Of a stretch of 62,601 nucleotides of DNA, positions 1-62,601 are shown piece after piece (the first letter of the stretch is position 1; each line of letters opens with the position of its first letter). The stretch lies in assembly GCA_017465475.1 (NCBI GenBank), contig JAFTWC010000033.1, forward strand, positions 1 through 62,601, given 5' to 3'. The notes under the pieces were generated by a model, which saw only the letters and a program-made list of their open reading frames with translations, searched no databases and was not told where the DNA came from. This DNA is from Lachnospiraceae bacterium (lineage in GTDB: Bacteria; Bacillota; Clostridia; Lachnospirales; Lachnospiraceae). The position numbers and the translations under genes are program-made.

Positions 1-631
1 AGCGTGCCACTGCGGAACGTTCCTTGACATCCTTATAGCCCTGTGCCACTTCCGCGGAAGAAAGCGGAGTTCCGCAACGCGGGCAATACGGCACAATCTT
101 AAAGCCCTTATAGAGTAAGCCCTTATCCCAAATCTGACGAAGTGCCCACCACTCGGACTCGATGTAGTTGTCATGATAGGTTACATACGGGTCGTCCATA
201 TCAGCCCAGAAACCAACGGTACCGGAAAAATCCTCCCACATACCCTTGTACTTCCAAACGCTTTCCTTACACTTGTCGATGAACGGCTCCAAACCGTACT
301 GCTCAATCTGGTCCTTACCGTCAAGGCCGAGAAGCTTCTCCACCTCAATCTCTACCGGAAGACCGTGGGTATCCCAACCTGCCTTACGCGGTACCATATA
401 GCCCTTCATGGTACGGTAACGCGGAATCATATCCTTAATTACACGGGTCAAAACGTGGCCGATGTGCGGCTTTCCGTTTGCAGTCGGCGGGCCGTCATAG
501 AAGGTGTAGGTCTCGCCCTGTTTTCTTGCCTCGATACTCTTCTCGAAAATCTTCTCGTCTTTCCAGAACTTCTCGACTTCTTTTTCTCTTTCCACGAAAT
601 TCATGTTCGTGTCAACCTTGTTGTACAGCAT
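1..631 (-). CDS. ileS: Isoleucyl-tRNA synthetase, N-terminal part (cut by window edge)
   Basis: Class I aminoacyl-tRNA synthetase that charges tRNA-Ile in the cytoplasm. The visible ~210 residues start [20 protein letters not shown] and carry the [16 protein letters not shown] segment with the HIGH signature near residue 55, followed by [15 protein letters not shown]. This pattern is that of the IleS2-like (eukaryote-type) bacterial enzymes usual in Clostridia. The ATG at 631 is preceded by a good AGGAGG (637-643). The C-terminal part, including the KMSKS loop and editing domain, lies beyond the window. Upstream are a T-box leader specific for isoleucine and an inverted-repeat element inserted between the T-box terminator and the ribosome binding site. 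Confidence 0.95.
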
Positions 632-655
632 AGTGCTTCCTCCTTTTCTGGGTGC

Positions 656-884
656 GGAACTTTGCATGGGAGCATGTGTCTTGTCACGTATTACGGATGT
701 AAGGCTTTCTAATTGTTTCGGGAAAGTCTAATTAAAAGTCACACAAACGGCTCGACGCAACGTCCTGTTGCGTGTCGCCTCGCTCGTACGTCCTGTACGA
801 GCGTTGTTGCTTACAATCGAAACAATAAGAAAGACTAACATCCTGCATAATGATTCCAAGACACATGCTCCCATGAAAAGTTCC
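656..884. repeat. Long nested inverted repeat A, in the ileS leader
   Basis: The arms 656-720 and about 820-884 are inverted copies. The outer 28 bp are almost identical (GGAACTTT.CATGGGAGCA and on through TGTGTCTTG), followed by an imperfect stem ending in CTTTCTAATTGTTTCG / CTTTCTTATTGTTTCG. The apex holds two GC-rich hairpins, 753-777 and 781-803, both with the loop GTCCT on the plus strand (AGGAC on the mRNA strand). The element sits between the T-box terminator and the ileS RBS, 25 bp from the start codon, so it would be transcribed into the ileS mRNA. It shares its inner stem and loop motif with the element at 18311-18720. Whether it acts as RNA or is a miniature transposable element is not shown by the sequence. 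Confidence 0.8.
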
Positions 885-904
885 CGGAATCGAAAAAGGC
901 GGTG

Positions 905-1165
905 AGAAAGAAAAGAAAAAGCCTTCATCCCAAATAGGACGAAGGCCAAATGTCATCGTTATACCACCTATTCAGTACGCAGGCTTTCGCCATTTATACC
1001 TTCTTTCTGTAACGGGAAAGTCCCGGCGCGGTCTACTGACTCAGCTTTCGACCTGCAACTCAAAAGTGATTTTCCAAGCATCCGCTACTCGCATCCGGCT
1101 TCCACTGTCCCGAACTCGCTGTGCCTTTCGGCAGATGTGTACTCTCTTTCTCAACGTCTTTTTGT
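905..1165 (-). promoter_or_regulatory. T-box riboswitch, isoleucine-specific, upstream of ileS
   Basis: Read on the minus strand, this leader has the expected T-box order: a stem I region containing a GTGGAAGCC-type apical motif, an AGTA bulge, a specifier loop with ATC (Ile) at 1070-1068 followed by A, then the antiterminator T-box sequence GGTGGTATAACG at about 970-957. A strong terminator follows (hairpin 947-920, U-run to about 905). Uncharged tRNA-Ile would pair with the specifier and the T-box and prevent termination, inducing ileS. The T-box core is slightly degenerate (TGGTATAACG rather than TGGNACCGCG). Confidence 0.88.
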
Positions 1166-1187
1166 GTTGTGAATTCAATTATCTTAT

Positions 1188-1216
1188 AGTATACGAGGGG
1201 TTTCGGGAATTGTCAA
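1188..1216 (-). promoter_or_regulatory. Sigma-A type promoter of the ileS T-box transcript
   Basis: Minus strand TTGACA (1216-1211), 17-bp spacer, TATACT (1193-1188). It is placed just upstream of the T-box leader. Confidence 0.75.
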
Positions 1217-1367
1217 GGATTTTTTAAAAACCCTTGTATTTCCCTTTGTTAATGCCAAGTCACAAGACCGGAAAACTGAAAGTTTCCGTTCCCTACAAAA
1301 TGGGGGCATCTCATTAATAATACATTATCAACTCCTTGTATAGTCATCTCTTAACATTATTCAGCAC

Positions 1368-1742
1368 TCAATTATCAACAACTCGTCCTAGTGCCATATC
1401 CGCTTCACGTTGAAGTATAGTAGTTATCGGTCCCATATACTGTTTGGCTCTTTCAAGAATTATCTTCTCATTTCCCAGTATTTCTAAACAGCAAACCGAA
1501 AAAACGTCAGAAAGTTTATCATCCGCACAAGTAGCAATTATTTCAAAATATGCGAACACAGATTTTAATTTATCAAACTCAACATTCCTTTTTAGCAACG
1601 CAACTACCCTAGGCATAATAATATCTTCAATAATGATAGTATCACACCCTTCAAAATAATCACTTTTTGTTTTCTCAATTTCCGTTGCAATTTCTGGGAA
1701 AAATTTAATCATTTCATCAATAAAATTCGTTATTGAAAGCAT
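1368..1742 (-). CDS. Small hypothetical protein (DUF7674-like)
   Basis: A 124-residue acidic, soluble, mostly helical protein without signal peptide or membrane segment. A GGAGGG motif 6 nt upstream supports the ATG at 1742. The pattern (FFPEI near the start, central SVFAYFEIIATCADDKLSDV, C-terminal ILQREADMALGR) recalls small proteins annotated as DUF7674, which often occur as single accessory genes; that match is from memory and tentative. It lies immediately downstream of another unknown minus-strand gene (29-bp gap), so the two may be cotranscribed. No function can be assigned. Confidence 0.55.
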   Translation of the reverse strand: MLSITNFIDEMIKFFPEIATEIEKTKSDYFEGCDTIIIEDIIMPRVVALLKRNVEFDKLKSVFAYFEIIATCADDKLSDVFSVCCLEILGNEKIILERAKQYMGPITTILQREADMALGRVVDN

Positions 1743-1771
1743 CTAAACCCTCCACCAACTTCAAATTTGCA

Positions 1772-2758
1772 TTACGTATTATTATCTAAATATGTTTTCA
1801 AAAACTTCAATATTTCCATACTACAATCTACCACCCGGTTGTGTGCATAACTGTGATTACAGGAAAAGTATCCAAAATATCCCCATGGATCCTTCACCTG
1901 TGGGCCCCAGTCCCACAAACCATTTTCTCCTGATTGCTCCAGCAACCAATCCACTGAACCTTCCAGGTAAATCTTAGACCCTTTAAATTGATTGATATAG
2001 TTGAATGTGTGAAACCAACGTCGCATCTTATTATTCCGAAACTCTTGTGGCAAATCGTAAGGTGTTTTATCCCAGAAATAGCCATGAACGCTTGCATGTC
2101 CGCCCAAATGACGAAGCATTGCATCTTCTATCTCAGGCGACACCTGTTCACGACGTTTCAATATCAGTTCGCTCTGCATAGGTACCAATCTAGCTTCTCT
2201 TGTAAGAAACACTTCATGCTGTGCAGCTTTATCTTCCTCATAACAATACTCACCACTGTCATATGCTCTGTTTGCAATATAATGCCACTGTTTATATGTA
2301 TCGTCACATTCCGCTGTGTACGGGGAAATACCTTCTAGCAGATTACATACTATTGCCTGTTGCCAAGGGAATGCACGTTCGTTCTTTTCAAATACTTTTT
2401 CCCTGGTGGTTCCATCCAAAAAGGAAAGCAAATATTCCTTTGCCATAAATAGAATGTCTCGATCTTCTTCTGTCAGACCGATATACCGGCATCTTTCAAT
2501 ACCCGTAGCAGATGTTGGTATTTTCGCTTTCATGGAATAATCTTTGGACCGTAATGGTCCCCAACCGCCATATTCATCCTGCAACCGATACATTTCTTCC
2601 ACAATATCACTTTTCAGAAATTCCTTGCGTAATTCTGTCAATGCTTTATCATCATAAGGGGTATCTAATAATGAGAACAAAATATTGTATCTTACAGCAG
2701 GATACTCACAAAATTCATATAATGCTAATGCATGTTTCTGGAATTCTTCTTTTGTCAT
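1772..2758 (-). CDS. Hypothetical protein with alpha/alpha-toroid (terpenoid cyclase-like) features
   Basis: About 328 residues, soluble. Two segments, DEYGGWGPLRSKD and ENGLWDWGPQVKDPWGY, have the aromatic G-x-W repeats seen in squalene/prenyltransferase-type alpha/alpha barrels, but no DxDD or other catalytic motif is present, so an enzymatic role is not claimed. I place the start at 2758 (MTKEEF) because AGGGGG lies 5 nt upstream. The frame stays open to 2827, and the extra residues (SFVRNRNLNFKDVLVMI) resemble the N-terminus of an IS4-type transposase, suggesting the gene was joined to a transposase remnant. Confidence 0.5.
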   Translation of the reverse strand: MTKEEFQKHALALYEFCEYPAVRYNILFSLLDTPYDDKALTELRKEFLKSDIVEEMYRLQDEYGGWGPLRSKDYSMKAKIPTSATGIERCRYIGLTEEDRDILFMAKEYLLSFLDGTTREKVFEKNERAFPWQQAIVCNLLEGISPYTAECDDTYKQWHYIANRAYDSGEYCYEEDKAAQHEVFLTREARLVPMQSELILKRREQVSPEIEDAMLRHLGGHASVHGYFWDKTPYDLPQEFRNNKMRRWFHTFNYINQFKGSKIYLEGSVDWLLEQSGENGLWDWGPQVKDPWGYFGYFSCNHSYAHNRVVDCSMEILKFLKTYLDNNT

Positions 2759-2830
2759 ACTGCCCCCTGAGTTAATCATTACCAAAACATCTTTAAAATT
2801 CAAATTTCTGTTCCTTACAAAAGACAAAAT

Positions 2831-3007
2831 TCACCTTTTCTTTTTTTCAAAAATATACGAAAAAATGAAATCGACAATAAATGCAACAATTGCATAGAGC
2901 CCTGATTTTATAAAAGAAAAATCCTCATTTTGCAAAATTGTTACCAATGTAATACCCAATGCAACTGTAATTGACACAAACAATGCCTTTAATAATCTTT
3001 CTTTCAT
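2831..3007 (-). CDS. Small two-helix membrane protein
   Basis: About 58 residues starting MKERLLKALFVSI, with two hydrophobic helices (about residues 6-22 and 31-50) and a basic tail EKKKR. GAGGTG 5-10 nt upstream supports the ATG at 3007. A longer in-frame start at 3058 would overlap the end of the upstream ATPase gene and has no better ribosome binding site. It lies between the DUF4143 ATPase and the toroid-like gene on the same strand. No family is recognised. Confidence 0.5.
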   Translation of the reverse strand: MKERLLKALFVSITVALGITLVTILQNEDFSFIKSGLYAIVAFIVDFIFSYIFEKKKR

Positions 3008-3050
3008 TATTTTCACCTCCGCAAACTTCAAATTTTCCGCTTTTTTAAGA

Positions 3051-4247
3051 TTAAACATTTAACAACCAATCAACAATATCACACACCTCGATTCCTTCAT
3101 AGGTGTATTTCGGATGCTTTGTTCTCGCAATTATCATTTTCGGATATGCATCTCTTATTTGCAACAACGGAGCATATTCTCTTTCAAAAGTTTCCTGATT
3201 CGATATATTATCGCTGACCTGAATATAGATTTTTTCACTCCCGCGCTGCACAACAAAATCTATTTCCTTCTGATAAAGTTTCCCCACATAAACTTCATAG
3301 CCCCTACGCAAAAGCTCTATACATACCATATTCTCATATACACGTCCATAATCCAGATTCCGGCTTCCCAACACAGCATAGCGCATTCCGGTGTCGCACA
3401 TATAAAACTTATCCGAGGTTTCCAGATATTTTCTTCCTCTTATATCGTATCTCTTAATATCATAGAATACAAAAGCATTGCATAAATACTTGATATATTT
3501 TCCTATTGTCACATGATTTGTCGGAACTTCATTTGCAGTCAAAATATCACTCACTCTGTTCGGAGACGTTAAATTGCTGATATTATCCATCAAAAACTCA
3601 CTCAACTGACGTAATACCCCCGTGTCAGGCAAGTTATATTTCTGAACCAGATCCCGATTCACAATCGTCTCATATACTTCTTTGATATAAGTTATCCGAT
3701 CCAAATCCGTGTTGTATGCGTAGGAACCTGCTAAACCGCCCTTAATAAAGTATTCTTCAAACAATTTGTCTTTATCATTTTCCTCACTATAATACTCGCA
3801 ATACTCCTTAAAACTAAACGGGAACACATGGATTTCTATATATCTGCCGGTAAACAATGTTGCCAAATCTGCACTAAGCAAAAAGGCATTCGAGCCGGTT
3901 ATATAAATATCATACTTATTCTTTGAGTACAGGCTGTTAATTGCCAACTCAAAATTCGGACACAACTGTACCTCATCCACAAATAAATAATTCTTTTTGC
4001 CTTTATCGTACCTATCCTCTACATACTTATGCAGCGCATGATACTCCTTCATTTCCTCAAATTCCAAGTCCATATAATCGATAAAGATTATATTTGCATC
4101 GTCAAATTCATTTTTCAAATACTCAATATATGCTAGCATTAGATTTGATTTACCGGAACGTCTGATACCGGTAATAATTTTAATATCCGGAGTATCCTTT
4201 AACGCCTTAATCCTATCCAAATACTTTTCTCTTACTATCTTCTTCAC
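3051..4247 (-). CDS. AAA ATPase with C-terminal DUF4143 domain
   Basis: A 398-residue cytoplasmic ATP-binding protein of the large archaeal-type AAA (PF13173) plus DUF4143 (PF13635) family, whose role is unknown. The Walker A motif GIRRSGKS is at about residues 27-34 and Walker B with sensor, LFVDEVQLCP, at about 88-97. ITGSNAFLLS follows. The C-terminal half has the restriction-endonuclease-like pattern of the family (MVCIELLRRGYEV, KEIDFVV, KIYIQVS), but nuclease activity is not established. It is preceded by duplicated GTTTCGAAA-type motifs flanking the promoter. A dead relative lies at 49447-49590, also behind an iterated motif. Confidence 0.85.
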   Translation of the reverse strand: MKKIVREKYLDRIKALKDTPDIKIITGIRRSGKSNLMLAYIEYLKNEFDDANIIFIDYMDLEFEEMKEYHALHKYVEDRYDKGKKNYLFVDEVQLCPNFELAINSLYSKNKYDIYITGSNAFLLSADLATLFTGRYIEIHVFPFSFKEYCEYYSEENDKDKLFEEYFIKGGLAGSYAYNTDLDRITYIKEVYETIVNRDLVQKYNLPDTGVLRQLSEFLMDNISNLTSPNRVSDILTANEVPTNHVTIGKYIKYLCNAFVFYDIKRYDIRGRKYLETSDKFYMCDTGMRYAVLGSRNLDYGRVYENMVCIELLRRGYEVYVGKLYQKEIDFVVQRGSEKIYIQVSDNISNQETFEREYAPLLQIRDAYPKMIIARTKHPKYTYEGIEVCDIVDWLLNV

Positions 4248-4257
4248 ATCATCACCG

Positions 4258-4372
4258 CTTTCGAAACTTTAATTTTTTTCTTTCTTCGAAACCATTCATA
4301 TTATATCACTTCATAGATCAATTATTCAAGTCTCACTTTCGAAACTTTAAATTTATTCTCTTTTTGAAACCC
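4258..4372. repeat. Duplicated motif array around the DUF4143 ATPase promoter
   Basis: Two copies, 78 bp apart, of a ~36-bp unit (4258-4293 and 4336-4372). Each begins CTTTCGAAACTTTAA and ends T(C/T)GAAACC, so the core (T)TCGAAAC occurs at about 4262, 4287, 4340 and 4366, spaced 25, 53 and 26 bp. On the minus strand a candidate -10 TATAAT with an upstream TTGAAT lies between the two copies. An autoregulatory or iteron-like role is an inference. Confidence 0.6.
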
Positions 4373-4484
4373 GGCTTTCCCCTTATATGTACCTTTCCCC
4401 AATGAATTTCTACTGGACTTATTTCCCATAATATATTATGATATACACGTATCATCGCGCTTTGCGCGAAAAGGAGGTATCCTT

Positions 4485-5960
4485 ATGACAGAACAGAATT
4501 TAACCTTGCTTACCGACTTTTACGAACTTACCATGATGCAGGGGTATTATAAAAATAACCGGAATGACATGGTGGTGTTTGATGCCTTTTACCGAACCAA
4601 TCCTTCCGGCGGCGGTTATGCCGTTTGTGCAGGACTTGACCAGGTCATTGATTATATTAAGAATTTACATTTTGATAAAGAAGACATTGAGTATCTCCGC
4701 AGCACCGGAATGTTTGCGGAAGACTTCCTTTCCTATCTGGCGGATTTCCGTTTTTCCGGCAGCATTTATGCCGTTCCGGAAGGTACGGTAGTGTTCCCCA
4801 TGGAACCGCTTCTTAAGGTAATTGCACCGATTACGGAAGCCCAGCTTGTGGAAACCGCCATTCTTACCATGATGAATCATCAAAGTCTCATTGCCACCAA
4901 GGCAGCCAGAGTGTGCCATGCAGCAAAAGACGGCGGTGTCATGGAGTTCGGTCTTCGTCGGGCCCAAGGTCCGGATGCCGGTACCTACGGCGCAAGAGCG
5001 GCCATGATCGGCGGATGTATCGGCACCAGCAACGTGCTGGCTGCAAAACTGTTTGACGTTCCGGCCCTGGGCACTCACGCCCACAGCTGGATTATGAGTT
5101 TTTCGGATGAGCTTACCGCATTCCGAAAATATGCGGAACTATATCCGCAAAACACTACCCTTTTGGTGGACACTTACGATACCCTTCGTTCCGGTGTACC
5201 CAATGCCATCAAGGTATTTACGGAACTGCGGGAAGCCGGAACCATGCCGAAGCGATACGGCATCCGCTTAGACAGCGGCGATTTGGCCTACTTGTCCAAA
5301 AAAGCAAGAAAGATGTTGGATGAGGCAGGTTTTTCGGATGCCACCATCTGTGCTTCCAGCGATTTGGATGAATATTTGATTGAATCCTTGTTGTTACAGG
5401 GCGCCCGTATCGATGTTTGGGGCGTAGGCACGAACCTGATTACCTCCAAGGACTGCCCGGCCTTCGGCGGCGTTTACAAACTGGCTGCCGTAGAAGAAAA
5501 CGGTACCTTCGTACCGAAAATCAAGCTGTCCGAAAATCCGGCAAAGATTACGAACCCGGGCAATAAAACCGTGTTCCGTATTTACGATAAAGAAACCGGC
5601 AAAATCAAAGCAGATGTCATTGCCTTTGCGGATGAAGTGTTTGATGAAGCAGAACCGCTTCTGTTGTTCGACCCGGTATCCACCTGGAAGAAGACTTTAC
5701 TTGCACCCGGTACCTATACCGTGCGAGAACTGTTGATTCCGGTATTTGAACAGGGAACATGTGTCTACACTTCTCCTTCCGTTATGGAAATCAGAGAATA
5801 TTGTAAAAAGGAAATGGCTACTCTTTGGGAGGAAACCAAACGCTTTGCCAATCCTCAGGAAGTTTATGTGGACCTTTCAGAACGCCTGTATGAAACCAAG
5901 CAGGAGCTTCTTGCCCGAATCTACCAAAGAAACAAGGAATCCGGCAAAACCCGTTCTTAA
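4485..5960 (+). CDS. pncB: Nicotinate phosphoribosyltransferase
   Basis: First step of the Preiss-Handler NAD salvage route: nicotinate + PRPP (+ATP) to nicotinate mononucleotide, in the cytoplasm. The 491-residue length fits the family. The N-terminus LLTDFYELTMMQGYY is the family signature. GTHAHSWIMSF at about residue 196 and YGIRLDSGDLAYLSKKARK at about 257 belong to the active-site and phosphate-binding region. AAGGAGG upstream supports the ATG at 4485. The genes for a cell-wall carboxypeptidase and an acyltransferase follow with short gaps (39 and 11 bp) and may be cotranscribed. A GC-rich hairpin (TCGCGC/GCGCGA at about 4454-4468) precedes the RBS. Confidence 0.95.
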   Translation: MTEQNLTLLTDFYELTMMQGYYKNNRNDMVVFDAFYRTNPSGGGYAVCAGLDQVIDYIKNLHFDKEDIEYLRSTGMFAEDFLSYLADFRFSGSIYAVPEGTVVFPMEPLLKVIAPITEAQLVETAILTMMNHQSLIATKAARVCHAAKDGGVMEFGLRRAQGPDAGTYGARAAMIGGCIGTSNVLAAKLFDVPALGTHAHSWIMSFSDELTAFRKYAELYPQNTTLLVDTYDTLRSGVPNAIKVFTELREAGTMPKRYGIRLDSGDLAYLSKKARKMLDEAGFSDATICASSDLDEYLIESLLLQGARIDVWGVGTNLITSKDCPAFGGVYKLAAVEENGTFVPKIKLSENPAKITNPGNKTVFRIYDKETGKIKADVIAFADEVFDEAEPLLLFDPVSTWKKTLLAPGTYTVRELLIPVFEQGTCVYTSPSVMEIREYCKKEMATLWEETKRFANPQEVYVDLSERLYETKQELLARIYQRNKESGKTRS

Positions 5961-5999
5961 CGGGATTTTGCAGAATATACTGGAAAGAGAGAATGTTTT

Positions 6000-6986
6000 A
6001 TGAAAAAGCATGCACGTCCCTTGGTCATCTGTGCCCTGTTGTGGGGTCTTGGCATCGGCATGTCACTGTTGTTTGACGGATGTACCAAAGGCGAAGAAAC
6101 CAATATCGGTTCAAAGGAGTCTGTTCCTATGGAAACAAGCAGTACACCGGGGCTTTCCCCGGACAGCACAACAGCGACACCATCCGATACGGTTCCTACC
6201 CCGGAGCCGCCCGACACAACAGATACTCCGACAAAGAATCCGGATTATAACTCCGAACCGGATATCACTCTGACACCGGACAACCCGGAAACGGTATCCC
6301 CCGCTCCCGTTCCGGTAAACACGGATACTACCACTATTACATACCTGGTAAACCGAAATCACCCTCTCCCGGAAGATTTTGTCCCGGAAGGGCTTACCAC
6401 ACCGGATGTGTTATTCCCTTTTGCGGACACTTCCATTGACAAAGCAAAGATGACACCGGAGGCCGGCGAGGCTCTTGCCCTCTTGTTCGATGCGGCGTAT
6501 GACGAAGCAAAGCTTACTCTATACGGTGTTTCGGCATATCGTTCCTTTGCACGACAATATACCATTTATGCCACTAACTTGGCCACACAGGGGATTGCCC
6601 ATACCAATCGCTACTCGGCAGCCCCGGGTCGCAGTGAACATCAGACAGGACTCGCCATCGACATCTCCTGCGCTTCGGAAGGGTTCGGTTTGGAAACTAC
6701 CTTTGCGGACACCCCGGAAGGCATCTGGGTAGCAGAAAATGCCCACCGGTTCGGATTCATTCTTCGTTATCCGAAGGATAAAGAACACATTACCGGTTAC
6801 AACTATGAACCTTGGCACATCCGCTATGTAGGAACGGAACTTGCCGCTTATCTTTTTGAAACCGGACTGACGTTAGATGAATATTACGGTGTTCCGGATA
6901 CTTTTACATCAGATTATTTAGAAACCACACCGCTTATTGACACCACTGCCGAAAGTTACCTTTCCATTTACCGGCAGTACCATTAA
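6000..6986 (+). CDS. D-alanyl-D-alanine carboxypeptidase, M15B/VanY family
   Basis: Zinc peptidase that trims the terminal D-Ala of peptidoglycan stem peptides outside the membrane. N-terminal hydrophobic segment (residues 8-24) ends at DGC, so it may be a lipoprotein although the lipobox is atypical. A Thr/Pro/Asp-rich linker of ~75 residues follows. The catalytic domain has SEHQTGLAIDIS (about residue 212, the HxxxxxxD zinc ligands) and EPWHIRYVG (about residue 270, catalytic/ligand His). It starts 39 bp after pncB, and its stop is followed closely by the RBS of the acyltransferase gene. Confidence 0.9.
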   Translation: MKKHARPLVICALLWGLGIGMSLLFDGCTKGEETNIGSKESVPMETSSTPGLSPDSTTATPSDTVPTPEPPDTTDTPTKNPDYNSEPDITLTPDNPETVSPAPVPVNTDTTTITYLVNRNHPLPEDFVPEGLTTPDVLFPFADTSIDKAKMTPEAGEALALLFDAAYDEAKLTLYGVSAYRSFARQYTIYATNLATQGIAHTNRYSAAPGRSEHQTGLAIDISCASEGFGLETTFADTPEGIWVAENAHRFGFILRYPKDKEHITGYNYEPWHIRYVGTELAAYLFETGLTLDEYYGVPDTFTSDYLETTPLIDTTAESYLSIYRQYH

Positions 6987-6997
6987 GGAGGGCACTC

Positions 6998-7729
6998 ATG
7001 AGAACCATTGCAGCTGTTTTTGTTATTTCCTTATTTTTTATTTTGTTTTTCCCGGTTTGCTTACTGCTTTTGTTACTCCGTAAGTTTAACCGCAAGCTTG
7101 CCAGCCGCATTTCCCAAAAAATTGTACAGGGAGCTTTTAAGGCTGCCATGTGGCCGGGCGGTATGAAGCGCATTGTCCTCGGTACGGAAAACATTCCGAA
7201 GGATACTCCTGTTTTGTATGCCGCAAACCACCGCGGTCTTCTAGATGCCGCCATCGGCTATATTGCGGTGCCGAATCTCACCGGCTTCGTGGCAAAGAAG
7301 GAAATCAGAAAAGTTCCGTTTTTAAACCTTTGGATGTACAATGTAAACTGCCTGTTTTTGGATCGTTCCGACATTAAAGCAGGGTTGAAAGTGATTTTGT
7401 CCTGTATTGATTATATAAAAGAGGGTTACTCCATCTTTATTGCACCGGAGGGCACCAGAAGTCACGAAAAGGATCCGTTACCGTTTAAGGACGGAAGCTT
7501 AAAGCCTGCCCAGAAAACCGGTTGCCCGATTATTCCGGTGGCCATCACCGGCACGGACGATTTATTCGAAAACCACAAGCCGTGGCTGCGTAAAACCAAA
7601 GTTGTTTTAGAGTTCGGTAAGCCGATTTACTTAAACGAGCTGGACCCGGAGATTCAAAAGCATCCGGGTGCCTATGTCAGAGAGAAAGTAATCGAGATGT
7701 TGGCCGGCCACGATGCACTGGTAAAATAA
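6998..7729 (+). CDS. plsC: 1-acyl-sn-glycerol-3-phosphate acyltransferase
   Basis: Membrane-bound acyltransferase making phosphatidic acid in phospholipid synthesis. 243 residues, one N-terminal membrane helix (about 5-28). The catalytic block NHRGLLDA (NHxxxxD-type) is at about residue 76 and the glycerophosphate-binding APEGTRSHEKD at about 148. IPVAITGTDDLF is the third conserved block. GGAGG 6 nt before the ATG at 6998 supports the start. It is the last gene of the apparent pncB run. Confidence 0.9.
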   Translation: MRTIAAVFVISLFFILFFPVCLLLLLLRKFNRKLASRISQKIVQGAFKAAMWPGGMKRIVLGTENIPKDTPVLYAANHRGLLDAAIGYIAVPNLTGFVAKKEIRKVPFLNLWMYNVNCLFLDRSDIKAGLKVILSCIDYIKEGYSIFIAPEGTRSHEKDPLPFKDGSLKPAQKTGCPIIPVAITGTDDLFENHKPWLRKTKVVLEFGKPIYLNELDPEIQKHPGAYVREKVIEMLAGHDALVK

Positions 7730-7776
7730 ACGCGCCTATTTCCGCTGTTTTTCACGGAGGATAAGGAATTTTCTTC

Positions 7777-7805
7777 TTGCATAAACTTGTCTCTCGTGGT
7801 AAGAT
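7777..7805 (+). promoter_or_regulatory. Promoter for the gene at 7839
   Basis: TTGCAT (7777-7782), 17-bp spacer, TAAGAT (7800-7805), 33 bp upstream of the start codon. Confidence 0.6.
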
Positions 7806-7838
7806 ATACCGTGGGTAAAAAGAAGAGGAGGTCAAAAC

Positions 7839-8357
7839 ATGAATCCATTAACCGTTATTGCAATTGTCTTAGGCGTAATTCTCGCCATTTTAATTGTACT
7901 TTCCCTTGTGGGCAAAAAGCTTCAGAAAAAGTCCGATGCCGCACAGGAAAACATTGCAGCAGGCGCACAGTACTATTCCATTATGGTCATTGACAAGAAA
8001 CGCATGAAGCTGTCGGAAGCCGGTTTCCCGCAAATCGTAATCGACCAGACTCCGAAGTGGCTCAGAGGCCGTAAGGTTCCGGTAGTCAAGGCAAAAATCG
8101 GTCCGAAGATTGCCAGCCTTATGTGTGACGAAAAGGTATTTGATAAAGTTCCGGTAAAGAAAGAAGTAAAAGCTTTCATGAACGGTATTTATATCATCGA
8201 TGTAAAGGGACTTCGTTCCGGTCTTGATACCAAACCGGAGAAGAAAAAATTCCTTGCAAGACTTCGTGATAAGGCCCAGAAGGTTGTAGACGAGTCCAAG
8301 AAGCCGGCAAAGGCTACTCCGGGCGGAATCGAACAAAAAAAAGGAAAGAAAAAGTAG
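7839..8357 (+). CDS. Membrane-anchored conserved hypothetical protein
   Basis: 172 residues with one N-terminal membrane helix (about 5-26, IAIVLGVILAILIVLSLVG), then a basic soluble domain containing YYSIMVIDKKRMKL and FPQIVIDQTPKWLRGRKVP, and a very Lys-rich tail ending KKGKKK. The topology suggests the basic domain faces the cytoplasm. AGGAGG before the ATG at 7839 and its own promoter support a real gene. No family name is recalled with confidence. A strong bidirectional terminator follows. Confidence 0.65.
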   Translation: MNPLTVIAIVLGVILAILIVLSLVGKKLQKKSDAAQENIAAGAQYYSIMVIDKKRMKLSEAGFPQIVIDQTPKWLRGRKVPVVKAKIGPKIASLMCDEKVFDKVPVKKEVKAFMNGIYIIDVKGLRSGLDTKPEKKKFLARLRDKAQKVVDESKKPAKATPGGIEQKKGKKK

Positions 8358-8368
8358 GGTTTAAACAA

Positions 8369-8403
8369 ACAAGGAGCTGAGAGATTCCTCAGCTCCTTTT
8401 CTT
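8369..8403. terminator. Terminator after the gene at 7839
   Basis: AAGGAGCTGA / TCAGCTCCTT hairpin followed by TTTCTT on the plus strand. It probably also acts on the convergent minus-strand gene at 8463. Confidence 0.8.
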
Positions 8404-8462
8404 ATCCTCTTCTGCATCCGCTGCCGCTTCTTTGTTAACAGCTTCCGGGACTCCTACGCCCA

Positions 8463-9431
8463 TTACAGCTTTGCATACCACTCCTTCAACACATCTTCCG
8501 CTTTCTTTAAGTGGATATTGAACCCGTTATCCTTTGCAGCCTCTTCCTTCGTATCATAAATGGTTGTACTCCAATCCCACCAAAATACTCCCGCAAACCA
8601 CGGTTCCTTTCCGAATACGGACAAACAGGAATCATAGAATGCCGCCTGTTCTTCTTCGTCATGAGGCAAGTCCGTATGAGTAAAATCCCACGGCATGGTA
8701 GAACATCCATGGGCACTGCGGCACCCGATTTCAATAAAAATAATCGGCTTTTTCCACAAATCATATACTTCTTTCATGGACTCCTTTACACGAAGCCATT
8801 CCTTCTGCATCATCTCCGACGTAGCTCCGCCTGCTTCCGCCACAGGAAAATACGCACTGGTTCCCAAATAATCTACCGCATCAAACCACTTTACCTGTGC
8901 TTCTCTGCCATGGTTGGTATTATACACCAGCTTTCCTTTGTACACTGCTCTGATTTTCTCAATCAAAGCTCTCCAATGCTTCTCTTTCCGCTCCGTACCG
9001 CTCATTTCACAGCCGATACAAAGCATTTCGCAACCGGTCTCTTCCGCCAGTTCTGCGTAATAAATCATATAGTCTTCATAGCTTTTAAACCACTTATCCC
9101 AATATAAATCCTTGCCGTTCTCGTCTCCGTCAGCAAAATTGATGTGGGCACGCCATACACCGTCTTTACAGTTTACCATAGGTTTTAAGCACACCTTAAC
9201 ACCCTTTTTATGGGCACGCTCCACTGCTGCCATAATGTCTCTGTCGGAAGCGCTTCTGCCAAACTCGAACTGAATGTCCGTGCTATGAGCTGTCTCCTGA
9301 TGAGCAACCACTGCCAGACACATCCAGTTAATACCGGTCTCATACATCAGCTCCTGGGATTTGACCCCCTGCTCCGAACGATACTGTCCCCGTCTTCCGT
9401 AAAATCCATACGTATAGCCTTTAATCTCCAT
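8463..9431 (-). CDS. GH113-type glycoside hydrolase (beta-mannanase-like), cytoplasmic
   Basis: 322 residues, no signal peptide, a TIM-barrel glycosidase. Early residues TYGFYGRRGQY and INWMCLAVVAHQ, then CIGCEMSGTE (about residue 137, proposed acid/base Glu) and KPIIFIEIGCRS (about residue 224, proposed nucleophile Glu) fit clan GH-A enzymes of family 113, which act on mannan-type oligosaccharides. W-rich FAGVFWWDWS near the C-terminus completes the barrel. Absence of a signal peptide suggests action on imported oligosaccharides. AAGGAG precedes the ATG at 9431. Other GH-A families are possible. A DUF1934 gene lies 51 bp upstream on the same strand. Confidence 0.75.
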   Translation of the reverse strand: MEIKGYTYGFYGRRGQYRSEQGVKSQELMYETGINWMCLAVVAHQETAHSTDIQFEFGRSASDRDIMAAVERAHKKGVKVCLKPMVNCKDGVWRAHINFADGDENGKDLYWDKWFKSYEDYMIYYAELAEETGCEMLCIGCEMSGTERKEKHWRALIEKIRAVYKGKLVYNTNHGREAQVKWFDAVDYLGTSAYFPVAEAGGATSEMMQKEWLRVKESMKEVYDLWKKPIIFIEIGCRSAHGCSTMPWDFTHTDLPHDEEEQAAFYDSCLSVFGKEPWFAGVFWWDWSTTIYDTKEEAAKDNGFNIHLKKAEDVLKEWYAKL

Positions 9432-9482
9432 ACCGCATCTCCTTTCTTCACAGGTCTTCTTTCGTCTGCTATTTATAACCGC

Positions 9483-9914
9483 TTATACTCCTTGTTCACA
9501 GGACTGCACCTTTAATACCAAAGTACAGTCTCCTGTATGCTCACCGTTCAATTCCAAACCATACTTTAAAGTTGCACGTAAAAACTCTTCCTCTTCATAA
9601 AGCTCTAATGAACGGGTATTCACTCCCACCAAAAGACTTCCGTAGGGCGTCTCGTAATTGGTCAGATATTGTTCTCCCGGCAAAAATAACAGCCTGGTAT
9701 TGGACCGGTCTCTTTTTTGTAGCTCCAGCTCCTTTTCCGACACCTTAATCCGGCACTTCGTCGCCCGTCCGGTTTCATCCGTTTCTTCATAAAGCAAATA
9801 ATGCTTGTCACCTTTTTTATAATATTGTCCGAAGTTAATCACCTCAATGGGTGCTTCTTCTTCCTCTACCGCATACTGTAATCCTGTCAGGGAAATAATC
9901 ACATTCTTCGTCAC
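9483..9914 (-). CDS. DUF1934 family protein (YwiB-like)
   Basis: About 143 residues, a small beta-barrel (lipocalin-like) protein of unknown function found in Firmicutes. KNVIISLTGLQ at the start, INFGQYYKKGDKHYLLYEE and the C-terminal LELNGEHTGDCTLVLKV are family-typical. I prefer the GTG start at 9914, 6 nt after GAGGTG; an in-frame GTG at 9923 would overlap that RBS. Confidence 0.75.
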   Translation of the reverse strand: MTKNVIISLTGLQYAVEEEEAPIEVINFGQYYKKGDKHYLLYEETDETGRATKCRIKVSEKELELQKRDRSNTRLLFLPGEQYLTNYETPYGSLLVGVNTRSLELYEEEEFLRATLKYGLELNGEHTGDCTLVLKVQSCEQGV

Positions 9915-10049
9915 AACAGCCACCTCTTTCCTATAGTCCTTATTTTACTATGTCAGTGGAAAGAATTCAAGTCATTTTCAAGAACATAACACCCTTTCGG
10001 GACAATTTTGCATTCCACAAAATATAATTTTTCTTTTCCGTAAAAGCCA

Positions 10050-10091
10050 TTGCATCTTTTATAAAGAAGTAGTATAATTAGAATACTAATT
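10050..10091 (+). promoter_or_regulatory. Promoter and MarR-type operator of the esterase gene at 10126
   Basis: TTGCAT (10050-10055), 17-bp spacer, TATAAT (10073-10078). Overlapping the -10 is the near-perfect palindrome AATTAGAATACTAATT (10076-10091). The same AATTAG-N4-CTAATT pattern lies downstream of the -10 of the marR gene (59364-59381) and of the esterase at 61131 (61080-61093). Confidence 0.7.
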
Positions 10092-10125
10092 CACATCTGA
10101 ATTAATGATGAAAGGAGTATTATTT

Positions 10126-11787
10126 ATGATGGAACATATGCCTGAGGTCGTAACCTTAGATAACGGAAGTAAGTATTGGGAACATACCTTTGAAAAATTT
10201 TATGCAACCATCTACGTACCGGCCAGTGCACCGATTACCGATATTGTAAATTTCGGTTTCCGCGCACCGTACCTGTTAGTATTTGAAGAAACAAAGCAAA
10301 CCCCTGAGGAGGCAAAATCTTTTGCGGACCGCACCGGTCTTGCCTCCGTTGCGGCAAATTTCGGCGGAAGCGTTGTATTTGTTTACCCTACTGCAGAGGG
10401 TGGTTGGGACAACGCTCCGGAGGATTTGTTTGCTTCTCTCATTTCCCAGTCCCGCATCAGCCAGTACTACAAAGACGGAGCTGCCATCATGCGTGACCGT
10501 TTTACCGGCAATTGGAACGGCTTCTACATCCGCGGTGCCGTACTCCGTACTTACCTTTACGGTTTCGGTAAATCTGCCGACTATATCGCCACCCATTGCT
10601 TACAGCGTATCGAAGGAGACGGTCTGTACGGCAAAGGGGACATCACCCCGGCCGGCTGTATTTTGGAACGCCTCAGTGTCCTTCCTGCCATTGCAAAGGA
10701 TGCAAGAGATATCCCGGTATTGTCCGTAGGCAACCGTGCAGACATAAATGACGCACTGAAGGCCGGACTGGATCATGTTTGCCTCAAAGAGTCTGCCGAC
10801 TACAAGAAAGATTTTAAAGACTTTGTAGGCACCTTCCGTCGTATGATGGGTAATTTGGAAGAAGAAGCCGATTTGGAATCCATGGGCATGATTTGTGAGC
10901 CGGGGTACTGCACCGTTCCGACTTCCAGGGATAACCGCGGTGACGATAAGGATACAACAGAACACAACATCGGCTATGTAGCTTATTACAATAAAAAGAT
11001 TATGGACGACGGAAAGAAGGTTCCGCTGCTGTTTTGTTTCCATGGCGGCGGCGATTCCGCCTTTTGCATGACCAGCGTTTCCGGATGGTTCCGTGTAGCT
11101 GCCAAGTACAATTTCCTGTTAGTCAGCGTGGAACATCACTTAAACAGCACTGCCACTGAGGTACAGACCTTGCTGGAACACCTGAAGAAAATCTATCCGG
11201 TAGATACGGAACAGATTTATTCCTCCGGATTTTCCATGGGAGGATGCAAGTCCTGGGATATGTGTCAGGAATATCCAAAGGTCTTCGCCGGTATCGCACC
11301 GATGTCCGCTACGTTTGAAGTAGGATTAAATGTGTTCGGACAGGATGCAGGTCCGATCAACCGGGACACAGTGGTTCCTACATTCTATGTAGGCGGTGAA
11401 ATTACCCCGCTTCCGGAGCTTCCGTTCCAGGCACAAAAATGCATCGACCGCGTAGGCTACATTTTCGACATTAACGACGTGGTTACAGAGTACAATGTAA
11501 AGCTGGAAGAAAAAGACACCTGGAGCAATCCGATTTACGGCATTGACGGCGATGTGGTATACAAAATCAACGATCCTGTAAGAAACAGTGTTCTCACTTT
11601 GAATTTGTTTGAAAGCAAAAACGGCTGTTGCTATACTATTTTTGGCAGCGTAGATAATCAGGGACATGAAGTACGTCATCACAGCTGTGAAAATGCATGG
11701 AAGTTTTTACGAAACTTCCGTCGTCTTCCGGACGGTACGATTACCGGAGGCAGGATGGAAGACATCAAAGCACTTTACCAAGCCTAA
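10126..11787 (+). CDS. Large alpha/beta-hydrolase esterase (feruloyl esterase/PHB depolymerase-like)
   Basis: About 553 residues, no signal peptide, so probably cytoplasmic. The C-terminal half is an alpha/beta hydrolase: LFCFHGGGDSAFC (oxyanion region, about residue 303), SSGFSMGGCKS (nucleophile Ser, about 369). A His near the C-terminus (GHEVRHHSCENAW) could be the catalytic His. The N-terminal ~230 residues look like a degenerate related domain (VVFVYPTAEGGWDN, YIRGAVLRTYLYG). The ATG at 10126 follows AAAGGAG; an earlier in-frame ATG at 10105 lies before that RBS. The shared MarR-type operator ties it to the xylan locus at 55-62 kb, suggesting it de-esterifies imported hydroxycinnamoyl or acetyl xylo-oligosaccharides. 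Confidence 0.8.
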   Translation: MMEHMPEVVTLDNGSKYWEHTFEKFYATIYVPASAPITDIVNFGFRAPYLLVFEETKQTPEEAKSFADRTGLASVAANFGGSVVFVYPTAEGGWDNAPEDLFASLISQSRISQYYKDGAAIMRDRFTGNWNGFYIRGAVLRTYLYGFGKSADYIATHCLQRIEGDGLYGKGDITPAGCILERLSVLPAIAKDARDIPVLSVGNRADINDALKAGLDHVCLKESADYKKDFKDFVGTFRRMMGNLEEEADLESMGMICEPGYCTVPTSRDNRGDDKDTTEHNIGYVAYYNKKIMDDGKKVPLLFCFHGGGDSAFCMTSVSGWFRVAAKYNFLLVSVEHHLNSTATEVQTLLEHLKKIYPVDTEQIYSSGFSMGGCKSWDMCQEYPKVFAGIAPMSATFEVGLNVFGQDAGPINRDTVVPTFYVGGEITPLPELPFQAQKCIDRVGYIFDINDVVTEYNVKLEEKDTWSNPIYGIDGDVVYKINDPVRNSVLTLNLFESKNGCCYTIFGSVDNQGHEVRHHSCENAWKFLRNFRRLPDGTITGGRMEDIKALYQA

Positions 11788-11813
11788 TTTCATTTCATTT
11801 TTATTCTCCTGAA

Positions 11814-11846
11814 AGAGAGCCGACCCTGCAACGGGGTGCGGCTCTC
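11814..11846 (+). terminator. Hairpin terminator after the esterase gene
   Basis: GAGAGCCG..CCCT / GGGG..CGGCTCTC stem, followed by a moderately T-rich stretch. Confidence 0.6.
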
Positions 11847-11949
11847 TTCGCTTCTACCTGTAATTCAGCACTTCTCACAGAAAAACTTTCTGTATAATCT
11901 CCTTCGTTTTGTCAATACTCCTTACATAACCGAGAAAAGGAGTATTACT

Positions 11950-12633
11950 ATGAACTGTTTAAAAAATAAAATTTCCCATATTTCACTACATAGCTTTTTG
12001 CATAATTTCATTTCTGTCTTTCTGATTATTCTTTCTCTTTTACTACTTATGCCGGAACAGTTTTATCAAAACAATGGAACTTTCGCCCCGTTAGCACTGG
12101 AGGACCGTATTCTGCGACTTCACATTCTGGCTGCCGGAGATGACACTGCCTCCCAGGAGCTTAAGCTTCATGTCCGGGATGCCGTCCTTTCCCACCTTCA
12201 GTCCACCGTTTCCGCTGCAGAGACTGCAGAAGAAGCAGAGCAATTGCTGATGCCGCAATTAGACAACATTATTTCCGTAGCAAATCAGGTCCTGGACGAA
12301 AACGGTATATCCTACCGGGCTACCGCTGCCATCACAACAGAATACTTCCCTATCAAACAGTACGGTTCCCTTCTTCTGCCGCCGGGAGAATACCGGGCAT
12401 TGCGTATCGTATTAGGAGAAGGCGAAGGAAAAAACTGGTGGTGCATGCTTTACCCGTCTCTATGTTTTACGGAAGGAATTACTGCCACCATTTGTGACGA
12501 AGAAAAAGAAGAGCTGAAGGGTCTGCTGACCGAAGAGGAATACGACCTGCTCTTTTCAAAGGAATGCAAACGGCCTTTGTTCCGCTTCCGCATTGCGGAG
12601 CTGTGGAAAAAGCTTGTGGCATGGTTTCGTTAA
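11950..12633 (+). CDS. spoIIR: Stage II sporulation protein R
   Basis: Signal protein made in the forespore and exported to the intermembrane space, where it triggers SpoIIGA to process pro-sigma-E. About 227 residues with an N-terminal export/anchor helix (about residues 20-36), then RILRLHILAAGDD, LKLHVRDAVLSHL, the GEYRALRIVLGEGEG block and NWWCMLYPSLCF, all diagnostic of SpoIIR. The ATG at 11950 follows AAAAGGAG. The frame is open further upstream but without an RBS. It shows that the host can form endospores. Confidence 0.92.
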   Translation: MNCLKNKISHISLHSFLHNFISVFLIILSLLLLMPEQFYQNNGTFAPLALEDRILRLHILAAGDDTASQELKLHVRDAVLSHLQSTVSAAETAEEAEQLLMPQLDNIISVANQVLDENGISYRATAAITTEYFPIKQYGSLLLPPGEYRALRIVLGEGEGKNWWCMLYPSLCFTEGITATICDEEKEELKGLLTEEEYDLLFSKECKRPLFRFRIAELWKKLVAWFR

Positions 12634-12643
12634 AGAATCCTGC

Positions 12644-12710
12644 TTGCAAAAGAATCCACTCTGATGTATAATCAGCCCGAAAACACTTTGTACGGATTGT
12701 TTCCGGGCTG
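12644..12710 (+). promoter_or_regulatory. ispE promoter with a 5'-terminal hairpin
   Basis: TTGCAA (12644-12649), 17-bp spacer, TATAAT (12667-12672). Immediately downstream, CAGCCCGAAAACA (from 12674) pairs with TGTTTCCGGGCTG (ending 12711), so the transcript would begin in a stable stem-loop. No U-run follows, so it may be a stability or regulatory hairpin, or a weak terminator for spoIIR. Confidence 0.55.
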
Positions 12711-12738
12711 TTATTGACTAAACATAAAAGGAGTACTC

Positions 12739-13629
12739 ATGAAACCGATAAAATCCGAAGTTACCACGTATGCATACGCAAAGATAAACCTGTCTCTCGA
12801 CATTTTAGGAACACTTCCCAACGGATACCACGAGGTACAAATGATTATGCAGTCCTTACAATTGCATGACACCCTTACGATACATAGAAACGATACACAG
12901 GGCATTACCATGACTTGTAGTGACAGCTCCCTTCCTGTAGACGAACATAACCTTGCCTACCGAGCAGCTGCGCTGTTTTGCTCCACTTACAAGATTACGG
13001 ATGGAATCCGCATACATTTAGAAAAAAGAATCCCTGTAGCTGCCGGACTTGCGGGAGGAAGTTCCGATGCAGCCGCTGTGTTGCGGGGAGTAAACGAAAT
13101 GTACGGTTTTCCGGCTTCTTCCGAAGAACTGGCCGCTCTCGGTGTAACGTTAGGTGCTGATATTCCTTATTGCCTTATGCTGGGAACTGCACTTTCCGAA
13201 GGCATTGGCGAACGCCTGACCTCTCTTTCTGCCGCACCGGACTGTTTCTGTCTTTTGGTAAAACCGGCGGCAGGCGCTTCCACAAAACAAATTTACACAG
13301 ACTATGATGCTTTAGCCCAAACCACAAAAATTACCCATCCTGACACCGCTACGCTGTTGGAGGCATTGTCTTTTGGCAACTATAACGCTCTGGCAGCCGG
13401 TCTGTGCAACGTGCTGGAGCCGGTAACGATGAAACTGGTGCCGGAGATTGCTTCCATAAAAGAAACTCTAAGCGCCTTAGGTGCAGACGGTATTTTAATG
13501 AGCGGAAGCGGCCCGACGGTGTTTGCACTCTTCTCCGACCTTACCGTAGCAAAAAAAGCCGAAGCACATTTCCTGCAAACGGAATATGCTCCGGGCACTT
13601 TTTTAACCGAATTCTATCAACCGAAGTAA
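12739..13629 (+). CDS. ispE: 4-(cytidine 5'-diphospho)-2-C-methyl-D-erythritol kinase
   Basis: GHMP-fold kinase of the MEP isoprenoid pathway; phosphorylates CDP-ME at the 2-OH. 296 residues. YAYAKINLSLDILG at the N-terminus, PVAAGLAGGSSDAAAVLRG (about residues 99-117, ATP-binding loop) and the C-terminal LMSGSGPTVFALF are diagnostic. AAAGGAG precedes the ATG at 12739. It has its own promoter and is followed by a convergent regulator gene. Confidence 0.96.
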   Translation: MKPIKSEVTTYAYAKINLSLDILGTLPNGYHEVQMIMQSLQLHDTLTIHRNDTQGITMTCSDSSLPVDEHNLAYRAAALFCSTYKITDGIRIHLEKRIPVAAGLAGGSSDAAAVLRGVNEMYGFPASSEELAALGVTLGADIPYCLMLGTALSEGIGERLTSLSAAPDCFCLLVKPAAGASTKQIYTDYDALAQTTKITHPDTATLLEALSFGNYNALAAGLCNVLEPVTMKLVPEIASIKETLSALGADGILMSGSGPTVFALFSDLTVAKKAEAHFLQTEYAPGTFLTEFYQPK

Positions 13630-13644
13630 TATAAAATACAATGC

Positions 13645-13890
13645 CTACACCGGCGCATAGGCTGTTTTTACACTGACGCCGGATAAGCGGCCGATTTTCC
13701 CTGCCAGGGCACTGATGGTGTCCTGGGGGGCATCCACTGCCACACTTAAAATGCTGATTCCCTTCTGCCGATAGGGAATCCCCATCCGGCCGATAATACA
13801 TTCCCCGTATTCATGTAAAATCGCATTCAACTGTTCCGCCGATTGCAAATTCTGCACAATAATGCCCATAACAGCTACTCGTGTTTCCAT
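13645..13890 (-). CDS. TM1266-family putative regulator of the iron-only hydrogenase system
   Basis: 81-residue ACT-like protein (METRVAVMGIIVQN..., RMGIPYRQKGISILSVAVDA, C-terminal GVSVKTAYAPV) of the family found next to [FeFe]-hydrogenase maturation genes (TM1266 type). Its biochemical role is not established. Here it is isolated from hydEFG, which are not in the window, though hydrogenase operons lie 22-32 kb away. The start at 13890 is chosen for GGAGG upstream. Confidence 0.8.
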   Translation of the reverse strand: METRVAVMGIIVQNLQSAEQLNAILHEYGECIIGRMGIPYRQKGISILSVAVDAPQDTISALAGKIGRLSGVSVKTAYAPV

Positions 13891-14003
13891 ATGCCCCTCC
13901 TTTGTCACTTCCTTCTCTACCAAAAGTATAGCACATCAGCCCTTACATGAAAAGAGTCCATTCGTCGGATTTCATCTTAATAAAAATTTTTATCTACAGG
14001 GGT

Positions 14004-14030
14004 TAAGTTCTAAAAAACCTTTGTCGATAT
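14004..14030 (+). promoter_or_regulatory. Candidate sigma-D/FliA-type promoter
   Basis: TAAG (14004-14007), exactly 15 bp, then GTCGATAT (14023-14030), close to the motility sigma-factor consensus TAAA-N15-GCCGATAT. It lies 120 bp upstream of the DUF5610 gene. Between them is an inverted repeat of the type AAAGCGAAGG..CCTTTCGC. Single-site evidence only. Confidence 0.45.
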
Positions 14031-14149
14031 ATAAAGTAAGAGTAGGTGGATTCTCATCCGCCACAGTTTACGGAAACCGCAGAAAAAGCGAAGGAGTCGC
14101 GCAGCGTTTTCCCCTTTCGCTACACCTTAGAAACCAAGGAGGGTTTTAT

Positions 14150-14857
14150 ATGAATACAAATCAAATTCTTTCAGCAACCAATTCTTATCAAACTGCGGAA
14201 GCTTATAAAAAGCCTTCCGATTCCAAGTCAGCAAATACTACGGCTAAGTCCGCGGAAACAGCCGATACCGACGCATTTGTATACGAGAAAAAGAGTGCGG
14301 ACAAGGCTGCTACCAATAATCCCAAAAACAAAAATTACGTTACCTTAAGTAAGGAAAATCAGAATATTATTGCCCAGTTAAAAGCAGATGCCGAACAACG
14401 TTCCGAACAGTTACGTTCCTTGGTAGAAAGCATGATTTTGAAGCAGAACAAGACCTTCCAGGTAGGTACTCTTACCGATGAGAAGATGTTTGAGATGCTC
14501 CGAAAGGGACAGGTTGAAGTTTCTCCTGAAGTTCGTGCCCAGGCACAAAAGGACATTGCAGAAGACGGCTATTGGGGTGTTGAACAAACCTCTGAGCGAT
14601 TGTTCTCCTTTGCAAAAGCCATTTCCGGCGGCGATATTTCCAAAGCCGAAACTTTGATTAAAGCAATGGAAAAAGGCTTTAAGCAGGCTACCAAGTCCTG
14701 GGGAGATGACCTTCCTGATATCTGTCAGAAGACCTTAGACAGTGCAACCGAAAAAATTCGTAATTGGGCAAAGCAGGCAGAATTCACCGATGAGCTGACA
14801 AGTACCGCAAAAGATGCCTTTGAGACTCAGGCAGGAACTTCTGCCCTCACCGAATAA
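14150..14857 (+). CDS. DUF5610-like helical protein
   Basis: About 235 residues, soluble. A low-complexity Ser/Ala/Lys-rich N-terminus (about 1-60) is followed by a helical domain: NYVTLSKENQNIIAQLKADA, then YWGVEQTSERLFSFAKAISG, and KAMEKGFKQATKSWG before LPDICQKTLDS. This fits the DUF5610 family as I remember it. AAGGAGG before the ATG at 14150 sets the start. No enzyme motif is present. The candidate motility-sigma promoter upstream hints at cell-surface or motility regulation; this is inference. Confidence 0.65.
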   Translation: MNTNQILSATNSYQTAEAYKKPSDSKSANTTAKSAETADTDAFVYEKKSADKAATNNPKNKNYVTLSKENQNIIAQLKADAEQRSEQLRSLVESMILKQNKTFQVGTLTDEKMFEMLRKGQVEVSPEVRAQAQKDIAEDGYWGVEQTSERLFSFAKAISGGDISKAETLIKAMEKGFKQATKSWGDDLPDICQKTLDSATEKIRNWAKQAEFTDELTSTAKDAFETQAGTSALTE

Positions 14858-14884
14858 CTTTTGGCGATTCTTTCCATATACATA

Positions 14885-14945
14885 GAAAAAGGATACCGTT
14901 CCACAAACTCGTAAACAACCTATCGGGACACGGTATCCTTTTTGT
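14885..14945. terminator. Bidirectional terminator
   Basis: AAAAAGGATACCGT and ACGGTATCCTTTTT arms around a ~33-nt loop, between convergent genes. Confidence 0.75.
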
Positions 14946-14957
14946 TATTCTGTTTTC

Positions 14958-15329
14958 TTATTCCAAACCCGCATACTTCTTTAATGCTTCAAAAGTCTCA
15001 TCACTGATGGTATGCTCGATTCTGCAGGCATCCTCTGCCGCCGTTTCTTTTGATACACCGATTTTTTCAAAGAAAGCCGACAACACGCGGTGACGTTCAT
15101 AGGTCCGTTCTGCCACACGTTTCCCTTCTTCCGTCAAAACAAGAGCACCATCCTCGGTTTTCTCCTCCAAATAGCCACCTTTTTTCAAAATACCTACCGC
15201 CCGGCTTACACTCGGTTTTGAATATCCCATATGCTCGCTGACATCAATGGCGCGAACATGATTATTATCCTTGGATAAAACATAAATTGTTTCCAAATAC
15301 ATTTCCCCGGATTCCTGCAAGTGTACCAT
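14958..15329 (-). CDS. DtxR/MntR-family metal-dependent regulator
   Basis: 123 residues: winged HTH (ESGEMYLETIYVLSKD, RAIDVSEHMGYSKPSVSRAV) and the dimerisation/metal domain (ERHRVLSAFFEKIGV, DACRIEHTISDETF). The second metal-site residues (E-R-H near 79-81, C/E-H near 101-105) are visible; the C-terminal SH3-like domain is absent, as in MntR-type short members. It probably represses metal transport with Fe2+ or Mn2+ as corepressor. Upstream, GGTACATTAGGA and GGTAACATTAGGA form a direct repeat next to the RBS. Confidence 0.85.
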   Translation of the reverse strand: MVHLQESGEMYLETIYVLSKDNNHVRAIDVSEHMGYSKPSVSRAVGILKKGGYLEEKTEDGALVLTEEGKRVAERTYERHRVLSAFFEKIGVSKETAAEDACRIEHTISDETFEALKKYAGLE

Positions 15330-15339
15330 AATTTCCTCC

Positions 15340-15420
15340 TAATGTTACCTTCTCTGTCCTAATGTACCAAGTACTCTTTCCTCACCCTTCTATCTTATCA
15401 CACCGGATATACCTGTGACA
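15340..15420 (-). promoter_or_regulatory. Promoter and direct-repeat operator of the DtxR-type gene
   Basis: Minus strand TTGTCA with TAAGAT 18 bp downstream (about 15420-15391), followed by GGTACATTAGGA and GGTAACATTAGGA, about 20 bp apart (about 15369-15340). The repeat overlaps the leader, consistent with autoregulation. Confidence 0.45.
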
Positions 15421-15462
15421 AGTAGAAAAAGAAAGATTCGTAAGGACCAAACACTTTTGTAT

Positions 15463-17022
15463 CTATTCTCCCGCTGCTTTTATCAATAAAAGCAGATCTC
15501 CTTCCTTTACCTCTCCCGTATGCTCATTCAGACGGATAATCTCTTCCGGCGCAGTACAATAACGTTTTGCAATGTCCCAAAGCCGTTCTCCCGCCTTTAC
15601 GGTGTACCCCACCATACTCGGCAGTTCCTCCAACCGGTCCGCCTCAAATTCCACCCGTTCCGCATCCACAATCATTTCTTCTTTCCGGTTTTCCATTACC
15701 ATAACAGCAAAAGAAAGCTCCGCCTTCAATTCTGCTTCTCCGTTGCGCACCATACTAAATACAGCCTCCGCCACATTACAGCGTACATCATAAATGCTGT
15801 CCGGAACCAATCCCCGAATCTCAATCTGATGTTCAAAAGGCACCTTAGACATAAAGGACTGCAACGGTTTATCATCATCTTCGGATACGTATAAGATTGC
15901 CACATCCAAATTCCCTGACAATCGAAGCGTTTCCCCTTCCCTTGTGCAAAGGTCCGGCTTCATCTCCACCTTACCGCGACAAATCTGAAGCATTCCTGGC
16001 ATTTCTTCGCCAAGAGCTAACCGTTCCGACACCCGCATCCGACTGTCATTTTTCAATACCAAATTCTCGTATTCTTCTTCCTGTACCACCGGTGTTAAGA
16101 TACAATCCGTAGCAAATAAATCCGAAAGAAGTTCCATCTCACCCTCTTCGTAGAGTTTCATTTCTGCTTCCAATACTGCTTCCGCCTCTAACAAACGGTC
16201 CTCTCCGTCCTCGTCTGCCTTTACGGACACGGATTCGTTCAGCAAACGGAAGGACACATCCTCAATCAAGCCTTCCTTGCACCCACTGATTTCAAACTCC
16301 GTTTTAAAAGGAATCGTCGTTTCATAACTTTCCAAGCCTCCTTCTTCCCTGTCGCTTCTCCACAAAACGAACAGGGAAAGCTCTCCCTTGGCCTCCAACA
16401 AATCTTCTCTGGCTCTGGTCTCCATTCCCCGCGGTTCTAACTCCCAATACAGCAGTTCTCCCACACTGTCTTTCCCTGACGGTAAAAATAATTCTTCTCT
16501 CAGTCTTGCCGTATCTTTTTTATCCACCACAATAGAGGTCACCGGAATTTCTCTTGTTCTTGTATGTACTGCCGGTGCTTCCTGTAACGACACTGCCGCC
16601 CGCACATCATGCAATTCTTCTGCCTGTGCCAAAAGTCCGAGAATGGCTCTGACCGCCAACTTCCTGGAATGAATCATTCCGATTTCCAGCTCTTCCACTT
16701 CTATCCGTACCACCACATTATCCTCAGCACAAGCCTCCGGAAGTTCCACCGATTCATCAAATCCCAACTCGCCCCGGATACTTTGGATCGGCCGGTCCGC
16801 CTCTTCACTCAAGTAAAGCACATGATACACCAGCGTTCCCTTTAAATACATCCTTCCGCCGGAATACTTTTTTTCATTTAACCGCACTGTCCCGTTTTTC
16901 CAAATCACGGAGCGTACATCCGGTTTATTATCCGGTACATTCACATCATCATCCACTGTTATCCGAACCGCATTCCGACATTTTACACGATTCATATGAA
17001 TACTTTGCATCTTTATTTCCAT
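15463..17022 (-). CDS. SPOCS (DUF3794) protein with C-terminal LysM domain
   Basis: 519 residues built of repeated SPOCS/DUF3794 units (characteristic NVPDNKPDVRSVIWKNGTV near residue 29, KPDLCTREGETLRLSGNLDV near 354) ending in a LysM module (VGYTVKAGERLWDIAKRYC, about 470-515). This architecture is that of clostridial spore-envelope morphogenesis proteins related to SpoVID/SipL, which bind peptidoglycan at the spore surface. Very acidic composition. Its upstream neighbour is veg. Confidence 0.88.
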   Translation of the reverse strand: MEIKMQSIHMNRVKCRNAVRITVDDDVNVPDNKPDVRSVIWKNGTVRLNEKKYSGGRMYLKGTLVYHVLYLSEEADRPIQSIRGELGFDESVELPEACAEDNVVVRIEVEELEIGMIHSRKLAVRAILGLLAQAEELHDVRAAVSLQEAPAVHTRTREIPVTSIVVDKKDTARLREELFLPSGKDSVGELLYWELEPRGMETRAREDLLEAKGELSLFVLWRSDREEGGLESYETTIPFKTEFEISGCKEGLIEDVSFRLLNESVSVKADEDGEDRLLEAEAVLEAEMKLYEEGEMELLSDLFATDCILTPVVQEEEYENLVLKNDSRMRVSERLALGEEMPGMLQICRGKVEMKPDLCTREGETLRLSGNLDVAILYVSEDDDKPLQSFMSKVPFEHQIEIRGLVPDSIYDVRCNVAEAVFSMVRNGEAELKAELSFAVMVMENRKEEMIVDAERVEFEADRLEELPSMVGYTVKAGERLWDIAKRYCTAPEEIIRLNEHTGEVKEGDLLLLIKAAGE

Positions 17023-17084
17023 AAAAAATACCTCCCGAAGCCAGGTTTCTTTTACAACCTATGCCACAAGAGGTGTTTTTATGC

Positions 17085-17128
17085 AAAAAAGAGCCGCCAC
17101 ACGACAACTCCATGCAACAGCTCTTTGA
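17085..17128 (-). terminator. Terminator downstream of veg
   Basis: Minus strand AAGAGC ... GCTCTT followed by TTTT (about 17128-17089), with a long loop. Confidence 0.5.
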
Positions 17129-17138
17129 ACGTCATTTC

Positions 17139-17384
17139 TTATACATAAACCAATTCAACATCCTTCGTTAATACATCCGTATAACTGTAAGAGAATGTCT
17201 GCTCGGCCTCCGGCATATTTTCCGGAACAACCTTTATCGTAAATACACACGGATAGATTGCTGAAATTACACCTTCCATCACATCCACTTTGTTGCGACC
17301 TTTGTTCTCACAAACCTTCACGCGTCTTCCCACGCTGTGCTTCACATTGTAAACAATCCTGCTCATTTCCGTTGGCTGACCCAT
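17139..17384 (-). CDS. veg: Veg family protein
   Basis: 81-residue small SH3-like protein. KHSVGRRVKVCENKGRNKVD, the GVISAIYPCVFTI block and SYSYTDVLTKDVELV are diagnostic. In Bacillus subtilis Veg influences biofilm formation; the biochemical role is unresolved. GGAG 7 nt before the ATG at 17384. Confidence 0.92.
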   Translation of the reverse strand: MGQPTEMSRIVYNVKHSVGRRVKVCENKGRNKVDVMEGVISAIYPCVFTIKVVPENMPEAEQTFSYSYTDVLTKDVELVYV

Positions 17385-17539
17385 TTCGTTCTCCTATCCG
17401 CGTAATCGCTATGTATATTTGATAAATGCATTATATTGTATTTACCCTAATCTAAGTATACCATATCTTGTTGTTCCGTGTCAATGAAAACCGGCAATTC
17501 GTCATAGGACTTTTTGCCTATTTTTCTTTTTTCTCTTGA

Positions 17540-17771
17540 CATTCTCGACCGTGTCCCTTCCATGACAAGCGGCCGGGTCAATGTGGGGTCCGGTACTCTC
17601 TACAATCTTTTGGAACAATTCTTAGATGCCGGGATGATTCGGGAGACTAAGGTTGAAGGCAGAAAGAGAAGCTATCTTTTGACCGGGTACGGTCAGGAGA
17701 TATTGAAAAAAGAATACGACCGTCTTTGTGCCCAGGCACAAGATTATCGCAGTATATTTGAGGAGGAGTAA
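17540..17771 (+). pseudogene. PadR-family regulator, 5'-truncated
   Basis: The frame encodes the wing and C-terminal helix of a PadR regulator (SGRVNVGSGTLYNLLEQFL, AGMIRETKVEGRKRSYLLT, YGQEILKKEYDRL). The first ~25-30 residues, including the start of the HTH, are missing: the upstream sequence only gives unrelated hydrophobic residues. It is followed after 2 bp by a frame-disrupted gene, as in intact PadR operons. I read this as a decayed locus. Confidence 0.7.
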
Positions 17772-17773
17772 AC

Positions 17774-18278
17774 ATGAAAGAAATCAAACGAACCGCAGCT
17801 TATTTCAAGTTCTATCACCGTAGCCGTATGGAATCCTACTTTGAAAAGATGGCCGAAAAAGCCGACTACACCGAGTATTCCCGAGTGCGCACCTTTTTCG
17901 GAAACCATACTTTTGTCCAGTCTGGAAGGTCAGGAAAATCCGCGCAAAAACGCTTTAGCAGAGCCTTCCTTGGAATATCATATCTTGGAGATAAAGCTGC
18001 CGTTTTTGTACCAAATATGCCTTAACTCCATGATCCAAAACATTGCTCACAACTTTGGAACACCCGACCCTATGCCACAGGCTTGGATTCAGTTACAAAC
18101 AACAGATGCCTCCCCTTGGAGTGCGGATACGGCTTATCAGCTTTTTCTGGGCGGTGAACCGCAAGACCGGTACCTTATTTGCTATGATAATGCAATTTTA
18201 GAGATTGACTTTGACTGGGAAGTAACTACCGTGCAAAAGAAAACTGTCGGTAAAACATTCCGTGATATGACTGAATAA
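17774..18278 (+). pseudogene. Frameshifted partner of the PadR remnant
   Basis: Starts MKEIKRTAAYFKFYHRSRME in one frame and continues in the +1 frame from about 17900, ending in a coherent sequence (YLICYDNAILEIDFDWEVTT, then VGKTFRDMTE) with stop at 18276-18278. The N-terminus weakly resembles DUF2812 proteins that accompany PadR regulators, but the family is uncertain. Disruption together with the truncated PadR gene suggests joint decay. A 410-bp inverted repeat begins 33 bp downstream. Confidence 0.6.
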
Positions 18279-18310
18279 GTTCTGATATCCTGTAAGGGAG
18301 TTGTCACAAG

Positions 18311-18720
18311 AGGAAATGCACAGCGGCATCGGGCATGGCAAACTCTTGCGTAGTCCTTGTGGAGGAATAAGGTCGGTCTTTATATGTTCGTTTATGTTAT
18401 TTGAATATAGCCGGTGTCCATCACCTTATTCGCTTTGAACTTTACGCAGGATAGTAGACTTTCTTATTACTTTGACAGTCTTTCAGCAACGTCCGGACAG
18501 GAGGTCCGGGCGAGCCCGCCATAAGGCATGGATGCCGCATCAGGGCGGTTGCGTCACTTGTATATTTGCTTGGCGAAGTAATTAGAAAGACTCTATCCGG
18601 AGTACGAGAAAAGAGGATAAGGTGATGGACACCGGCTAATTTATAATCGTTACGAAGAACATATAAGAGACCGACTTATTTTTATAAGGCGATCAGCAAG
18701 AGTGGGGCTGTGCATTTCCT
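18311..18720. repeat. Long nested inverted repeat B (about 410 bp)
   Basis: Arms of about 165 bp (18311-18475 and 18570-18720) are imperfect inverted copies. Matching blocks include AGGAAATGCACAGC, AAGTCGGTCT/AAGGTCGGTCT, TTATATGTTC, GCCGGTGTCCATCACCTTAT and CTTTCTTATTAC. The apex carries GC-rich hairpins: CCGGAC-AGGAG-GTCCGG (about 18493-18510) and a nested CCCGCC..GGCAT..ATGCC..GGGCGG (about 18515-18547), enclosed by GCAAC/GTTGC. The inner stem (CGAAGTAATTAGAAAGAC) matches that of element A (CGAAACAATTAGAAAGCC), so both belong to one family. No reading frame crosses it. It fills the 18279-18736 intergenic region. Confidence 0.8.
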
Positions 18721-18736
18721 GCAACAGCCCCCACCT

Positions 18737-19162
18737 TTACTCCAAAAAATGTACCTCGGTCTCCATCGGTTGCAGCTTCACCACGATGTAGGGATGAGTA
18801 ACCGCCGTGGTTACCTTCTCATCTGCAGCCGGTCCGATTAACGTGGTTTTAAAGCAAATTCCTTCCGCTGCCTGAAATAAATCTTCCACGGCAATGCTGT
18901 AACCGCCGGAAGGCTGCTCCCCGTATCCTTGTGCCAGATAGAGGGCATCTTCCGCCAGGTATGTGAGGCGGAACGGTTCCTTCTTTTTCTCCTGAATCGC
19001 ATTCTTTAACTCCTCCGGCAAATCTGCTTCCTCTACCACCGTAAAGTCCACATCTCCGATTTTCGTGTATTCTTCCTTTTCTTTGCTACACCCGCCAAAC
19101 ATACACAACGGCAAAAGAGCAAAAAAAAGGAGAAGTCGTCCGATTCTTTGTTTTGTCTTCAT
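18737..19162 (-). CDS. PrcB-domain lipoprotein
   Basis: 141 residues. Lipoprotein signal peptide (about 8-25) ending FGGC, with Cys25 as likely lipidation site. The C-terminal half has the PrcB_C pattern (SGGYSIAVEDLFQAAEGICF, THPYIVVKLQP), named for the treponemal protease-complex subunit PrcB. Its role in Firmicutes is unknown, presumably extracytoplasmic. The gene ends right at the edge of inverted repeat B and starts 28 bp after the PHP gene on the same strand. Confidence 0.75.
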   Translation of the reverse strand: MKTKQRIGRLLLFFALLPLCMFGGCSKEKEEYTKIGDVDFTVVEEADLPEELKNAIQEKKKEPFRLTYLAEDALYLAQGYGEQPSGGYSIAVEDLFQAAEGICFKTTLIGPAADEKVTTAVTHPYIVVKLQPMETEVHFLE

Positions 19163-19189
19163 CCTTCGCTTCTCCTGATTGATATTCAG

Positions 19190-19921
19190 TTATACTATAT
19201 GCGGCATTCCTTGCTTTAATGCCCGAATCACTGCCTTTCGTGTCATTTCTTCCACATAAAGGGTATGTTCCGGTTCGTGGATATCCTGTAAATAATGGGC
19301 ATCGGAATTGGAAATAATCCGGCACCGCTCCAAATACGGATGTTCCTTGGCCAACCGATGAAGATTACCGAAATTCTTTAACTCCGCCGTGGCAAACTTG
19401 GAATCCGGCGGAATAAAGCCGAGGTTAGAGAGCAAGGATGTGGAGGTTTTGTCCAAATGGGCCGGAATCATTACACCGCCCCGTTCTTCCACCAAGCCGT
19501 ACACATCGTCAAACCCGATGCTTGTGGCATTGATTAAAAGTTTATCCACAATCCCTGTCACGTTTTCCTCTTCATCCATAATCTGTTGCTTTCCGAAAAT
19601 CTTCTCCACATTTCGAATGTCCGGCAACCGGTTGTATACATACTCGTCAAAATCCATGGCTGCATGAAGGTCTTCAAACAAACACACCACATGTACTTCT
19701 TCCGCGGTGGTCAACTCCATACCCGGCATGGCAAGTACGCCGTACTCCTCCGCCAGACGAAGTATCGCTCCGCAGTTTTTACAGGTGCTGTGGTCTGTCA
19801 CCGCAATCAATTCCAGTTCTTTTACCGCTGCCATTCCCACAATATTTGCCGGTGTCATCTCATCGTCTCCGCAGGGAGACAGGCAGGAATGGATATGTAA
19901 ATCATAGGCCGGATTAGGCAT
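19190..19921 (-). CDS. PHP-domain phosphoesterase
   Basis: 243 residues. YDLHIHSCLSPCGDDEMTP (metal-binding HxH), AVTDHSTCKN, MPGMELTTAEEVHVV, MIPAHLDK and ISNSDAHYL are the PHP metal ligands. The family includes phosphoesterases acting on nucleotides; the substrate is not determined here. The gene belongs to a conserved clostridial set with DRTGG proteins and hydrogenase-like Fe-S proteins. It overlaps the DRTGG gene upstream by 8 bp, indicating translational coupling. Confidence 0.88.
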   Translation of the reverse strand: MPNPAYDLHIHSCLSPCGDDEMTPANIVGMAAVKELELIAVTDHSTCKNCGAILRLAEEYGVLAMPGMELTTAEEVHVVCLFEDLHAAMDFDEYVYNRLPDIRNVEKIFGKQQIMDEEENVTGIVDKLLINATSIGFDDVYGLVEERGGVMIPAHLDKTSTSLLSNLGFIPPDSKFATAELKNFGNLHRLAKEHPYLERCRIISNSDAHYLQDIHEPEHTLYVEEMTRKAVIRALKQGMPHIV

Positions 19922-20252
19922 TTAAACCTTCATGGACCATCAGTGCCGCATCAAACACAGGCATCTCTGTATGAAGCACGGTAATGCCCTGAGCTTTGGC
20001 TTTTTCAGCAAACTCCAGGTCTGCTGCCGCATTCTCCGCAACAATAACACAGGCTGCTTCCGTTAAGGATGCCACCGCCAAAGTATTAATGTTACTCATT
20101 ACCGTCACCCACGCAGCGCCCTCCGGCACCTTGGTCATTGCGATACTGAGCAGATCGCAACAGTATGCCCGGCGGATGAGAACTTCCCCGGCATTGTCCG
20201 CCAGATTAATGATGCGAAAACCGCTTTTTTCTGCAAACTCTTTTACTGTCAT
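19914..20252 (-). CDS. DRTGG-domain protein (first of two)
   Basis: About 112 residues starting MTVKEFAEKSGFRIINL. DRTGG-type fold: AYCCDLLSIAMTKVPEGAAW, TVMSNINTLAVASLTEAACV, FAEKAKAQGITVLHTEMPVF. Predicted small-ligand sensing domain. The ATG at 20252 has GGAAAGGA upstream and is preferred over the longer frame to 20285. Inverted repeat C lies 32 bp upstream of this start. It couples to the PHP gene downstream. Confidence 0.82.
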   Translation of the reverse strand: MTVKEFAEKSGFRIINLADNAGEVLIRRAYCCDLLSIAMTKVPEGAAWVTVMSNINTLAVASLTEAACVIVAENAAADLEFAEKAKAQGITVLHTEMPVFDAALMVHEGLNA

Positions 20253-20283
20253 AACTATCCTTTCCGTACTGGGCGCGCGCCCC

Positions 20284-20528
20284 ATTCTTATATGCAGGTC
20301 GAGTTTCTTAATACCGCTCCCCGCCTTTCCAATCTCCTTTTTGCTGAGCGCAACGCTCCGTCAAACTTCCTTTAAGAGCGGCTAAGCCTTTCAGGAGCGA
20401 CTTCAAGCCTAAGCCACTCTAAAAGGTGATTTCGACTGCGCTAAAAGCGCGCCCCTTCGGGAAGGCAAAAATCCGATTGGAAAGGCGGGGAGCGGATTTA
20501 TTATACATACCTATCTGCATATAAGAAT
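20284..20528. repeat. Long nested inverted repeat C (about 245 bp)
   Basis: Outer arms ATTCTTATATGCAG (20284-20297) and its complement (20515-20528) are identical. The inner arms share CCGCTCCCCGCCTTTCCAAT and TTTTTGC. The stem is about 63 bp with an internal variable stretch. The apex (20345-20465) has several small hairpins, including GAGCGCAACGCTC, GCGCTAAAAGCGC and CCCTTCGGGAAGG. It lies inside a minus-strand gene run, between the Fe-S protein at 20611 and the DRTGG gene at 20252, and so may be transcribed. It fills 20286-20610 together with unremarkable sequence to 20610. Confidence 0.78.
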
Positions 20529-20610
20529 CCGCCACACCCGACCGTCGCGCTGGTACTGCAACGGGGTACGTTATCTTTATTATTAATTCGTATTTTACTT
20601 CTTACTAAAA

Positions 20611-21897
20611 CTATTCTCCGTCTAACTTTGAAAACTCATCCGAAAGATGGTGTATGTATTTCTTCAGCACATGGATACAGTCATGTTCACGAGCCTTGCC
20701 ACGAACGATATCTTCCGCCAGTGCTTTACAGGTCGGTGCGCCGCAGGAGCCGCAATCCAGGCCCGGGAAGTGGGAACACAGTTCTTCTACTCTGTTCATG
20801 CGGGCAATACTGTCTTTCATGTCGGTACCCAGTTTAAAGACAGGCTCGTAGGTCACTTCTTCGGTCCAGTAAGCATCTTCTTCTGCCACAACACCTTCCA
20901 CATGGCTTTTTGCCACTGTCATGTATTTTCGGAGGCGTTTTAGTTTTACCATGGCAAGATATGGGTTTTCCACCGTCAGAACCCCGCCTACACATCCGCC
21001 GTTACAAGAGTTCAGCTCAATAAACTCCAAATCATCCAGCTTCTCGTCTTCCAAATCCTCCAACACACGGATGACATTCTCGATGCCGTCTGCTGCCAGG
21101 TAGTTTTCCGCCAAGAGTCCGCTGGCTTCTCCTCCGCTGGTCCCCCAGCTGATGCCGATTTTACCGGAAATCCGAAGTTCTTCCGGGTTATCTGCCACCG
21201 CTTTCATCTCCGGCAAAAGTCTCGTATAAATGTCTTTTATGGCACATACCGCATCAATATTGCTCTTTTCCGTGCCAAGCGGAGACTTCATGGCCGTCAC
21301 TTTTGACGGACACGGGGAAAGGAAAATAATACCAATTTTCTCCGGCGGAAGTCCGGTCTTTTTCACTGCCCGTTCCCTTGCCAATTCTGCTGCCAGTTCC
21401 ACCGGCGGTTTAATCGGGAGCAAATGCTCGATTAAATTCGGGAAGCGGACTCGAATCAGTCTGGTCACCGACGGACAAGCCGTGCTGATAATCGGATGTT
21501 TTTCCGGATGATTATGTACATATTCCCGGGATAATTCCGATACCAGTTCTGCTGCCCCGCTGACTTCGTATACATCATCAAACCCCACTCGTTTCAGTGC
21601 CGTCAGCACAATATTGACATCATCCAAATTGTTAAACTGTCCGTACAAGGCCGGTGCCGGCAATGCCACAGTATACTCGTAGTCCTTTAACACCTCGAGT
21701 TTGTCGTAAGAAGCCAACTTTGCATGGTGCGGACAAATCCGGATACATTCGGCACAATCAATACAAAACTCATTGGTAATCTCTGCTTTTCCGTTTCGTA
21801 CGCGTAGTGCCTGTGTCGGACAACGTTTGATACAGTTAATGCAGCCTTTGCACAAATCCGCATCCAATTTTACCGATGTAAAAAATTTCTCGTTCAT
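20611..21897 (-). CDS. Sensory [FeFe]-hydrogenase-like Fe-S protein (group C/D type)
   Basis: 428 residues. N-terminal two [4Fe-4S] ferredoxin motifs (CKGCINCIKRCP, CIDCAECIRICP), then a hydrogenase-like domain in which the H-cluster signatures are altered: STACPSVTRL in place of TSCCP, SPCPSKVTA for MPCxxK, and NSCNGGCVGG for the C-terminal loop. A last Fe-S motif DCGSCGAPTCKALAEDIVRG follows. Such proteins accompany HATPase, DRTGG and PHP genes in Clostridia, and a sensory rather than catalytic role is proposed for the family. Here all these partners are adjacent (34-bp gap to the HATPase gene). Confidence 0.85.
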   Translation of the reverse strand: MNEKFFTSVKLDADLCKGCINCIKRCPTQALRVRNGKAEITNEFCIDCAECIRICPHHAKLASYDKLEVLKDYEYTVALPAPALYGQFNNLDDVNIVLTALKRVGFDDVYEVSGAAELVSELSREYVHNHPEKHPIISTACPSVTRLIRVRFPNLIEHLLPIKPPVELAAELARERAVKKTGLPPEKIGIIFLSPCPSKVTAMKSPLGTEKSNIDAVCAIKDIYTRLLPEMKAVADNPEELRISGKIGISWGTSGGEASGLLAENYLAADGIENVIRVLEDLEDEKLDDLEFIELNSCNGGCVGGVLTVENPYLAMVKLKRLRKYMTVAKSHVEGVVAEEDAYWTEEVTYEPVFKLGTDMKDSIARMNRVEELCSHFPGLDCGSCGAPTCKALAEDIVRGKAREHDCIHVLKKYIHHLSDEFSKLDGE

Positions 21898-21930
21898 GCA
21901 AACCCTCTTTCCTGTGCAACTCCAAACCTA

Positions 21931-22356
21931 TCATGTCTGGAAAACCTTCATTGTCACCTTTGTACCGACTCCTATGGTCGTTTCTATGTTCATCTCATCG
22001 GAATATTGCTTCATATTCGGAAGTCCCATACCGGCACCGACTCCCAGTGCTCTCACTCTGTCCGGTGCGGTGGAATAACCGGCCTGCATGGCTTTTTCCA
22101 CGTCTGCAATACCCGGTCCGGAGTCCTGTAATACCATGGTAATTTCTTCCGGAGAGATTTCCACGTCAATGGTACCACCGTTAGCGTGAATAACCATATT
22201 AATTTCACCCTCGTACATGGCAATGGCCACTTTACGTACCGCTTCCGGAGAACTTCCCATTTGTTTTAATTTCCGTTTTACGTCACCGGAAGCCTCCCCA
22301 GCTCTTGTAAAATCTTCGGTAGAAACGGTATAGTGTAATTTAATCGTATCGCTCAT
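21931..22356 (-). CDS. Anti-sigma-like HATPase (RsbW-type fold)
   Basis: About 141 residues. GHKL ATP-binding motifs: YEGEINMVIHANGG (N-box), QDSGPGIADVEKAM (G1), GVGAGMGLPNMKQY (G2). Standalone HATPases of this type act as serine kinases or anti-sigma/antianti-sigma switches. No membrane or dimerisation domain. Context with the sensory Fe-S protein suggests it relays a redox or H2 signal. The start at 22356 is supported by GGGAGG. It overlaps the DRTGG gene by 17 bp. Confidence 0.82.
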   Translation of the reverse strand: MSDTIKLHYTVSTEDFTRAGEASGDVKRKLKQMGSSPEAVRKVAIAMYEGEINMVIHANGGTIDVEISPEEITMVLQDSGPGIADVEKAMQAGYSTAPDRVRALGVGAGMGLPNMKQYSDEMNIETTIGVGTKVTMKVFQT

Positions 22357-22702
22357 AATCCGTCCCTCCCCGTAAACCTTTTTCATAAAGAATTCCGCAG
22401 GCAGAAAACATACGATGTCCCGTGGCCAAAAGCGGAATTTCACGTTCATTGGCAAGACGAATCATTTCCTCATCCGGCTTTTTATTACGGACAAACACAA
22501 TACAAACAATGTCCATCATCTCTGCAGTACGAATAACCTGGGGATTACAAAGGCCGGTAAGAAGCACCGCCTGATCCTTTACAAAGGCCAATACATCACT
22601 CATCATATCGGAACCGCAAGCTGTATGTACCTCCTTGTCAAGCCATTCCTCTCCGCTCAGTACTCTCGCTCCCAGAGCCTCTTTAATCTCTAAGATTGTC
22701 AT
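22340..22702 (-). CDS. DRTGG-domain protein (second)
   Basis: 120 residues: LGARVLSGEEWLDKEVHTAC, GSDMMSDVLAFVKDQAVLLT, CIVFVRNKKPDEEMIRLANE. The order DRTGG-HATPase-Fe-S protein-DRTGG-PHP is the recognisable clostridial cluster. It is the first gene of the run; a minus-strand TATACT with a weak -35 lies about 70 bp upstream. Confidence 0.82.
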   Translation of the reverse strand: MTILEIKEALGARVLSGEEWLDKEVHTACGSDMMSDVLAFVKDQAVLLTGLCNPQVIRTAEMMDIVCIVFVRNKKPDEEMIRLANEREIPLLATGHRMFSACGILYEKGLRGGTDYERYD

Positions 22703-22835
22703 ACTTACACCATCCTTTCCTATATCATAACAACTTGTTTTTCAAACTAAAAAAAGGTATACACATAAAGTATACCACAATTTCATCAAAAATCCCAAGT
22801 TTTTTTAAAATTAAATATTTAACAAAGTTTTGTAC

Positions 22836-22874
22836 TTAAAAAGGGGCTGTGCACCAACATGCACAGCCCCTTGA
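22836..22874 (-). terminator. Terminator of the pckA operon
   Basis: AAGGGGCTGTGC / GCACAGCCCCTT hairpin (22841-22872), followed on the minus strand by TTTTTAAG. Confidence 0.85.
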
Positions 22875-22887
22875 AATCTCTTATGAA

Positions 22888-24492
22888 TTATAACTGCGGA
22901 CCTGCCTTAACAAGTGCCTTACCTGCATCGTTTCCGGTGTACTTATCAAAGTTCTTTACGAAACGAGCCGCAAGATCCTTTGCCTTAGTCTCCCACTCGG
23001 AAGCATCAGCGTAGGTGTTGCGCGGGTCCAAGATGTTGGTATCAACACCCGGAAGCTCGGTCGGTACTGCAAAATTGAAGTACGGAACAGTCTTGGTCTC
23101 TGCCTTTAAGATAGAACCGTCTAAGATGGCATCGATGATACCACGGGTATCCTTAATGGAGATACGCTTGCCGGTTCCGTTCCAACCGGTGTTTACAAGA
23201 TATGCCTTTGCACCGCTCTTCTCCATCTTCTTAACAAGTTCTTCCGCATACTTGGTCGGATGAAGCTCTAAGAATGCCTGACCGAAACAAGCAGAGAAGG
23301 TCGGGGTCGGCTCGGTAATACCGCGCTCGGTTCCTGCAAGCTTGGAAGTAAAGCCGGACAGGAAGTAGTACTGTGCCTGCTCCGGAGTTAATACGGAAAC
23401 CGGCGGAAGTACACCGAAAGCATCTGCAGAAAGGAAGATTACGTTCTTTGCATCCGGAGCTGCAGATACCGGACGAACAATCTTCTCAATGTGGTCAATC
23501 GGGTAAGATACACGGGTGTTCTCGGTCACGGAACCGTCTGCGAAATCACAAACACCGTTTGCATCTACGGTTACGTTCTCTAACAAAGCATTACGCTTAA
23601 TTGCATTGTAGATATCCGGCTCGGATTCCTTATCAAGATTGATAACCTTTGCATAACAACCGCCCTCGAAGTTGAATACGCCGTTGTCATCCCAACCGTG
23701 CTCGTCGTCACCGATTAAGAGACGCTTCGGGTCGGTGGAAAGGGTGGTCTTACCGGTACCGGAAAGACCGAAGAACAATGCGGTATTCTCGTTGTTCATA
23801 TCGGTGTTAGCGGAGCAGTGCATGGAAGCCATGCCGTTAAGCGGCAAGTAGTAGTTCATCATGGAGAACATACCCTTCTTCATCTCACCGCCGTACCAGG
23901 TGTTTAAGATAACCTGCTCACGGGAAGTAATGTTGAATGCAACAGCGGTCTCAGAGTTAAGACCAAGCTCCTTATAGTTCTCAACCTTTGCCTTGGAAGC
24001 GTTGTAGCATACGAAATCCGGCTTAAAGTTTGCTAACTCTTCTGCAGTCGGGTTAATGAACATGTTCTTTACAAAATGTGCCTGCCAAGCTACTTCCATG
24101 ATGAATCTGATTGCCATACGGGAATCTGCGTTGGTACCGCAGAATACATCCATAACATACAACTTCTTATCGGAAAGCTCGGAAATTGCAAGCTTCTTTA
24201 ATTCCTTCCAGGTTGCTTCGCTGCACGGATGATTGTCATTCTTGAACTCATCGGAGGTCCACCAAACGGTGTCCTTGGAATTCTCATCCATAACGATGAA
24301 CTTATCTTTCGGGGAACGTCCGGTGTAGATACCGGTCATTACGTTTACCGCACCGAGCTCAGTCTCCTGACCCTTTTCAAAGCCCTCAAGGCTCGGATCG
24401 GTTTCAGCTACGAACAGCTCCTCAAAAGACGGGTTGTGAATGATTTCTTTTGCATTCATAATGCCATACATTGTTAAATCAACATTTTTCAT
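22888..24492 (-). CDS. pckA: Phosphoenolpyruvate carboxykinase (ATP)
   Basis: 534 residues. Interconverts PEP + CO2 + ADP and oxaloacetate + [49 protein letters not shown] (kinase-1a/P-loop, about residue 243) and [15 protein letters not shown] are diagnostic. In an operon with malate dehydrogenase, fumarase and fumarate reductase it most likely works in the carboxylating direction, conserving ATP while feeding oxaloacetate to succinate, as in known succinate producers. It is the last gene of the run, followed by a strong terminator. Confidence 0.96.
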
Positions 24493-24516
24493 ACTTTCTA
24501 TACCCCTTTCTATTTT

Positions 24517-24843
24517 TTAAACCTCTTGACCTGCATCTCTTGCCTGGTCAAGCTTTGTATTGCGGAAATACAGCGCAACATCAATTGAAATCTCAATAAA
24601 GTTCAATACGTAGAAGAAGAAACTCAGATAGAATATAAATCCGCTGCTTCCCATAGCTGCCAGCTGTATACACTTACGAGCAATACCAAACGCATAACCG
24701 ATTAACAGAAACACTTCGAAAAACAAGCTCTTTCCCTTCGCAGTTCTTGAAACAAGCGATTTACGAATTGAAATCGGCCAGGAAAGACCGAAGCAGAAAA
24801 TAGTAAGCGCCTCAAAAAGATCAGTCAACATTCCTAAAGTCAT
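24517..24843 (-). CDS. Small PQ-loop/SemiSWEET-like membrane protein
   Basis: 108 residues with three predicted membrane helices (about 5-24, 39-56, 66-92). The first helix and loop (FCFGLSWPISIRKSL..., TAKGKSLFFEV) follow the SemiSWEET/PQ-loop pattern with WP replacing PQ. It sits between frdA and pckA with gaps of 22 and 24 bp, so it is cotranscribed with the succinate pathway. It could move a small metabolite or help anchor the reductase at the membrane; neither is shown. Confidence 0.6.
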   Translation of the reverse strand: MTLGMLTDLFEALTIFCFGLSWPISIRKSLVSRTAKGKSLFFEVFLLIGYAFGIARKCIQLAAMGSSGFIFYLSFFFYVLNFIEISIDVALYFRNTKLDQARDAGQEV

Positions 24844-24865
24844 AGTTTTATCTCCTTTTTATTAC

Positions 24866-26470
24866 CTATATATTTTTTGTTTTTGTATAGTTCGGAAGAA
24901 GCTTCGGAGACACCGTTTCGGTATTGATTCCTGCGCTCTCGATTTCCTTTTCAAACTTTTCAATATGTGCAAGAGTAAGCTTACCCAATGTCACATTCTT
25001 TGCCTTCGCTGCTGCATTGATACCTGCGCTTCTTCCGAATACGATAATATCAAGCAAAGAATTACCCATCAAACGGTTCTTACCGTGAATTCCTCCTACA
25101 GCCTCACCTGCAACGAACAGGTTCTGCACGTTGGTGGTCATACCGTCTGCGGTAATGTCGAGACCGCCGTTCTGGTAATGTAAGGTCGGATATACAAGAA
25201 TCGGCTCCTTACGGATATCGATGCCGTACTTTTCGAACATACGCATCATAGCCGGGATTCTCTTCTCGATGGTCCCCTCACCGCCGATTTTTTCAATCAT
25301 CGGTGTATCTAACCATACACCCAAACCGCTTCCGGTGTCAACACCATTCTCTCTTTCGGAGCACTCACGAATAATGGAAGCTGCTGCAACGTCACGGGTT
25401 TCCAACGGATGCATGAATACTTCGCCGTTACCGTTTACAAGCTTAGCTCCTAAGGAACGCACCTTCTCGGTTACAAGGGCACCGAAAATCTGCTCCGGAT
25501 AAGCTACGCCGGTCGGATGATACTGCAAGGTCTCCGCATAAAGAAGCTTTGCGCCAACTCTGTAACCGAGAACCAAACCGTCTGCGGTTGCACCGTAGTG
25601 GTTGGAAGTCGGGAAGCCCTGATAATGCATACGTCCTGCACCACCGGTTGCGATGATAACGGTCTTTGCCTTAGCCACCAGCAATTCCTTGGTTTCCATA
25701 TTCATAAGAACCGCACCTGCAGCATTGCCGTTTTCATCAAGAATTAACTCGATTGCAGCAGTAAAATCGATAACCGGAATGTTACGGTTGAATACTTCAT
25801 CACGAAGGGTTCTCATGATTTCCGCACCGGAATAGTCCTTCGCCGCATGCATACGCTTACGGGAAGTACCGCCGCCGTGGGTGGTTACCATGGTTCCGTC
25901 TGCATCCTTATCAAACTCAACGCCCAAATTGCTCAGCCACTGGATTGCCTCCGGTGCATCGCAAACGAGCTTGGCTAACAACTCTCTCTTTGCTGCAAAA
26001 TGACCGCCACCGAAAGCATCCACAAAGTGAATGGCCGGAGAATCATTCGGCTTATCGGCAGCCTGAATACCGCCCTCTGCCATCATGGTGTTTGCATCAC
26101 CGATACGAAGCTTGGTTACGATCATAACGTCTGCGCCTGCTTCATTTGCTTCGATTGCTGCGGATGCACCTGCACCGCCGCCACCGATAATCAATACATC
26201 GGTTTCGTAATCCGGCTTTGTAAGGTCAACGCTGTCTGCGGTAATACGACTGTGTGCCTGAAGAATCTCTGCAAGCTCTGTCGGTACCTTTTCTCCCTTA
26301 TTCGGACCGATTTTTAACTCAGCAAACTCATCCTTTTTATAGTCCGGATGAAATGCTGCAAGTAAATCTTCCTTCTGCTTTGCAGTCATACGCTCCGGCT
26401 CCAAAGCAATATTTTTCTCTCTTGCTGCTTCAACGGCAGCGATGGATTTCTGAAACTTTTCCGAATACAT
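24866..26470 (-). CDS. frdA: Fumarate reductase flavoprotein subunit, soluble type
   Basis: 534 residues, FAD-dependent reduction of fumarate to succinate. N-terminal extension of ~85 residues, then VLIIGGGGAGASAAIEA (FAD fold). THGGGTSRKRMHAAKD, LQYHPTGVAYPEQ (active-site His), TLHYQNGGLDI and the GKNRLMGNSLLDIIVFGR block match Frd/Sdh/NadB flavoproteins. The position of the FAD-binding His of membrane complex II (SHT) reads ANT (DANTMMAEGG), so FAD should be non-covalent. No classical membrane-anchor gene (frdC/D) is adjacent. It follows frdB by 12 bp. L-aspartate oxidase is the alternative, but the FrdB partner and pathway genes argue for fumarate reductase. Confidence 0.85.
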   Translation of the reverse strand: MYSEKFQKSIAAVEAAREKNIALEPERMTAKQKEDLLAAFHPDYKKDEFAELKIGPNKGEKVPTELAEILQAHSRITADSVDLTKPDYETDVLIIGGGGAGASAAIEANEAGADVMIVTKLRIGDANTMMAEGGIQAADKPNDSPAIHFVDAFGGGHFAAKRELLAKLVCDAPEAIQWLSNLGVEFDKDADGTMVTTHGGGTSRKRMHAAKDYSGAEIMRTLRDEVFNRNIPVIDFTAAIELILDENGNAAGAVLMNMETKELLVAKAKTVIIATGGAGRMHYQGFPTSNHYGATADGLVLGYRVGAKLLYAETLQYHPTGVAYPEQIFGALVTEKVRSLGAKLVNGNGEVFMHPLETRDVAAASIIRECSERENGVDTGSGLGVWLDTPMIEKIGGEGTIEKRIPAMMRMFEKYGIDIRKEPILVYPTLHYQNGGLDITADGMTTNVQNLFVAGEAVGGIHGKNRLMGNSLLDIIVFGRSAGINAAAKAKNVTLGKLTLAHIEKFEKEIESAGINTETVSPKLLPNYTKTKNI

Positions 26471-26482
26471 ATGCCATCCTCC

Positions 26483-27157
26483 TTACTTTTCGATTTCACG
26501 TGTGTTGTAAAGTTCTTTCATTTCCTCAATCGGCTTCTGCATCAAAGCTTCGATTAATTCATTGAAATCACCGTTTTTAATCTCTTTTACACGATCTTCA
26601 AGATGTCCGCAACCCGGTGCAAGATACTTGCCGTTAATTCTTCTTGCAAGCATTGCTACCTGCGGGTGGGAAATTCCTGCCGGGCATCTGGAGGAACATA
26701 CGCCACACATTACACAGTCAAAGGATTCTTCCGCACACTTCTCAAAGTCACCGCGCTGTGCATATGCAATATACTGCATTACGTTTAAGCCCTGGGTACA
26801 GCTCTTGGTACATGCATTACATCCGATACAAGCGTAAATTTCCGGATAAAGCTGCATCATAACAGACTCGGTTACCGGAATATTCTCAATATCATATACC
26901 TGCTTTACAAGCGGGAAGAATGGTAATGTAGCGATGTACATATTGTCCTCAACCTTGGTCTGGCAGGCAAGACAAGCCTTTAATTCCTTGTCTCCCTTAA
27001 TACGGTAAATGGTTGCACAAGCACCACAGAATCCGTTACGGCATCCGCAGCCTCTTACCAGCTGGTAGCCCGCATACTCCATGGCAGTCATAATTGTCAG
27101 GTTTTCCGGCACTTCGTACTTCTTACCGAAAAGAAAAATGCTAACTAATTTCTCCAT
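26483..27157 (-). CDS. frdB: Fumarate reductase iron-sulfur subunit
   Basis: 224 residues. N-terminal plant-type [2Fe-2S] domain (GCGCRNGFCGACATIY ... CLACQTK, about residues 35-75) and two CxxCxxCxxxC motifs (CIGCNACTKSC, about 112; CVMCGVCSSRC, about 149). This resembles SdhB/FrdB and the N-terminal part of methanogen TfrB, but lacks the C-terminal HdrB-like CCG domain of TfrB; a separate hdrB is in the same operon. It would pass electrons to FrdA. The gap to flxA is 12 bp. Confidence 0.85.
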   Translation of the reverse strand: MEKLVSIFLFGKKYEVPENLTIMTAMEYAGYQLVRGCGCRNGFCGACATIYRIKGDKELKACLACQTKVEDNMYIATLPFFPLVKQVYDIENIPVTESVMMQLYPEIYACIGCNACTKSCTQGLNVMQYIAYAQRGDFEKCAEESFDCVMCGVCSSRCPAGISHPQVAMLARRINGKYLAPGCGHLEDRVKEIKNGDFNELIEALMQKPIEEMKELYNTREIEK

Positions 27158-27169
27158 ATTATCTCTCCT

Positions 27170-28003
27170 TTAATACTCATCCGGAAGTTCATCCAGCTCA
27201 TCACAGCGGAATACCGGGCCGTCTTTGCAAACGTATTTAGCGCCTACGTTACATCTTCCGCATTTGCCGACGCCGCACTTCATTCGCAACTCAAGTGTCG
27301 TATAAATCTGGGTCTTGTCAAAGCCCATTGCGCACAAACCTTCTAAGGTAAACTTAATCATGATTGGCGGGCCGCACAAAACCGCAGTTTTATTTGTATC
27401 AAAGCCAAGTTCTTTTACATAGTTCGGTACAAATCCCACATGACCGTCCCAACCTTCCTGCGGGTTATCGATAGTCAGATGAACCTTTACTCCCGCATCG
27501 TTGGACCACTCTTCGATAATCTCCTTGTAATCAAGCAAATCATCTTTGCTTCTGGAACCATATACAATATCAATCTCGCCGTAACGGTCACGATAATGTC
27601 TGCAGTAATTAATTACCGAACGAAGGGGTGCCAAACCTACACCACCTGCAATGAAGAGAAGGTTCTTCCCTGCAAATACATCATCTACCGGGAACGGATT
27701 TCCGTACGGTCCTCTGATGGTAATTTGCTGACCTACTTCTGCCTGATGTAACCACTCGGTTACACATCCGCACTTCTTAATGGAAAACTCCATGTACTCT
27801 TCATTGGTCGGAGAGGAAGTAATAGAAAACATTGCCTCACCTACACCCGGAACGGAAAGCATCGCACACTGTCCCGGACGATGATCAAACGCCTTCTTTC
27901 CATCCGGTGTTACCACACGAAAAGTCTTAATATCCGGCGTATCAATTCTTACATCGGTAATGACACCAATCTTGGGAATTAAAGTATCTTCCATATTATT
28001 CAC
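27170..28003 (-). CDS. flxA: FlxA-like NAD(P)H/FAD oxidoreductase
   Basis: About 277 residues, ferredoxin-reductase fold as in anaerobic sulfite reductase B and PyrK. RPGQCAMLSVPGVGEAMFSI (FAD), IRGPYGNPFP, LFIAGGVGLAPLRSVI (NAD-binding), AVLCGPPIMIKF, and a C-terminal [2Fe-2S] motif (MKCGVGKCGRCNVGAKYVC). In the Flx-Hdr complexes described in Desulfovibrio this subunit oxidises NADH. The GTG at 28003 is preferred (GGAGGG 7 nt upstream); it overlaps the stop of flxB. Confidence 0.85.
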   Translation of the reverse strand: MNNMEDTLIPKIGVITDVRIDTPDIKTFRVVTPDGKKAFDHRPGQCAMLSVPGVGEAMFSITSSPTNEEYMEFSIKKCGCVTEWLHQAEVGQQITIRGPYGNPFPVDDVFAGKNLLFIAGGVGLAPLRSVINYCRHYRDRYGEIDIVYGSRSKDDLLDYKEIIEEWSNDAGVKVHLTIDNPQEGWDGHVGFVPNYVKELGFDTNKTAVLCGPPIMIKFTLEGLCAMGFDKTQIYTTLELRMKCGVGKCGRCNVGAKYVCKDGPVFRCDELDELPDEY

Positions 28004-29024
28004 TTGCTTTCCCTCCAATCTTTTTCATTACTTTTACGATATTCATGGATATCGGACACTTAGACAAGCAACGGCCGCAACCTACGCAACTGAACAATCC
28101 GTCGTTGTTTTCCGGATAATACACCAGCTTGTGCATAAAGCGCTGACGGAACCGTTCTTTCTGGGTAAGTCTGTTGTTTCCGTGTGCCATCTTGGTAAAC
28201 TCGGAATACATACAGGAGTCCCAACATCTGTATCGAATCACACCGTTTCCGGTGTTAAAATCCTTAATATCATAACACTGACAAGTCGGGCAAACGAAAG
28301 TACAGGTTCCGCATCCGAGGCAGGCCTGAGAAAGCTCATCCCATTCCGGAGCATCAAAAAGTTCCTTGGTCTTACCGCCACCGAATCCATCGGTAGTCAG
28401 GTCTTTCAGCGGAAGCTTGTTCATGATAGCGGCAATCTTTTCCTTCTGTGCGTTTACCGTCTCTTCTCCGCACTCCTCGGTCAAACCGGAAAGCTTGCTC
28501 ATAAGAGCCTCGCCCTTCTCGGTATTCGCACGGAAGAACACTTCGGTTTCGGTCTTCCATATGGAAACATCTCCGGCCGGTTCCGCCGGATTGATACCGA
28601 AGGTCTGGCAGAAACAGGTTTCTGCCGGTCTGCCGCAGGCAACGGCAACAATGGTACCGTGCTGACGCTTAGACGCATAGTAACTGTCTACCGGCTCCTT
28701 TATGAAGACTCTGTCCAGTACCTCAAAGCTCTTTACATCACAAGCCCGTACACCAAACACTACAAAATCTTCCATTTCGCTTCTGGTATCAATAACCTCG
28801 ATATTTTTACCGGAGGTCTTAAACTCCATTAAATCTTCGGTCTGCGGAAAGAAGAAATCCTTCGGACTTTTCACCGTATTTAAGGCATTACTCCAGGTAA
28901 GACCCTCTTCCCACTTGGTATAGGTAGCTGCTCCGTCGGTTCCGTCTACCGGAAGATAGAGGGAAGCTGCCTTGGAAATTTCTGCAAACACAGAATTAAT
29001 TGAATCAAGAGAACATTTACGCAT
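27996..29024 (-). CDS. flxB: FlxB-like [4Fe-4S] protein (AsrA-like)
   Basis: About 342 residues. FGVRACDVKSFEVLDRVF and GRPAETCFCQTFGI in the N-terminal part, then two ferredoxin motifs (CLGCGTCTFVCP, about residue 231, and CVGCGRCLSKCP, about 316). The pattern matches sulfite reductase subunit A-like proteins, which occur as FlxB next to FlxA. No siroheme-binding subunit (AsrC) is present, which argues against sulfite reduction. AGGAGG before the ATG at 29024; overlaps flxC by 8 bp. Confidence 0.8.
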   Translation of the reverse strand: MRKCSLDSINSVFAEISKAASLYLPVDGTDGAATYTKWEEGLTWSNALNTVKSPKDFFFPQTEDLMEFKTSGKNIEVIDTRSEMEDFVVFGVRACDVKSFEVLDRVFIKEPVDSYYASKRQHGTIVAVACGRPAETCFCQTFGINPAEPAGDVSIWKTETEVFFRANTEKGEALMSKLSGLTEECGEETVNAQKEKIAAIMNKLPLKDLTTDGFGGGKTKELFDAPEWDELSQACLGCGTCTFVCPTCQCYDIKDFNTGNGVIRYRCWDSCMYSEFTKMAHGNNRLTQKERFRQRFMHKLVYYPENNDGLFSCVGCGRCLSKCPISMNIVKVMKKIGGKASE

Positions 29025-30015
29025 TGGTATCCCTCCTGTCAAAAACTTCACCCGGTTCCAAATCCTCTGTGGTATAATCCACAAGCGGAGCACGGGAACC
29101 AACCTCGGCACCTGCCTGATACTCTCCGTAGAACTCGTTCATATCCTTAATGAATTTACGGTTTAATAAGTGAAGCGGAATATTCTGCGGACATACTCTG
29201 GAACACTCGCCGCAATCGGTGCAACGACCTGCCACGTGGTATGCTCTGATAATGTGGAACATCTTTTCCTCAAAGCTGTTTGCCGGAGCCTTATTCTCCA
29301 CACCGGAATTCGGGTTATCGAATACACACTTCTCACAGGTACATGCCGGACATGCATCACGACATGCGTTACAGCGGATACAACGGGAAAGCTCGTTTTG
29401 CCAGAATGCAAATCTCTCGTCCGGAGTCATTGCCTCTAACTTTTCAACTTCGTCAAAACGATTGGAGTCGATCACTTCGCCTTCCTCGCCTAATAATTCA
29501 TCATATGCAACATGCTTCTTACTCTTGCAGTTTACACATCTTTCAGCAAGCACCTCTGCCGTAGCAACCTCCACCGGCTGCTCCTCATAAAGAGTAGTAA
29601 CCAAAAGCTTGTCGCCGCCGCAATCAACGGAAGAGATTCCCTCACCGCAGATTGCCTTTACCTTTGCGATATCTACCATCCCTTCACACGGAATACCCAC
29701 GGCATATACCTTTTCTCTGTCGAATCTGTGCTCGGTTAACAACTGATTGAAGCTGTAAGTGTCACACGGCTTCAAGAACACCAGCATCTTGCCTTCCAGA
29801 CGATCCATCTTTGCTACAAGATACTTGGAGAAGTTCGCACCACAGAAATCGTTCCATACAAAATTCTCTTTTAACTCTGCCTCAGTCTTAAACACTGCCG
29901 GAGTAACGTCGTAATCGAACTCACCCTTACTCCAACCGAGTACAGCCGTTACAGTTCCGTCTGCGAGCAGAGAAACTGCTTTGTCTAATAATTGATCACG
30001 TGTTATCGTTTGCAT
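29017..30015 (-). CDS. flxC: FlxC-like [4Fe-4S] protein
   Basis: 332 residues. The N-terminal part (FLKPCDTYSFNQLLTEHRF, VYAVGIPCEGMVDIAK) resembles the F420-hydrogenase/dehydrogenase beta-subunit fold. A C-rich middle (RCVNCKSKKHVAYDE) is followed by CIRCNACRDACPACTCEKC (about residue 213) and CTDCGECSRVCP (about 267). It probably conducts electrons between the NADH-oxidising FlxA and HdrA. It overlaps mvhD by 13 bp and flxB by 8 bp, suggesting coupled translation of complex subunits. Confidence 0.78.
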   Translation of the reverse strand: MQTITRDQLLDKAVSLLADGTVTAVLGWSKGEFDYDVTPAVFKTEAELKENFVWNDFCGANFSKYLVAKMDRLEGKMLVFLKPCDTYSFNQLLTEHRFDREKVYAVGIPCEGMVDIAKVKAICGEGISSVDCGGDKLLVTTLYEEQPVEVATAEVLAERCVNCKSKKHVAYDELLGEEGEVIDSNRFDEVEKLEAMTPDERFAFWQNELSRCIRCNACRDACPACTCEKCVFDNPNSGVENKAPANSFEEKMFHIIRAYHVAGRCTDCGECSRVCPQNIPLHLLNRKFIKDMNEFYGEYQAGAEVGSRAPLVDYTTEDLEPGEVFDRRDTNA

Positions 30016-30437
30016 CGCAGGTCCTCCAATCTCTTATTCGGTCCGAGAGCCGTTACCTTTTCCACGAAATCGTTCATGGTAGCGGCAAACTTTGCGCCTT
30101 CTGCTGCGGATACCCATTCCACACGGGTACGTTCCTTCTCAATTCCGAGGAAATCAAGCATGGAAAACAATGCAGCCATACGGCGACGTGTATAATAGTT
30201 ACCGGACGTATAATGACAGTCGCCCGGATGACAACCGCAAAGGATGACTCCGTCCGCACCTCTCTGGAATGCGCGTAAAATGAACATCGGATTTACACGA
30301 CAGGAGCAAGGTACGCGGATGATTTTTACATCTGCCGGATAGTTCAGGCGGTTGTTACCTGCAAGGTCTGCGCCTGCATAAGAACACCAGTTACAGCAAA
30401 ACGCAACAATTAACGGTTTAAATTCATTTACTTGCAT
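30003..30437 (-). CDS. mvhD: MvhD/FlxD-type electron-transfer subunit
   Basis: 144 residues. The [2Fe-2S] cysteines are seen in AFCCNWCSYAGADLAG, IRVPCSCRVNPMFIL and ILCGCHPGDCHYTSGN, the MvhD signature. In methanogens MvhD links the hydrogenase to HdrA; in bacteria FlxD links FlxABC to HdrA. No [NiFe]-hydrogenase large subunit is nearby, so NADH through FlxA is the likely donor. GGAGG upstream of the ATG at 30437. Confidence 0.9.
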   Translation of the reverse strand: MQVNEFKPLIVAFCCNWCSYAGADLAGNNRLNYPADVKIIRVPCSCRVNPMFILRAFQRGADGVILCGCHPGDCHYTSGNYYTRRRMAALFSMLDFLGIEKERTRVEWVSAAEGAKFAATMNDFVEKVTALGPNKRLEDLRCKR

Positions 30438-32422
30438 ATTGCATCCACCTCCGCCATAATTTGATTATTTGCAAAGCCTCTTAAGTCCATAGCACCGGAC
30501 GGACATGCAACCGTACAACATCCGCATCCCTGACATACTGCCGGATTTACGGAAGCCACTCTTCTTACCTTCGTAGTTCTGTCAGGCATACGGAATTCCT
30601 TATCCACATAAGTAATTGCACCGTACGGACATACACGCTCACAGGAAGAACAGCCGTTACACATAAGCTCATTGGAACTTGCCACACACGGGTTGCCGGT
30701 AAGCTTATCCTTTGCAAGGAGGCCGATTACCTTAGAAGCTGCCGCACCTGCCTGGGAAACGGTTTCCGGTATATCCTTCGGTCCCTGACATGCACCGGAT
30801 AAAAATACACCTGCTGTCGGGCTTTCTACCGGTCTTAACTTCGGATGTGCCTCTGTGAAGAAGTCGTTGGTATCCATACTTGCGGTCAACATGGTAGCTA
30901 ACGGGCGGGCAGTCTGATCCGGCTCAATAGCAGCTGCCAATACCACAAGGTCTGCATCAATATGAAGCTGCTTGTTTGCAATAAGATCGGAAGCCTGTAC
31001 CTTTAACTTCTTGCCCTCCGGAGTTACCTTACCTACCATACCCTTCACATACTTCACGCCGTATTCTTCTACTGCACGGCGATAGAACTCGTCAAAGTTC
31101 TTACCCGGGGTTCTGACATCGATATAGAATACATATACCTCGGTATCCGGATATTTATCTCTGGTTAACATCGCATGCTTTGCGGTGTACATACAACAAA
31201 TCTTGGAACAGTATTCCTTACCCTTTTCCGCACAGGAATCACAACGGGAACCTACGCACTGTACAAATACAATGGTATGCGGATGCTCATGGTCGGACGG
31301 ACGAAGTAACTTTCCGGCAGTCGGACCTGCAGCGTTGGTCAAACGCTCGAACTCAAGAGAAGTAATAACGTCCTTGGACTGATTGTAAGCAAACTCATCA
31401 AACTTCTCCATGCTGATCGGATTGAAACCGGTTGCAACAACAATTGCGCCGTACTTCTCTTCGATGTATTCGTCCTTCTGGGTGTAATCAATAGCTCCTG
31501 CTGCACAAACCTTCGCACAAAGACCACACTTACCGTTCTTAAGCATGTTACATGCATTCGGGTCAATGGTGGCCACCTTCGGTACTGCCTGAGCAAACGG
31601 AATGTAGATCGCACTGCGGTTATCCATACCAAGGTTGAACTCGTTCGGAACCTTTTTCATCGGACACTTCTCTACACAGGCACCGCAACCGGTACAAATA
31701 TCTTCTTTTACAAAACGGGCATTTTTCTTAATTGTAACATCGAAGTTACCTACAAAGCCCTTTACATCTGTTACTTCACTGTAAGAGAAAATACGAATCT
31801 TTTCATTCTGTGCCACATCTACCATCTTCGGGGTCAAAATACAAGCTGCACAGTCCAAAGTCGGGAATGTCTTATCAAGCTGTGCCATCTTACCACCGAT
31901 GGTCGGCTTCTTCTCTACAATATCTACTTCAAATCCCGCATCCGCAATATCAAGTGCAGTCTGAATACCGGCAATACCGCCGCCGATTACAAGCGCACGC
32001 TTCGTTACCGGAGACTCACCCGGAGTAAGTGGGGTGTTTAAATTCACTTTCGCAACGGCAGCCTTACCGAGGATAATTGCCTTCTCGGTACCTGTCATCA
32101 TATCCTTGTGAACCCAGGAACACTGTTCTCTGATGTTCGCAATTTCTACCATGTACGGATTCAATCCTGCCGCAGCTGCGGTCTTACGGAAGGTTGCTTC
32201 ATGCATTCTCGGAGAACAGGAACATACTACGATACCGGTCAGATTATGCTCTTTTACCGCATCGATAATCATATTCTGTCCTGCCTGGGAACACATATAT
32301 TGATAATTGGTGGAAAAGACAACTCCCGGCTCGTTCTTTAACGCTTCGGATACTGCCTGCACATCAACCGTGCCTGCAATGTTACTTCCGCACCAACATA
32401 CAAAAACGCCAACTCTTTGCAT
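30428..32422 (-). CDS. hdrA: Heterodisulfide reductase-like subunit A (bifurcating flavoprotein)
   Basis: About 664 residues. N-terminal FVCWCGSNIAG and VVCSCSPRMHEATF, an FAD domain (RALVIGGGIAGIQTALDIAD), the TLDCAACILTPKM motif, ferredoxin motifs in the middle (CTGCGACVEKCP, CGLCAKVCAAG) and at the C-terminus (CNGCSSCERVCP, CQGCGCCTVACP). HdrA carries the bifurcating FAD: electrons from MvhD/Flx are split between ferredoxin and the HdrBC branch. The ATG at 32422 follows AAGGAGG; an upstream in-frame extension overlaps hdrC and is disregarded. Confidence 0.92.
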   Translation of the reverse strand: MQRVGVFVCWCGSNIAGTVDVQAVSEALKNEPGVVFSTNYQYMCSQAGQNMIIDAVKEHNLTGIVVCSCSPRMHEATFRKTAAAAGLNPYMVEIANIREQCSWVHKDMMTGTEKAIILGKAAVAKVNLNTPLTPGESPVTKRALVIGGGIAGIQTALDIADAGFEVDIVEKKPTIGGKMAQLDKTFPTLDCAACILTPKMVDVAQNEKIRIFSYSEVTDVKGFVGNFDVTIKKNARFVKEDICTGCGACVEKCPMKKVPNEFNLGMDNRSAIYIPFAQAVPKVATIDPNACNMLKNGKCGLCAKVCAAGAIDYTQKDEYIEEKYGAIVVATGFNPISMEKFDEFAYNQSKDVITSLEFERLTNAAGPTAGKLLRPSDHEHPHTIVFVQCVGSRCDSCAEKGKEYCSKICCMYTAKHAMLTRDKYPDTEVYVFYIDVRTPGKNFDEFYRRAVEEYGVKYVKGMVGKVTPEGKKLKVQASDLIANKQLHIDADLVVLAAAIEPDQTARPLATMLTASMDTNDFFTEAHPKLRPVESPTAGVFLSGACQGPKDIPETVSQAGAAASKVIGLLAKDKLTGNPCVASSNELMCNGCSSCERVCPYGAITYVDKEFRMPDRTTKVRRVASVNPAVCQGCGCCTVACPSGAMDLRGFANNQIMAEVDAICK

Positions 32423-32435
32423 TTGCCTTTCCTCC

Positions 32436-32822
32436 TTACTTACTGTACTTTCTGAACGCACTAACAATTGCCTGCTGCGGCATCTCGTCATCTAATAATG
32501 CCGGAACATCATTTGCAGTCATATGATTTGCGCCCTGCTTCCGAATGGCCGTTAACCGAACTGCTTCCACAAGCTTCGCCGGCTCTACCCCTCTCGGGCA
32601 ACGCTCGATACATGCAAAGCAGGATAAGCACTTATATAACGACTCGGACTTAAGAAGCGGTTCAATATCTCCGCTCTCTACCATATTTACAAACTGATGC
32701 GGATGATATTCCATCTCATCGTATGCCGGACAGGATGCGGAACACTTACCGCAACGCATACACTTGCTCGGATTCACTCCGCTCATACGAATAATTTCTT
32801 CCTGAAGATACGTCTTATGCAT
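32436..32822 (-). CDS. hdrC: Heterodisulfide reductase-like subunit C
   Basis: 128 residues, two [4Fe-4S] motifs (CMRCGKCSASCPAYDE, about residue 21; CLSCFACIERCPRG, about 64). It connects HdrA to HdrB. The start is supported by AGGAGG. It overlaps hdrB by 8 bp and ends 13 bp before the hdrA start. Confidence 0.9.
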   Translation of the reverse strand: MHKTYLQEEIIRMSGVNPSKCMRCGKCSASCPAYDEMEYHPHQFVNMVESGDIEPLLKSESLYKCLSCFACIERCPRGVEPAKLVEAVRLTAIRKQGANHMTANDVPALLDDEMPQQAIVSAFRKYSK

Positions 32823-33606
32823 TGGTATCCTCCTTTACTCCGAGGGCTTCCGCCAAAAGCTCGGTGAAATAAACTACCGGAATGTCTGTGCCGTTTTTCA
32901 TCAGGTTATAGCGGCAAAGCGGACATGCGGTAATAATCATCTCCGCACCGGCAGCCTTTGCGTTCTCAACCACTTCATTGCTGTTTTTCTTTGCAAGTTC
33001 CGGGCTTTCCATTGCGATATAACCGCCGCAACATTCGTTACGCTTTGCATATACCACCGGAGTTGCACCCAGGGCTGCAATCAAATCCTCCATAATGGTC
33101 GGATTCTCTGCATCATCCATCTGCATTACCTTACTCGGTCTTAACAACAGACAGCCGTAATATGCAGCAATCTTCTTACCGGTTAACGCATTGACTACCT
33201 TTTCCTTTACGGCATCAAAGCCCACCATGTCACGAAGCATTTCCAGATAGTGAACTACCTCTGCCTCACCGGCATACGGGGTTTCGTTTGCCATGTATCT
33301 GTTTACCTTATCGGCAAATTCCTTCTCGTTCTGCATCGCATGGTTCGTCTGCTTAATCACATTATGACAGGCGGAGCATACGGTAACAAGCGGCTGTTCC
33401 TTCTCTGCGGCCTCTTTTAATGCGCGAACGGAAGAAAGCTTTGTTGCCACTTCGTTCTTTGCGGTTGTAAACACACCGCCGCAACACTGCCAATTCTCGA
33501 TTTCTTCAAGGGTAACACCTAAAGCTTCGGCAGACTTGTACGCATAGGTATCTAAGTCTTTTGCCTTATTCTTTAAGGTACACCCCGGGAAATAACTAAC
33601 TTTCAT
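32815..33606 (-). CDS. hdrB: Heterodisulfide reductase-like subunit B
   Basis: 263 residues with two CCG domains: FPGCTLKNK, NWQCCGG, CSACHN in the first, and YGCLLLRP, NECCGGYIA, CPLCRYN in the second. These bind the non-cubane [4Fe-4S] clusters that cleave heterodisulfides in methanogens. What the high-potential acceptor is here is open. No DsrC gene, the proposed bacterial partner, is in the window; fumarate reductase genes in the same operon make fumarate, via FrdB, the best candidate. Confidence 0.9.
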   Translation of the reverse strand: MKVSYFPGCTLKNKAKDLDTYAYKSAEALGVTLEEIENWQCCGGVFTTAKNEVATKLSSVRALKEAAEKEQPLVTVCSACHNVIKQTNHAMQNEKEFADKVNRYMANETPYAGEAEVVHYLEMLRDMVGFDAVKEKVVNALTGKKIAAYYGCLLLRPSKVMQMDDAENPTIMEDLIAALGATPVVYAKRNECCGGYIAMESPELAKKNSNEVVENAKAAGAEMIITACPLCRYNLMKNGTDIPVVYFTELLAEALGVKEDTNA

Positions 33607-33621
33607 CTCATTACCTCCAGT

Positions 33622-34998
33622 TTATACCATTTCTTCCGGGTGGAATACTTCGTCAAACTTTTCAGCAGTTAAAAAGCCCAGTTCGACACATGCCTCTTTC
33701 AGTGAAATATTATCCTTGAATGCCTTCTTTGCGGTCTTTGCGGCATTCTCGTATCCGATATACGGATTCAGTGCGGTAACAAGCATCAGGGAGTTATGCA
33801 GGTTGTGATGCATCTTTTCCTTGTTTGCCTTAATACCTACAGCACAGTTCTTATTAAAGGAAACAATTGCCTCAGCAAGCAATCTTGCGGACTGAAGGAA
33901 GTTGTAAATACATACCGGCATAAATACGTTAAGCTCGAAGTTACCCTGAGATGCTGCCATACCTACAGCCACATCGTTACCCATTACCTGTACGGCAACC
34001 ATGGTAACCGCCTCACACTGGGTCGGATTTACCTTGCCCGGCATAATAGAAGAGCCCGGCTCGTTCTCCGGAATGAAAATCTCCCCAAGACCATCTCTCG
34101 GGCCGGATGCCAACCAACGAACGTCGTTTGCAATCTTCATCATATCGCAGGCAAGTGCCTTGATTGCACCGTGTGCAAATACAAGCTCGTCCTTGGAGGT
34201 CAGAGCATGGAACTTATTTGCTGCGGTCTTAAACGGCTTACCGGTAATCTTGCCAACCTCATCAGCAACCTTCTCAGCGAAGGAAGCCGGAGCATTTAAG
34301 CCGGTTCCTACTGCGGTACCGCCTAAAGCAAGCTCGTAAAGCGGCTCGATGGAACGACGAATTAATTCTACGTCCTTCTCCAAGCTGGAACGCCATCCGC
34401 TGATTTCCTGGCTGAACTTAATCGGAGTAGCATCCTGTAAGTGGGTTCTGCCGCTCTTTACGATGCCTTCGTTCTCCTCTTCCAGTCTCTTAAACGTAGC
34501 AATCAGGGTCTCTGCTGCCGGAATCAGCTTATCTTCCAAAGTCAATACCGCTGCAATGTGCATTGCCGTCGGGAATGTATCGTTAGAGGACTGACTCATA
34601 TTGGAATCGTCGTTCGGATGAAGCAACTTCTTTCCTAAAATCTGGTTTCCTCTGTTTGCAATCACTTCGTTTGCATTCATGTTGGACTGGGTGCCGGAAC
34701 CGGTCTGCCAAACAACGAGCGGGAAGTTTGCATTTAACTTACCTTCCATAATCTCATCGCAAGCCGCCTTAATGGCACCAAGCTTCTCATCCGTCATCTT
34801 CTCCGGACGTAAGCTGTTATTTGTAATTGCCGCTGCCTTCTTCAATACACCGAATGCATGAATAATTTCAGCCGGCATGGTTTCGATACCTACACCGATT
34901 TCAAAGTTCTCGTGGCTTCTCTGTGTCTGTGCTGCCCAAAGACAATCTGCCGGAACCTTCATTTCACCCATAGAGTCATGTTCAATACGATATTCCAT
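33622..34998 (-). CDS. fumC: Fumarate hydratase, class II
   Basis: About 458 residues. Malate to fumarate + water in the cytoplasm. WQTGSGTQSNMNANEV, GRTHLQDATPIKFSQE, and the superfamily signature GSSIMPGKVNPTQCEAV (about residue 315) are diagnostic of oxygen-stable fumarases. An ATG at 34998 and a GTG at 35004 are both possible with AAAGGA upstream. It sits between mdh and hdrB (gaps 33 and 15 bp). Confidence 0.95.
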   Translation of the reverse strand: MEYRIEHDSMGEMKVPADCLWAAQTQRSHENFEIGVGIETMPAEIIHAFGVLKKAAAITNNSLRPEKMTDEKLGAIKAACDEIMEGKLNANFPLVVWQTGSGTQSNMNANEVIANRGNQILGKKLLHPNDDSNMSQSSNDTFPTAMHIAAVLTLEDKLIPAAETLIATFKRLEEENEGIVKSGRTHLQDATPIKFSQEISGWRSSLEKDVELIRRSIEPLYELALGGTAVGTGLNAPASFAEKVADEVGKITGKPFKTAANKFHALTSKDELVFAHGAIKALACDMMKIANDVRWLASGPRDGLGEIFIPENEPGSSIMPGKVNPTQCEAVTMVAVQVMGNDVAVGMAASQGNFELNVFMPVCIYNFLQSARLLAEAIVSFNKNCAVGIKANKEKMHHNLHNSLMLVTALNPYIGYENAAKTAKKAFKDNISLKEACVELGFLTAEKFDEVFHPEEMV

Positions 34999-35031
34999 TT
35001 TCACTTCATCCTTTCTATATTTATGTATGTT

Positions 35032-35973
35032 CTATATATTAAGACCCTTAATTAAATCCTTCAATACGCCTGCGCTGTTATGAAGTGCCGCAACTTCCTC
35101 TCCGTTAAGCGGAAGCATAATCTTGCTGTGAGCTCCCTTATTGCCTACCACATTTAATAAGCTTAAGCATACATCGCTGATACCGTATTCCCCATTTAAT
35201 AAGGTAGATACCGTAAGCGTCGTATCGATGCCCTTTAAGAGACACTGAATTACATGACATACGGATACGGATACTGCATAGAAGGTCGCTCCCTTACGCT
35301 GAATGACCCGGGCTCCGGACTTGCGCACATAATTCTCTACTTCATCACGTTTGAACTCCGGATATTCTACCTTATTTAAAATAGCATTACGATAGCTTTC
35401 TACCGGCACATTGGAAATATTTGCAATGGACCACGGTACAAAAGAACTGTCGCCGTGCTCACCCAGCACATATGCATGTACATTCTTCTGGTTCACATCG
35501 TAATACTCTGCAATTCTCGCACGGAGTCTTGCGGTATCCAAAATGGTACCGGAACCGATGACACGCTCCTGCGGAAGACCGGTGTGCTTTAGGAACACAT
35601 AAGTCAAAATGTCTACCGGGTTACTTACAATCACATAGGTAGCGTCCGGTGCCACCGGAACAATCTGGTCTGCAATCTCTTTTATAATGTCTACATTGGT
35701 CTGGGCAAGGTCAAGTCTGGACTGACCGGCTTTTCTTGCCATACCGGATGTGATAACCACAATATCCGAATCCTTTGCATCTTCATATGTACCGGCATAA
35801 ATATTAACCGGATTACAGAAAGGAACACCCTGTCTGATATCAAGCGCCTCTCCAAGTGATTTTTCATGATTTACATCGATCATAACAATTTCTGATGCAA
35901 GTCCCATAATCGTAAGCGTATACGCAATGGTGGAACCTACATTTCCTGAACCGATTACCGTAATCTTGTTCAT
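35032..35973 (-). CDS. mdh: Malate dehydrogenase of the LDH-like fold
   Basis: About 313 residues. Oxaloacetate + NADH to malate. Rossmann motif VIGSGNVGSTIAYTL, catalytic LGEHGDSSFVPW (His), NPVDILTYV. Overall it is closest to bacterial L-lactate dehydrogenases, but the substrate-specificity loop reads MARKAGQSRLDLA, with Arg where LDH has Gln102, the residue that selects C4 dicarboxylates. It is also first in an operon with fumarase and fumarate reductase. The start at 35973 follows GAGGTG. Annotation as lactate dehydrogenase would be an error if the Arg assignment is right. Confidence 0.82.
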   Translation of the reverse strand: MNKITVIGSGNVGSTIAYTLTIMGLASEIVMIDVNHEKSLGEALDIRQGVPFCNPVNIYAGTYEDAKDSDIVVITSGMARKAGQSRLDLAQTNVDIIKEIADQIVPVAPDATYVIVSNPVDILTYVFLKHTGLPQERVIGSGTILDTARLRARIAEYYDVNQKNVHAYVLGEHGDSSFVPWSIANISNVPVESYRNAILNKVEYPEFKRDEVENYVRKSGARVIQRKGATFYAVSVSVCHVIQCLLKGIDTTLTVSTLLNGEYGISDVCLSLLNVVGNKGAHSKIMLPLNGEEVAALHNSAGVLKDLIKGLNI

Positions 35974-36027
35974 CAAAGCACCTCTCATTTTTCAAGATTT
36001 GTATTTGTTTATTTTTTAACGAGCCCC

Positions 36028-36056
36028 ATTATAATACTTTTTTCTACATTTTTCAA
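36028..36056 (-). promoter_or_regulatory. Promoter of the mdh-to-pckA operon
   Basis: Minus strand TTGAAA (36056-36051), 17-bp spacer, TATAAT (36033-36028), 55 bp upstream of mdh. No other good promoter was seen in the small gaps down to pckA. Confidence 0.7.
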
Positions 36057-36095
36057 GTAGTTTCGCAATTAATTTTGATTCCTGTTATAAAAATG

Positions 36096-37517
36096 CTATT
36101 TTAATACAGATATTGCGTCACCGATGGTCTTCTCCAACGCCTCTCTTCCGTACTTATCCACCTCGGCTTTATTTTTTTCGCCGTGGGTCAAACAACCTGC
36201 ACCTCCGATACAACCTCCCACACAAGCCATGCCCTCAATAAAATTAGCATCCAGTACATTTTTACTTTTCTTTAAAAGGGCTGCCTTACATGCCTCAATA
36301 CCATCACAGGACACTGCTTTTACATCAAATTCGATGTTCTGCTCTTTTAATGCCTGGACAACAGCCTCAGAGAGACCACCGGTACGTGCAAAAATTCTTC
36401 CGAAATAGGATGCATTATCCAATACATCTTCGCCCAGTGTTGTAATATCAATATCCTTGCTGTCATATAATGCCTGTAATTCTTCAAAAGTCAGCACGGA
36501 ATCCACATAAGGTTTTACATTTTCTAACTTCAGTTCTGCTTTCTTTGCCGTGCAAGGTCCGATAAAAATAACCTTGGCGTTCTCATCCCTTTCCTTAATA
36601 TACTTTGCAAGAGCACCCATCGGAGATAGATTATGAGATACAAGCGGTAACAACTCCGGAAACGCCGACTTAATATAAGAAACAAAAGCCGGGCAACAGG
36701 AGCTTGTTAAAAATCCCTTTTCCACAAGTTCTTTGGATTCTGTCTGTGCCACCATATCGGCACCCAAAGCTGCTTCCACCACCGTATAGAAACCAAGTTC
36801 CTTTAATCCCTTAATTACCTGACCGAGCTTTGCATAGGTAAACTGACTGGAAATGGACGGTGCTACCAATGCATACACCTTATACTTTTTATTATTCTCG
36901 CTTTTTTTAATAATGTCAATGGCATCCAATATGTAAGACTTATCCATAATCGCTCCGAACGGACACTGGTACACACAGGCACCACAGGAAATACACTTCT
37001 CATTATCGATGGCTGCAGAGTTATTTTTATTAATGGAAATTGCCTTTACTTTACATGCATTCTGGCACGGCCGCTTTCGATTCACGATTGCAGAATACGG
37101 ACATACTTTTGCGCACTGGCCGCATTCCACACACTTAGACTTATCAATATGTGCCACATGATTATGGTCAAAAGAAAGCGCTCCCCGTTTACATACATCC
37201 TCACAACGATGTGCCAGACAACCACGGCAAGAATCCGTTACCTCGTAACCTGCGGACGGACATTCATCACACGCAATATCAATTACTTCGATTACGTTAG
37301 GGTTCTCTTTATCACCCCCCATCACCACTTTCACACGTTCCGCCAGAATCGCTCTTTCTTTGTATACGCAGCAACGCATGGTAGGTGTTTTCCCCGGAGC
37401 AATCATCTCCGGTATATCCAGAACCTTTTCTAAAAGAGTATCGTTCCACGCATGTCTTGCCACTTCGCGAAGCACCTTGTATTTTAAGTGCTGTACCTTT
37501 GTATCAAACTTTCTCAT
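36096..37517 (-). CDS. [FeFe]-hydrogenase, group B type
   Basis: 473 residues. N-terminal Cys-rich part (CDECPSAGYEVTDSCRGC), several [4Fe-4S] motifs (CVECGQCAKVCP, CISCGACVYQCP), then the H-domain with L1 SSCCPAFVSY, L2 IGPCTAKKAE and L3 EGMACVGGCIGGAG. The TSCCPAF-type L1 and lack of an N-terminal [2Fe-2S] domain mark group B, commonly ferredoxin-linked and poorly characterised. Last gene of a minus-strand operon with sensory and phosphatase genes (18-bp gap to the phosphatase). Confidence 0.9.
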   Translation of the reverse strand: MRKFDTKVQHLKYKVLREVARHAWNDTLLEKVLDIPEMIAPGKTPTMRCCVYKERAILAERVKVVMGGDKENPNVIEVIDIACDECPSAGYEVTDSCRGCLAHRCEDVCKRGALSFDHNHVAHIDKSKCVECGQCAKVCPYSAIVNRKRPCQNACKVKAISINKNNSAAIDNEKCISCGACVYQCPFGAIMDKSYILDAIDIIKKSENNKKYKVYALVAPSISSQFTYAKLGQVIKGLKELGFYTVVEAALGADMVAQTESKELVEKGFLTSSCCPAFVSYIKSAFPELLPLVSHNLSPMGALAKYIKERDENAKVIFIGPCTAKKAELKLENVKPYVDSVLTFEELQALYDSKDIDITTLGEDVLDNASYFGRIFARTGGLSEAVVQALKEQNIEFDVKAVSCDGIEACKAALLKKSKNVLDANFIEGMACVGGCIGGAGCLTHGEKNKAEVDKYGREALEKTIGDAISVLK

Positions 37518-37535
37518 CGCCGTTTGCTCCTTATT

Positions 37536-38708
37536 TTAGAAATAACTTACTTTGATTCGTTTTCCCATCTGTTTCAAACACTTTGATAACTCTTCCACCA
37601 AATTCATTTTAATACTGAAGTTAATCGGCAGATCCGGATTCTGATGTGCCGGGTTAATCGCCCTGCCCACATAGAAATTGATATCGGTCGCTTCCTCGAA
37701 CAGCAACCGGCATATCAATGCCGCACCGTCACGGTTATAGTTCCATTCTTCAAACAATTCATTTTCTCCCAGATAATCCTTTGCGTATTCCAACACCTTA
37801 TTTACGGTAATAACCCCCTCTGTCACAAGGTCAACACCATCGATGTACGCAATCGGCGGAATATCCGACTTTTCAAAATTAAGGCTGGCCCGGAGCGGCT
37901 TTCCGAGATATTTTGCCGCAATAGAGGACGTGGTACCTCCACAGATAATATGCTTTCCTTCCTTTGAGAAGAACAAAGACATCATCCGGTCATTGTCATC
38001 GCGGTTTGCCGGTGGTCCGAATAAAATGTTCATCGGCTCCCGTCGTCTTACCTTCACGATACATGCCGTTGCATCATCTCCCGGTTTGTGTCCGTACAGC
38101 TTATCACATTCTTCCACCAAAAGTGTGGACAGATTTTTGGCCGTAAGACCGCTGACGGACATGGTTTCCATAAAATCAATGATTTCCTCTCGTCGCCAAC
38201 CGAAGTTATATGCCATTCCGATTCCTGCATGGGGACATCCGTCACTCATGGCTATAAAAATGTCATTTTCCTCAAGTCGTACGGTTGACTTATAAATCTT
38301 CTTTCCGTTGATGTTCATTTCCGTTTTCGGATAATCATAATTCACATTGTTGCGAAGTATGATTACATGCGGATTATCATATTGGATAATCTCCGCCGTT
38401 TCGTTCTGTATCAAATGCATAATCGTAAAGGTGGAATAAGCCACACCTCTGACAGAGCAAACCGGAAGGGTTGCCGCAATGGTCTCCACACATTCCTCAA
38501 GAGGAAGTCCCGCTGCCATCATGGTAGAAATGATTTTAGAGGTAAGTGTAGACAAAATACTGGCCTTAACCCCACTTCCCAAACCGTCCGCCAGAACAAT
38601 CACGGTAGAACTTTCGCTTTGCTCCACAATATCCACATGATCACCGCATAGCTGTTCGCCGTAATGATTGATACTTTTAAATCCAATATCAACACACAAA
38701 TCATTCAT
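37536..38708 (-). CDS. SpoIIE/PP2C-type serine phosphatase
   Basis: 390 residues. VIVLADGLGSGVKASILST, FIAMSDGCPHAGIG and GDDATACIVKV are PP2C/SpoIIE metal-binding motifs. It has no N-terminal sensor domain of its own. A C-terminal ~190-residue extension (KHIICGGTTSSIAAKYLG onward) is of unknown fold. It overlaps the sensory hydrogenase gene by 8 bp, so the pair probably forms a sensor-effector module that dephosphorylates an unknown partner in response to H2 or redox state. Confidence 0.85.
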   Translation of the reverse strand: MNDLCVDIGFKSINHYGEQLCGDHVDIVEQSESSTVIVLADGLGSGVKASILSTLTSKIISTMMAAGLPLEECVETIAATLPVCSVRGVAYSTFTIMHLIQNETAEIIQYDNPHVIILRNNVNYDYPKTEMNINGKKIYKSTVRLEENDIFIAMSDGCPHAGIGMAYNFGWRREEIIDFMETMSVSGLTAKNLSTLLVEECDKLYGHKPGDDATACIVKVRRREPMNILFGPPANRDDNDRMMSLFFSKEGKHIICGGTTSSIAAKYLGKPLRASLNFEKSDIPPIAYIDGVDLVTEGVITVNKVLEYAKDYLGENELFEEWNYNRDGAALICRLLFEEATDINFYVGRAINPAHQNPDLPINFSIKMNLVEELSKCLKQMGKRIKVSYF

Positions 38709-40380
38709 CTGAAATCGACTCCTTTAATTTAGAAAGCGCAATCTTCGTCTCTGCCGCCGTTTCCCCGAGAAGAGATGCAATTTCCTGTACAATACGCATC
38801 TGCTTGTCCACCACCTTATCTGCCACTTCAATGGTTTGACGGCTGATTTTTTCTTTTTTCTCACGCTCGGCTTCCTCATCCGTCACATCACGCATAATAC
38901 CAACCAAGAGGTGAGATTCTTTATCATAAATAACAGATTGTTCGATATAACGTCGGTACTCCGCCAGATACGTTCTTCGTCCTCTCACATCCGTTCCCGT
39001 ACGCAAAACTTCGGTAAATACGATCGGGTCCATAATCCGAACCACACTGTCTCCCAAAATATCTGTACTGGAACGAATATTCATTATATTTCTTGCCGCT
39101 TCATTAATTTGCTGTACTTCCAAATTTTCATTCAAAACAACAAGGCCGTTCGGTGTATTTTTTACAATGGTATCGGAAAAACTCTCTGCCTTGTCCTTTA
39201 AAAACGGAAGACACATGGAAATTTCCGCCTTCCCCTGACAAATGGCAATCGCCTTTTCTCGACAGGTATTATAACCGCAGGAACCACAATCCAGCTCGTC
39301 CGTCGGCTTAAACTTGCCCATTTGTCTCAGTACACTGTAAATCTCCTGCTCCGACGGTTGCTGTAACCTGTGTTCAATAAACTCGAACTGTTTCTTTAAA
39401 TCGGACGCTTTCGGTTGCGTAACCTCAAAATCTTTTTCTCCCGCAAACTTTGCCACCGTAATATAATCCTTAATCGGCTCCGAGCGCTGATACTTCTCCA
39501 TAACCGGTCCTCCGATGCATCCTCCCACACAGGCCGACATTTCAATAAAGCACTTATGAATTTTTCCGGTCTCGATATCCCGAAGAGCCTGCATGCAATT
39601 ATCAATACCGTCTAACGCAATATAGGTATACCCCGGCGCATCCTGTGCCATAGTTTTCAGCACACCTCCCGTTGTCGGAAAAAATCTGGCACGGCTTTCC
39701 TGCTTAGAATCCATTTCCTGGCGAATCTCGATATTTTCTTCTTTTAACCAACGGGTAAGCTCCTCAAAGGTCAGTACCGCATCCACAATACCTTCATAAT
39801 GCTCCGCCTCATCCTTCTTTGCCACACACGGCCCGATGAACACCGTTTTCGCATTCGGAATCCTTTTCTTAATATCTTTACAGTGCGCCTGCATCGGAGA
39901 AACCACATCTGCCAGATACTCCAATGAATTCGGAAAATACTTTTGAATCAACAGATTCACCGAATGACAGCAAGAGGAAATGAGCACATCCCGATCCTCT
40001 TCCTTTAAAATACGTTCATACTCATTTTTTACCATGGTAGCACCGATGGCCGTCTCTTCCACATCATAAAACCCGAGCTGCTTCAGTGCATCACGCATAG
40101 CACCGATACCTACTCCTTCATAATTTGCAACAAAAGAAGGTGCCAAACTTACGACAACCGGTTCACTGTCCTGCAAAAACACCTTCGCTTTCTCTGTCTC
40201 ATCTACAATCTGCTTCGCATTCTGCGGACAAACCACAAAACATTCTCCGCACAAAATACATTCATTACCTATTATGTGTGCCTGATTTCCGGAAAAACGG
40301 ATGGATTTCACAGGACAATGGCGAATACACTTGTAGCAATTCTTACAATTTGATTTTTTCAAGGTTAAACAATTCGGCAT
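38701..40380 (-). CDS. hydS: Sensory [FeFe]-hydrogenase with PAS domain (group C, HydS-like)
   Basis: 559 residues. Two ferredoxin motifs (CKNCYKCIRHCP, CILCGECFVVCP), an H-domain with L1 ISSCCHSVNLL, L2 IGPCVAKKDE and L3 EMSACVGGCIGGP, a further Fe-S motif LDCGSCGYNTCREKAIAIC, a PAS domain (about 405-510, PNGLVVLNENLEVQQINEA) and a C-terminal helical region. This is the group C layout, proposed to sense H2. L1 has His where catalytic enzymes have Pro after CC. Neighbouring phosphatase overlaps it. Confidence 0.9.
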   Translation of the reverse strand: MPNCLTLKKSNCKNCYKCIRHCPVKSIRFSGNQAHIIGNECILCGECFVVCPQNAKQIVDETEKAKVFLQDSEPVVVSLAPSFVANYEGVGIGAMRDALKQLGFYDVEETAIGATMVKNEYERILKEEDRDVLISSCCHSVNLLIQKYFPNSLEYLADVVSPMQAHCKDIKKRIPNAKTVFIGPCVAKKDEAEHYEGIVDAVLTFEELTRWLKEENIEIRQEMDSKQESRARFFPTTGGVLKTMAQDAPGYTYIALDGIDNCMQALRDIETGKIHKCFIEMSACVGGCIGGPVMEKYQRSEPIKDYITVAKFAGEKDFEVTQPKASDLKKQFEFIEHRLQQPSEQEIYSVLRQMGKFKPTDELDCGSCGYNTCREKAIAICQGKAEISMCLPFLKDKAESFSDTIVKNTPNGLVVLNENLEVQQINEAARNIMNIRSSTDILGDSVVRIMDPIVFTEVLRTGTDVRGRRTYLAEYRRYIEQSVIYDKESHLLVGIMRDVTDEEAEREKKEKISRQTIEVADKVVDKQMRIVQEIASLLGETAAETKIALSKLKESISDE

Positions 40381-40388
40381 AGTCGTCT

Positions 40389-40643
40389 CTACCTTTCATT
40401 CAATACTGCAAGGATTTTTCCATCAAAAAACTCCTTGAAATTTTCACGGGTAACTCCTGTACAAACCACGTCATCCACCAGGATTGTTACACCCTGGCGA
40501 TTGCATTGTCCGCTACAAAAACACCCTGCCAACGCAACTTCATCTTGTAACTTATGTACCTCAACAGCCTTTGTAAACAGCTCTATTATTTCCGGTGCTC
40601 CCTTCACATGGCAAGCACTCCCCACACAAATCTGAACCAACAT
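40389..40643 (-). CDS. Small [2Fe-2S] thioredoxin-like ferredoxin (second)
   Basis: 84 residues: ICVGSACHVKGAPEI, then LAGCFCSGQCNRQGVTI. Four Cys in the C-x(4-6)-C ... C-x3-C layout of NuoE-like [2Fe-2S] domains. It lies 1 bp after a paralogue and 8 bp before hydS, suggesting electron delivery to or from the hydrogenase-like proteins. The ATG at 40643 is preferred. Confidence 0.85.
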   Translation of the reverse strand: MLVQICVGSACHVKGAPEIIELFTKAVEVHKLQDEVALAGCFCSGQCNRQGVTILVDDVVCTGVTRENFKEFFDGKILAVLNER

Positions 40644-40644
40644 A

Positions 40645-40890
40645 TTACTTACTCACCTTTGCCATTACTTCGTTTTTGAAAAACTCATCTACCGTTTCCG
40701 GTGTTACGGAAAAGAACTTGCCATCTACCGTTACGCATACTCCCTGTTGACACTGACCAAGGCAAAAGGTTCCGGCGAGATCTACCGTTTCATTCAAATT
40801 ATTCTCATCCAACAGCGCCTGAAGACGCTCTACTACATGGCGGGAACCCTTAATGTGACAAGAACTTCCGATACAAACTGTGATTTTCAT
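40645..40890 (-). CDS. Small [2Fe-2S] thioredoxin-like ferredoxin (first)
   Basis: About 81 residues: VCIGSSCHIKGSRHV and LAGTFCLGQCQQGVCVTVDG. Same NuoE-like cluster layout as its neighbour, from which it appears duplicated. AAGGAGAAAG precedes the ATG at 40890. First gene of the minus-strand hydrogenase operon. Confidence 0.85.
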   Translation of the reverse strand: MKITVCIGSSCHIKGSRHVVERLQALLDENNLNETVDLAGTFCLGQCQQGVCVTVDGKFFSVTPETVDEFFKNEVMAKVSK

Positions 40891-40956
40891 TTTACTTTCT
40901 CCTTTCATGCTGAATGACAATGTTATTTTTTTGACAATCTTTTTCTTTAATTTTAC

Positions 40957-40985
40957 ATTATATCACAGTCTTCGTCTAAATGCAA
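40957..40985 (-). promoter_or_regulatory. Promoter of the hydS operon
   Basis: Minus strand TTGCAT (40985-40980), 17-bp spacer, TATAAT (40962-40957), 67 bp upstream of the first ferredoxin gene. Confidence 0.7.
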
Positions 40986-41114
40986 CTTAAAACATCACCT
41001 TTTTATTTTTTTCATCTTCTCTTGTTTTTTTCATGTCTCTCTCTTTATTTATATCTAATTTTGACTAAAATTGCCTTATTTTTTTATTGATTATTGTAGC
41101 TTTTTCACCAAAAG

Positions 41115-41280
41115 TGTGCTATAATATCCTCAACTGTACGACGCACGCAAAGGCGCGTCTTTCTTTTTCGTATCTTTGCGCGTTGTTTGTCGTGCGTCCA
41201 TGATATTCGTTATTTTTTTAACAGAACCAATTGACGTTTATCATGTGCTCGGTTTCCCCTGCACCGGGAAACCACGAAGA
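41115..41280 (+). promoter_or_regulatory. Extended -10 promoter and structured leader of the hnd operon
   Basis: TGCTATAAT (41117-41125) is an extended -10 with no good -35. The leader then shows two inverted repeats: ACGCACGCAAAG ... CTTTGCGCG/CGTGCGT (about 41140-41200) and GGTTTCCC/GGGAAACC (41251-41273). Neither is followed by a U-run, so they may stabilise or regulate the mRNA rather than terminate it. The 40891-41300 gap holds only this and the divergent promoter. Confidence 0.55.
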
Positions 41281-41300
41281 TATTAAAGGAGGTTAAAGAA

Positions 41301-41792
41301 ATGGCTGCAAAATCAACAGTTCCGTTCCATGGAACAAAGGAACAGGAAGCACAGCTCCGCTCTGTCATCGCTGAGTTAAAGGATGAGAGAGGCTCCCTGA
41401 TGCCGATCTTACAGAAGGCTCAGGACATTTACGGCTACCTTCCGATCGAGGTACAGACCATAATTGCTGACGAGTGCGGCATCCCGTTAGAAAAAGTTTA
41501 CGGTGTTGCTACGTTCTACTCTCAGTTCTCTCTGTATCCGAAGGGAAAGTACAAAATTTCCGTTTGTCTCGGTACCGCTTGTTACGTAAAGGGCTCCGGT
41601 GACATCTACGAAAAGCTTCAGGAGTTACTCGGTATCGAAGGCGGTCAATGTACCCCGGACGGCAAGTTCTCTTTGGACGCATGTCGTTGTATCGGTGCCT
41701 GCGGTCTTGCTCCGGTATTGACCATTAACGATGATGTTTATGGCCGTCTTACCGTAGACGAGATTGCTGACGTTCTTGCGAAGTACGAATAA
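41301..41792 (+). CDS. hndA: NAD-linked [FeFe]-hydrogenase, NuoE-like subunit
   Basis: 163 residues. [2Fe-2S] thioredoxin-like domain: VCLGTACYVKGSGDI and DACRCIGACGLAPVLTI provide four Cys. N-terminal helices (LMPILQKAQDIYGYLP, YGVATFYSQFSLYP) are typical of NuoE/HndA/HydC. It works with HndC and HndD in a complex that couples NADH and ferredoxin to H2. AAAGGAGG before the ATG. Codon use here and in hndC/hndD is strongly biased, as in highly expressed genes. Confidence 0.92.
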   Translation: MAAKSTVPFHGTKEQEAQLRSVIAELKDERGSLMPILQKAQDIYGYLPIEVQTIIADECGIPLEKVYGVATFYSQFSLYPKGKYKISVCLGTACYVKGSGDIYEKLQELLGIEGGQCTPDGKFSLDACRCIGACGLAPVLTINDDVYGRLTVDEIADVLAKYE

Positions 41793-41827
41793 TTCACCGG
41801 TATTTTCGGAAAGGAGTACCTAAGGTC

Positions 41828-42388
41828 ATGATGCCTGAAATTTCCTTAAACATACTTGATGTAGCGGAGAATTCCACCCGTGCCAACGCTTCTCTGGTCA
41901 CCATTATTGTAGATGTCCAGGTAGCCCGTGATACGCTCACCGTTATCATTGACGATGATGGTTGCGGTATGACGGCAGAACAGGTAGCGGCCGTAACGGA
42001 TCCGTTTTTTACCACCCGTACTACCCGAAAGGTAGGTTTAGGTGTTCCGTTTTTTAAGCAGGCTGCCGAAAGTACGGGAGGTTCCTTTTCCATCGAGTCT
42101 ACGGTAGGCGTCGGAACCCGTGTGACCGCAGTGTTTACACTGTCCCACATCGACCGTATGCCGTTAGGAGATATGAACGGTACCATCCACACCTTAGTTA
42201 CCATGCATGAGGAATGTAATTTCTTATACACATTCCGTTTCAATGAAAAGGAATTTTCGTTAGACACCAGAGAATTTCGTGAAGTTCTCGGTGATATCTC
42301 CTTTCAGGAGCCTGAGGTGTCACTTTACATAAAGGACTACCTAAGAGAAAATTTCAACGAAACCAATGACGACACATTTGAATTGTAG
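41828..42388 (+). CDS. HATPase inserted in the hydrogenase operon
   Basis: 186 residues. GHKL ATPase motifs: LNILDVAENSTRANAS (N-box), VIIDDDGCGMTAEQV (G1), RKVGLGVPFFKQAAES (G2). The C-terminal ~75 residues (TLVTMHEECNFLYTFRFNEK) are of unknown fold. No phospho-acceptor His or membrane region. Small HATPases recur in hnd/hyd operons of Clostridia; function unknown. Gaps are 35 and 66 bp. Confidence 0.8.
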   Translation: MMPEISLNILDVAENSTRANASLVTIIVDVQVARDTLTVIIDDDGCGMTAEQVAAVTDPFFTTRTTRKVGLGVPFFKQAAESTGGSFSIESTVGVGTRVTAVFTLSHIDRMPLGDMNGTIHTLVTMHEECNFLYTFRFNEKEFSLDTREFREVLGDISFQEPEVSLYIKDYLRENFNETNDDTFEL

Positions 42389-42454
42389 ATTCGCCCCGGC
42401 GAGTCCCTGTAACAAAAACTTGATATGCCGTAAAACGGCAGATTGGAGGAAAGT

Positions 42455-42826
42455 ATGAAGTCTCTTGCAGAGTTAAAAGCAATTCGGGAAAAGATGCAGG
42501 GCCAGGTTGGTCTCCGCTCTGAGTCCGAAGCACAGACAAGAGTTGTTGTCGGTATGGCTACCTGCGGTATCGCAAGCGGCGCAAGACCGGTATTAACTGC
42601 TCTTGCAGATGCGGTAATGAACAAGAAGCTTGAGGACGTAGCTGTTGTGCAGACCGGTTGCATCGGTCTTTGCCAGTTCGAGCCGATTGTAGAAGTTATT
42701 GCTCCGGGTAAGGAAAAAGTTACCTATGTTCATATGACCCCGGAAAAGGCAGAAGAAATTGTAGAACAGCACCTGATTCGTGGACAGGTAGTTACCCAGT
42801 ACACCCTCGGTGCAGCAAATAAATAA
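42455..42826 (+). CDS. hndB: HndB-like [2Fe-2S] ferredoxin subunit
   Basis: About 123 residues: VVVGMATCGIASGARP and VVQTGCIGLCQFEPIVEVI supply the [2Fe-2S] cysteines. The family occurs as HndB/HydD in NAD-reducing hydrogenase operons. The ATG at 42455 follows GGAGG; an in-frame TTG at 42443 lies before that RBS. The gap to hndC is 14 bp. Confidence 0.88.
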   Translation: MKSLAELKAIREKMQGQVGLRSESEAQTRVVVGMATCGIASGARPVLTALADAVMNKKLEDVAVVQTGCIGLCQFEPIVEVIAPGKEKVTYVHMTPEKAEEIVEQHLIRGQVVTQYTLGAANK

Positions 42827-42840
42827 GGAGGAAGAATTAT

Positions 42841-44637
42841 ATGTATCGTTCACATGTATTAGTATGCGGCGGAACCGGTTGTACTTCCTCCGGCAGCCTT
42901 CAGATTTTTGACTTATTAAAGGAAGAAATCGCAAAGAACGGCCTTGCTGAAGAAGTTTCCGTAGTACAGACCGGTTGTCACGGTCTCTGTGCTCTCGGCC
43001 CGATCGTTATCGTATATCCGGAAGCAACCTTCTATTCCATGGTTAAGCCGGAGTACATCCCGGAAATCGTTTCCGAGCACCTGTTAAAGGGTCGTGTAGT
43101 TAAGAAGTATGTTTACGAAGATACCGTTCAGGAAAATGAGGAGGCTTTAAAGCCGCTTCATGAGACCGACTTCTACAAGAAGCAGCATCGTATCGCTCTT
43201 CGTAACTGTGGTGTTATCAATCCGGAGAATATCGAGGAGTACATCGGTACCCGCGGTTATGAGGCACTTGGTAAGGTTCTTACCGAGATGACCCCGGATG
43301 ATGTTATTAAGTGCATCTTAGATTCCGGCCTTCGCGGACGAGGCGGCGGCGGATTCCCGACCGGCAGAAAGTGGCAGCTTGCTAAGGACCTTGTAAAGGG
43401 CGGCCAGAAGTATGTTGCTTGTAACGCCGACGAGGGTGACCCGGGTGCATTCATGGATCGTTCCGTACTTGAGGGCGACCCGCACGCATTAATCGAGGCT
43501 ATGGCTATCGCAGGTTACGCAATCGGCGCTAACCAGGGTTACATCTACGTTCGTGCAGAGTACCCGATCGCCGTAGATCGTTTGAACATCGCTATTAAGC
43601 AGGCTAGAGAGTATGGCTTACTTGGTAAGAACATTTTCGAGACCGGCTTTGATTTCGACCTTGAGCTCCGTCTCGGTGCAGGTGCATTCGTATGTGGTGA
43701 GGAAACCGCTCTTATGACCTCCATCGAAGGTAACCGTGGTGAGCCGAAGCCGAGACCGCCGTTCCCGGCTGAAAAGGGTCTCTTCGATAAGCCTACTGTA
43801 TTAAATAACGTAGAAACCTATGCAAATATTCCGCAGATTATCTTAAACGGTGCTGACTGGTTCGCATCCATGGGTACCGAAAAGAGTAAGGGTACCAAGG
43901 TATTCGCTCTCGGCGGTAAGATTAAGAACACCGGTCTTGTAGAAATCCCGATGGGTACTACCCTTCGTACGGTTGTTGAAGACATCGGTGGCGGTATCCC
44001 GAACGGCAAGAAGTTCAAGGCTGCTCAGACCGGTGGTCCGTCCGGCGGTTGTATTCCGGCTGAACACTTCGACGTTCCGATCGACTACGATAACCTCATC
44101 GCTCTCGGTTCCATGATGGGTTCCGGCGGACTTATCGTTATGGACGAAGACAACTGTATGGTTGATATTGCAAAGTTCTTCCTTGAGTTCACCGTTGATG
44201 AGTCCTGTGGTAAGTGTACACCGTGTCGTATCGGTACCAAGCGTCTCTATGAGATGTTAGACAAGATTACCAAGGGCCAGGCTACTTTAGAGGATCTTGA
44301 TAAGTTAGAAGAGCTCTGCTACTACATTAAGGATAACTCCTTATGTGGTCTCGGTCAGACTGCTCCGAACCCGGTACTTTCCACCTTACGTTACTTCAAG
44401 GACGAGTACATCGCTCACGTTGTTGAGAAGAGATGTCCGGCCGGCGTATGTAAGGATCTCTTATCCTTCGTTATTGATCCGGATAAGTGTAAGGGTTGTA
44501 CCCTTTGTGCTAGACAGTGTCCGGCTGGTGCTATCACCGGTACTGTGAAGGAGCCGCACGTTATCGATACCAACAAGTGCGTAAAGTGTGGTGCTTGTAT
44601 CGAGAAGTGTAAGTTTGGCGCGATTTCTAAGAAGTAA
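42841..44637 (+). CDS. hndC: NAD-linked [FeFe]-hydrogenase, NuoF-like subunit
   Basis: 598 residues. N-terminal [2Fe-2S] domain (CGGTGCTSSGSL, QTGCHGLCALGP), FMN/NAD domain (GLRGRGGGGFPTGRKW, about residue 163; CNADEGDPGAFMDRS), [4Fe-4S] CGKCTPCRIG (about 459) and two C-terminal ferredoxin motifs (CKGCTLCARQCP, CVKCGACIEKC). This subunit holds the flavin proposed as the bifurcation site in HydABC-type enzymes. Strong codon bias. Confidence 0.95.
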   Translation: MYRSHVLVCGGTGCTSSGSLQIFDLLKEEIAKNGLAEEVSVVQTGCHGLCALGPIVIVYPEATFYSMVKPEYIPEIVSEHLLKGRVVKKYVYEDTVQENEEALKPLHETDFYKKQHRIALRNCGVINPENIEEYIGTRGYEALGKVLTEMTPDDVIKCILDSGLRGRGGGGFPTGRKWQLAKDLVKGGQKYVACNADEGDPGAFMDRSVLEGDPHALIEAMAIAGYAIGANQGYIYVRAEYPIAVDRLNIAIKQAREYGLLGKNIFETGFDFDLELRLGAGAFVCGEETALMTSIEGNRGEPKPRPPFPAEKGLFDKPTVLNNVETYANIPQIILNGADWFASMGTEKSKGTKVFALGGKIKNTGLVEIPMGTTLRTVVEDIGGGIPNGKKFKAAQTGGPSGGCIPAEHFDVPIDYDNLIALGSMMGSGGLIVMDEDNCMVDIAKFFLEFTVDESCGKCTPCRIGTKRLYEMLDKITKGQATLEDLDKLEELCYYIKDNSLCGLGQTAPNPVLSTLRYFKDEYIAHVVEKRCPAGVCKDLLSFVIDPDKCKGCTLCARQCPAGAITGTVKEPHVIDTNKCVKCGACIEKCKFGAISKK

Positions 44638-44669
44638 GTTACTGACTTAATTTGAATTGGAGGTAAAAC

Positions 44670-46421
44670 ATGGAAACCGTTACTTTAAAGATTAATGGTA
44701 TGACTGTTACCGCACCAAAAGGCGCTACTATCTTAGAGGCAGCAAGAATCGCTCACATCGAGATTCCGACGCTTTGCTACTTAAAGGATATTAACGCAAT
44801 CGGCGCTTGCCGTATTTGTGTGGTAGAGGTAAAAGGCGCAAGAAGCCTTGTAGCTTCCTGTGTATACCCGGTAAACGAGGGTATGGAAGTATTTACGAAT
44901 ACTCCTAAGGTATTAGATTCCAGAAGAAAGACTTTGGAACTTATTCTTTCCAACCATGACAGAAAGTGTCTCTCCTGCGTACGCAGCGGCAACTGTGAAT
45001 TACAGAAGCTCTGTAAGGACTTAAAGGTAGAGTGTGAAAACGTTTACGAAGGCGAAGTAAACACCTACGATTTAGACACCAGCGCTGTTCATATGGTTCG
45101 TGATAACAATAAGTGTATCCTTTGCCGCAGATGTTCCGCTGTCTGTGAAAAGGTACAGGGCGTTGGCGTAATCGGCGCTAACGAGCGTGGTTTCAAGACC
45201 AACATTGCATCTCCGTTTGATATGGGCCTCGGCGATACCTCTTGTGTATCCTGTGGTCAGTGTATCGCTGTATGTCCGACCGGTGCTCTTTACGAGAAGG
45301 ATTCCACCGATGAAGTTCTCGCTGCAATCGCAGACCCGAACAAGAAGGTATTCGTTCAGGTTGCTCCGGCAGTACGTGCTGCTCTCGGTGAAGAGTTCGG
45401 CTATCCGATGGGAACCGGTGTACAGGGCAAGATGGCTGCTGCACTTCGTCGCATCGGCTTTGATAAGGTATTCGATACCAATTTCTCTGCTGACCTTACC
45501 ATCATGGAAGAGTCTCATGAGTTCCTTGACCGTGTACAGAACGGTGGCGTATTACCGCTCATCACTTCCTGTTCTCCGGGCTGGATTAAGTACTGTGAGC
45601 ACTACTTCCCGGATATGACCGAGAACCTCTCTTCCTGTAAGTCTCCGCAGCAGATGTTCGGTGCTGTGCTTAAGACCTACTACGCTGAGAAGGAAGGCAT
45701 TGACAAGAACGATATCGTATCTGTCAGCGTAATGCCGTGTACCGCTAAGAAGTTCGAGATCGGTCGTGACGATCAGAACGCTGCAGGCGTAGCTGATGTT
45801 GATATTTCCATCACCACCAGAGAGCTTGCAAGACTCATTAAGCGTCTCGGCATCACCTTCAACACCCTTCCGGATGAAGAGTTCGACTCTCCGTTAGGCT
45901 CCGGTACCGGTGCTGCAGTAATCTTCGGTGCTACCGGCGGTGTTATGGAGGCAGCTCTCCGTACCGCAGTTTGGAAGCTTACCGGCGAGAAGGACGGCAC
46001 CCCGATCGAGTTCACCGAGGTTCGTGGTACCGACGGCATCAAGGAAGCTACCTATGAAGTTGCAGGCATGAAGGTGAACGTTGCAGTTGCTTCCGGATTA
46101 AAGAACGCTAAGGAGCTTCTTACCAAGGTTCAGAACGGCGAAGCTAACTACCACTTCATCGAAATCATGGGTTGCCCGGGCGGTTGTGTAAACGGTGGCG
46201 GTCAGCCGCAGGTTGACGCATCCGTACGTAACTTCACGGATATCCGTGCCGTACGTGCTAAGGCTCTCTATGATTACGATGCAGCGAACACCCTCCGCTT
46301 CTCTCACGAGAATCCGGATGTGAAGGAGCTTTACAAGAGCTATCTCGGCGAGCCGGGTAGCCACAAGGCTCATGAGCTTCTCCATACGACCTACGTAAAG
46401 AGAAAGATTCATAATCTGTAA
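44670..46421 (+). CDS. hndD: NAD-linked [FeFe]-hydrogenase catalytic subunit (group A)
   Basis: 583 residues. N-terminal [2Fe-2S] domain (GACRICVVEVKGARSL), His-ligated [4Fe-4S] region (HDRKCLSCVRSGNCELQ), two [4Fe-4S] motifs (CILCRRCSAVC, CVSCGQCIAVCP) and the H-domain: L1 TSCSPGWIKYCEHYFPD (about residue 299), L2 VMPCTAKKFEIGRDDQN (about 353), L3 EIMGCPGGCVNGGGQP (about 498). These are intact catalytic signatures. L1 has TSCSP instead of TSCCP. A short C-terminal SSU-like extension (SYLGEPGSHKAHELLH) follows. A terminator lies directly after. Confidence 0.95.
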   Translation: METVTLKINGMTVTAPKGATILEAARIAHIEIPTLCYLKDINAIGACRICVVEVKGARSLVASCVYPVNEGMEVFTNTPKVLDSRRKTLELILSNHDRKCLSCVRSGNCELQKLCKDLKVECENVYEGEVNTYDLDTSAVHMVRDNNKCILCRRCSAVCEKVQGVGVIGANERGFKTNIASPFDMGLGDTSCVSCGQCIAVCPTGALYEKDSTDEVLAAIADPNKKVFVQVAPAVRAALGEEFGYPMGTGVQGKMAAALRRIGFDKVFDTNFSADLTIMEESHEFLDRVQNGGVLPLITSCSPGWIKYCEHYFPDMTENLSSCKSPQQMFGAVLKTYYAEKEGIDKNDIVSVSVMPCTAKKFEIGRDDQNAAGVADVDISITTRELARLIKRLGITFNTLPDEEFDSPLGSGTGAAVIFGATGGVMEAALRTAVWKLTGEKDGTPIEFTEVRGTDGIKEATYEVAGMKVNVAVASGLKNAKELLTKVQNGEANYHFIEIMGCPGGCVNGGGQPQVDASVRNFTDIRAVRAKALYDYDAANTLRFSHENPDVKELYKSYLGEPGSHKAHELLHTTYVKRKIHNL

Positions 46422-46426
46422 GATTT

Positions 46427-46462
46427 AGGCTTTTGGGGCCGCGCTGATGCGCGGCCCTTTTG
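46427..46462 (+). terminator. Terminator of the hnd operon
   Basis: GGGGCCGCGC / GCGCGGCCC stem followed by TTTTG, 6 bp after the hndD stop. Confidence 0.85.
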
Positions 46463-46565
46463 TCATGCACGGCTTCCCGTTCTTACGAGTAGGGAAGGTT
46501 GTGTAAGACCGAAATGAGGGCATAGAAGACGCACTCCCATCCCAATGTGCCTTGTTAAATCAAAA

Positions 46566-46618
46566 AGAAAAGTCCTGCTTCAGTGTCTACTATCAGACAC
46601 CAAGGCAAGACCTTTATG
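46566..46618 (-). terminator. Probable terminator of the KilA-N gene
   Basis: Minus strand stem GGTCTTGC..GGTGTCT / AGACAC..GC..GGAC (46615-46571) followed by TTTTCTTTTTG. The rest of 46463-46688 has weak inverted repeats (CTTCCC/GGGAAG at about 46469-46498) with no assignment. Confidence 0.55.
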
Positions 46619-46688
46619 AAACATGTAACGGAAATCTCAAATTCAGAGAGCTGTACAAATTGAAATTCGTCACATTAACTTTGCTATA

Positions 46689-47495
46689 TTAGTCCAATTT
46701 TAACAATTTCCTATTATCAGTTTGTTGCAATACTGAGATTTGATAAATAGCAATCTGATTCAACTTAATAAGTCTCTCCGTTTGAGGCACTTGTTCATTT
46801 ATTAAAACTGCATTAATATTTTCTAAGTTTGAGAGACATATTAATTCATTCATACTAGCGTAATCGCGAATATTGCCCTTCAAATCGGGATTTTCTTCAC
46901 GCCATTGTTTAGCTGTTTTACCAAATAAAGCAACATTTAAAACATCCGCTTCATCCGCGTATACAATAGACATTTGTTTAGAAGTAAGCTCTGCCGGAAT
47001 CAAATTGTTTTTTATTGCATCAGTATGTATTCGATAGTTAATTTTTGCTAATTCACGTTTAGCAGACCATCCTAAAAGTTTTTGTTCTTCATTCTTTAAT
47101 CTTTGAAACTCTTTTACAATATATATTTTAAACTGTGGACTGATCCACATAGCAAATTCGAACGCAATATCTTTATGTGCATACGTACCACCATATCTTC
47201 CTGCCTTTGCGGTAATTGAAATCGCCTTTGTTCTTTCAACAAATTCCTTAACACTTATTTTAAAACTGTTCAAACCTGATTTATTGGTGATTCGAGAAAA
47301 TTCGTTGAAATCAAATTCCAGATTATACACACTTTCCCATGTCCCTATATATTCAAGTGTATTTCTATTTCGCAACCAATCAGTCACAAAAAATTCACCA
47401 TCTTTTGCTTTAAGCATATCTGTTATGCAAATATAATCTTCATCATTAATCTTCGTAATATTAATCTCAGTATCTTTTACAGTAATCTTGGCCAC
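46689..47495 (-). CDS. KilA-N domain protein
   Basis: 268 residues. The N-terminal two thirds have the KilA-N pattern (DYICITDMLKAKDGEFFVTD, WLRNRNTLEYIGTWE, GRYGGTYAHKDIAFEFAMWI), a DNA-binding fold common in phages and mobile elements. KIYIVKEFQRLKNEEQKLLG follows, with a C-terminal domain of unknown role. Bacterial chromosomal copies like this are widespread; function unknown, virulence or DNA-binding roles are only proposed. GTG start at 47495 with AGGAGG. Its upstream region has a 32-bp perfect palindrome and an SOS-box-like site. Confidence 0.85.
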   Translation of the reverse strand: MAKITVKDTEINITKINDEDYICITDMLKAKDGEFFVTDWLRNRNTLEYIGTWESVYNLEFDFNEFSRITNKSGLNSFKISVKEFVERTKAISITAKAGRYGGTYAHKDIAFEFAMWISPQFKIYIVKEFQRLKNEEQKLLGWSAKRELAKINYRIHTDAIKNNLIPAELTSKQMSIVYADEADVLNVALFGKTAKQWREENPDLKGNIRDYASMNELICLSNLENINAVLINEQVPQTERLIKLNQIAIYQISVLQQTDNRKLLKLD

Positions 47496-47515
47496 CCGAT
47501 TTCCTCCTGTCCTGT

Positions 47516-47596
47516 TTTTAATTATGGCGAATTCGCCATAATTAAAACAAACATATGTTCTGTTTTAATTTTAACATATATTGTTTTTAAAAGCAA
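47516..47596 (-). promoter_or_regulatory. KilA-N gene promoter with SOS-like box and 32-bp palindrome
   Basis: Minus strand TTGCTT (47596-47591), 17-bp spacer, TAAAAT (47573-47568). At about the transcription start lies GAACATATGTTT (47560-47549), one base from the Firmicutes LexA box GAAC-N4-GTTC. Next is a perfect 32-bp palindrome (47516-47547) centred on GCGAATTCGC with flanking AATTATG/CATAATT. Both are placed to block transcription. Confidence 0.6.
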
Positions 47597-47662
47597 GAAC
47601 TTTTTTGGCCATTTTAAGCTTTTTAACGCATCCTACCCCGTTGCGCTATATTACTGTCCCTC

Positions 47663-48355
47663 TCACTCCCACGCCAATTCCACAATCTTCTTAATATGGA
47701 TTTCCACACTATCCAAACACGGCACCGGGCAGTTTGTATCATTCAATAGCAACGGTAATTCGGTACAGCCCAAAATAATCGCTTCTATCCCATCGTTCTT
47801 CTGCATCTTGGTTATGATTTCGTTAAATTCCCGCAAGGTAGATTCCTTTACGATTCCTACTTCCAGTTCCTCATAGATTCTTTTTGCAATCAGTTCCCTG
47901 TCCGACTTATCAGGTACAATCACATCGATTCCGGCCTCGCGAAAATCCTTTTTCATGTAGTCCTGTTCCATCGTAAAAACAGTTCCGAGCAATCCGACTT
48001 TCTTATAACCTTTTTCAAGCGCTTCACTACATACGGCTTTCGGTATACTTACCAACGATACCTTTGTATTACGTTCAATTTCATCAAATACAATATGCAT
48101 CGTAGCCGCCGTCAATGCTACCACTTTTGCCCCGCTTGCCACCAGATGATTCACTTTTTCCGAAAGGTACCCCGCCAACTCTTTGTGCTGTTTCGATGAA
48201 ACCAGTTCCCACGCCTTACGAAAATTTACACTTTCGATTGAAAGTTCCGGCATTTCCTTCCCGCCGGTAGCCTCATCTATTTTGGTATTCAACTCCTTAT
48301 AATACATCAAGGTGGATTCCGGACCGGTACCGCCTACTAAACCAATTTTCTTCAT
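47663..48355 (-). CDS. Aspartate/glutamate racemase family protein
   Basis: 230 residues. KIGLVGGTGPESTLMYYKEL at the start and LGCTELPLLLND (catalytic Cys, about residue 195) are family motifs. The first catalytic position, usually in (C/T)NTMH, reads ALTAATMHIV, so only one catalytic Cys is visible, as in the RacX/YgeA-like subgroup. Broad-specificity amino acid racemase or an inactive relative. It is followed 28 bp upstream by a HAD phosphatase on the same strand. Confidence 0.8.
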   Translation of the reverse strand: MKKIGLVGGTGPESTLMYYKELNTKIDEATGGKEMPELSIESVNFRKAWELVSSKQHKELAGYLSEKVNHLVASGAKVVALTAATMHIVFDEIERNTKVSLVSIPKAVCSEALEKGYKKVGLLGTVFTMEQDYMKKDFREAGIDVIVPDKSDRELIAKRIYEELEVGIVKESTLREFNEIITKMQKNDGIEAIILGCTELPLLLNDTNCPVPCLDSVEIHIKKIVELAWE

Positions 48356-48382
48356 TGTAACGTTTCCCCTTCCTCTATCCCA

Positions 48383-49141
48383 TTACAAAACTATCTTCTC
48401 AATATATTTTGCAACTCCGTCATCGTTATTGCTTTCGGTAATATCATCCGCGATTTCTCTTATCATCGGTATTGCATTCGCAACTGCGATTCCTCGTCCC
48501 ACATTTTTTATTATCTCATAATCATTTTCATCATCACCGAATGCAATCATTTCTTCTAATGAAATCTGTAGCAATTCTCCCAATGCGGCGACTGCCTGAT
48601 ACTTCCCGGAATTGCTGCGTGCAAATCCATATAAATCCTCGTCACGATAGGAATACAAACGACAGTCATATTTCTCTGCAAGTTCTTTCGCTTCTTCGTA
48701 TTCTTTTAATACAGCGGCAATTTTATAAACCGGCACATCCAACATATTCTTGAACTCACTTGTTTTGCGCCATGTCTCATCTATCCCGGCGCTGCTACAA
48801 AGCAGTTCCTTCCCTACACTTGCCACAAAATCAAAATCCGCTTTCCCTGATAATTCACGAATCATTCCTTCGCTTTGCGACTGCTCCATGGCATACCCAT
48901 GAATCAATTCTCCGTCATGGTAGATCTGTGTTCCGTCAGCCAATATGGCATAATCCGGGGAAATCATTTGAATATACTTTTCCGCCTTAAACCAAAACCT
49001 TGCTGTTGCAACCACCACAAGAATCCCTTTGTTTTTACATTCCTGCAACACCTTTAACGTATACTCCGAAATGCTGCCGTCCGAATGCAACAATGTTCCG
49101 TCCAAATCTAATATAATTGCTTTCCAACTACCGGTTTTCAT
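48383..49141 (-). CDS. Cof-type HAD hydrolase
   Basis: About 252 residues. AIILDLDGTLLHSDGSISEY (motif I, nucleophile Asp), VVVATARFWFKAEKYI (motif II), MIAFGDDENDYEIIKNVGRG (motifs III/IV) and AVANAIPMIREIADDITESN are typical of type IIB sugar-phosphate phosphatases. Substrate unknown. GAGGAG before the ATG at 49141; a longer in-frame start at 49216 lacks an RBS. Confidence 0.9.
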   Translation of the reverse strand: MKTGSWKAIILDLDGTLLHSDGSISEYTLKVLQECKNKGILVVVATARFWFKAEKYIQMISPDYAILADGTQIYHDGELIHGYAMEQSQSEGMIRELSGKADFDFVASVGKELLCSSAGIDETWRKTSEFKNMLDVPVYKIAAVLKEYEEAKELAEKYDCRLYSYRDEDLYGFARSNSGKYQAVAALGELLQISLEEMIAFGDDENDYEIIKNVGRGIAVANAIPMIREIADDITESNNDDGVAKYIEKIVL

Positions 49142-49285
49142 ACACATCTCCTCACTCTTCCTATTTGCGTTCTTTCTTATTGATTTCTCACCATTATATA
49201 TCTTTCCGTTAATCATATCAAATACTTCTTACTTTTTCTTGACTTTTTGAATATTTGAACTTAAAAAACCTCCTACAATCCGGCT

Positions 49286-49413
49286 GAAATTTTGTCACTC
49301 ATAGAATTTTGTTACAATATGCAACCAGAAATACGGAATAATGTTACAATAGCATCTCCCCATCGCAGAATTTTGTTGCAAGCCAGCTGACCAAAATCGG
49401 GAATTATGTTGCA
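49286..49413. repeat. Five-copy iterated motif GAATWWTGTTRCA, about 32-bp period
   Basis: Copies start at 49286 (degenerate GAAATTTTGTCA), 49304 (GAATTTTGTTACA), 49336 (GAATAATGTTACA), 49368 (GAATTTTGTTGCA) and 49401 (GAATTATGTTGCA). The last four are spaced 32, 32 and 33 bp, close to three helical turns; the intervening sequence is not conserved. The array ends 34 bp before the start codon of a dead DUF4143 ATPase gene, so it occupies its promoter region. Confidence 0.7.
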
Positions 49414-49446
49414 GTTATTGTAAATACCGGCTTTGGAGGTGGTTCT

Positions 49447-49590
49447 ATGCTCTATCGTAAGGCCTACAAAAAACTGTTAGATTAGAAATCTCAAAAGAAC
49501 AAGAATGCTTAATGCATTATCGGCGCAAGACAACTCGGTAAAACTACCCTGATACGTACCTTTCAAACCACGCTTGCTCTTTTACCATTG
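49447..49590 (+). pseudogene. Remnant of a DUF4143-type AAA ATPase
   Basis: GGAGG precedes ATG; the frame reads MLYRKAYKKLLD, stop, KSQKNKNA, stop, CIIGARQLGKTTLIRTF. The family start has Trp at the first stop (TGG to TAG) and Leu at the second (TTA to TAA), and the Walker A GARQxGKTT is intact. After RTF the sequence runs straight into a 63-bp repeat array, so the rest of the gene (~350 residues) is lost. Confidence 0.8.
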
Positions 49591-49996
49591 AAATCTCAAA
49601 TTACGCCCTTCCAATGGTACAGTCCAAGACTACCTCTTCACTTTTTACCATTGGAATTCAGATTCACGCCCTTCCAATGGTACAGTCCAAGACTACCTCT
49701 TCACTCTTTACCATTGGAATTCAGATTCACGCCCTTCCAATGGTACAGTTCAAGACCACCTCTTCACTCTTTACCATTGGAATTCAGATTCACGCCCTTC
49801 CAATGGTACAGTTCAAGACCACCTCTTCACTTTTTACCATTGGAATCAAAAATCCCGCTTTTCCAATGGTAATTTCTCGGTCTGCATCTTTACTCTATAC
49901 CATCGAAATCTCGAAACCTGTCTTTCCAATGGTAAATTTCAAAAGCTCTCCAAATAGTTTACCATCAGAATCCCAAATTCCGTCTTTCCAATGGTA
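49581..49996. repeat. Array of seven 63-bp palindrome-bearing repeats (array D)
   Basis: Units start at 49581, 49644, 49707, 49770, 49833, 49896 and 49958 (period 63, last 62). Each has TTTACCATTGGAA and, 29 bp on, TTCCAATGGTA: a 12-bp inverted repeat with ~14-nt loop, then a ~25-bp spacer. Units 2-4 are nearly identical throughout; units 5-7 have diverged everywhere except the two arms. Two frames stay open through the units because 63 is a multiple of 3; the 21-residue repeats are not taken as a protein. Array E at 62071 has the same geometry with a different arm sequence. Confidence 0.9.
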
Positions 49997-50101
49997 ATTT
50001 CCCAATCCGCATCGCAAAAAACGATATCTCCCCAAAAGCGACAACGCCAAAGGGTGGTCGTGTAAGAATCACACGACCACCCTTGCAAGCACAAAAATAT
50101 T

Positions 50102-51010
50102 TTACTTCCTCTTCACCGGTCGTAACACCTCATACCCGATGCCCTCCGGATAATGTCTCTGATAATCCTGGCAAGCTTCTTCGTTCCACTCATAGCACAC
50201 ATTCCCGTGCTTTGCCGGGTCATAGTTCCATGCAAGGTTCTCTACTCTGCCCATGACCTCACCGTTGTCCTTTAAGAAATCGAACGGCGGATGATAGAAC
50301 ACCAGATAATCACTAGCCGGGAAACTTCTCATTTCAAACCCTTCCGGAACTTCTCCGTCATAGTCCTCCGGCACACCAAAACCGTAGAAATATCCCTTCT
50401 TTCCCTTTTCATAAAACCAGCCTGCTGTGTGTCCGGTCACAATCGGATGAGACACGTGACTCATGCTGTCAATGATGCCGCATACCGTATCACAGTCATG
50501 ACGACTCCAAAATTTTCCGTAATCCGATGCCTCGATATCCCAAATTCCGATATACTTATGGGCCGGAATATGCTCTACCCTTACTCTTGCTTCTGTTAAT
50601 GCTGTTGTATTCATGGTCGGTTCTCCTTTATTCGTGTAATGTTGCGGAAAAAGAACTACTTGTAGATTCGCAAGACGTACCGGCCTTGGTTTCTTCCGAT
50701 AGGCCGCCGGTGTACACCCGTAAGCACTCACAAAGGCTCTCGTCAGAGCCTCCTGGGAAGAAAATCCGTATTTCATTGCGATATCCAAAATCCGCTCCTT
50801 CGTATCCCGGATTTCCAAGGTCGCCATAGCAAGGCGACGTCCCGCAATGTAATTTTTCACCGTCATTCCCACAATCTCATGGAATTTTGTGGACACATAA
50901 TAGGGAGAATATCCGATTTCCTCCGACATCTGAAGAAGTGTAGGATTCTCCGTCAAATGTGCCTCAATCCAATCAATCATGCGCTGTATCGTCTCGTTCC
51001 ATTCGTACAA
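50102..51010 (-). CDS. AraC-family regulator with GyrI-like effector domain
   Basis: About 302 residues. N-terminal AraC/XylS double HTH (TLLQMSEEIGYSPYYVSTKF, DIAMKYGFSSQEALTRAFVS, YGCTPAAYRKKP), then a GyrI-like small-molecule domain (VEHIPAHKYIGIWDI, GYFYGFGVPEDYDG, FPASDYLVFYHPPF). These regulators respond to drugs or small hydrophobic ligands. I favour a TTG start at 51010, 8 nt after AAGGAGG; a GTG start at 51049 has no RBS. Strand and position do not tie it clearly to another gene. Confidence 0.85.
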   Translation of the reverse strand: MYEWNETIQRMIDWIEAHLTENPTLLQMSEEIGYSPYYVSTKFHEIVGMTVKNYIAGRRLAMATLEIRDTKERILDIAMKYGFSSQEALTRAFVSAYGCTPAAYRKKPRPVRLANLQVVLFPQHYTNKGEPTMNTTALTEARVRVEHIPAHKYIGIWDIEASDYGKFWSRHDCDTVCGIIDSMSHVSHPIVTGHTAGWFYEKGKKGYFYGFGVPEDYDGEVPEGFEMRSFPASDYLVFYHPPFDFLKDNGEVMGRVENLAWNYDPAKHGNVCYEWNEEACQDYQRHYPEGIGYEVLRPVKRK

Positions 51011-51087
51011 GTTACTTTCCTCCTTACCCCTTAAGGATAGCACAACCACATTCCAAAAATCTTGATATTAGTTGTGAATTTTACATC

Positions 51088-51825
51088 TTAGATCCTCTCC
51101 GTACGTCCCACCTTAGCTTCCGGGGAAACCTCTACCTGTTCGCTGTACTGTACCAGTTCAATCTCACAGTCCGCACCAATAGCAACCACACGACCGGATA
51201 CCCGAGGTGCAACCACGCCTTCCAATGCAATCTCATCCCCCTCGATTGCATTCTTTACACACACCGTTCCCACCGTGGTTCTCTTTATCAAAGAGGCAAA
51301 CAAAGGCAAACGTGCTCTCTTCTTTTTCTCTTCGCCGTGACGCTTGTAAATTGCAATTTTACTGCCGCCGATACTTCCTATATCCATGCCCTTTTCAAAT
51401 TCAATGTCCACTTCCTCGGCATTCAACAATCCGTCACAGTCAAGAGCACCACGAACCTTTACAAGCTCCGCTTCCACGTCTCCGGCCACTTTACTTTTTC
51501 CGGAAACTCCGAACTCCTTACATCTGACATCTCCTCCGCAAGACATGGCTCCGCTAATCGAAATCTTCTCCGCCGCTTCAATCTCCCCAGCCACAGAAAG
51601 GCCACCGGAAATCCCCACATTTCCGGCCGTTACCTTCCCGGAAAAAGAGCAGTGTCCCGAAACATGAACATTCTCTTCACAAACAAGATTATAGCCGTTT
51701 GCAGAACCAGCCACCTGCAACCCTTTGCAACGCACCGCGTCTTCCATTTGCGCACTGCCACTAACTCGTATCTTATCATACTCTCCCGGCGTAATCTGGC
51801 CGCTTCCCGAAATATTTAAATCCAT
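51088..51825 (-). CDS. Bactofilin-like polymer-forming protein (YhbE/F-like)
   Basis: About 245 residues of repetitive beta-helix: ISGSGQITPGEYDKIRVSGS, NVHVSGHCSFSGKVTAGNVG, KISISGAMSCGGDVRCKEFG, EIALEGVVAPRVSGRVVAIG. Alternating hydrophobic/Gly-rich turns fit the bactofilin domain. A ~40-residue insert (HGEEKKKRARLPLF) breaks the helix. The ATG at 51825 has GAGGAG upstream; a second start at 51882 is possible. It follows the YhbD-like regulator gene, as yhbE/F follow yhbD in Bacillus. Confidence 0.8.
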   Translation of the reverse strand: MDLNISGSGQITPGEYDKIRVSGSAQMEDAVRCKGLQVAGSANGYNLVCEENVHVSGHCSFSGKVTAGNVGISGGLSVAGEIEAAEKISISGAMSCGGDVRCKEFGVSGKSKVAGDVEAELVKVRGALDCDGLLNAEEVDIEFEKGMDIGSIGGSKIAIYKRHGEEKKKRARLPLFASLIKRTTVGTVCVKNAIEGDEIALEGVVAPRVSGRVVAIGADCEIELVQYSEQVEVSPEAKVGRTERI

Positions 51826-51970
51826 AACAAATCTCCTCTCTTTTTTGCCGGAATCCCCACCGGCCTCTTCATTTCTCTCCATTGTTTTCTTCCTGCAATT
51901 TCATCTTTGCACTTTCATCCTCACAACTTCATTTCCGTGAAGTTTCTTCCGTCTTCCTCGTACTGTTCCG

Positions 51971-52357
51971 TCATCTTTGCTGACCGCCCAGAATCTCAGA
52001 GGTCAAATCTCTCACCTTCCCCTTTCCGTCATCCAAAAGCACCTGTTGTACTTCGTTTAAATAAAAGGACTTATCTCCGTACAAAGTCTTCACTGTCAGC
52101 ACTGCCTTCGCTTCTGACTCTTTATGAAACTGTTTGGACAGTTCATCCAGGGAAAAATCGTCCTTCTGACTTTGAATCAACTCCACCCGCTCACAAATCA
52201 AATCCTTCGGAAAAAATGTCTCTTGGCCGGTCACGGTAGACTTCTTTAAAAACCAATCCTCCGGAATCAATCCTTTTCGTTTCCAGCGATACAACGCTCC
52301 GTAAGAAATGCCGTACCGTTCCAAAAGTTCCTTTTTGGAAATCAGTTCTTCTCCCAT
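51971..52357 (-). CDS. YhbD-like MerR-type HTH protein (DUF4004)
   Basis: About 128 residues: [58 protein letters not shown]. MerR-like winged HTH, then helices. AAAGGAGG before the ATG at 52357. Its promoter carries two GTAACAATGTTAC palindromes, which it or a relative may bind. It is probably cotranscribed with the bactofilin-like gene. Confidence 0.8.
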
Positions 52358-52371
52358 AGGTGCCTCCTTTC

Positions 52372-52435
52372 GTAACAATGTTACATCGTAATTTTATAAT
52401 AGCATAACATTGTTACACTGTCAAACACTTTTTGT
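52372..52435 (-). promoter_or_regulatory. yhbD-like promoter with twin GTAACAATGTTAC operators
   Basis: Minus strand TTGACA (52424-52419), 17-bp spacer, TATTAT (52401-52396). One operator copy (52404-52416) fills the spacer and another (52372-52384) lies downstream of the -10; a third half-like TTGTAACAA is at about 52432. The layout is that of repression. Confidence 0.65.
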
Positions 52436-52476
52436 AACAAAGTAAATTATGATTCTAATTTATTTTCCCGGCTTTC

Positions 52477-52505
52477 TTGACATCTCTGCTCTTTTTCCTT
52501 ATAAT
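52477..52505 (+). promoter_or_regulatory. Promoter of the MATE exporter gene
   Basis: TTGACA (52477-52482), 17-bp spacer, TATAAT (52500-52505). Confidence 0.8.
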
Positions 52506-52590
52506 AGAAAAAAGGGAAGATTTTCTCCCTTTTATTTTTTTGCAGAAACGGACGAAAGAATATGGATATTCTTCGTCAAAAGGAGTTTTT

Positions 52591-53961
52591 ATGGCTAAAA
52601 CAGAATTAATCAAAGATTATACCACCGGCAGCATTCCGAAGAGTCTTTGGAAGTTCGCATTGCCTTTTATGCTGTCCAATGCGCTTCAGGTAGTGTATTC
52701 CCTGGTGGACATGATTGTTGTCGGTCAATACGTAGGAAGCTTCGGTCTTTCCGGTGTTACCGTAGGCAGCAGTATCGTAATGTTTATGACCATGATTGGT
52801 CTCGGTTTTTCCAACGGCGGTCAGATTTACATTGCGCAGCTTATCGGAGCAGGCCGCAAAAAGGAACTAAACAACGCCATCGGCACCCTGTTTACCCTGA
52901 TTCTCGGGATGGCAGTGGTTCTTACTGCCATCGGACTGTTCATCGGCCATCCGGTGTTAAAACTTATTAACACTCCGGCAGAATCCTATGACTATGCCTG
53001 GGATTATTTCCTTGTATGTACCGTGGGCAATGTATTTACTTTCGGTTACAACATGGTTTCTGCAGTACTGCGCGGTATGGGAGATTCCAAGCGTCCGTTC
53101 ATTTTTGTATTGATTGCTTCCGTTATTAACCTGGTACTGGATATTCTCTTTATCGGGCTGCTGCAGATGGGTACCTTCGGTGCTGCACTGGCCACCGTTA
53201 TCGGCCAGGCCTTCGCATTTATTTATGCTCTGATTTATCTGTTCCGCAGAAAGGAAGCCTTCGGGTTCGACTTTAAATTAAAAAGCTTTGCCATCGACAA
53301 AGCATCTGCCAAGCATTTATGCCGTCTCGGAATCCCTTTGGCTATTCAGAGCGGTGCCATTAACCTTTCCATGATTTACGTAAATTCATTGGTGAATCCA
53401 ATCAGCGTTTATGCTTCTGCCACCTTCGGCACCGGTGTAAAAATTGATGATGTGGTGAACCGTATCACCTACGGACTGGCCATGGCCGGCAGCTCCATGA
53501 TCGGACAAAACGTTGCCGCAGATAAGCCGGAGAGGGCTTCCGCCGTGGTTCGTTGGATTTGGATTTACAGTACAATCTTTTACGCAATCTTTACCATTGT
53601 GATGCTGTGTGCCCCGCAATTCGTTTTCCGTATTTTTACCAAAGATAAACCGGTCATCGAACTGGCTCCTGTCTTTGTTTCGGCGGTGGTATGGAGTTTT
53701 CCGGGAATGCTCCTTATGCGCGGCACCAATGCACTGATGAATGGTATCGGCAATTCCCCGTTAAACCTTGTATTCGGTCTTTTGGACGGTGTCGTACTTC
53801 GTATTTGCTTAAGCTACTTATTCGGAATTGTATTAGACATGGGTCTGTACGGCTTCTTCTTAGGCTACGGCCTGGCTGCATACGGAACCTCCATTCCGGG
53901 TACCATCTACTATCTGTCCGGCAAATGGAAATCTTACCGAATGTTGAAAAAGGGTGCATAA
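52591..53961 (+). CDS. MATE-family efflux transporter
   Basis: About 456 residues, 12 predicted membrane helices. TTGSIPKSLWKFALPFMLSN at the start, VVYSLVDMIVVGQYVG, and the second-half equivalent (GIPLAIQSGAINLSMIYVNS) show the twofold MATE symmetry. It probably exports cationic drugs or metabolites with Na+ or H+ antiport; substrate unknown. AAAGGAG before the ATG at 52591. Followed by a strong terminator. Confidence 0.92.
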   Translation: MAKTELIKDYTTGSIPKSLWKFALPFMLSNALQVVYSLVDMIVVGQYVGSFGLSGVTVGSSIVMFMTMIGLGFSNGGQIYIAQLIGAGRKKELNNAIGTLFTLILGMAVVLTAIGLFIGHPVLKLINTPAESYDYAWDYFLVCTVGNVFTFGYNMVSAVLRGMGDSKRPFIFVLIASVINLVLDILFIGLLQMGTFGAALATVIGQAFAFIYALIYLFRRKEAFGFDFKLKSFAIDKASAKHLCRLGIPLAIQSGAINLSMIYVNSLVNPISVYASATFGTGVKIDDVVNRITYGLAMAGSSMIGQNVAADKPERASAVVRWIWIYSTIFYAIFTIVMLCAPQFVFRIFTKDKPVIELAPVFVSAVVWSFPGMLLMRGTNALMNGIGNSPLNLVFGLLDGVVLRICLSYLFGIVLDMGLYGFFLGYGLAAYGTSIPGTIYYLSGKWKSYRMLKKGA

Positions 53962-54007
53962 GCTCGCGCAAAACCCGCTTCACTACGATACATATGACAT
54001 AAAACAA

Positions 54008-54050
54008 ACGGCAGGTCAGCTTGTAACCCAAGCAAACCTGCCGTATTTTT
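54008..54050. terminator. Bidirectional terminator after the MATE gene
   Basis: ACGGCAGGT..AGCTTG / AAGC..ACCTGCCGT stem followed by ATTTTT on the plus strand. Confidence 0.85.
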
Positions 54051-54052
54051 CC

Positions 54053-55333
54053 TTATTCTGCTTCGTACCGTTCCTTACAGTACTTCGCCAAATCCATATA
54101 AATCTCAGCCTCACCGATCACCGGATATTTCGCATAAGCCTTTTCCATTTCTTCGAAAATCTTCTCTGCCTTCACCGGCTTTCTCGTCGGCAAACGTTTC
54201 GGAAGCTTTCCTTTCTTGGAACGAATAAGCCACTCGATGGTCTCTCGCTCTTCCTCTGTCAAGCACAAATAGAATACGTACTTTATAAGTAAAATGGAAA
54301 TATCCTTCACCTGGATTAATACCGGTTGCAATACCGCATAATATGCCGCAATCTCCTCAATGGGCGCTTTGTCCAGTATCATGCAGTACATACGCTGTAA
54401 CTCAATCGTATTTAAAAACGCCACCGGAAGCTTCCTTCCGTTCTTTTCTATCTCAGCGAGACACGCTCTCGCCTCCGCATCTTCTTTTTTCTGAAGATGC
54501 TTCAAAAACTCCATCAAGCGAATATAACAAGTAAGAGAATTAATTTCAAACTCCTGTCCCACACAAAGCAACTCATCCGAAAGATCCTTTGCGGTAACTC
54601 CGTCACTCATCATCATGTTTAACTTCAACTGCAAATAGAACGCTTTCTGATTCATCCGATCCTTTTTACATAACAAACAATTCTTTCCGTCATTGGGAAG
54701 TCCCACCGTCATGGGAAGCAGGTTCGTAAGACCGAAAATAACACCGTCAAAAATAAACACTCCGGCAATCCAGCCAAGCAACGGATTATTCAAAAAGAAT
54801 AACGGCGCCACCGCCAAAGACGTGACTATATTTAAAATTCCGCCACCCAGATTATACCAAACATACGGGTACGGCGCATCTTCCTTCCACTCCGGAGGCA
54901 TCATCAGGCACTGTCCCAAGGTTCCCGGTACTTTAAGCTTCTTATACATCAGTTTTCCGTCCTTCTTTACAATCGTAAAGGAAAACACACGGTAGGATAA
55001 AAACTCATAGCCGGTCCATAGCCCAAACACCAGATGCCCCGCTTCATGAATGGCAGTATGTACTACCATCATCACAAAAAGCCCCACGATGAGCAAAACT
55101 CCATAGACAAATTCTAACCCTTCCTTTATTGAAAAAGGTTTCGGCAAAGATAAGGAAACTCCCTTTTCCTCCAAAAATCCCAACCCTACACCAAGCAAGA
55201 TACCAAACGCAAAACAGCAGAGGAAAAATATGATACTCATTTTCCCGCCCTTTTTCCGCAACTTCTTCTTCGGAGTCACAAGCTCGGTATACTTTGCAAT
55301 CTGTTCTTCCGTTATACGTTCTCTCACACTCAT
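54053..55333 (-). CDS. M50-type membrane zinc metallopeptidase
   Basis: 426 residues. HTAIHEAGHLVFGLWTG (HExxH, about residue 96) lies in a membrane helix; several helices follow, with NLLPMTVGLPNDGKNCLLC as the second-metal motif in place of NPxPxxPLDGG. The C-terminal ~200 residues are soluble and helical (TPR-like character). Site-2-type proteases cleave within membranes, often for anti-sigma factors or peptide export, but no partner is adjacent. ATG at 55333 with GGGAGA upstream. Confidence 0.8.
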   Translation of the reverse strand: MSVRERITEEQIAKYTELVTPKKKLRKKGGKMSIIFFLCCFAFGILLGVGLGFLEEKGVSLSLPKPFSIKEGLEFVYGVLLIVGLFVMMVVHTAIHEAGHLVFGLWTGYEFLSYRVFSFTIVKKDGKLMYKKLKVPGTLGQCLMMPPEWKEDAPYPYVWYNLGGGILNIVTSLAVAPLFFLNNPLLGWIAGVFIFDGVIFGLTNLLPMTVGLPNDGKNCLLCKKDRMNQKAFYLQLKLNMMMSDGVTAKDLSDELLCVGQEFEINSLTCYIRLMEFLKHLQKKEDAEARACLAEIEKNGRKLPVAFLNTIELQRMYCMILDKAPIEEIAAYYAVLQPVLIQVKDISILLIKYVFYLCLTEEERETIEWLIRSKKGKLPKRLPTRKPVKAEKIFEEMEKAYAKYPVIGEAEIYMDLAKYCKERYEAE

Positions 55334-55462
55334 ATTGTACTCTCCCTTTCGTTTTCTTCTGTGGATTCCGCCTATGGCAACACTATTATTTTACCAGTTT
55401 TCCCCTTTTATTGCAATATAACATTTGTCCCAAGCATCAGTTCCGTCCTCCTCCATGAAACG

Positions 55463-55496
55463 AAAAAGGACAGTCTCTTTATCAAGACTGTCCTTC
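55463..55496 (-). terminator. Terminator after the CE1 lipoprotein gene
   Basis: AAGGACAGTCT / AGACTGTCCTT stem with TTTTTCG on the minus strand. Confidence 0.85.
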
Positions 55497-55517
55497 CCAT
55501 ATACTACAGGTACAATT

Positions 55518-56573
55518 TTACTTAAATACCAACTGTGCAAAGTTGTAAAGACCTAAGTGCCATACCTTATGGTCATGGGCACCCGGTACTTCATGCCACA
55601 TGAAGTTCTCACCGTCGGTCAGCTTATCGGTCATTGCATCCAAACCGTTTACTGCTGCCTTTGCGCTGGCAAGTGCAGTTCCGTCGCTGAGACCACAGAT
55701 ATTGTAGAAATATTTGATATCATACTTATCATCAAATGCTGCAATCTTTTCAGCAACTACACTTGCGGTATTGGAAGTCGGTGCTGCGGAGAATGCACCA
55801 AAATAACTCATAATATCAAGGCACTCACAAAGACCGATGTTAATGGTCTGCATACCGCCCATGGAAAGACCTGCCATCGCACGATGGTCACGAGCTGCGG
55901 TTAAATCATACCCGTTCTCGTCATACTCTGCATAGGTTGCAAAGTTCTTATCAATGTACGGAATCAAGTCGTTTCTAAGTTCCTTACCAAACTCATAGAA
56001 GGAATATGCCTTATCGAAGCTGAGGTTGGTATAATCCACGCAAGAACGACCATACGGTACTACGATAATGAACGGCTTTGCTTCTTCGTAGTACATCAGA
56101 TTATCCATTGCACAACGAATCTCGGAAAATACATTACCGATATTCCACTCATTCGGAGTACCTCCGATACCGTGCATCAAATACAATACATCGTACTGCT
56201 TTGTCTCGTCATACTTCGGCGGAAGACAAACAAGAGCCGGTTTCGTAATCTCTTCCCCGTTATCCGCATAAGCCTTGGTGGTGTACTCAATCTCTACTAC
56301 CTTTCCGGCAAAATCCTTATTGAACTTCGTGTACTCTCTCGGATAACCGTTGCTCTCAAGCTTTGCCGGCTCATGTACCGGGGTCGGAGTCGGTTCCGGA
56401 GTTGCGGTCGGAGCCGGAGTCGGGGTCGGGGTAGAGGTCGGTACCGGGGTTGCAGTTGCTCTTGCTGCCGGAGTCGGGGTTGCATCCGTCTCATCTGCCT
56501 TGTTTCCGCATGCCGCCAAACCAAACAACATAGCCAGACAGCAAGCTCCTAATACTAATTTCTTTGCTTTCAT
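55518..56573 (-). CDS. CE1-type esterase lipoprotein
   Basis: About 351 residues. Lipoprotein signal ending FGLAAC, a Thr/Pro-rich linker (~45 residues), then an alpha/beta hydrolase: VLYLMHGIGGTPNEWN (oxyanion region), MAGLSMGGMQTINIG (nucleophile Ser, about 240) and GAHDHKVWHLGLYNF (catalytic His, about 337). Feruloyl or acetyl xylan esterase at the cell surface. Very similar to the esterase half of the adjacent fusion gene, so a likely duplication. The start at 56573 has the better RBS spacing; 56579 is also possible. Third gene after marR on the same strand. Confidence 0.88.
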   Translation of the reverse strand: MKAKKLVLGACCLAMLFGLAACGNKADETDATPTPAARATATPVPTSTPTPTPAPTATPEPTPTPVHEPAKLESNGYPREYTKFNKDFAGKVVEIEYTTKAYADNGEEITKPALVCLPPKYDETKQYDVLYLMHGIGGTPNEWNIGNVFSEIRCAMDNLMYYEEAKPFIIVVPYGRSCVDYTNLSFDKAYSFYEFGKELRNDLIPYIDKNFATYAEYDENGYDLTAARDHRAMAGLSMGGMQTINIGLCECLDIMSYFGAFSAAPTSNTASVVAEKIAAFDDKYDIKYFYNICGLSDGTALASAKAAVNGLDAMTDKLTDGENFMWHEVPGAHDHKVWHLGLYNFAQLVFK

Positions 56574-56597
56574 TTTCATTTCTCCTTTACTCTTTTT

Positions 56598-58793
56598 CTA
56601 TTTTTTCAGCGCCTTTAACGCCTCATAATAGGCATCCTTACGTACACAGTCCTGGGTGAACAGTCCGCAATACGGTCCGTTCATGGCATAGCTGTAGTCG
56701 TTCTTACTCATGTTCGGATTATCGGTAATTCCCCAAATGGAAACATTGGAAAGTAATACTTCTTCTTCGTTAATCCGCTTATACATCTCAAACAGTTTTC
56801 CGTAGAACTTCGCGTGCTTTTCCACCTGGGTCTTATCGAAGTTACGTACAGACATTTCCGTTACATGTACCTTCACACCCAGGTCATGGAACATGCGAAT
56901 GGCCTGCTCGATTTTCTTGATATCGTTGTCGTTCATACAACCTGCCTGCTGACCGTATCCGCCGATATAACTCTGCATACCGATACCGTCACAAAGCTTC
57001 TTATAAGAACCATCTTCATTCTTTACATAGCTGTTAATGCTTTCCACCAATGCAATAACGCCCTCACGCTTTCCGCCAAGGAAGGTGTTGTAATCATTGT
57101 AATATAAATCAATGGAAACCTCCGGATTCTGTGCCTGCAGCTTTTCCACCGTCTCCTTTGCACAAGCGAAGGAAAACTCTACATACTCCGGACCTACATG
57201 GGTATAAAACAGATTTTCTGCCCCGTAGCGGCTGTGCCTTACATGACGCGGGTCATCGGATTTATAATCATTGCCGTCGCCCACTGCCTCATTTACCACA
57301 TCCCAACAGTACACCACACCCGGAAACTCCGTCTCGAAGTGAGTCACTACTTCGTCAATATAGTACTTTAAGCGGGCCTTCATGGTCTCTTCGTCCACAT
57401 AGGCACCGTTGTTGGTGTAGCCTTCTCTGAAAAACCAGTCACACATGTAATTATCCCATACAAGCACATGACCGCGAACCTTAAGTCCGTTCTCCTGGGC
57501 AAATTTCATCATTTCATCCGCTTCACGATATTTCATCACCGGCATGCCGTCTTCACTTTTCTGGGATGCCATCTGATCCAACAAGGAATATGCCTTCATC
57601 TCATTGGCCGCGGTAACAATCTGGAACTCGTTTTTCAACATGTCACCGTAGGTTTTGTTATGTACATGGCCACGAACCATCACCGTACCGAAGGTAAAAC
57701 CATTCTCGATTGCTTCATCTTTAATATAAGACATCTCTAACGGAGTCCCCCTGAATGCAATTTGTGCAAAATTGTAAAAACCAAGATGGCTGATATGCTC
57801 GGAATGGGTTCCCGGCACCTGATGCCACATAAAGTTCTTCACATCCGTCAGGCGGTCCGTCTTGCTTGCCAGACCTTCCGAAGCGTTCTTGGCACTCCAA
57901 TACGCCTGAGGGTCTTCCGTACCGCAAATACTGTAAAAATATCCTACTTCATGCTCTTCGGAGAAATTCTCCAACAAACTGGCAATCTTTGTGGAGTCAT
58001 AGGAAGTCGGTGCTGCCGCAAAGGCTCCGAAGTATGCCATAATATCCAGGCTCTCACACAAACCCACATTAACGGTCTGCATCCCGCCCATGGAGAATCC
58101 TGCCATAGCACGGTGCTCTCTGGCTGCTGTCAAATCGTACCCATTTTCGTCGTACTCCGCATAGGTAGCATAATTCGCATCGATATACGGAATCAAATCG
58201 TTACGAAGCTCCTGCCCAAAGGTATAGAAGGAATCTTCACCACCGCCGGTTCTGCCGTTGGGTGTTACAACAATAAACGGTTCGATTTCCCCGTAATATG
58301 CCAGGCTGTCCATAATCTTCTTTACTTTACAAGAATCCTCATCAAACCGCCATTCAGCCTCGTTTCCGCCTCGTCCGTGCATTAAATACAATACATTGTA
58401 CTGCTTTGTCTCATCATAGTTCGGAGGCAGATACACATAGGCATACTTTGTGGTCTCTTCCTGTTCCTCGGTATGGTACTTCTTAGACTTATACTCAATG
58501 TGTTCTATGGTACCTCCGAAATCCTTCTGTGACGACGTATACACATTGGGAATCAATGCATCCTCAATTTTTACCGGCTTTCTGGTCGGTACCGCCGTCG
58601 GCTTCGGGGTGACAGTCGGCTTCGGCGTAGCAGTAGGCTCCGGGGTAGCAGTAGGCTCCGGGGTCATGGTAGGTGCTTCCGTAACCTCCGGCGCATTACT
58701 TGCCGGTCCTTCTTTTTTTCCGCATGCCGCCACAGCAAAAAGCATCCCCATACAACCGATGCCAAACAATACTTTATTTATACTCTTTCTCAT
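56598..58793 (-). CDS. Bifunctional CE1 esterase-GH10 xylanase lipoprotein
   Basis: 731 residues. Lipoprotein signal ending FAVAAC, TPEP/TPKP-rich linker (~40 residues), CE1 esterase (YLMHGRGGNEAEWR, MAGFSMGGMQTVNVG, PGTHSEHISHLGFYNF) to about residue 350, then GH10 endo-xylanase (FTFGTVMVRGHVHNK, KVRGHVLVWDNYMCDW, WDVVNEAVGDGNDY with acid/base Glu about residue 504, VHVTEMSVRN with nucleophile Glu about 626). It removes ferulate or acetate side groups and cuts the xylan backbone at the cell surface. It follows marR by 73 bp and precedes the CE1 gene by 18 bp. Confidence 0.92.
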   Translation of the reverse strand: MRKSINKVLFGIGCMGMLFAVAACGKKEGPASNAPEVTEAPTMTPEPTATPEPTATPKPTVTPKPTAVPTRKPVKIEDALIPNVYTSSQKDFGGTIEHIEYKSKKYHTEEQEETTKYAYVYLPPNYDETKQYNVLYLMHGRGGNEAEWRFDEDSCKVKKIMDSLAYYGEIEPFIVVTPNGRTGGGEDSFYTFGQELRNDLIPYIDANYATYAEYDENGYDLTAAREHRAMAGFSMGGMQTVNVGLCESLDIMAYFGAFAAAPTSYDSTKIASLLENFSEEHEVGYFYSICGTEDPQAYWSAKNASEGLASKTDRLTDVKNFMWHQVPGTHSEHISHLGFYNFAQIAFRGTPLEMSYIKDEAIENGFTFGTVMVRGHVHNKTYGDMLKNEFQIVTAANEMKAYSLLDQMASQKSEDGMPVMKYREADEMMKFAQENGLKVRGHVLVWDNYMCDWFFREGYTNNGAYVDEETMKARLKYYIDEVVTHFETEFPGVVYCWDVVNEAVGDGNDYKSDDPRHVRHSRYGAENLFYTHVGPEYVEFSFACAKETVEKLQAQNPEVSIDLYYNDYNTFLGGKREGVIALVESINSYVKNEDGSYKKLCDGIGMQSYIGGYGQQAGCMNDNDIKKIEQAIRMFHDLGVKVHVTEMSVRNFDKTQVEKHAKFYGKLFEMYKRINEEEVLLSNVSIWGITDNPNMSKNDYSYAMNGPYCGLFTQDCVRKDAYYEALKALKK

Positions 58794-58866
58794 GTTAACT
58801 CCGTTTCCGCATTCACGTTTCCTTATTCAATGCCTTCGATTTGTGTAGCTCGTTCACCAAAGGAAC

Positions 58867-59286
58867 CTAGTTCAAATTATCCGTCAGACGACCCAAAAGC
58901 GCAATCATCTGAGACTTCTCTTCTTCCGAAAACCCTGCAAATGCTTTTTTCTCGATTAAATTCACTGCCTCATCCACCTTCTCCGCCATTGCTTTGCCTT
59001 CCTCCGTAAGGTAGATACGGAATGCACGCTTTCCGCCGGATACATGGTCCACCTCTTTCCGAATCAGACCCTTTTTTTCCATATTTGACAAAAGTACCAC
59101 CATAGTGGCCGGCTCCACATAACAAAGTGCTGCCAGTTCTTTTTGAAGATATCCTTCCTGATAGCGAAGACGCGACAGTACCTTCGGCTGTCCCGGAGAT
59201 AAATCAAGCTTTCGGAATTCTCCCCAACAACTCTTCTGATGTGCCATCTGTGCACTAAGCAACGCAACTATCAACTGCTCTCTCAT
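58867..59286 (-). CDS. MarR-family repressor of the xylan esterase locus
   Basis: About 139 residues. Winged HTH (QPKVLSRLRYQEGYLQKELA, LCYVEPATMVVLLSNMEKKG, LIRKEVDHVSGGKRAFRIYL). MarR proteins of this type respond to phenolic acids in several bacteria; hydroxycinnamates released by the neighbouring esterases are the inferred ligand. GGAGGTG before the ATG at 59286. An AAATTAG-N4-CTAATTT operator lies just downstream of its own -10, indicating autorepression. Confidence 0.88.
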   Translation of the reverse strand: MREQLIVALLSAQMAHQKSCWGEFRKLDLSPGQPKVLSRLRYQEGYLQKELAALCYVEPATMVVLLSNMEKKGLIRKEVDHVSGGKRAFRIYLTEEGKAMAEKVDEAVNLIEKKAFAGFSEEEKSQMIALLGRLTDNLN

Positions 59287-59363
59287 TGTTTCACCTCCGC
59301 ATACCTGTCTCTTTGTTTTCCGACACACGATTCTTCATCTGTTCCGGTTCTTTCCTTTTTTAC

Positions 59364-59420
59364 AAATTAGAACCCTAATTTGTTGTTCTTTTATTATACC
59401 TCATTTCCCCCAAATGTCAA
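59364..59420 (-). promoter_or_regulatory. marR promoter and operator
   Basis: Minus strand TTGACA (59420-59415), 16-bp spacer, TATAAT (59398-59393), operator AAATTAGAACCCTAATTT (59364-59381). Confidence 0.75.
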
Positions 59421-59466
59421 GTAAAATAAGTATTTTCTGCGTCTTCTCCCATTCACGCGAGCAGAA

Positions 59467-59497
59467 AAAAGGAAAGGGCATTTCTGCCCTTTCCTTC
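59467..59497 (-). terminator. Terminator after the GH10 gene
   Basis: AAGGAAAGGGCA / TGCCCTTTCCTT stem followed on the minus strand by TTTTCTG. Confidence 0.8.
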
Positions 59498-59512
59498 ACA
59501 TATTCCGTTTTA

Positions 59513-60928
59513 TTATTCATTTCCCTTTTTCATGGCATTTAACACTTCGTAATAAGCATCCTTCTTCTTATAGTCCTCATCGAAAATACCGCAGTACGGA
59601 GAATTTTGCTTATAGTTTCCGTTGTTCTCATCCATCCACGGTGCATCATTGATGCCCCAGATTGAAATATTGGTAACCATCGGCGCTTTTTTGTTTAACT
59701 CCACATACATTTCCATCAAATCGCCGTAGTACTCTGCATGCTCTGCCATCAAGGTTTCATCATAGTTACGAACCGCCATCTCCGTCACATGCACTTCCAC
59801 ATCCAACGCATGATACTTTTCAATCGCCTCACGAATCATGTCAATGAGTGCCGGATCAAGACATCCTTCCTGATACCCGTAACCGCCGATATAACTCTGC
59901 ATCCCCACACCGTCACAAAGCTTACGATACTTACCGTTTGCATCCTTTGCGTAGCTATTGATGCTCTTCACCACTTCGCAAATGGCATCTCTCTTCTCAG
60001 CATAAAACGTATTATAATCATTATAGAACAATGCAATGCTTACTTCCGGATTCTTTTTCTGCAACTTTTCTACCACATCCTTTGCATAAAGGAAGGAAAG
60101 CTCAATATAATCACTTCCGATAATATTATAGAACTGGTTCGCTGTCGTTCCGCGCCAAGTACGTACATGACGTGCATCAGAACTGTCATAATCCGCCTCA
60201 CTGTCACCTACTGCCTCGTTCACTACATCCCAACAATAAACCACACCCGGAAATTCTTCTTCAAAATGGGTGATTACTTTTTCTATGTAATACTGCAGAC
60301 GGGTCTTCATGGTCTCCTTGTCTACATACGGCGTATCATTCTTATATCCTTCACGGAAGAACCAGTCACACATGTAAGCATCCCATACAAGCACATGGCC
60401 TCTGACACCGATTCCCAATAGTTCTGCCATGGATACAATGGAATCCGCCTGGGTAAAGTCAATGGCCGGCATTCCGTTCGGGCTGGACTGGGACATACTC
60501 TGATTTAACATGGAATAGGCTTTCATCTCATTGGCAGCCGTCACACTGTTAAAATCATCCATCACCATAATCTTATAATCCAAGTCATAAGAAGAATATG
60601 CACTTACCACCGTTCCGAAACTAAACCCGCACTCTGCTGCCGCATCCTTTAAGGAACCCTCCGGCAGTTCAATCAGAGGTTCCGTCACTTCCGGCTCTTT
60701 CGTTACTTCCGGTGCTTTGGTTACTTCCGGCACCTTGGTCGCTTCCGGTGCTTTCGTTGGTTCCGGTGCTACCGTCGGTTCCGGTGCCATAGTCGGTTCA
60801 GCCGACTGCGTTATGCCCGGCGTCACATCCGTATTTGCCGGTGTATTCCCCTTTTCACATGCTGCCATACCAAACAGCAATGTCAGACAGCATAAGCCTG
60901 CCATCATTTTTTGCAACACTTTTCTCAT
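59513..60928 (-). CDS. GH10 endo-xylanase lipoprotein
   Basis: 471 residues. Lipoprotein signal ending FGMAAC, then a linker of PEPT/PEVT-type repeats (about residues 45-90), then GH10: GFSFGTVVSAYSSYDLDY, GVRGHVLVWDAYMCDW, WDVVNEAVGDSEADYD (acid/base Glu), VHVTEMAVRN (nucleophile Glu), ISIWGINDAPWMDENN. Closely related to the GH10 half of the fusion gene, including an uncommon VNEAVGDS/VNEAVGDG motif, so probably duplicated. A TTGACT-N16-TAAAAT promoter lies upstream. Confidence 0.92.
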   Translation of the reverse strand: MRKVLQKMMAGLCCLTLLFGMAACEKGNTPANTDVTPGITQSAEPTMAPEPTVAPEPTKAPEATKVPEVTKAPEVTKEPEVTEPLIELPEGSLKDAAAECGFSFGTVVSAYSSYDLDYKIMVMDDFNSVTAANEMKAYSMLNQSMSQSSPNGMPAIDFTQADSIVSMAELLGIGVRGHVLVWDAYMCDWFFREGYKNDTPYVDKETMKTRLQYYIEKVITHFEEEFPGVVYCWDVVNEAVGDSEADYDSSDARHVRTWRGTTANQFYNIIGSDYIELSFLYAKDVVEKLQKKNPEVSIALFYNDYNTFYAEKRDAICEVVKSINSYAKDANGKYRKLCDGVGMQSYIGGYGYQEGCLDPALIDMIREAIEKYHALDVEVHVTEMAVRNYDETLMAEHAEYYGDLMEMYVELNKKAPMVTNISIWGINDAPWMDENNGNYKQNSPYCGIFDEDYKKKDAYYEVLNAMKKGNE

Positions 60929-61002
60929 TTTGTTCCTTCCCTTTCTTTATAACTAAAAACCTTCCGAATAATATTTTACCGAGTTTTCTTCGAAAGTCAA
61001 TG

Positions 61003-61033
61003 AACATTCTGTTAACGTAACAAAACATTCTGT
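61003..61033. promoter_or_regulatory. AACATTCTGT direct repeat between the divergent GH10 and esterase promoters
   Basis: Two identical AACATTCTGT copies (61003-61012 and 61024-61033), 21 bp apart (two helical turns), separated by GTTAACGTAAC-like sequence, between the divergent promoters. Candidate site for a second regulator. Confidence 0.5.
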
Positions 61034-61044
61034 GAATCTTTCGT

Positions 61045-61093
61045 TTGACAAACCATTCTTCCTATGCTATTCTGTATTTATTAGAATTCTAAT
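61045..61093 (+). promoter_or_regulatory. Promoter and MarR-type operator of the esterase at 61131
   Basis: TTGACA (61045-61050), 17-bp spacer, TATTCT (61068-61073), then the perfect palindrome ATTAGAATTCTAAT (61080-61093). Confidence 0.75.
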
Positions 61094-61130
61094 TCATGCG
61101 GTTTTTCAACTCCGCAAAGAGGAGGTATTT

Positions 61131-61949
61131 ATGAGTTTTTCTTACGAAACACCACAGGGCTTCGATGAAGCTTCCAAGGCAAACGAGGGCTGGATTCGCG
61201 AAACGGTTTCATATCCGTCCAACACTACCGGCGCAGACCGTCTTTGCCACGTAATTCTTCCGGCAGGCTACTCCAAAGAAAAGACCTATCCGGTTTTCTA
61301 TTTATTGCACGGCATCGGCGGCGACCACAACGAGTGGTTAGGCGGTAATCCCCTTGAAGTCATCAGCAATTTAGTCGGTGCAGGTGAAGCAACCGAGATG
61401 ATTGTTGTCATTCCCAACGTCCGGGCCATGAAAGAGGATGCCGTTCCGCAGGAAGTATTCGGTCCGGTAAATATCGCTGCTTTCGATAATTTTATCAACG
61501 ATTTAAGAGATGATTTAATGCCGTTTATTAAAGCCAATTACAGCATCAAAACCGATCGTGAAAACACCGCCATTGCAGGTCTTTCCATGGGCGGAAGAGA
61601 GTCTCTTTTCATCGGCTTTACCATGCCGGAGACCTTCGGTTACATCGGCGCTTTCAGCCCTGCACCGGGACTTTTACCGCTCACCTTCCCGGATGCCGGC
61701 AATCGTCCTGCGTTCCCTGGCCAGTTCACGGAAGATGACCTTCGTGTCAAGGAAGGCAAGCCGGCTCCGCTTTTCCTTATGATGTGTAACGGCGAACAGG
61801 ATGAAATCGTAAAGTTTTGTACCGCCGGATACGAGGCTGCATTAAATAAGAACGGCGTAGAGCATTTGTATTACACCATGCCGGGCGGACACGACTTTGG
61901 TGTTTGGAGAAACGGCTTGTATCACTTTGCAAAGAGAATTTTTAAATAG
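61131..61949 (+). CDS. CE1-type esterase, cytoplasmic
   Basis: About 272 residues without signal peptide. VFYLLHGIGGDHNEWLGG (oxyanion region), IAGLSMGGRESLFIGF (nucleophile Ser, about residue 150), MPGGHDFGVWRNGLYHF (catalytic His). Probably an acetyl/feruloyl xylan esterase acting on imported oligosaccharides, complementing the surface lipoproteins. AGGAGG before the ATG at 61131 sets the start; upstream in-frame codons overlap the promoter. It carries the MarR-type operator. Confidence 0.9.
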   Translation: MSFSYETPQGFDEASKANEGWIRETVSYPSNTTGADRLCHVILPAGYSKEKTYPVFYLLHGIGGDHNEWLGGNPLEVISNLVGAGEATEMIVVIPNVRAMKEDAVPQEVFGPVNIAAFDNFINDLRDDLMPFIKANYSIKTDRENTAIAGLSMGGRESLFIGFTMPETFGYIGAFSPAPGLLPLTFPDAGNRPAFPGQFTEDDLRVKEGKPAPLFLMMCNGEQDEIVKFCTAGYEAALNKNGVEHLYYTMPGGHDFGVWRNGLYHFAKRIFK

Positions 61950-61969
61950 GACACGCCTAACCGAACTAA

Positions 61970-62008
61970 CGCAACCCGGTTTCTTTTATATGGAAACCGG
62001 GTTGTTTA
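61970..62008 (+). terminator. Terminator after the esterase gene
   Basis: AACCCGGTTTC / GAAACCGGGTT stem followed by GTTTAT. Confidence 0.8.
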
Positions 62009-62070
62009 TATTCTTGCAGGATGTAATCAGCACATAGTAACTCGTCTCTGTGTATAGAACATTAGGTATT

Positions 62071-62460
62071 TACCATGATAATTTAGGTTTTACCGAATAT
62101 CATGGTATGGAATCACGGATGATTCGGCTATGTACCATGAGAACTGTTCATCAGCAGACTTGTCATGGCACAAAAAAACAAGCTCCTTATTCGATTACCA
62201 TGATAAGCGCTTGTCGCCATACCTATCATGGTACACAAAGCATTATTTTCTCTGCTTTCTTTTCAAAAAACACGTTTTCCACTTCAAAACCGGTCATATT
62301 TTACCATGACAAACCACAAAAGAGCACCCTATCATGGCAAATTGAAAAAGTAGAAAAAATATCTTACCATGAGGATCACACAGAAAAGTATATATCATGG
62401 TAAAGGTACAAAACAAAGAAAAAAGAGTACCATGAGAAAACAAAAAAAGAACCTACTCAT
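62071..62460. repeat. Array of 63-bp-period TACCATGA/TCATGGTA palindromes (array E)
   Basis: Left arms TACCATGA start at 62071, 62133, 62196, 62302, 62365 and 62428; right arms TCATGG(T/C)A start at 62100, 62163, 62226, 62332 and 62395, i.e. 29-30 bp after the left arm. Unit spacing is 62-63 bp, with one unit irregular or missing between 62234 and 62301. Sequence between arms and between units is not conserved. The sixth right arm stops after TCAT (62457-62460), exactly where an IS element begins. Confidence 0.88.
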
Positions 62461-62601
62461 TGAACCGACCCCCAAAAGTTAGACTTTAGGTCTAACGATT
62501 GGGAGGTCGGTTTTTTATGGCAAAATATAGTTTTGAGTTTAAGAAAACCATAGTAAATGATTATTTATCAGGAAAAGGTGGATGTGATTACTTAGCTAAC
62601 C
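62461..62601 (+). mobile_element. IS3-family insertion sequence, left end (cut by window edge)
   Basis: The element starts TGAACCGACCCCCAAAAG, followed by an internal inverted repeat: CCGACCcCCA..GTTAGAC pairs with GTCTAAC..TGGGAGGTCGG (62465-62511), a stem that would sequester the RBS when transcribed from outside. It interrupts the sixth palindrome of array E. The right end and orfB are outside the window. Confidence 0.75.
62517..62601 (+). CDS. IS3-family transposase OrfA, N-terminal part
   Basis: MAKYSFEFKKTIVNDYLSGK followed by GGCDYLAN. This is the start of the HTH_28-type OrfA of IS3-family elements. GGGAGG lies 8-13 nt before the ATG at 62517, inside the leader hairpin. Cut by the window end. 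Confidence 0.8.
   Translation, partial: MAKYSFEFKKTIVNDYLSGKGGCDYLAN

What the first reader, a model, noticed from the sequence alone, without database searches (positions are those of the whole stretch)
22888..35973. Hdr-Flx electron-bifurcation module built into a complete succinate-forming operon
Thirteen minus-strand genes with gaps of at most about 33 bp, many overlapping, and a single visible promoter encode MDH, fumarase, HdrBCA, MvhD, FlxCBA-like proteins, FrdB, FrdA, a small membrane protein and PEPCK. Known families: HdrA bifurcates electrons; Flx feeds NADH electrons to HdrABC (described with DsrC as a proposed partner in Desulfovibrio); methanogen TfrAB is a soluble fumarate reductase with an HdrB-like domain. 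Here no dsrC, no [NiFe]-hydrogenase and no frdC/D anchor are adjacent. I infer a soluble complex in which NADH reduces fumarate and, by bifurcation, ferredoxin. That would save energy otherwise lost in NADH-fumarate electron transfer, with the neighbouring hydrogenases disposing of the reduced ferredoxin.
Basis: partly seen in the sequence, partly recalled or inferred. Interest (0 to 1): 0.88.

Follow-up and report, generated by a model that had tools for sequence, protein, structure and literature searches.

The report
Hdr-Flx-fumarate reductase operon, already proposed
A gut Clostridia bacterium carries a 13-gene operon that joins a presumed electron-splitting enzyme (Hdr-Flx) to a soluble fumarate reductase; the layout is real and recurs in many gut Clostridia, but the same arrangement and idea were published in 2019-2020, and biochemical proof was not found here.

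Summary
In detail: mdh-fumC-hdrBCA-flxDCBA-frdBA-(small membrane gene)-pckA, one strand, gaps of at most 27 bp, a near-consensus promoter in front and a terminator-like hairpin behind. The nine-gene core hdrBCA-flxDCBA-frdBA is a true unit: 22 of the 24 genomes of the order with FrdB also have HdrA (295 searched), and in 80 named Clostridia loci all nine genes stand in the same order in 65 and are cut only by contig ends in 15. The window's genome (89% complete) shows no UbiA (so probably no quinones), SdhC-type cytochrome, [NiFe] hydrogenase, DsrC or second FrdA. A soluble NADH:fumarate reductase with ferredoxin as second acceptor is therefore the best reading, with FrdB docking on HdrBC; five loci of other groups keep hdrCB-frdB without an adjacent hdrA. 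But it is not new: the 'succinate operon' of Pseudoclostridium thermosuccinogenes has the same layout and hypothesis in print. Bifurcation remains unproven. In a phylum-wide sample the link is looser: 17 of 38 frdBA loci have no neighbouring hdr/flx genes. Rnf, not only hydrogenase, could re-oxidise the ferredoxin.

The parts
35032..35973 (-). mdh, LDH-like malate dehydrogenase
   Evidence: seen in 50 of 80 related loci
33622..35004 (-). fumC, class II fumarase (711.6 bits, cut-off 664.75)
   Evidence: seen in 60 of 80 related loci
32815..33606 (-). hdrB, two complete CCG motifs (non-cubane cluster sites)
32436..32822 (-). hdrC, two 4Fe-4S motifs
30428..32422 (-). hdrA (ORF opens at 32491; homology begins about 32422), near full-length match to methanogen HdrA 5odc_A
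30003..30437 (-). flxD / MvhD-like protein
29017..30015 (-). flxC-like 4Fe-4S protein
27996..29111 (-). flxB, AsrA/HydB-like (GTG start uncertain; lengths of relatives suggest a start near 29030)
27170..28018 (-). flxA, FAD/NAD(P)-binding reductase with DHODB-type Fe-S domain
26483..27157 (-). frdB, [2Fe-2S] domain plus two 4Fe-4S motifs, no HdrB-like domain
24866..26470 (-). frdA, TfrA/SdhA-family flavoprotein with conserved N-terminal extension of about 88 residues; match to the TfrA model ends at 427 of 546, so most of the C-terminal domain is missing; covalent-FAD His replaced
24517..24843 (-). small membrane protein of unplaced family
22888..24492 (-). pckA, ATP-type PEP carboxykinase
36028..36056 (-). 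sigma-70-like promoter TTGAAA-17-TATAAT
   Evidence: consensus match only
22756..22776 (-). terminator-like stem and T run
   Evidence: pattern match only

Best explanation
The operon makes a soluble NADH:fumarate/ferredoxin oxidoreductase. FlxA takes hydride from NADH; FlxB, FlxC and FlxD pass electrons to the flavin of HdrA; HdrA sends one electron of each pair to ferredoxin and the other through HdrC and the HdrB clusters to FrdB and on to the FAD of FrdA, which reduces fumarate. FrdB takes the place that the heterodisulfide or DsrC has in other Hdr complexes. PEPCK, MDH and fumarase supply fumarate from PEP and CO2. Reduced ferredoxin then drives Rnf and/or [FeFe] hydrogenases. Shown by sequence: the genes, their order, the conserved cluster and active-site residues, the absences in the held genome. 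Inferred: complex formation, direction, the HdrB-FrdB contact, and bifurcation itself.
For: Nine core genes in the same order in 65 of 80 named loci, the other 15 cut by contig ends, none different. In 295 genomes of the order FrdB occurs in 24, HdrA in 24, both in 22 (Fisher p 8.7e-29, not corrected for relatedness). Of 23 order loci besides the window, 17 are colinear, 3 cut by contig ends, 2 split into divergent halves, 1 unlinked. HdrB-FrdB contact: HdrB matches residues 262-487 (50 bits) and FrdB residues 19-149 (36 bits) of the TfrB model, so TfrB looks like a fusion of the two; 5 phylum-level loci have hdrC-hdrB-frdB without adjacent hdrA. HdrB has both CCG motifs in 65 of 65 full-length relatives and in 20 of 20 order-level rows. 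In HdrA the Lys aligned to K409 of 5odc_A (role recalled) is kept in 66 of 66, and so are the Cys except at 4, 124, 417, 420, 658 and 686. FrdA residues aligned to E. coli SdhA active-site positions (H318, T334, E335, R338, R359, H431, R466; roles recalled) are invariant in the 30 rows of A2, i.e. the window and 29 of 73 usable relatives. Own genome: no UbiA (found in 14 of 14 controls), Sdh_cyt (7 of 14), [NiFe] hydrogenase (5 of 14) or DsrC (1 of 14); one FrdA, one HdrB. Energetics allow it: 2 NADH + fumarate + 2 Fd gives about -49 kJ/mol at Fd -420 mV, -33 at -500 mV (potentials recalled). In P. thermosuccinogenes 85% H2 almost abolished succinate, as ferredoxin coupling predicts (passage of PMC7282089).
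Against: No biochemistry of this complex was found. The MetFV-HdrABC-MvhD complex of Moorella did not reduce ferredoxin (passage of PMC8578096), so an Hdr module does not prove bifurcation. 17 of 38 phylum-level frdBA loci have no adjacent hdr/flx; 4 of 39 FrdB genomes there have no HdrA hit, 108 of 143 HdrA genomes no FrdB. Rnf is less frequent among carriers (14 of 24) than non-carriers (220 of 271; my count, p 0.015). In P. thermosuccinogenes Na2S had the opposite effect to H2, and under CO2 limitation the operon rose about 4-fold while Rnf fell about 2-fold. In tubeworm symbionts tfrAB was the exception to the shared expression pattern of the Hdr-Flx cluster (passage of PMC11636981). The genome is 88.8% complete, so single absences are weak.
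Confidence: 0.62

Rival explanations
1. Same complex, no bifurcation: Hdr-Flx is a soluble wire from NADH to FrdB and ferredoxin is not a partner.
For: Moorella MetFV-HdrABC-MvhD showed no ferredoxin reduction (passage of PMC8578096). Plain NADH-fumarate transfer is strongly exergonic (-68 kJ/mol).
Against: HdrA keeps the cluster Cys and the Lys aligned to K409 of a methanogen HdrA (role recalled); so elaborate a wire would be wasteful (inference); the H2 effect on succinate in P. thermosuccinogenes.
Confidence: 0.2
2. HdrB reduces a disulfide (small thiol or protein) and FrdAB is re-reduced by that thiol, so the two enzymes are coupled by a carrier and do not touch.
For: HdrB keeps both CCG motifs; methanogen TfrAB uses thiols (recalled); DsrC is the proposed carrier in Desulfovibrio (passage of PMC10920352).
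Against: No DsrC above cut-off in 295 genomes of the order, one 21.9-bit match below it; FrdB has no HdrB-like domain; hdrCB-frdB clusters.
Confidence: 0.1
3. FrdAB works alone with another donor (ferredoxin or other) and shares the operon only for joint regulation.
For: 17 of 38 phylum-level loci have frdBA without neighbouring hdr/flx; several of them lie beside fumarase, malic enzyme, pyruvate carboxylase, sucCD or, in L209, a NapC-type cytochrome.
Against: Strict colinearity in all 65 uncut loci; joint presence and absence in the order.
Confidence: 0.08

Closest known systems
'Succinate operon' of Pseudoclostridium thermosuccinogenes (PMC7282089, passages read; Koendjbiharie and van Kranenburg 2019 preprint, seen only as an entry in its reference list)
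   Same: Fumarase, Flx-Hdr genes (locus-tag range of seven), two fumarate reductase genes and a hypothetical, possibly transporter, gene in one operon; same bifurcation hypothesis
   Different: Here mdh in front and pckA behind are in the same gene run; the sequences of that strain were not compared
FlxABCD-HdrABC of Desulfovibrio vulgaris (described in passages of PMC10920352; the original paper not read)
   Same: Same seven subunit types, NADH as donor
   Different: Proposed acceptor there is DsrC; here no DsrC and an FrdAB pair instead
TfrAB thiol:fumarate reductase of methanogens
   Same: The best NCBIfam match of FrdA is TfrA; TfrB looks like FrdB plus HdrB in one chain
   Different: Scores far below the TfrA/TfrB cut-offs; HdrB is a separate gene
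rTCA cluster of tubeworm symbionts (tfrAB with flxABCD-hdrABC, passages of PMC6315080 and PMC11636981)
   Same: Hdr-Flx genes interspersed with a soluble fumarate reductase, same idea of direct transfer
   Different: Carbon fixation, korABCD included
MetFV-HdrABC-MvhD of Moorella (passage of PMC8578096)
   Same: Hdr module joined to another substrate reductase
   Different: Methylene-THF reductase; ferredoxin reduction not found

Membership tests
P. thermosuccinogenes-type succinate operon | fumarase + hdr/flx genes + two frd genes + hypothetical gene in one run | tested here: met
   against the gene list in a figure legend
P. thermosuccinogenes-type succinate operon | fumarate reduction coupled to ferredoxin reduction | not testable with these tools
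   a hypothesis there too
FlxABCD-HdrABC | all seven subunit types clustered | tested here: met
FlxABCD-HdrABC | HdrB with two CCG motifs, full-length HdrA | tested here: met
FlxABCD-HdrABC | DsrC as acceptor (proposed for Desulfovibrio; not required of all members) | tested here: not met
   no DsrC in own genome; 0 of 295 above cut-off, one 21.9-bit match below it
TfrAB thiol:fumarate reductase | reaches the curated TfrA and TfrB score cut-offs | tested here: not met
   TfrA 346.7 of 718; TfrB 36.1 of 385
TfrAB thiol:fumarate reductase | HdrB-like domain within TfrB | tested here: not met
   absent from FrdB; a separate gene here
Quinol:fumarate reductase / succinate dehydrogenase | membrane anchor and quinone | tested here: not met
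   no Sdh_cyt and no UbiA in the held genome (88.8% complete); FrdC/FrdD models were not searched
Fumarate reductase (catalytic subunit) | active-site residues | tested here: met
   (roles recalled)

The most novel reading that the evidence does not exclude
FrdAB is a plug-in electron acceptor for Hdr complexes: FrdB binds HdrBC and replaces the heterodisulfide, and in gut Clostridia without quinones the nine-gene complex together with Rnf amounts to a quinone-free fumarate respiration that conserves energy through ferredoxin. Other groups of the phylum keep the same FrdAB with other inputs (HdrCB alone, a double HdrA, perhaps NapC-type cytochromes).
Probability: 0.45. Interest if true: 0.75.

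Novelty: new member of a known kind. Interest (0 to 1): 0.5.

Why it matters
How anaerobes without quinones reduce fumarate without wasting the energy of NADH is unsettled, and succinate is an important product in the ruminant gut (general knowledge). If it works as proposed it ties succinate formation to the ferredoxin and hydrogen economy there. It also offers a test of whether HdrA bifurcates when its high-potential acceptor is an enzyme and not a disulfide.

Tried and rejected
Quinol:fumarate reductase was rejected (no Sdh_cyt, no UbiA). DsrC as partner was rejected for this order. A plain lactate dehydrogenase reading of the first gene was set aside because of the Arg in the specificity loop (recalled rule). 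Rnf as an obligatory partner is not supported: carriers have it less often than non-carriers (some carriers are incomplete genomes). The small membrane protein could not be placed: no Pfam family in the window's copy at E 1e-3 or better; among 12 relatives PQ-loop matches 2 (best E 0.0054), YMF19 4 (0.023), CTP_transf_1 2 (1.5e-4); in the PDB only ion channels at E 0.15 or worse. A literature search for PQ-loop/SemiSWEET with succinate found nothing. FrdA structure prediction was accepted but not finished at the last poll, so no fold evidence is used. Distance correlations between FrdA and Hdr/Flx proteins are 0.75-0.84, lower than among the Hdr/Flx proteins (0.84-0.91), over 20 loci; without a control for species history this decides nothing.
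Full report
WHAT IS THERE. The 13 genes stand on the minus strand between 35988 and 22888: mdh, fumC, hdrB, hdrC, hdrA, flxD, flxC, flxB, flxA, frdB, frdA, a small membrane-protein gene and pckA. The largest gap is 27 bp and five junctions overlap. A near-consensus promoter lies in front of mdh and a terminator-like hairpin behind pckA, though such hits in the region as a whole are at chance level. Three refinements: hdrA begins near 32422 inside its longer ORF, flxB probably starts inside the listed ORF, and the 'MDH' belongs to the LDH-like family but has the malate-type Arg (rule recalled).

IS IT A UNIT? Yes for the nine genes hdrBCA-flxDCBA-frdBA. By title they are Clostridia, Oscillospiraceae, Ruminococcus and the like, nearly all MAGs; 41 of 80 titles name a ruminant gut sample, others name horse, reindeer or chicken or give no source. 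All 80 have flxA-frdB-frdA; 65 have all nine genes in order and the remaining 15 are cut by the contig end; none departs. fumC is seen in 60, mdh in 50, the small membrane gene (same strand) in 13, pckA in 3; flanks were limited to 10 kb and contig ends, which lowers these counts. In 295 genomes of the same order FrdB (E at most 1e-10) occurs in 24 and HdrA (E at most 1e-80) in 24, both in 22; the window is one of them. Of 23 loci besides the window, 17 are colinear, some with insertions between genes, 3 are cut, 2 are split into hdrBCA-flxDC and flxBA-frdBA facing apart, and 1 has no hdr/flx beside it and its HdrA on another contig.

LIMITS OF THE LINK. In 398 genomes sampled over the phylum FrdB (E at most 1e-25) occurs in 39, HdrA in 143, both in 35. 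Of 38 loci besides the window, 5 have the full Hdr-Flx set (four of them in the order frdBA-hdrBCA-flxDCBA), 11 have hdrA-type genes with flxD and a weak flxC match but no flxA/flxB (two of these cut by contig ends), 5 have hdrC-hdrB-frdB only (frdA cut off in one; these five genomes have HdrA elsewhere), 17 have no hdr/flx neighbour. Profile scans of ten proteins chosen from five loci found fumarase and malic enzyme (L181), pyruvate carboxylase (L186) and succinyl-CoA ligase (L187) next to frdBA, in L209 an FMN-binding Fe-S protein and a NapC-type cytochrome, and in L205 an HdrA-like protein of 1076 residues; similar neighbours in further loci were recognised by eye only. So FrdAB looks like a C4-pathway enzyme that can take several electron inputs.

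HOW IT PROBABLY WORKS. FrdA aligns to SdhA/FrdA proteins from about residue 85, keeps the residues aligned to the E. coli SdhA active site, has another residue in place of the His that binds FAD covalently, and its match to the TfrA model ends at 427 of 546. The N-terminal extension is shared by all 24 rows (shorter in L048). FrdB has a [2Fe-2S] and two 4Fe-4S motifs whose Cys are invariant in the 18 sequences of A1, 18 of the 24 order-level hits, and no HdrB-like domain. HdrB matches the part of the TfrB model that FrdB lacks, which with the hdrCB-frdB clusters makes HdrB-FrdB the likely contact. HdrA is a near full-length relative of methanogen HdrA. The genome shows no UbiA, Sdh_cyt, [NiFe] hydrogenase, DsrC, second FrdA or second HdrB, with the reserve that it is 88.8% complete. 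It has two RnfC-type hits, so ferredoxin could be re-oxidised by Rnf with ion transport as well as by hydrogenases; but 10 of 24 carriers have no RnfC hit. Bifurcation is allowed by the energetics but nowhere shown.

PRIOR ART. PMC7282089 (passages read) describes the 'succinate operon' of P. [quoted passage not shown] PMC6315080 and PMC11636981 (passages) propose transfer from Hdr-Flx to a thiol:fumarate reductase in tubeworm symbionts. No paper describing this cassette in gut Clostridia appeared in the listings or in the passages read (open-licence PMC only; most listed papers were not opened, among them PMC12887300 and PMC10504309).

VERDICT. What is added here: how common and how rigid the cassette is in gut Clostridia, the lack of quinone, anchor and DsrC genes in the same genome, the hdrCB-frdB intermediates, and the looser linkage in other groups.

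Noticed in passing
window 36096-46421: Upstream of the operon: group B1 [FeFe] hydrogenase, SpoIIE-type phosphatase, [FeFe]-hydrogenase protein with a weak PAS match (sensory-like), NuoE-like, HATPase, NuoF-like and an A6-type [FeFe] hydrogenase. A B1-like match is within the held flank in 13 of 80 related loci. Resembles the H2-sensing cluster described for Ruminococcus albus (passage of PMC6776011).
   Followed up: partly
window 20611-22702: Downstream of pckA: another [FeFe]-hydrogenase-like protein, a SpoIIAB-like anti-sigma factor and a DRTGG-domain protein, so the operon sits between two putative hydrogenase sensor modules.
   Followed up: no
window 24517-24843: Small membrane protein with invariant SWP, GKS and RN residues in 12 relatives and only weak, conflicting family matches; candidate transporter, not shown.
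   Followed up: partly
L205 4744-7971: HdrA-like protein of 1076 residues beside a normal HdrA, flxD and frdBA; the same layout recurs in other genomes of one family outside the window's class.
   Followed up: partly
window 55518-61949: Two GH10 genes, one fused to an esterase domain, and two further esterase-domain genes: a likely fibre-degradation cluster.
   Followed up: no
L042: frdB and frdA about 3.5 kb apart with no hdr/flx beside them, although the genome has HdrA on another contig.
   Followed up: no
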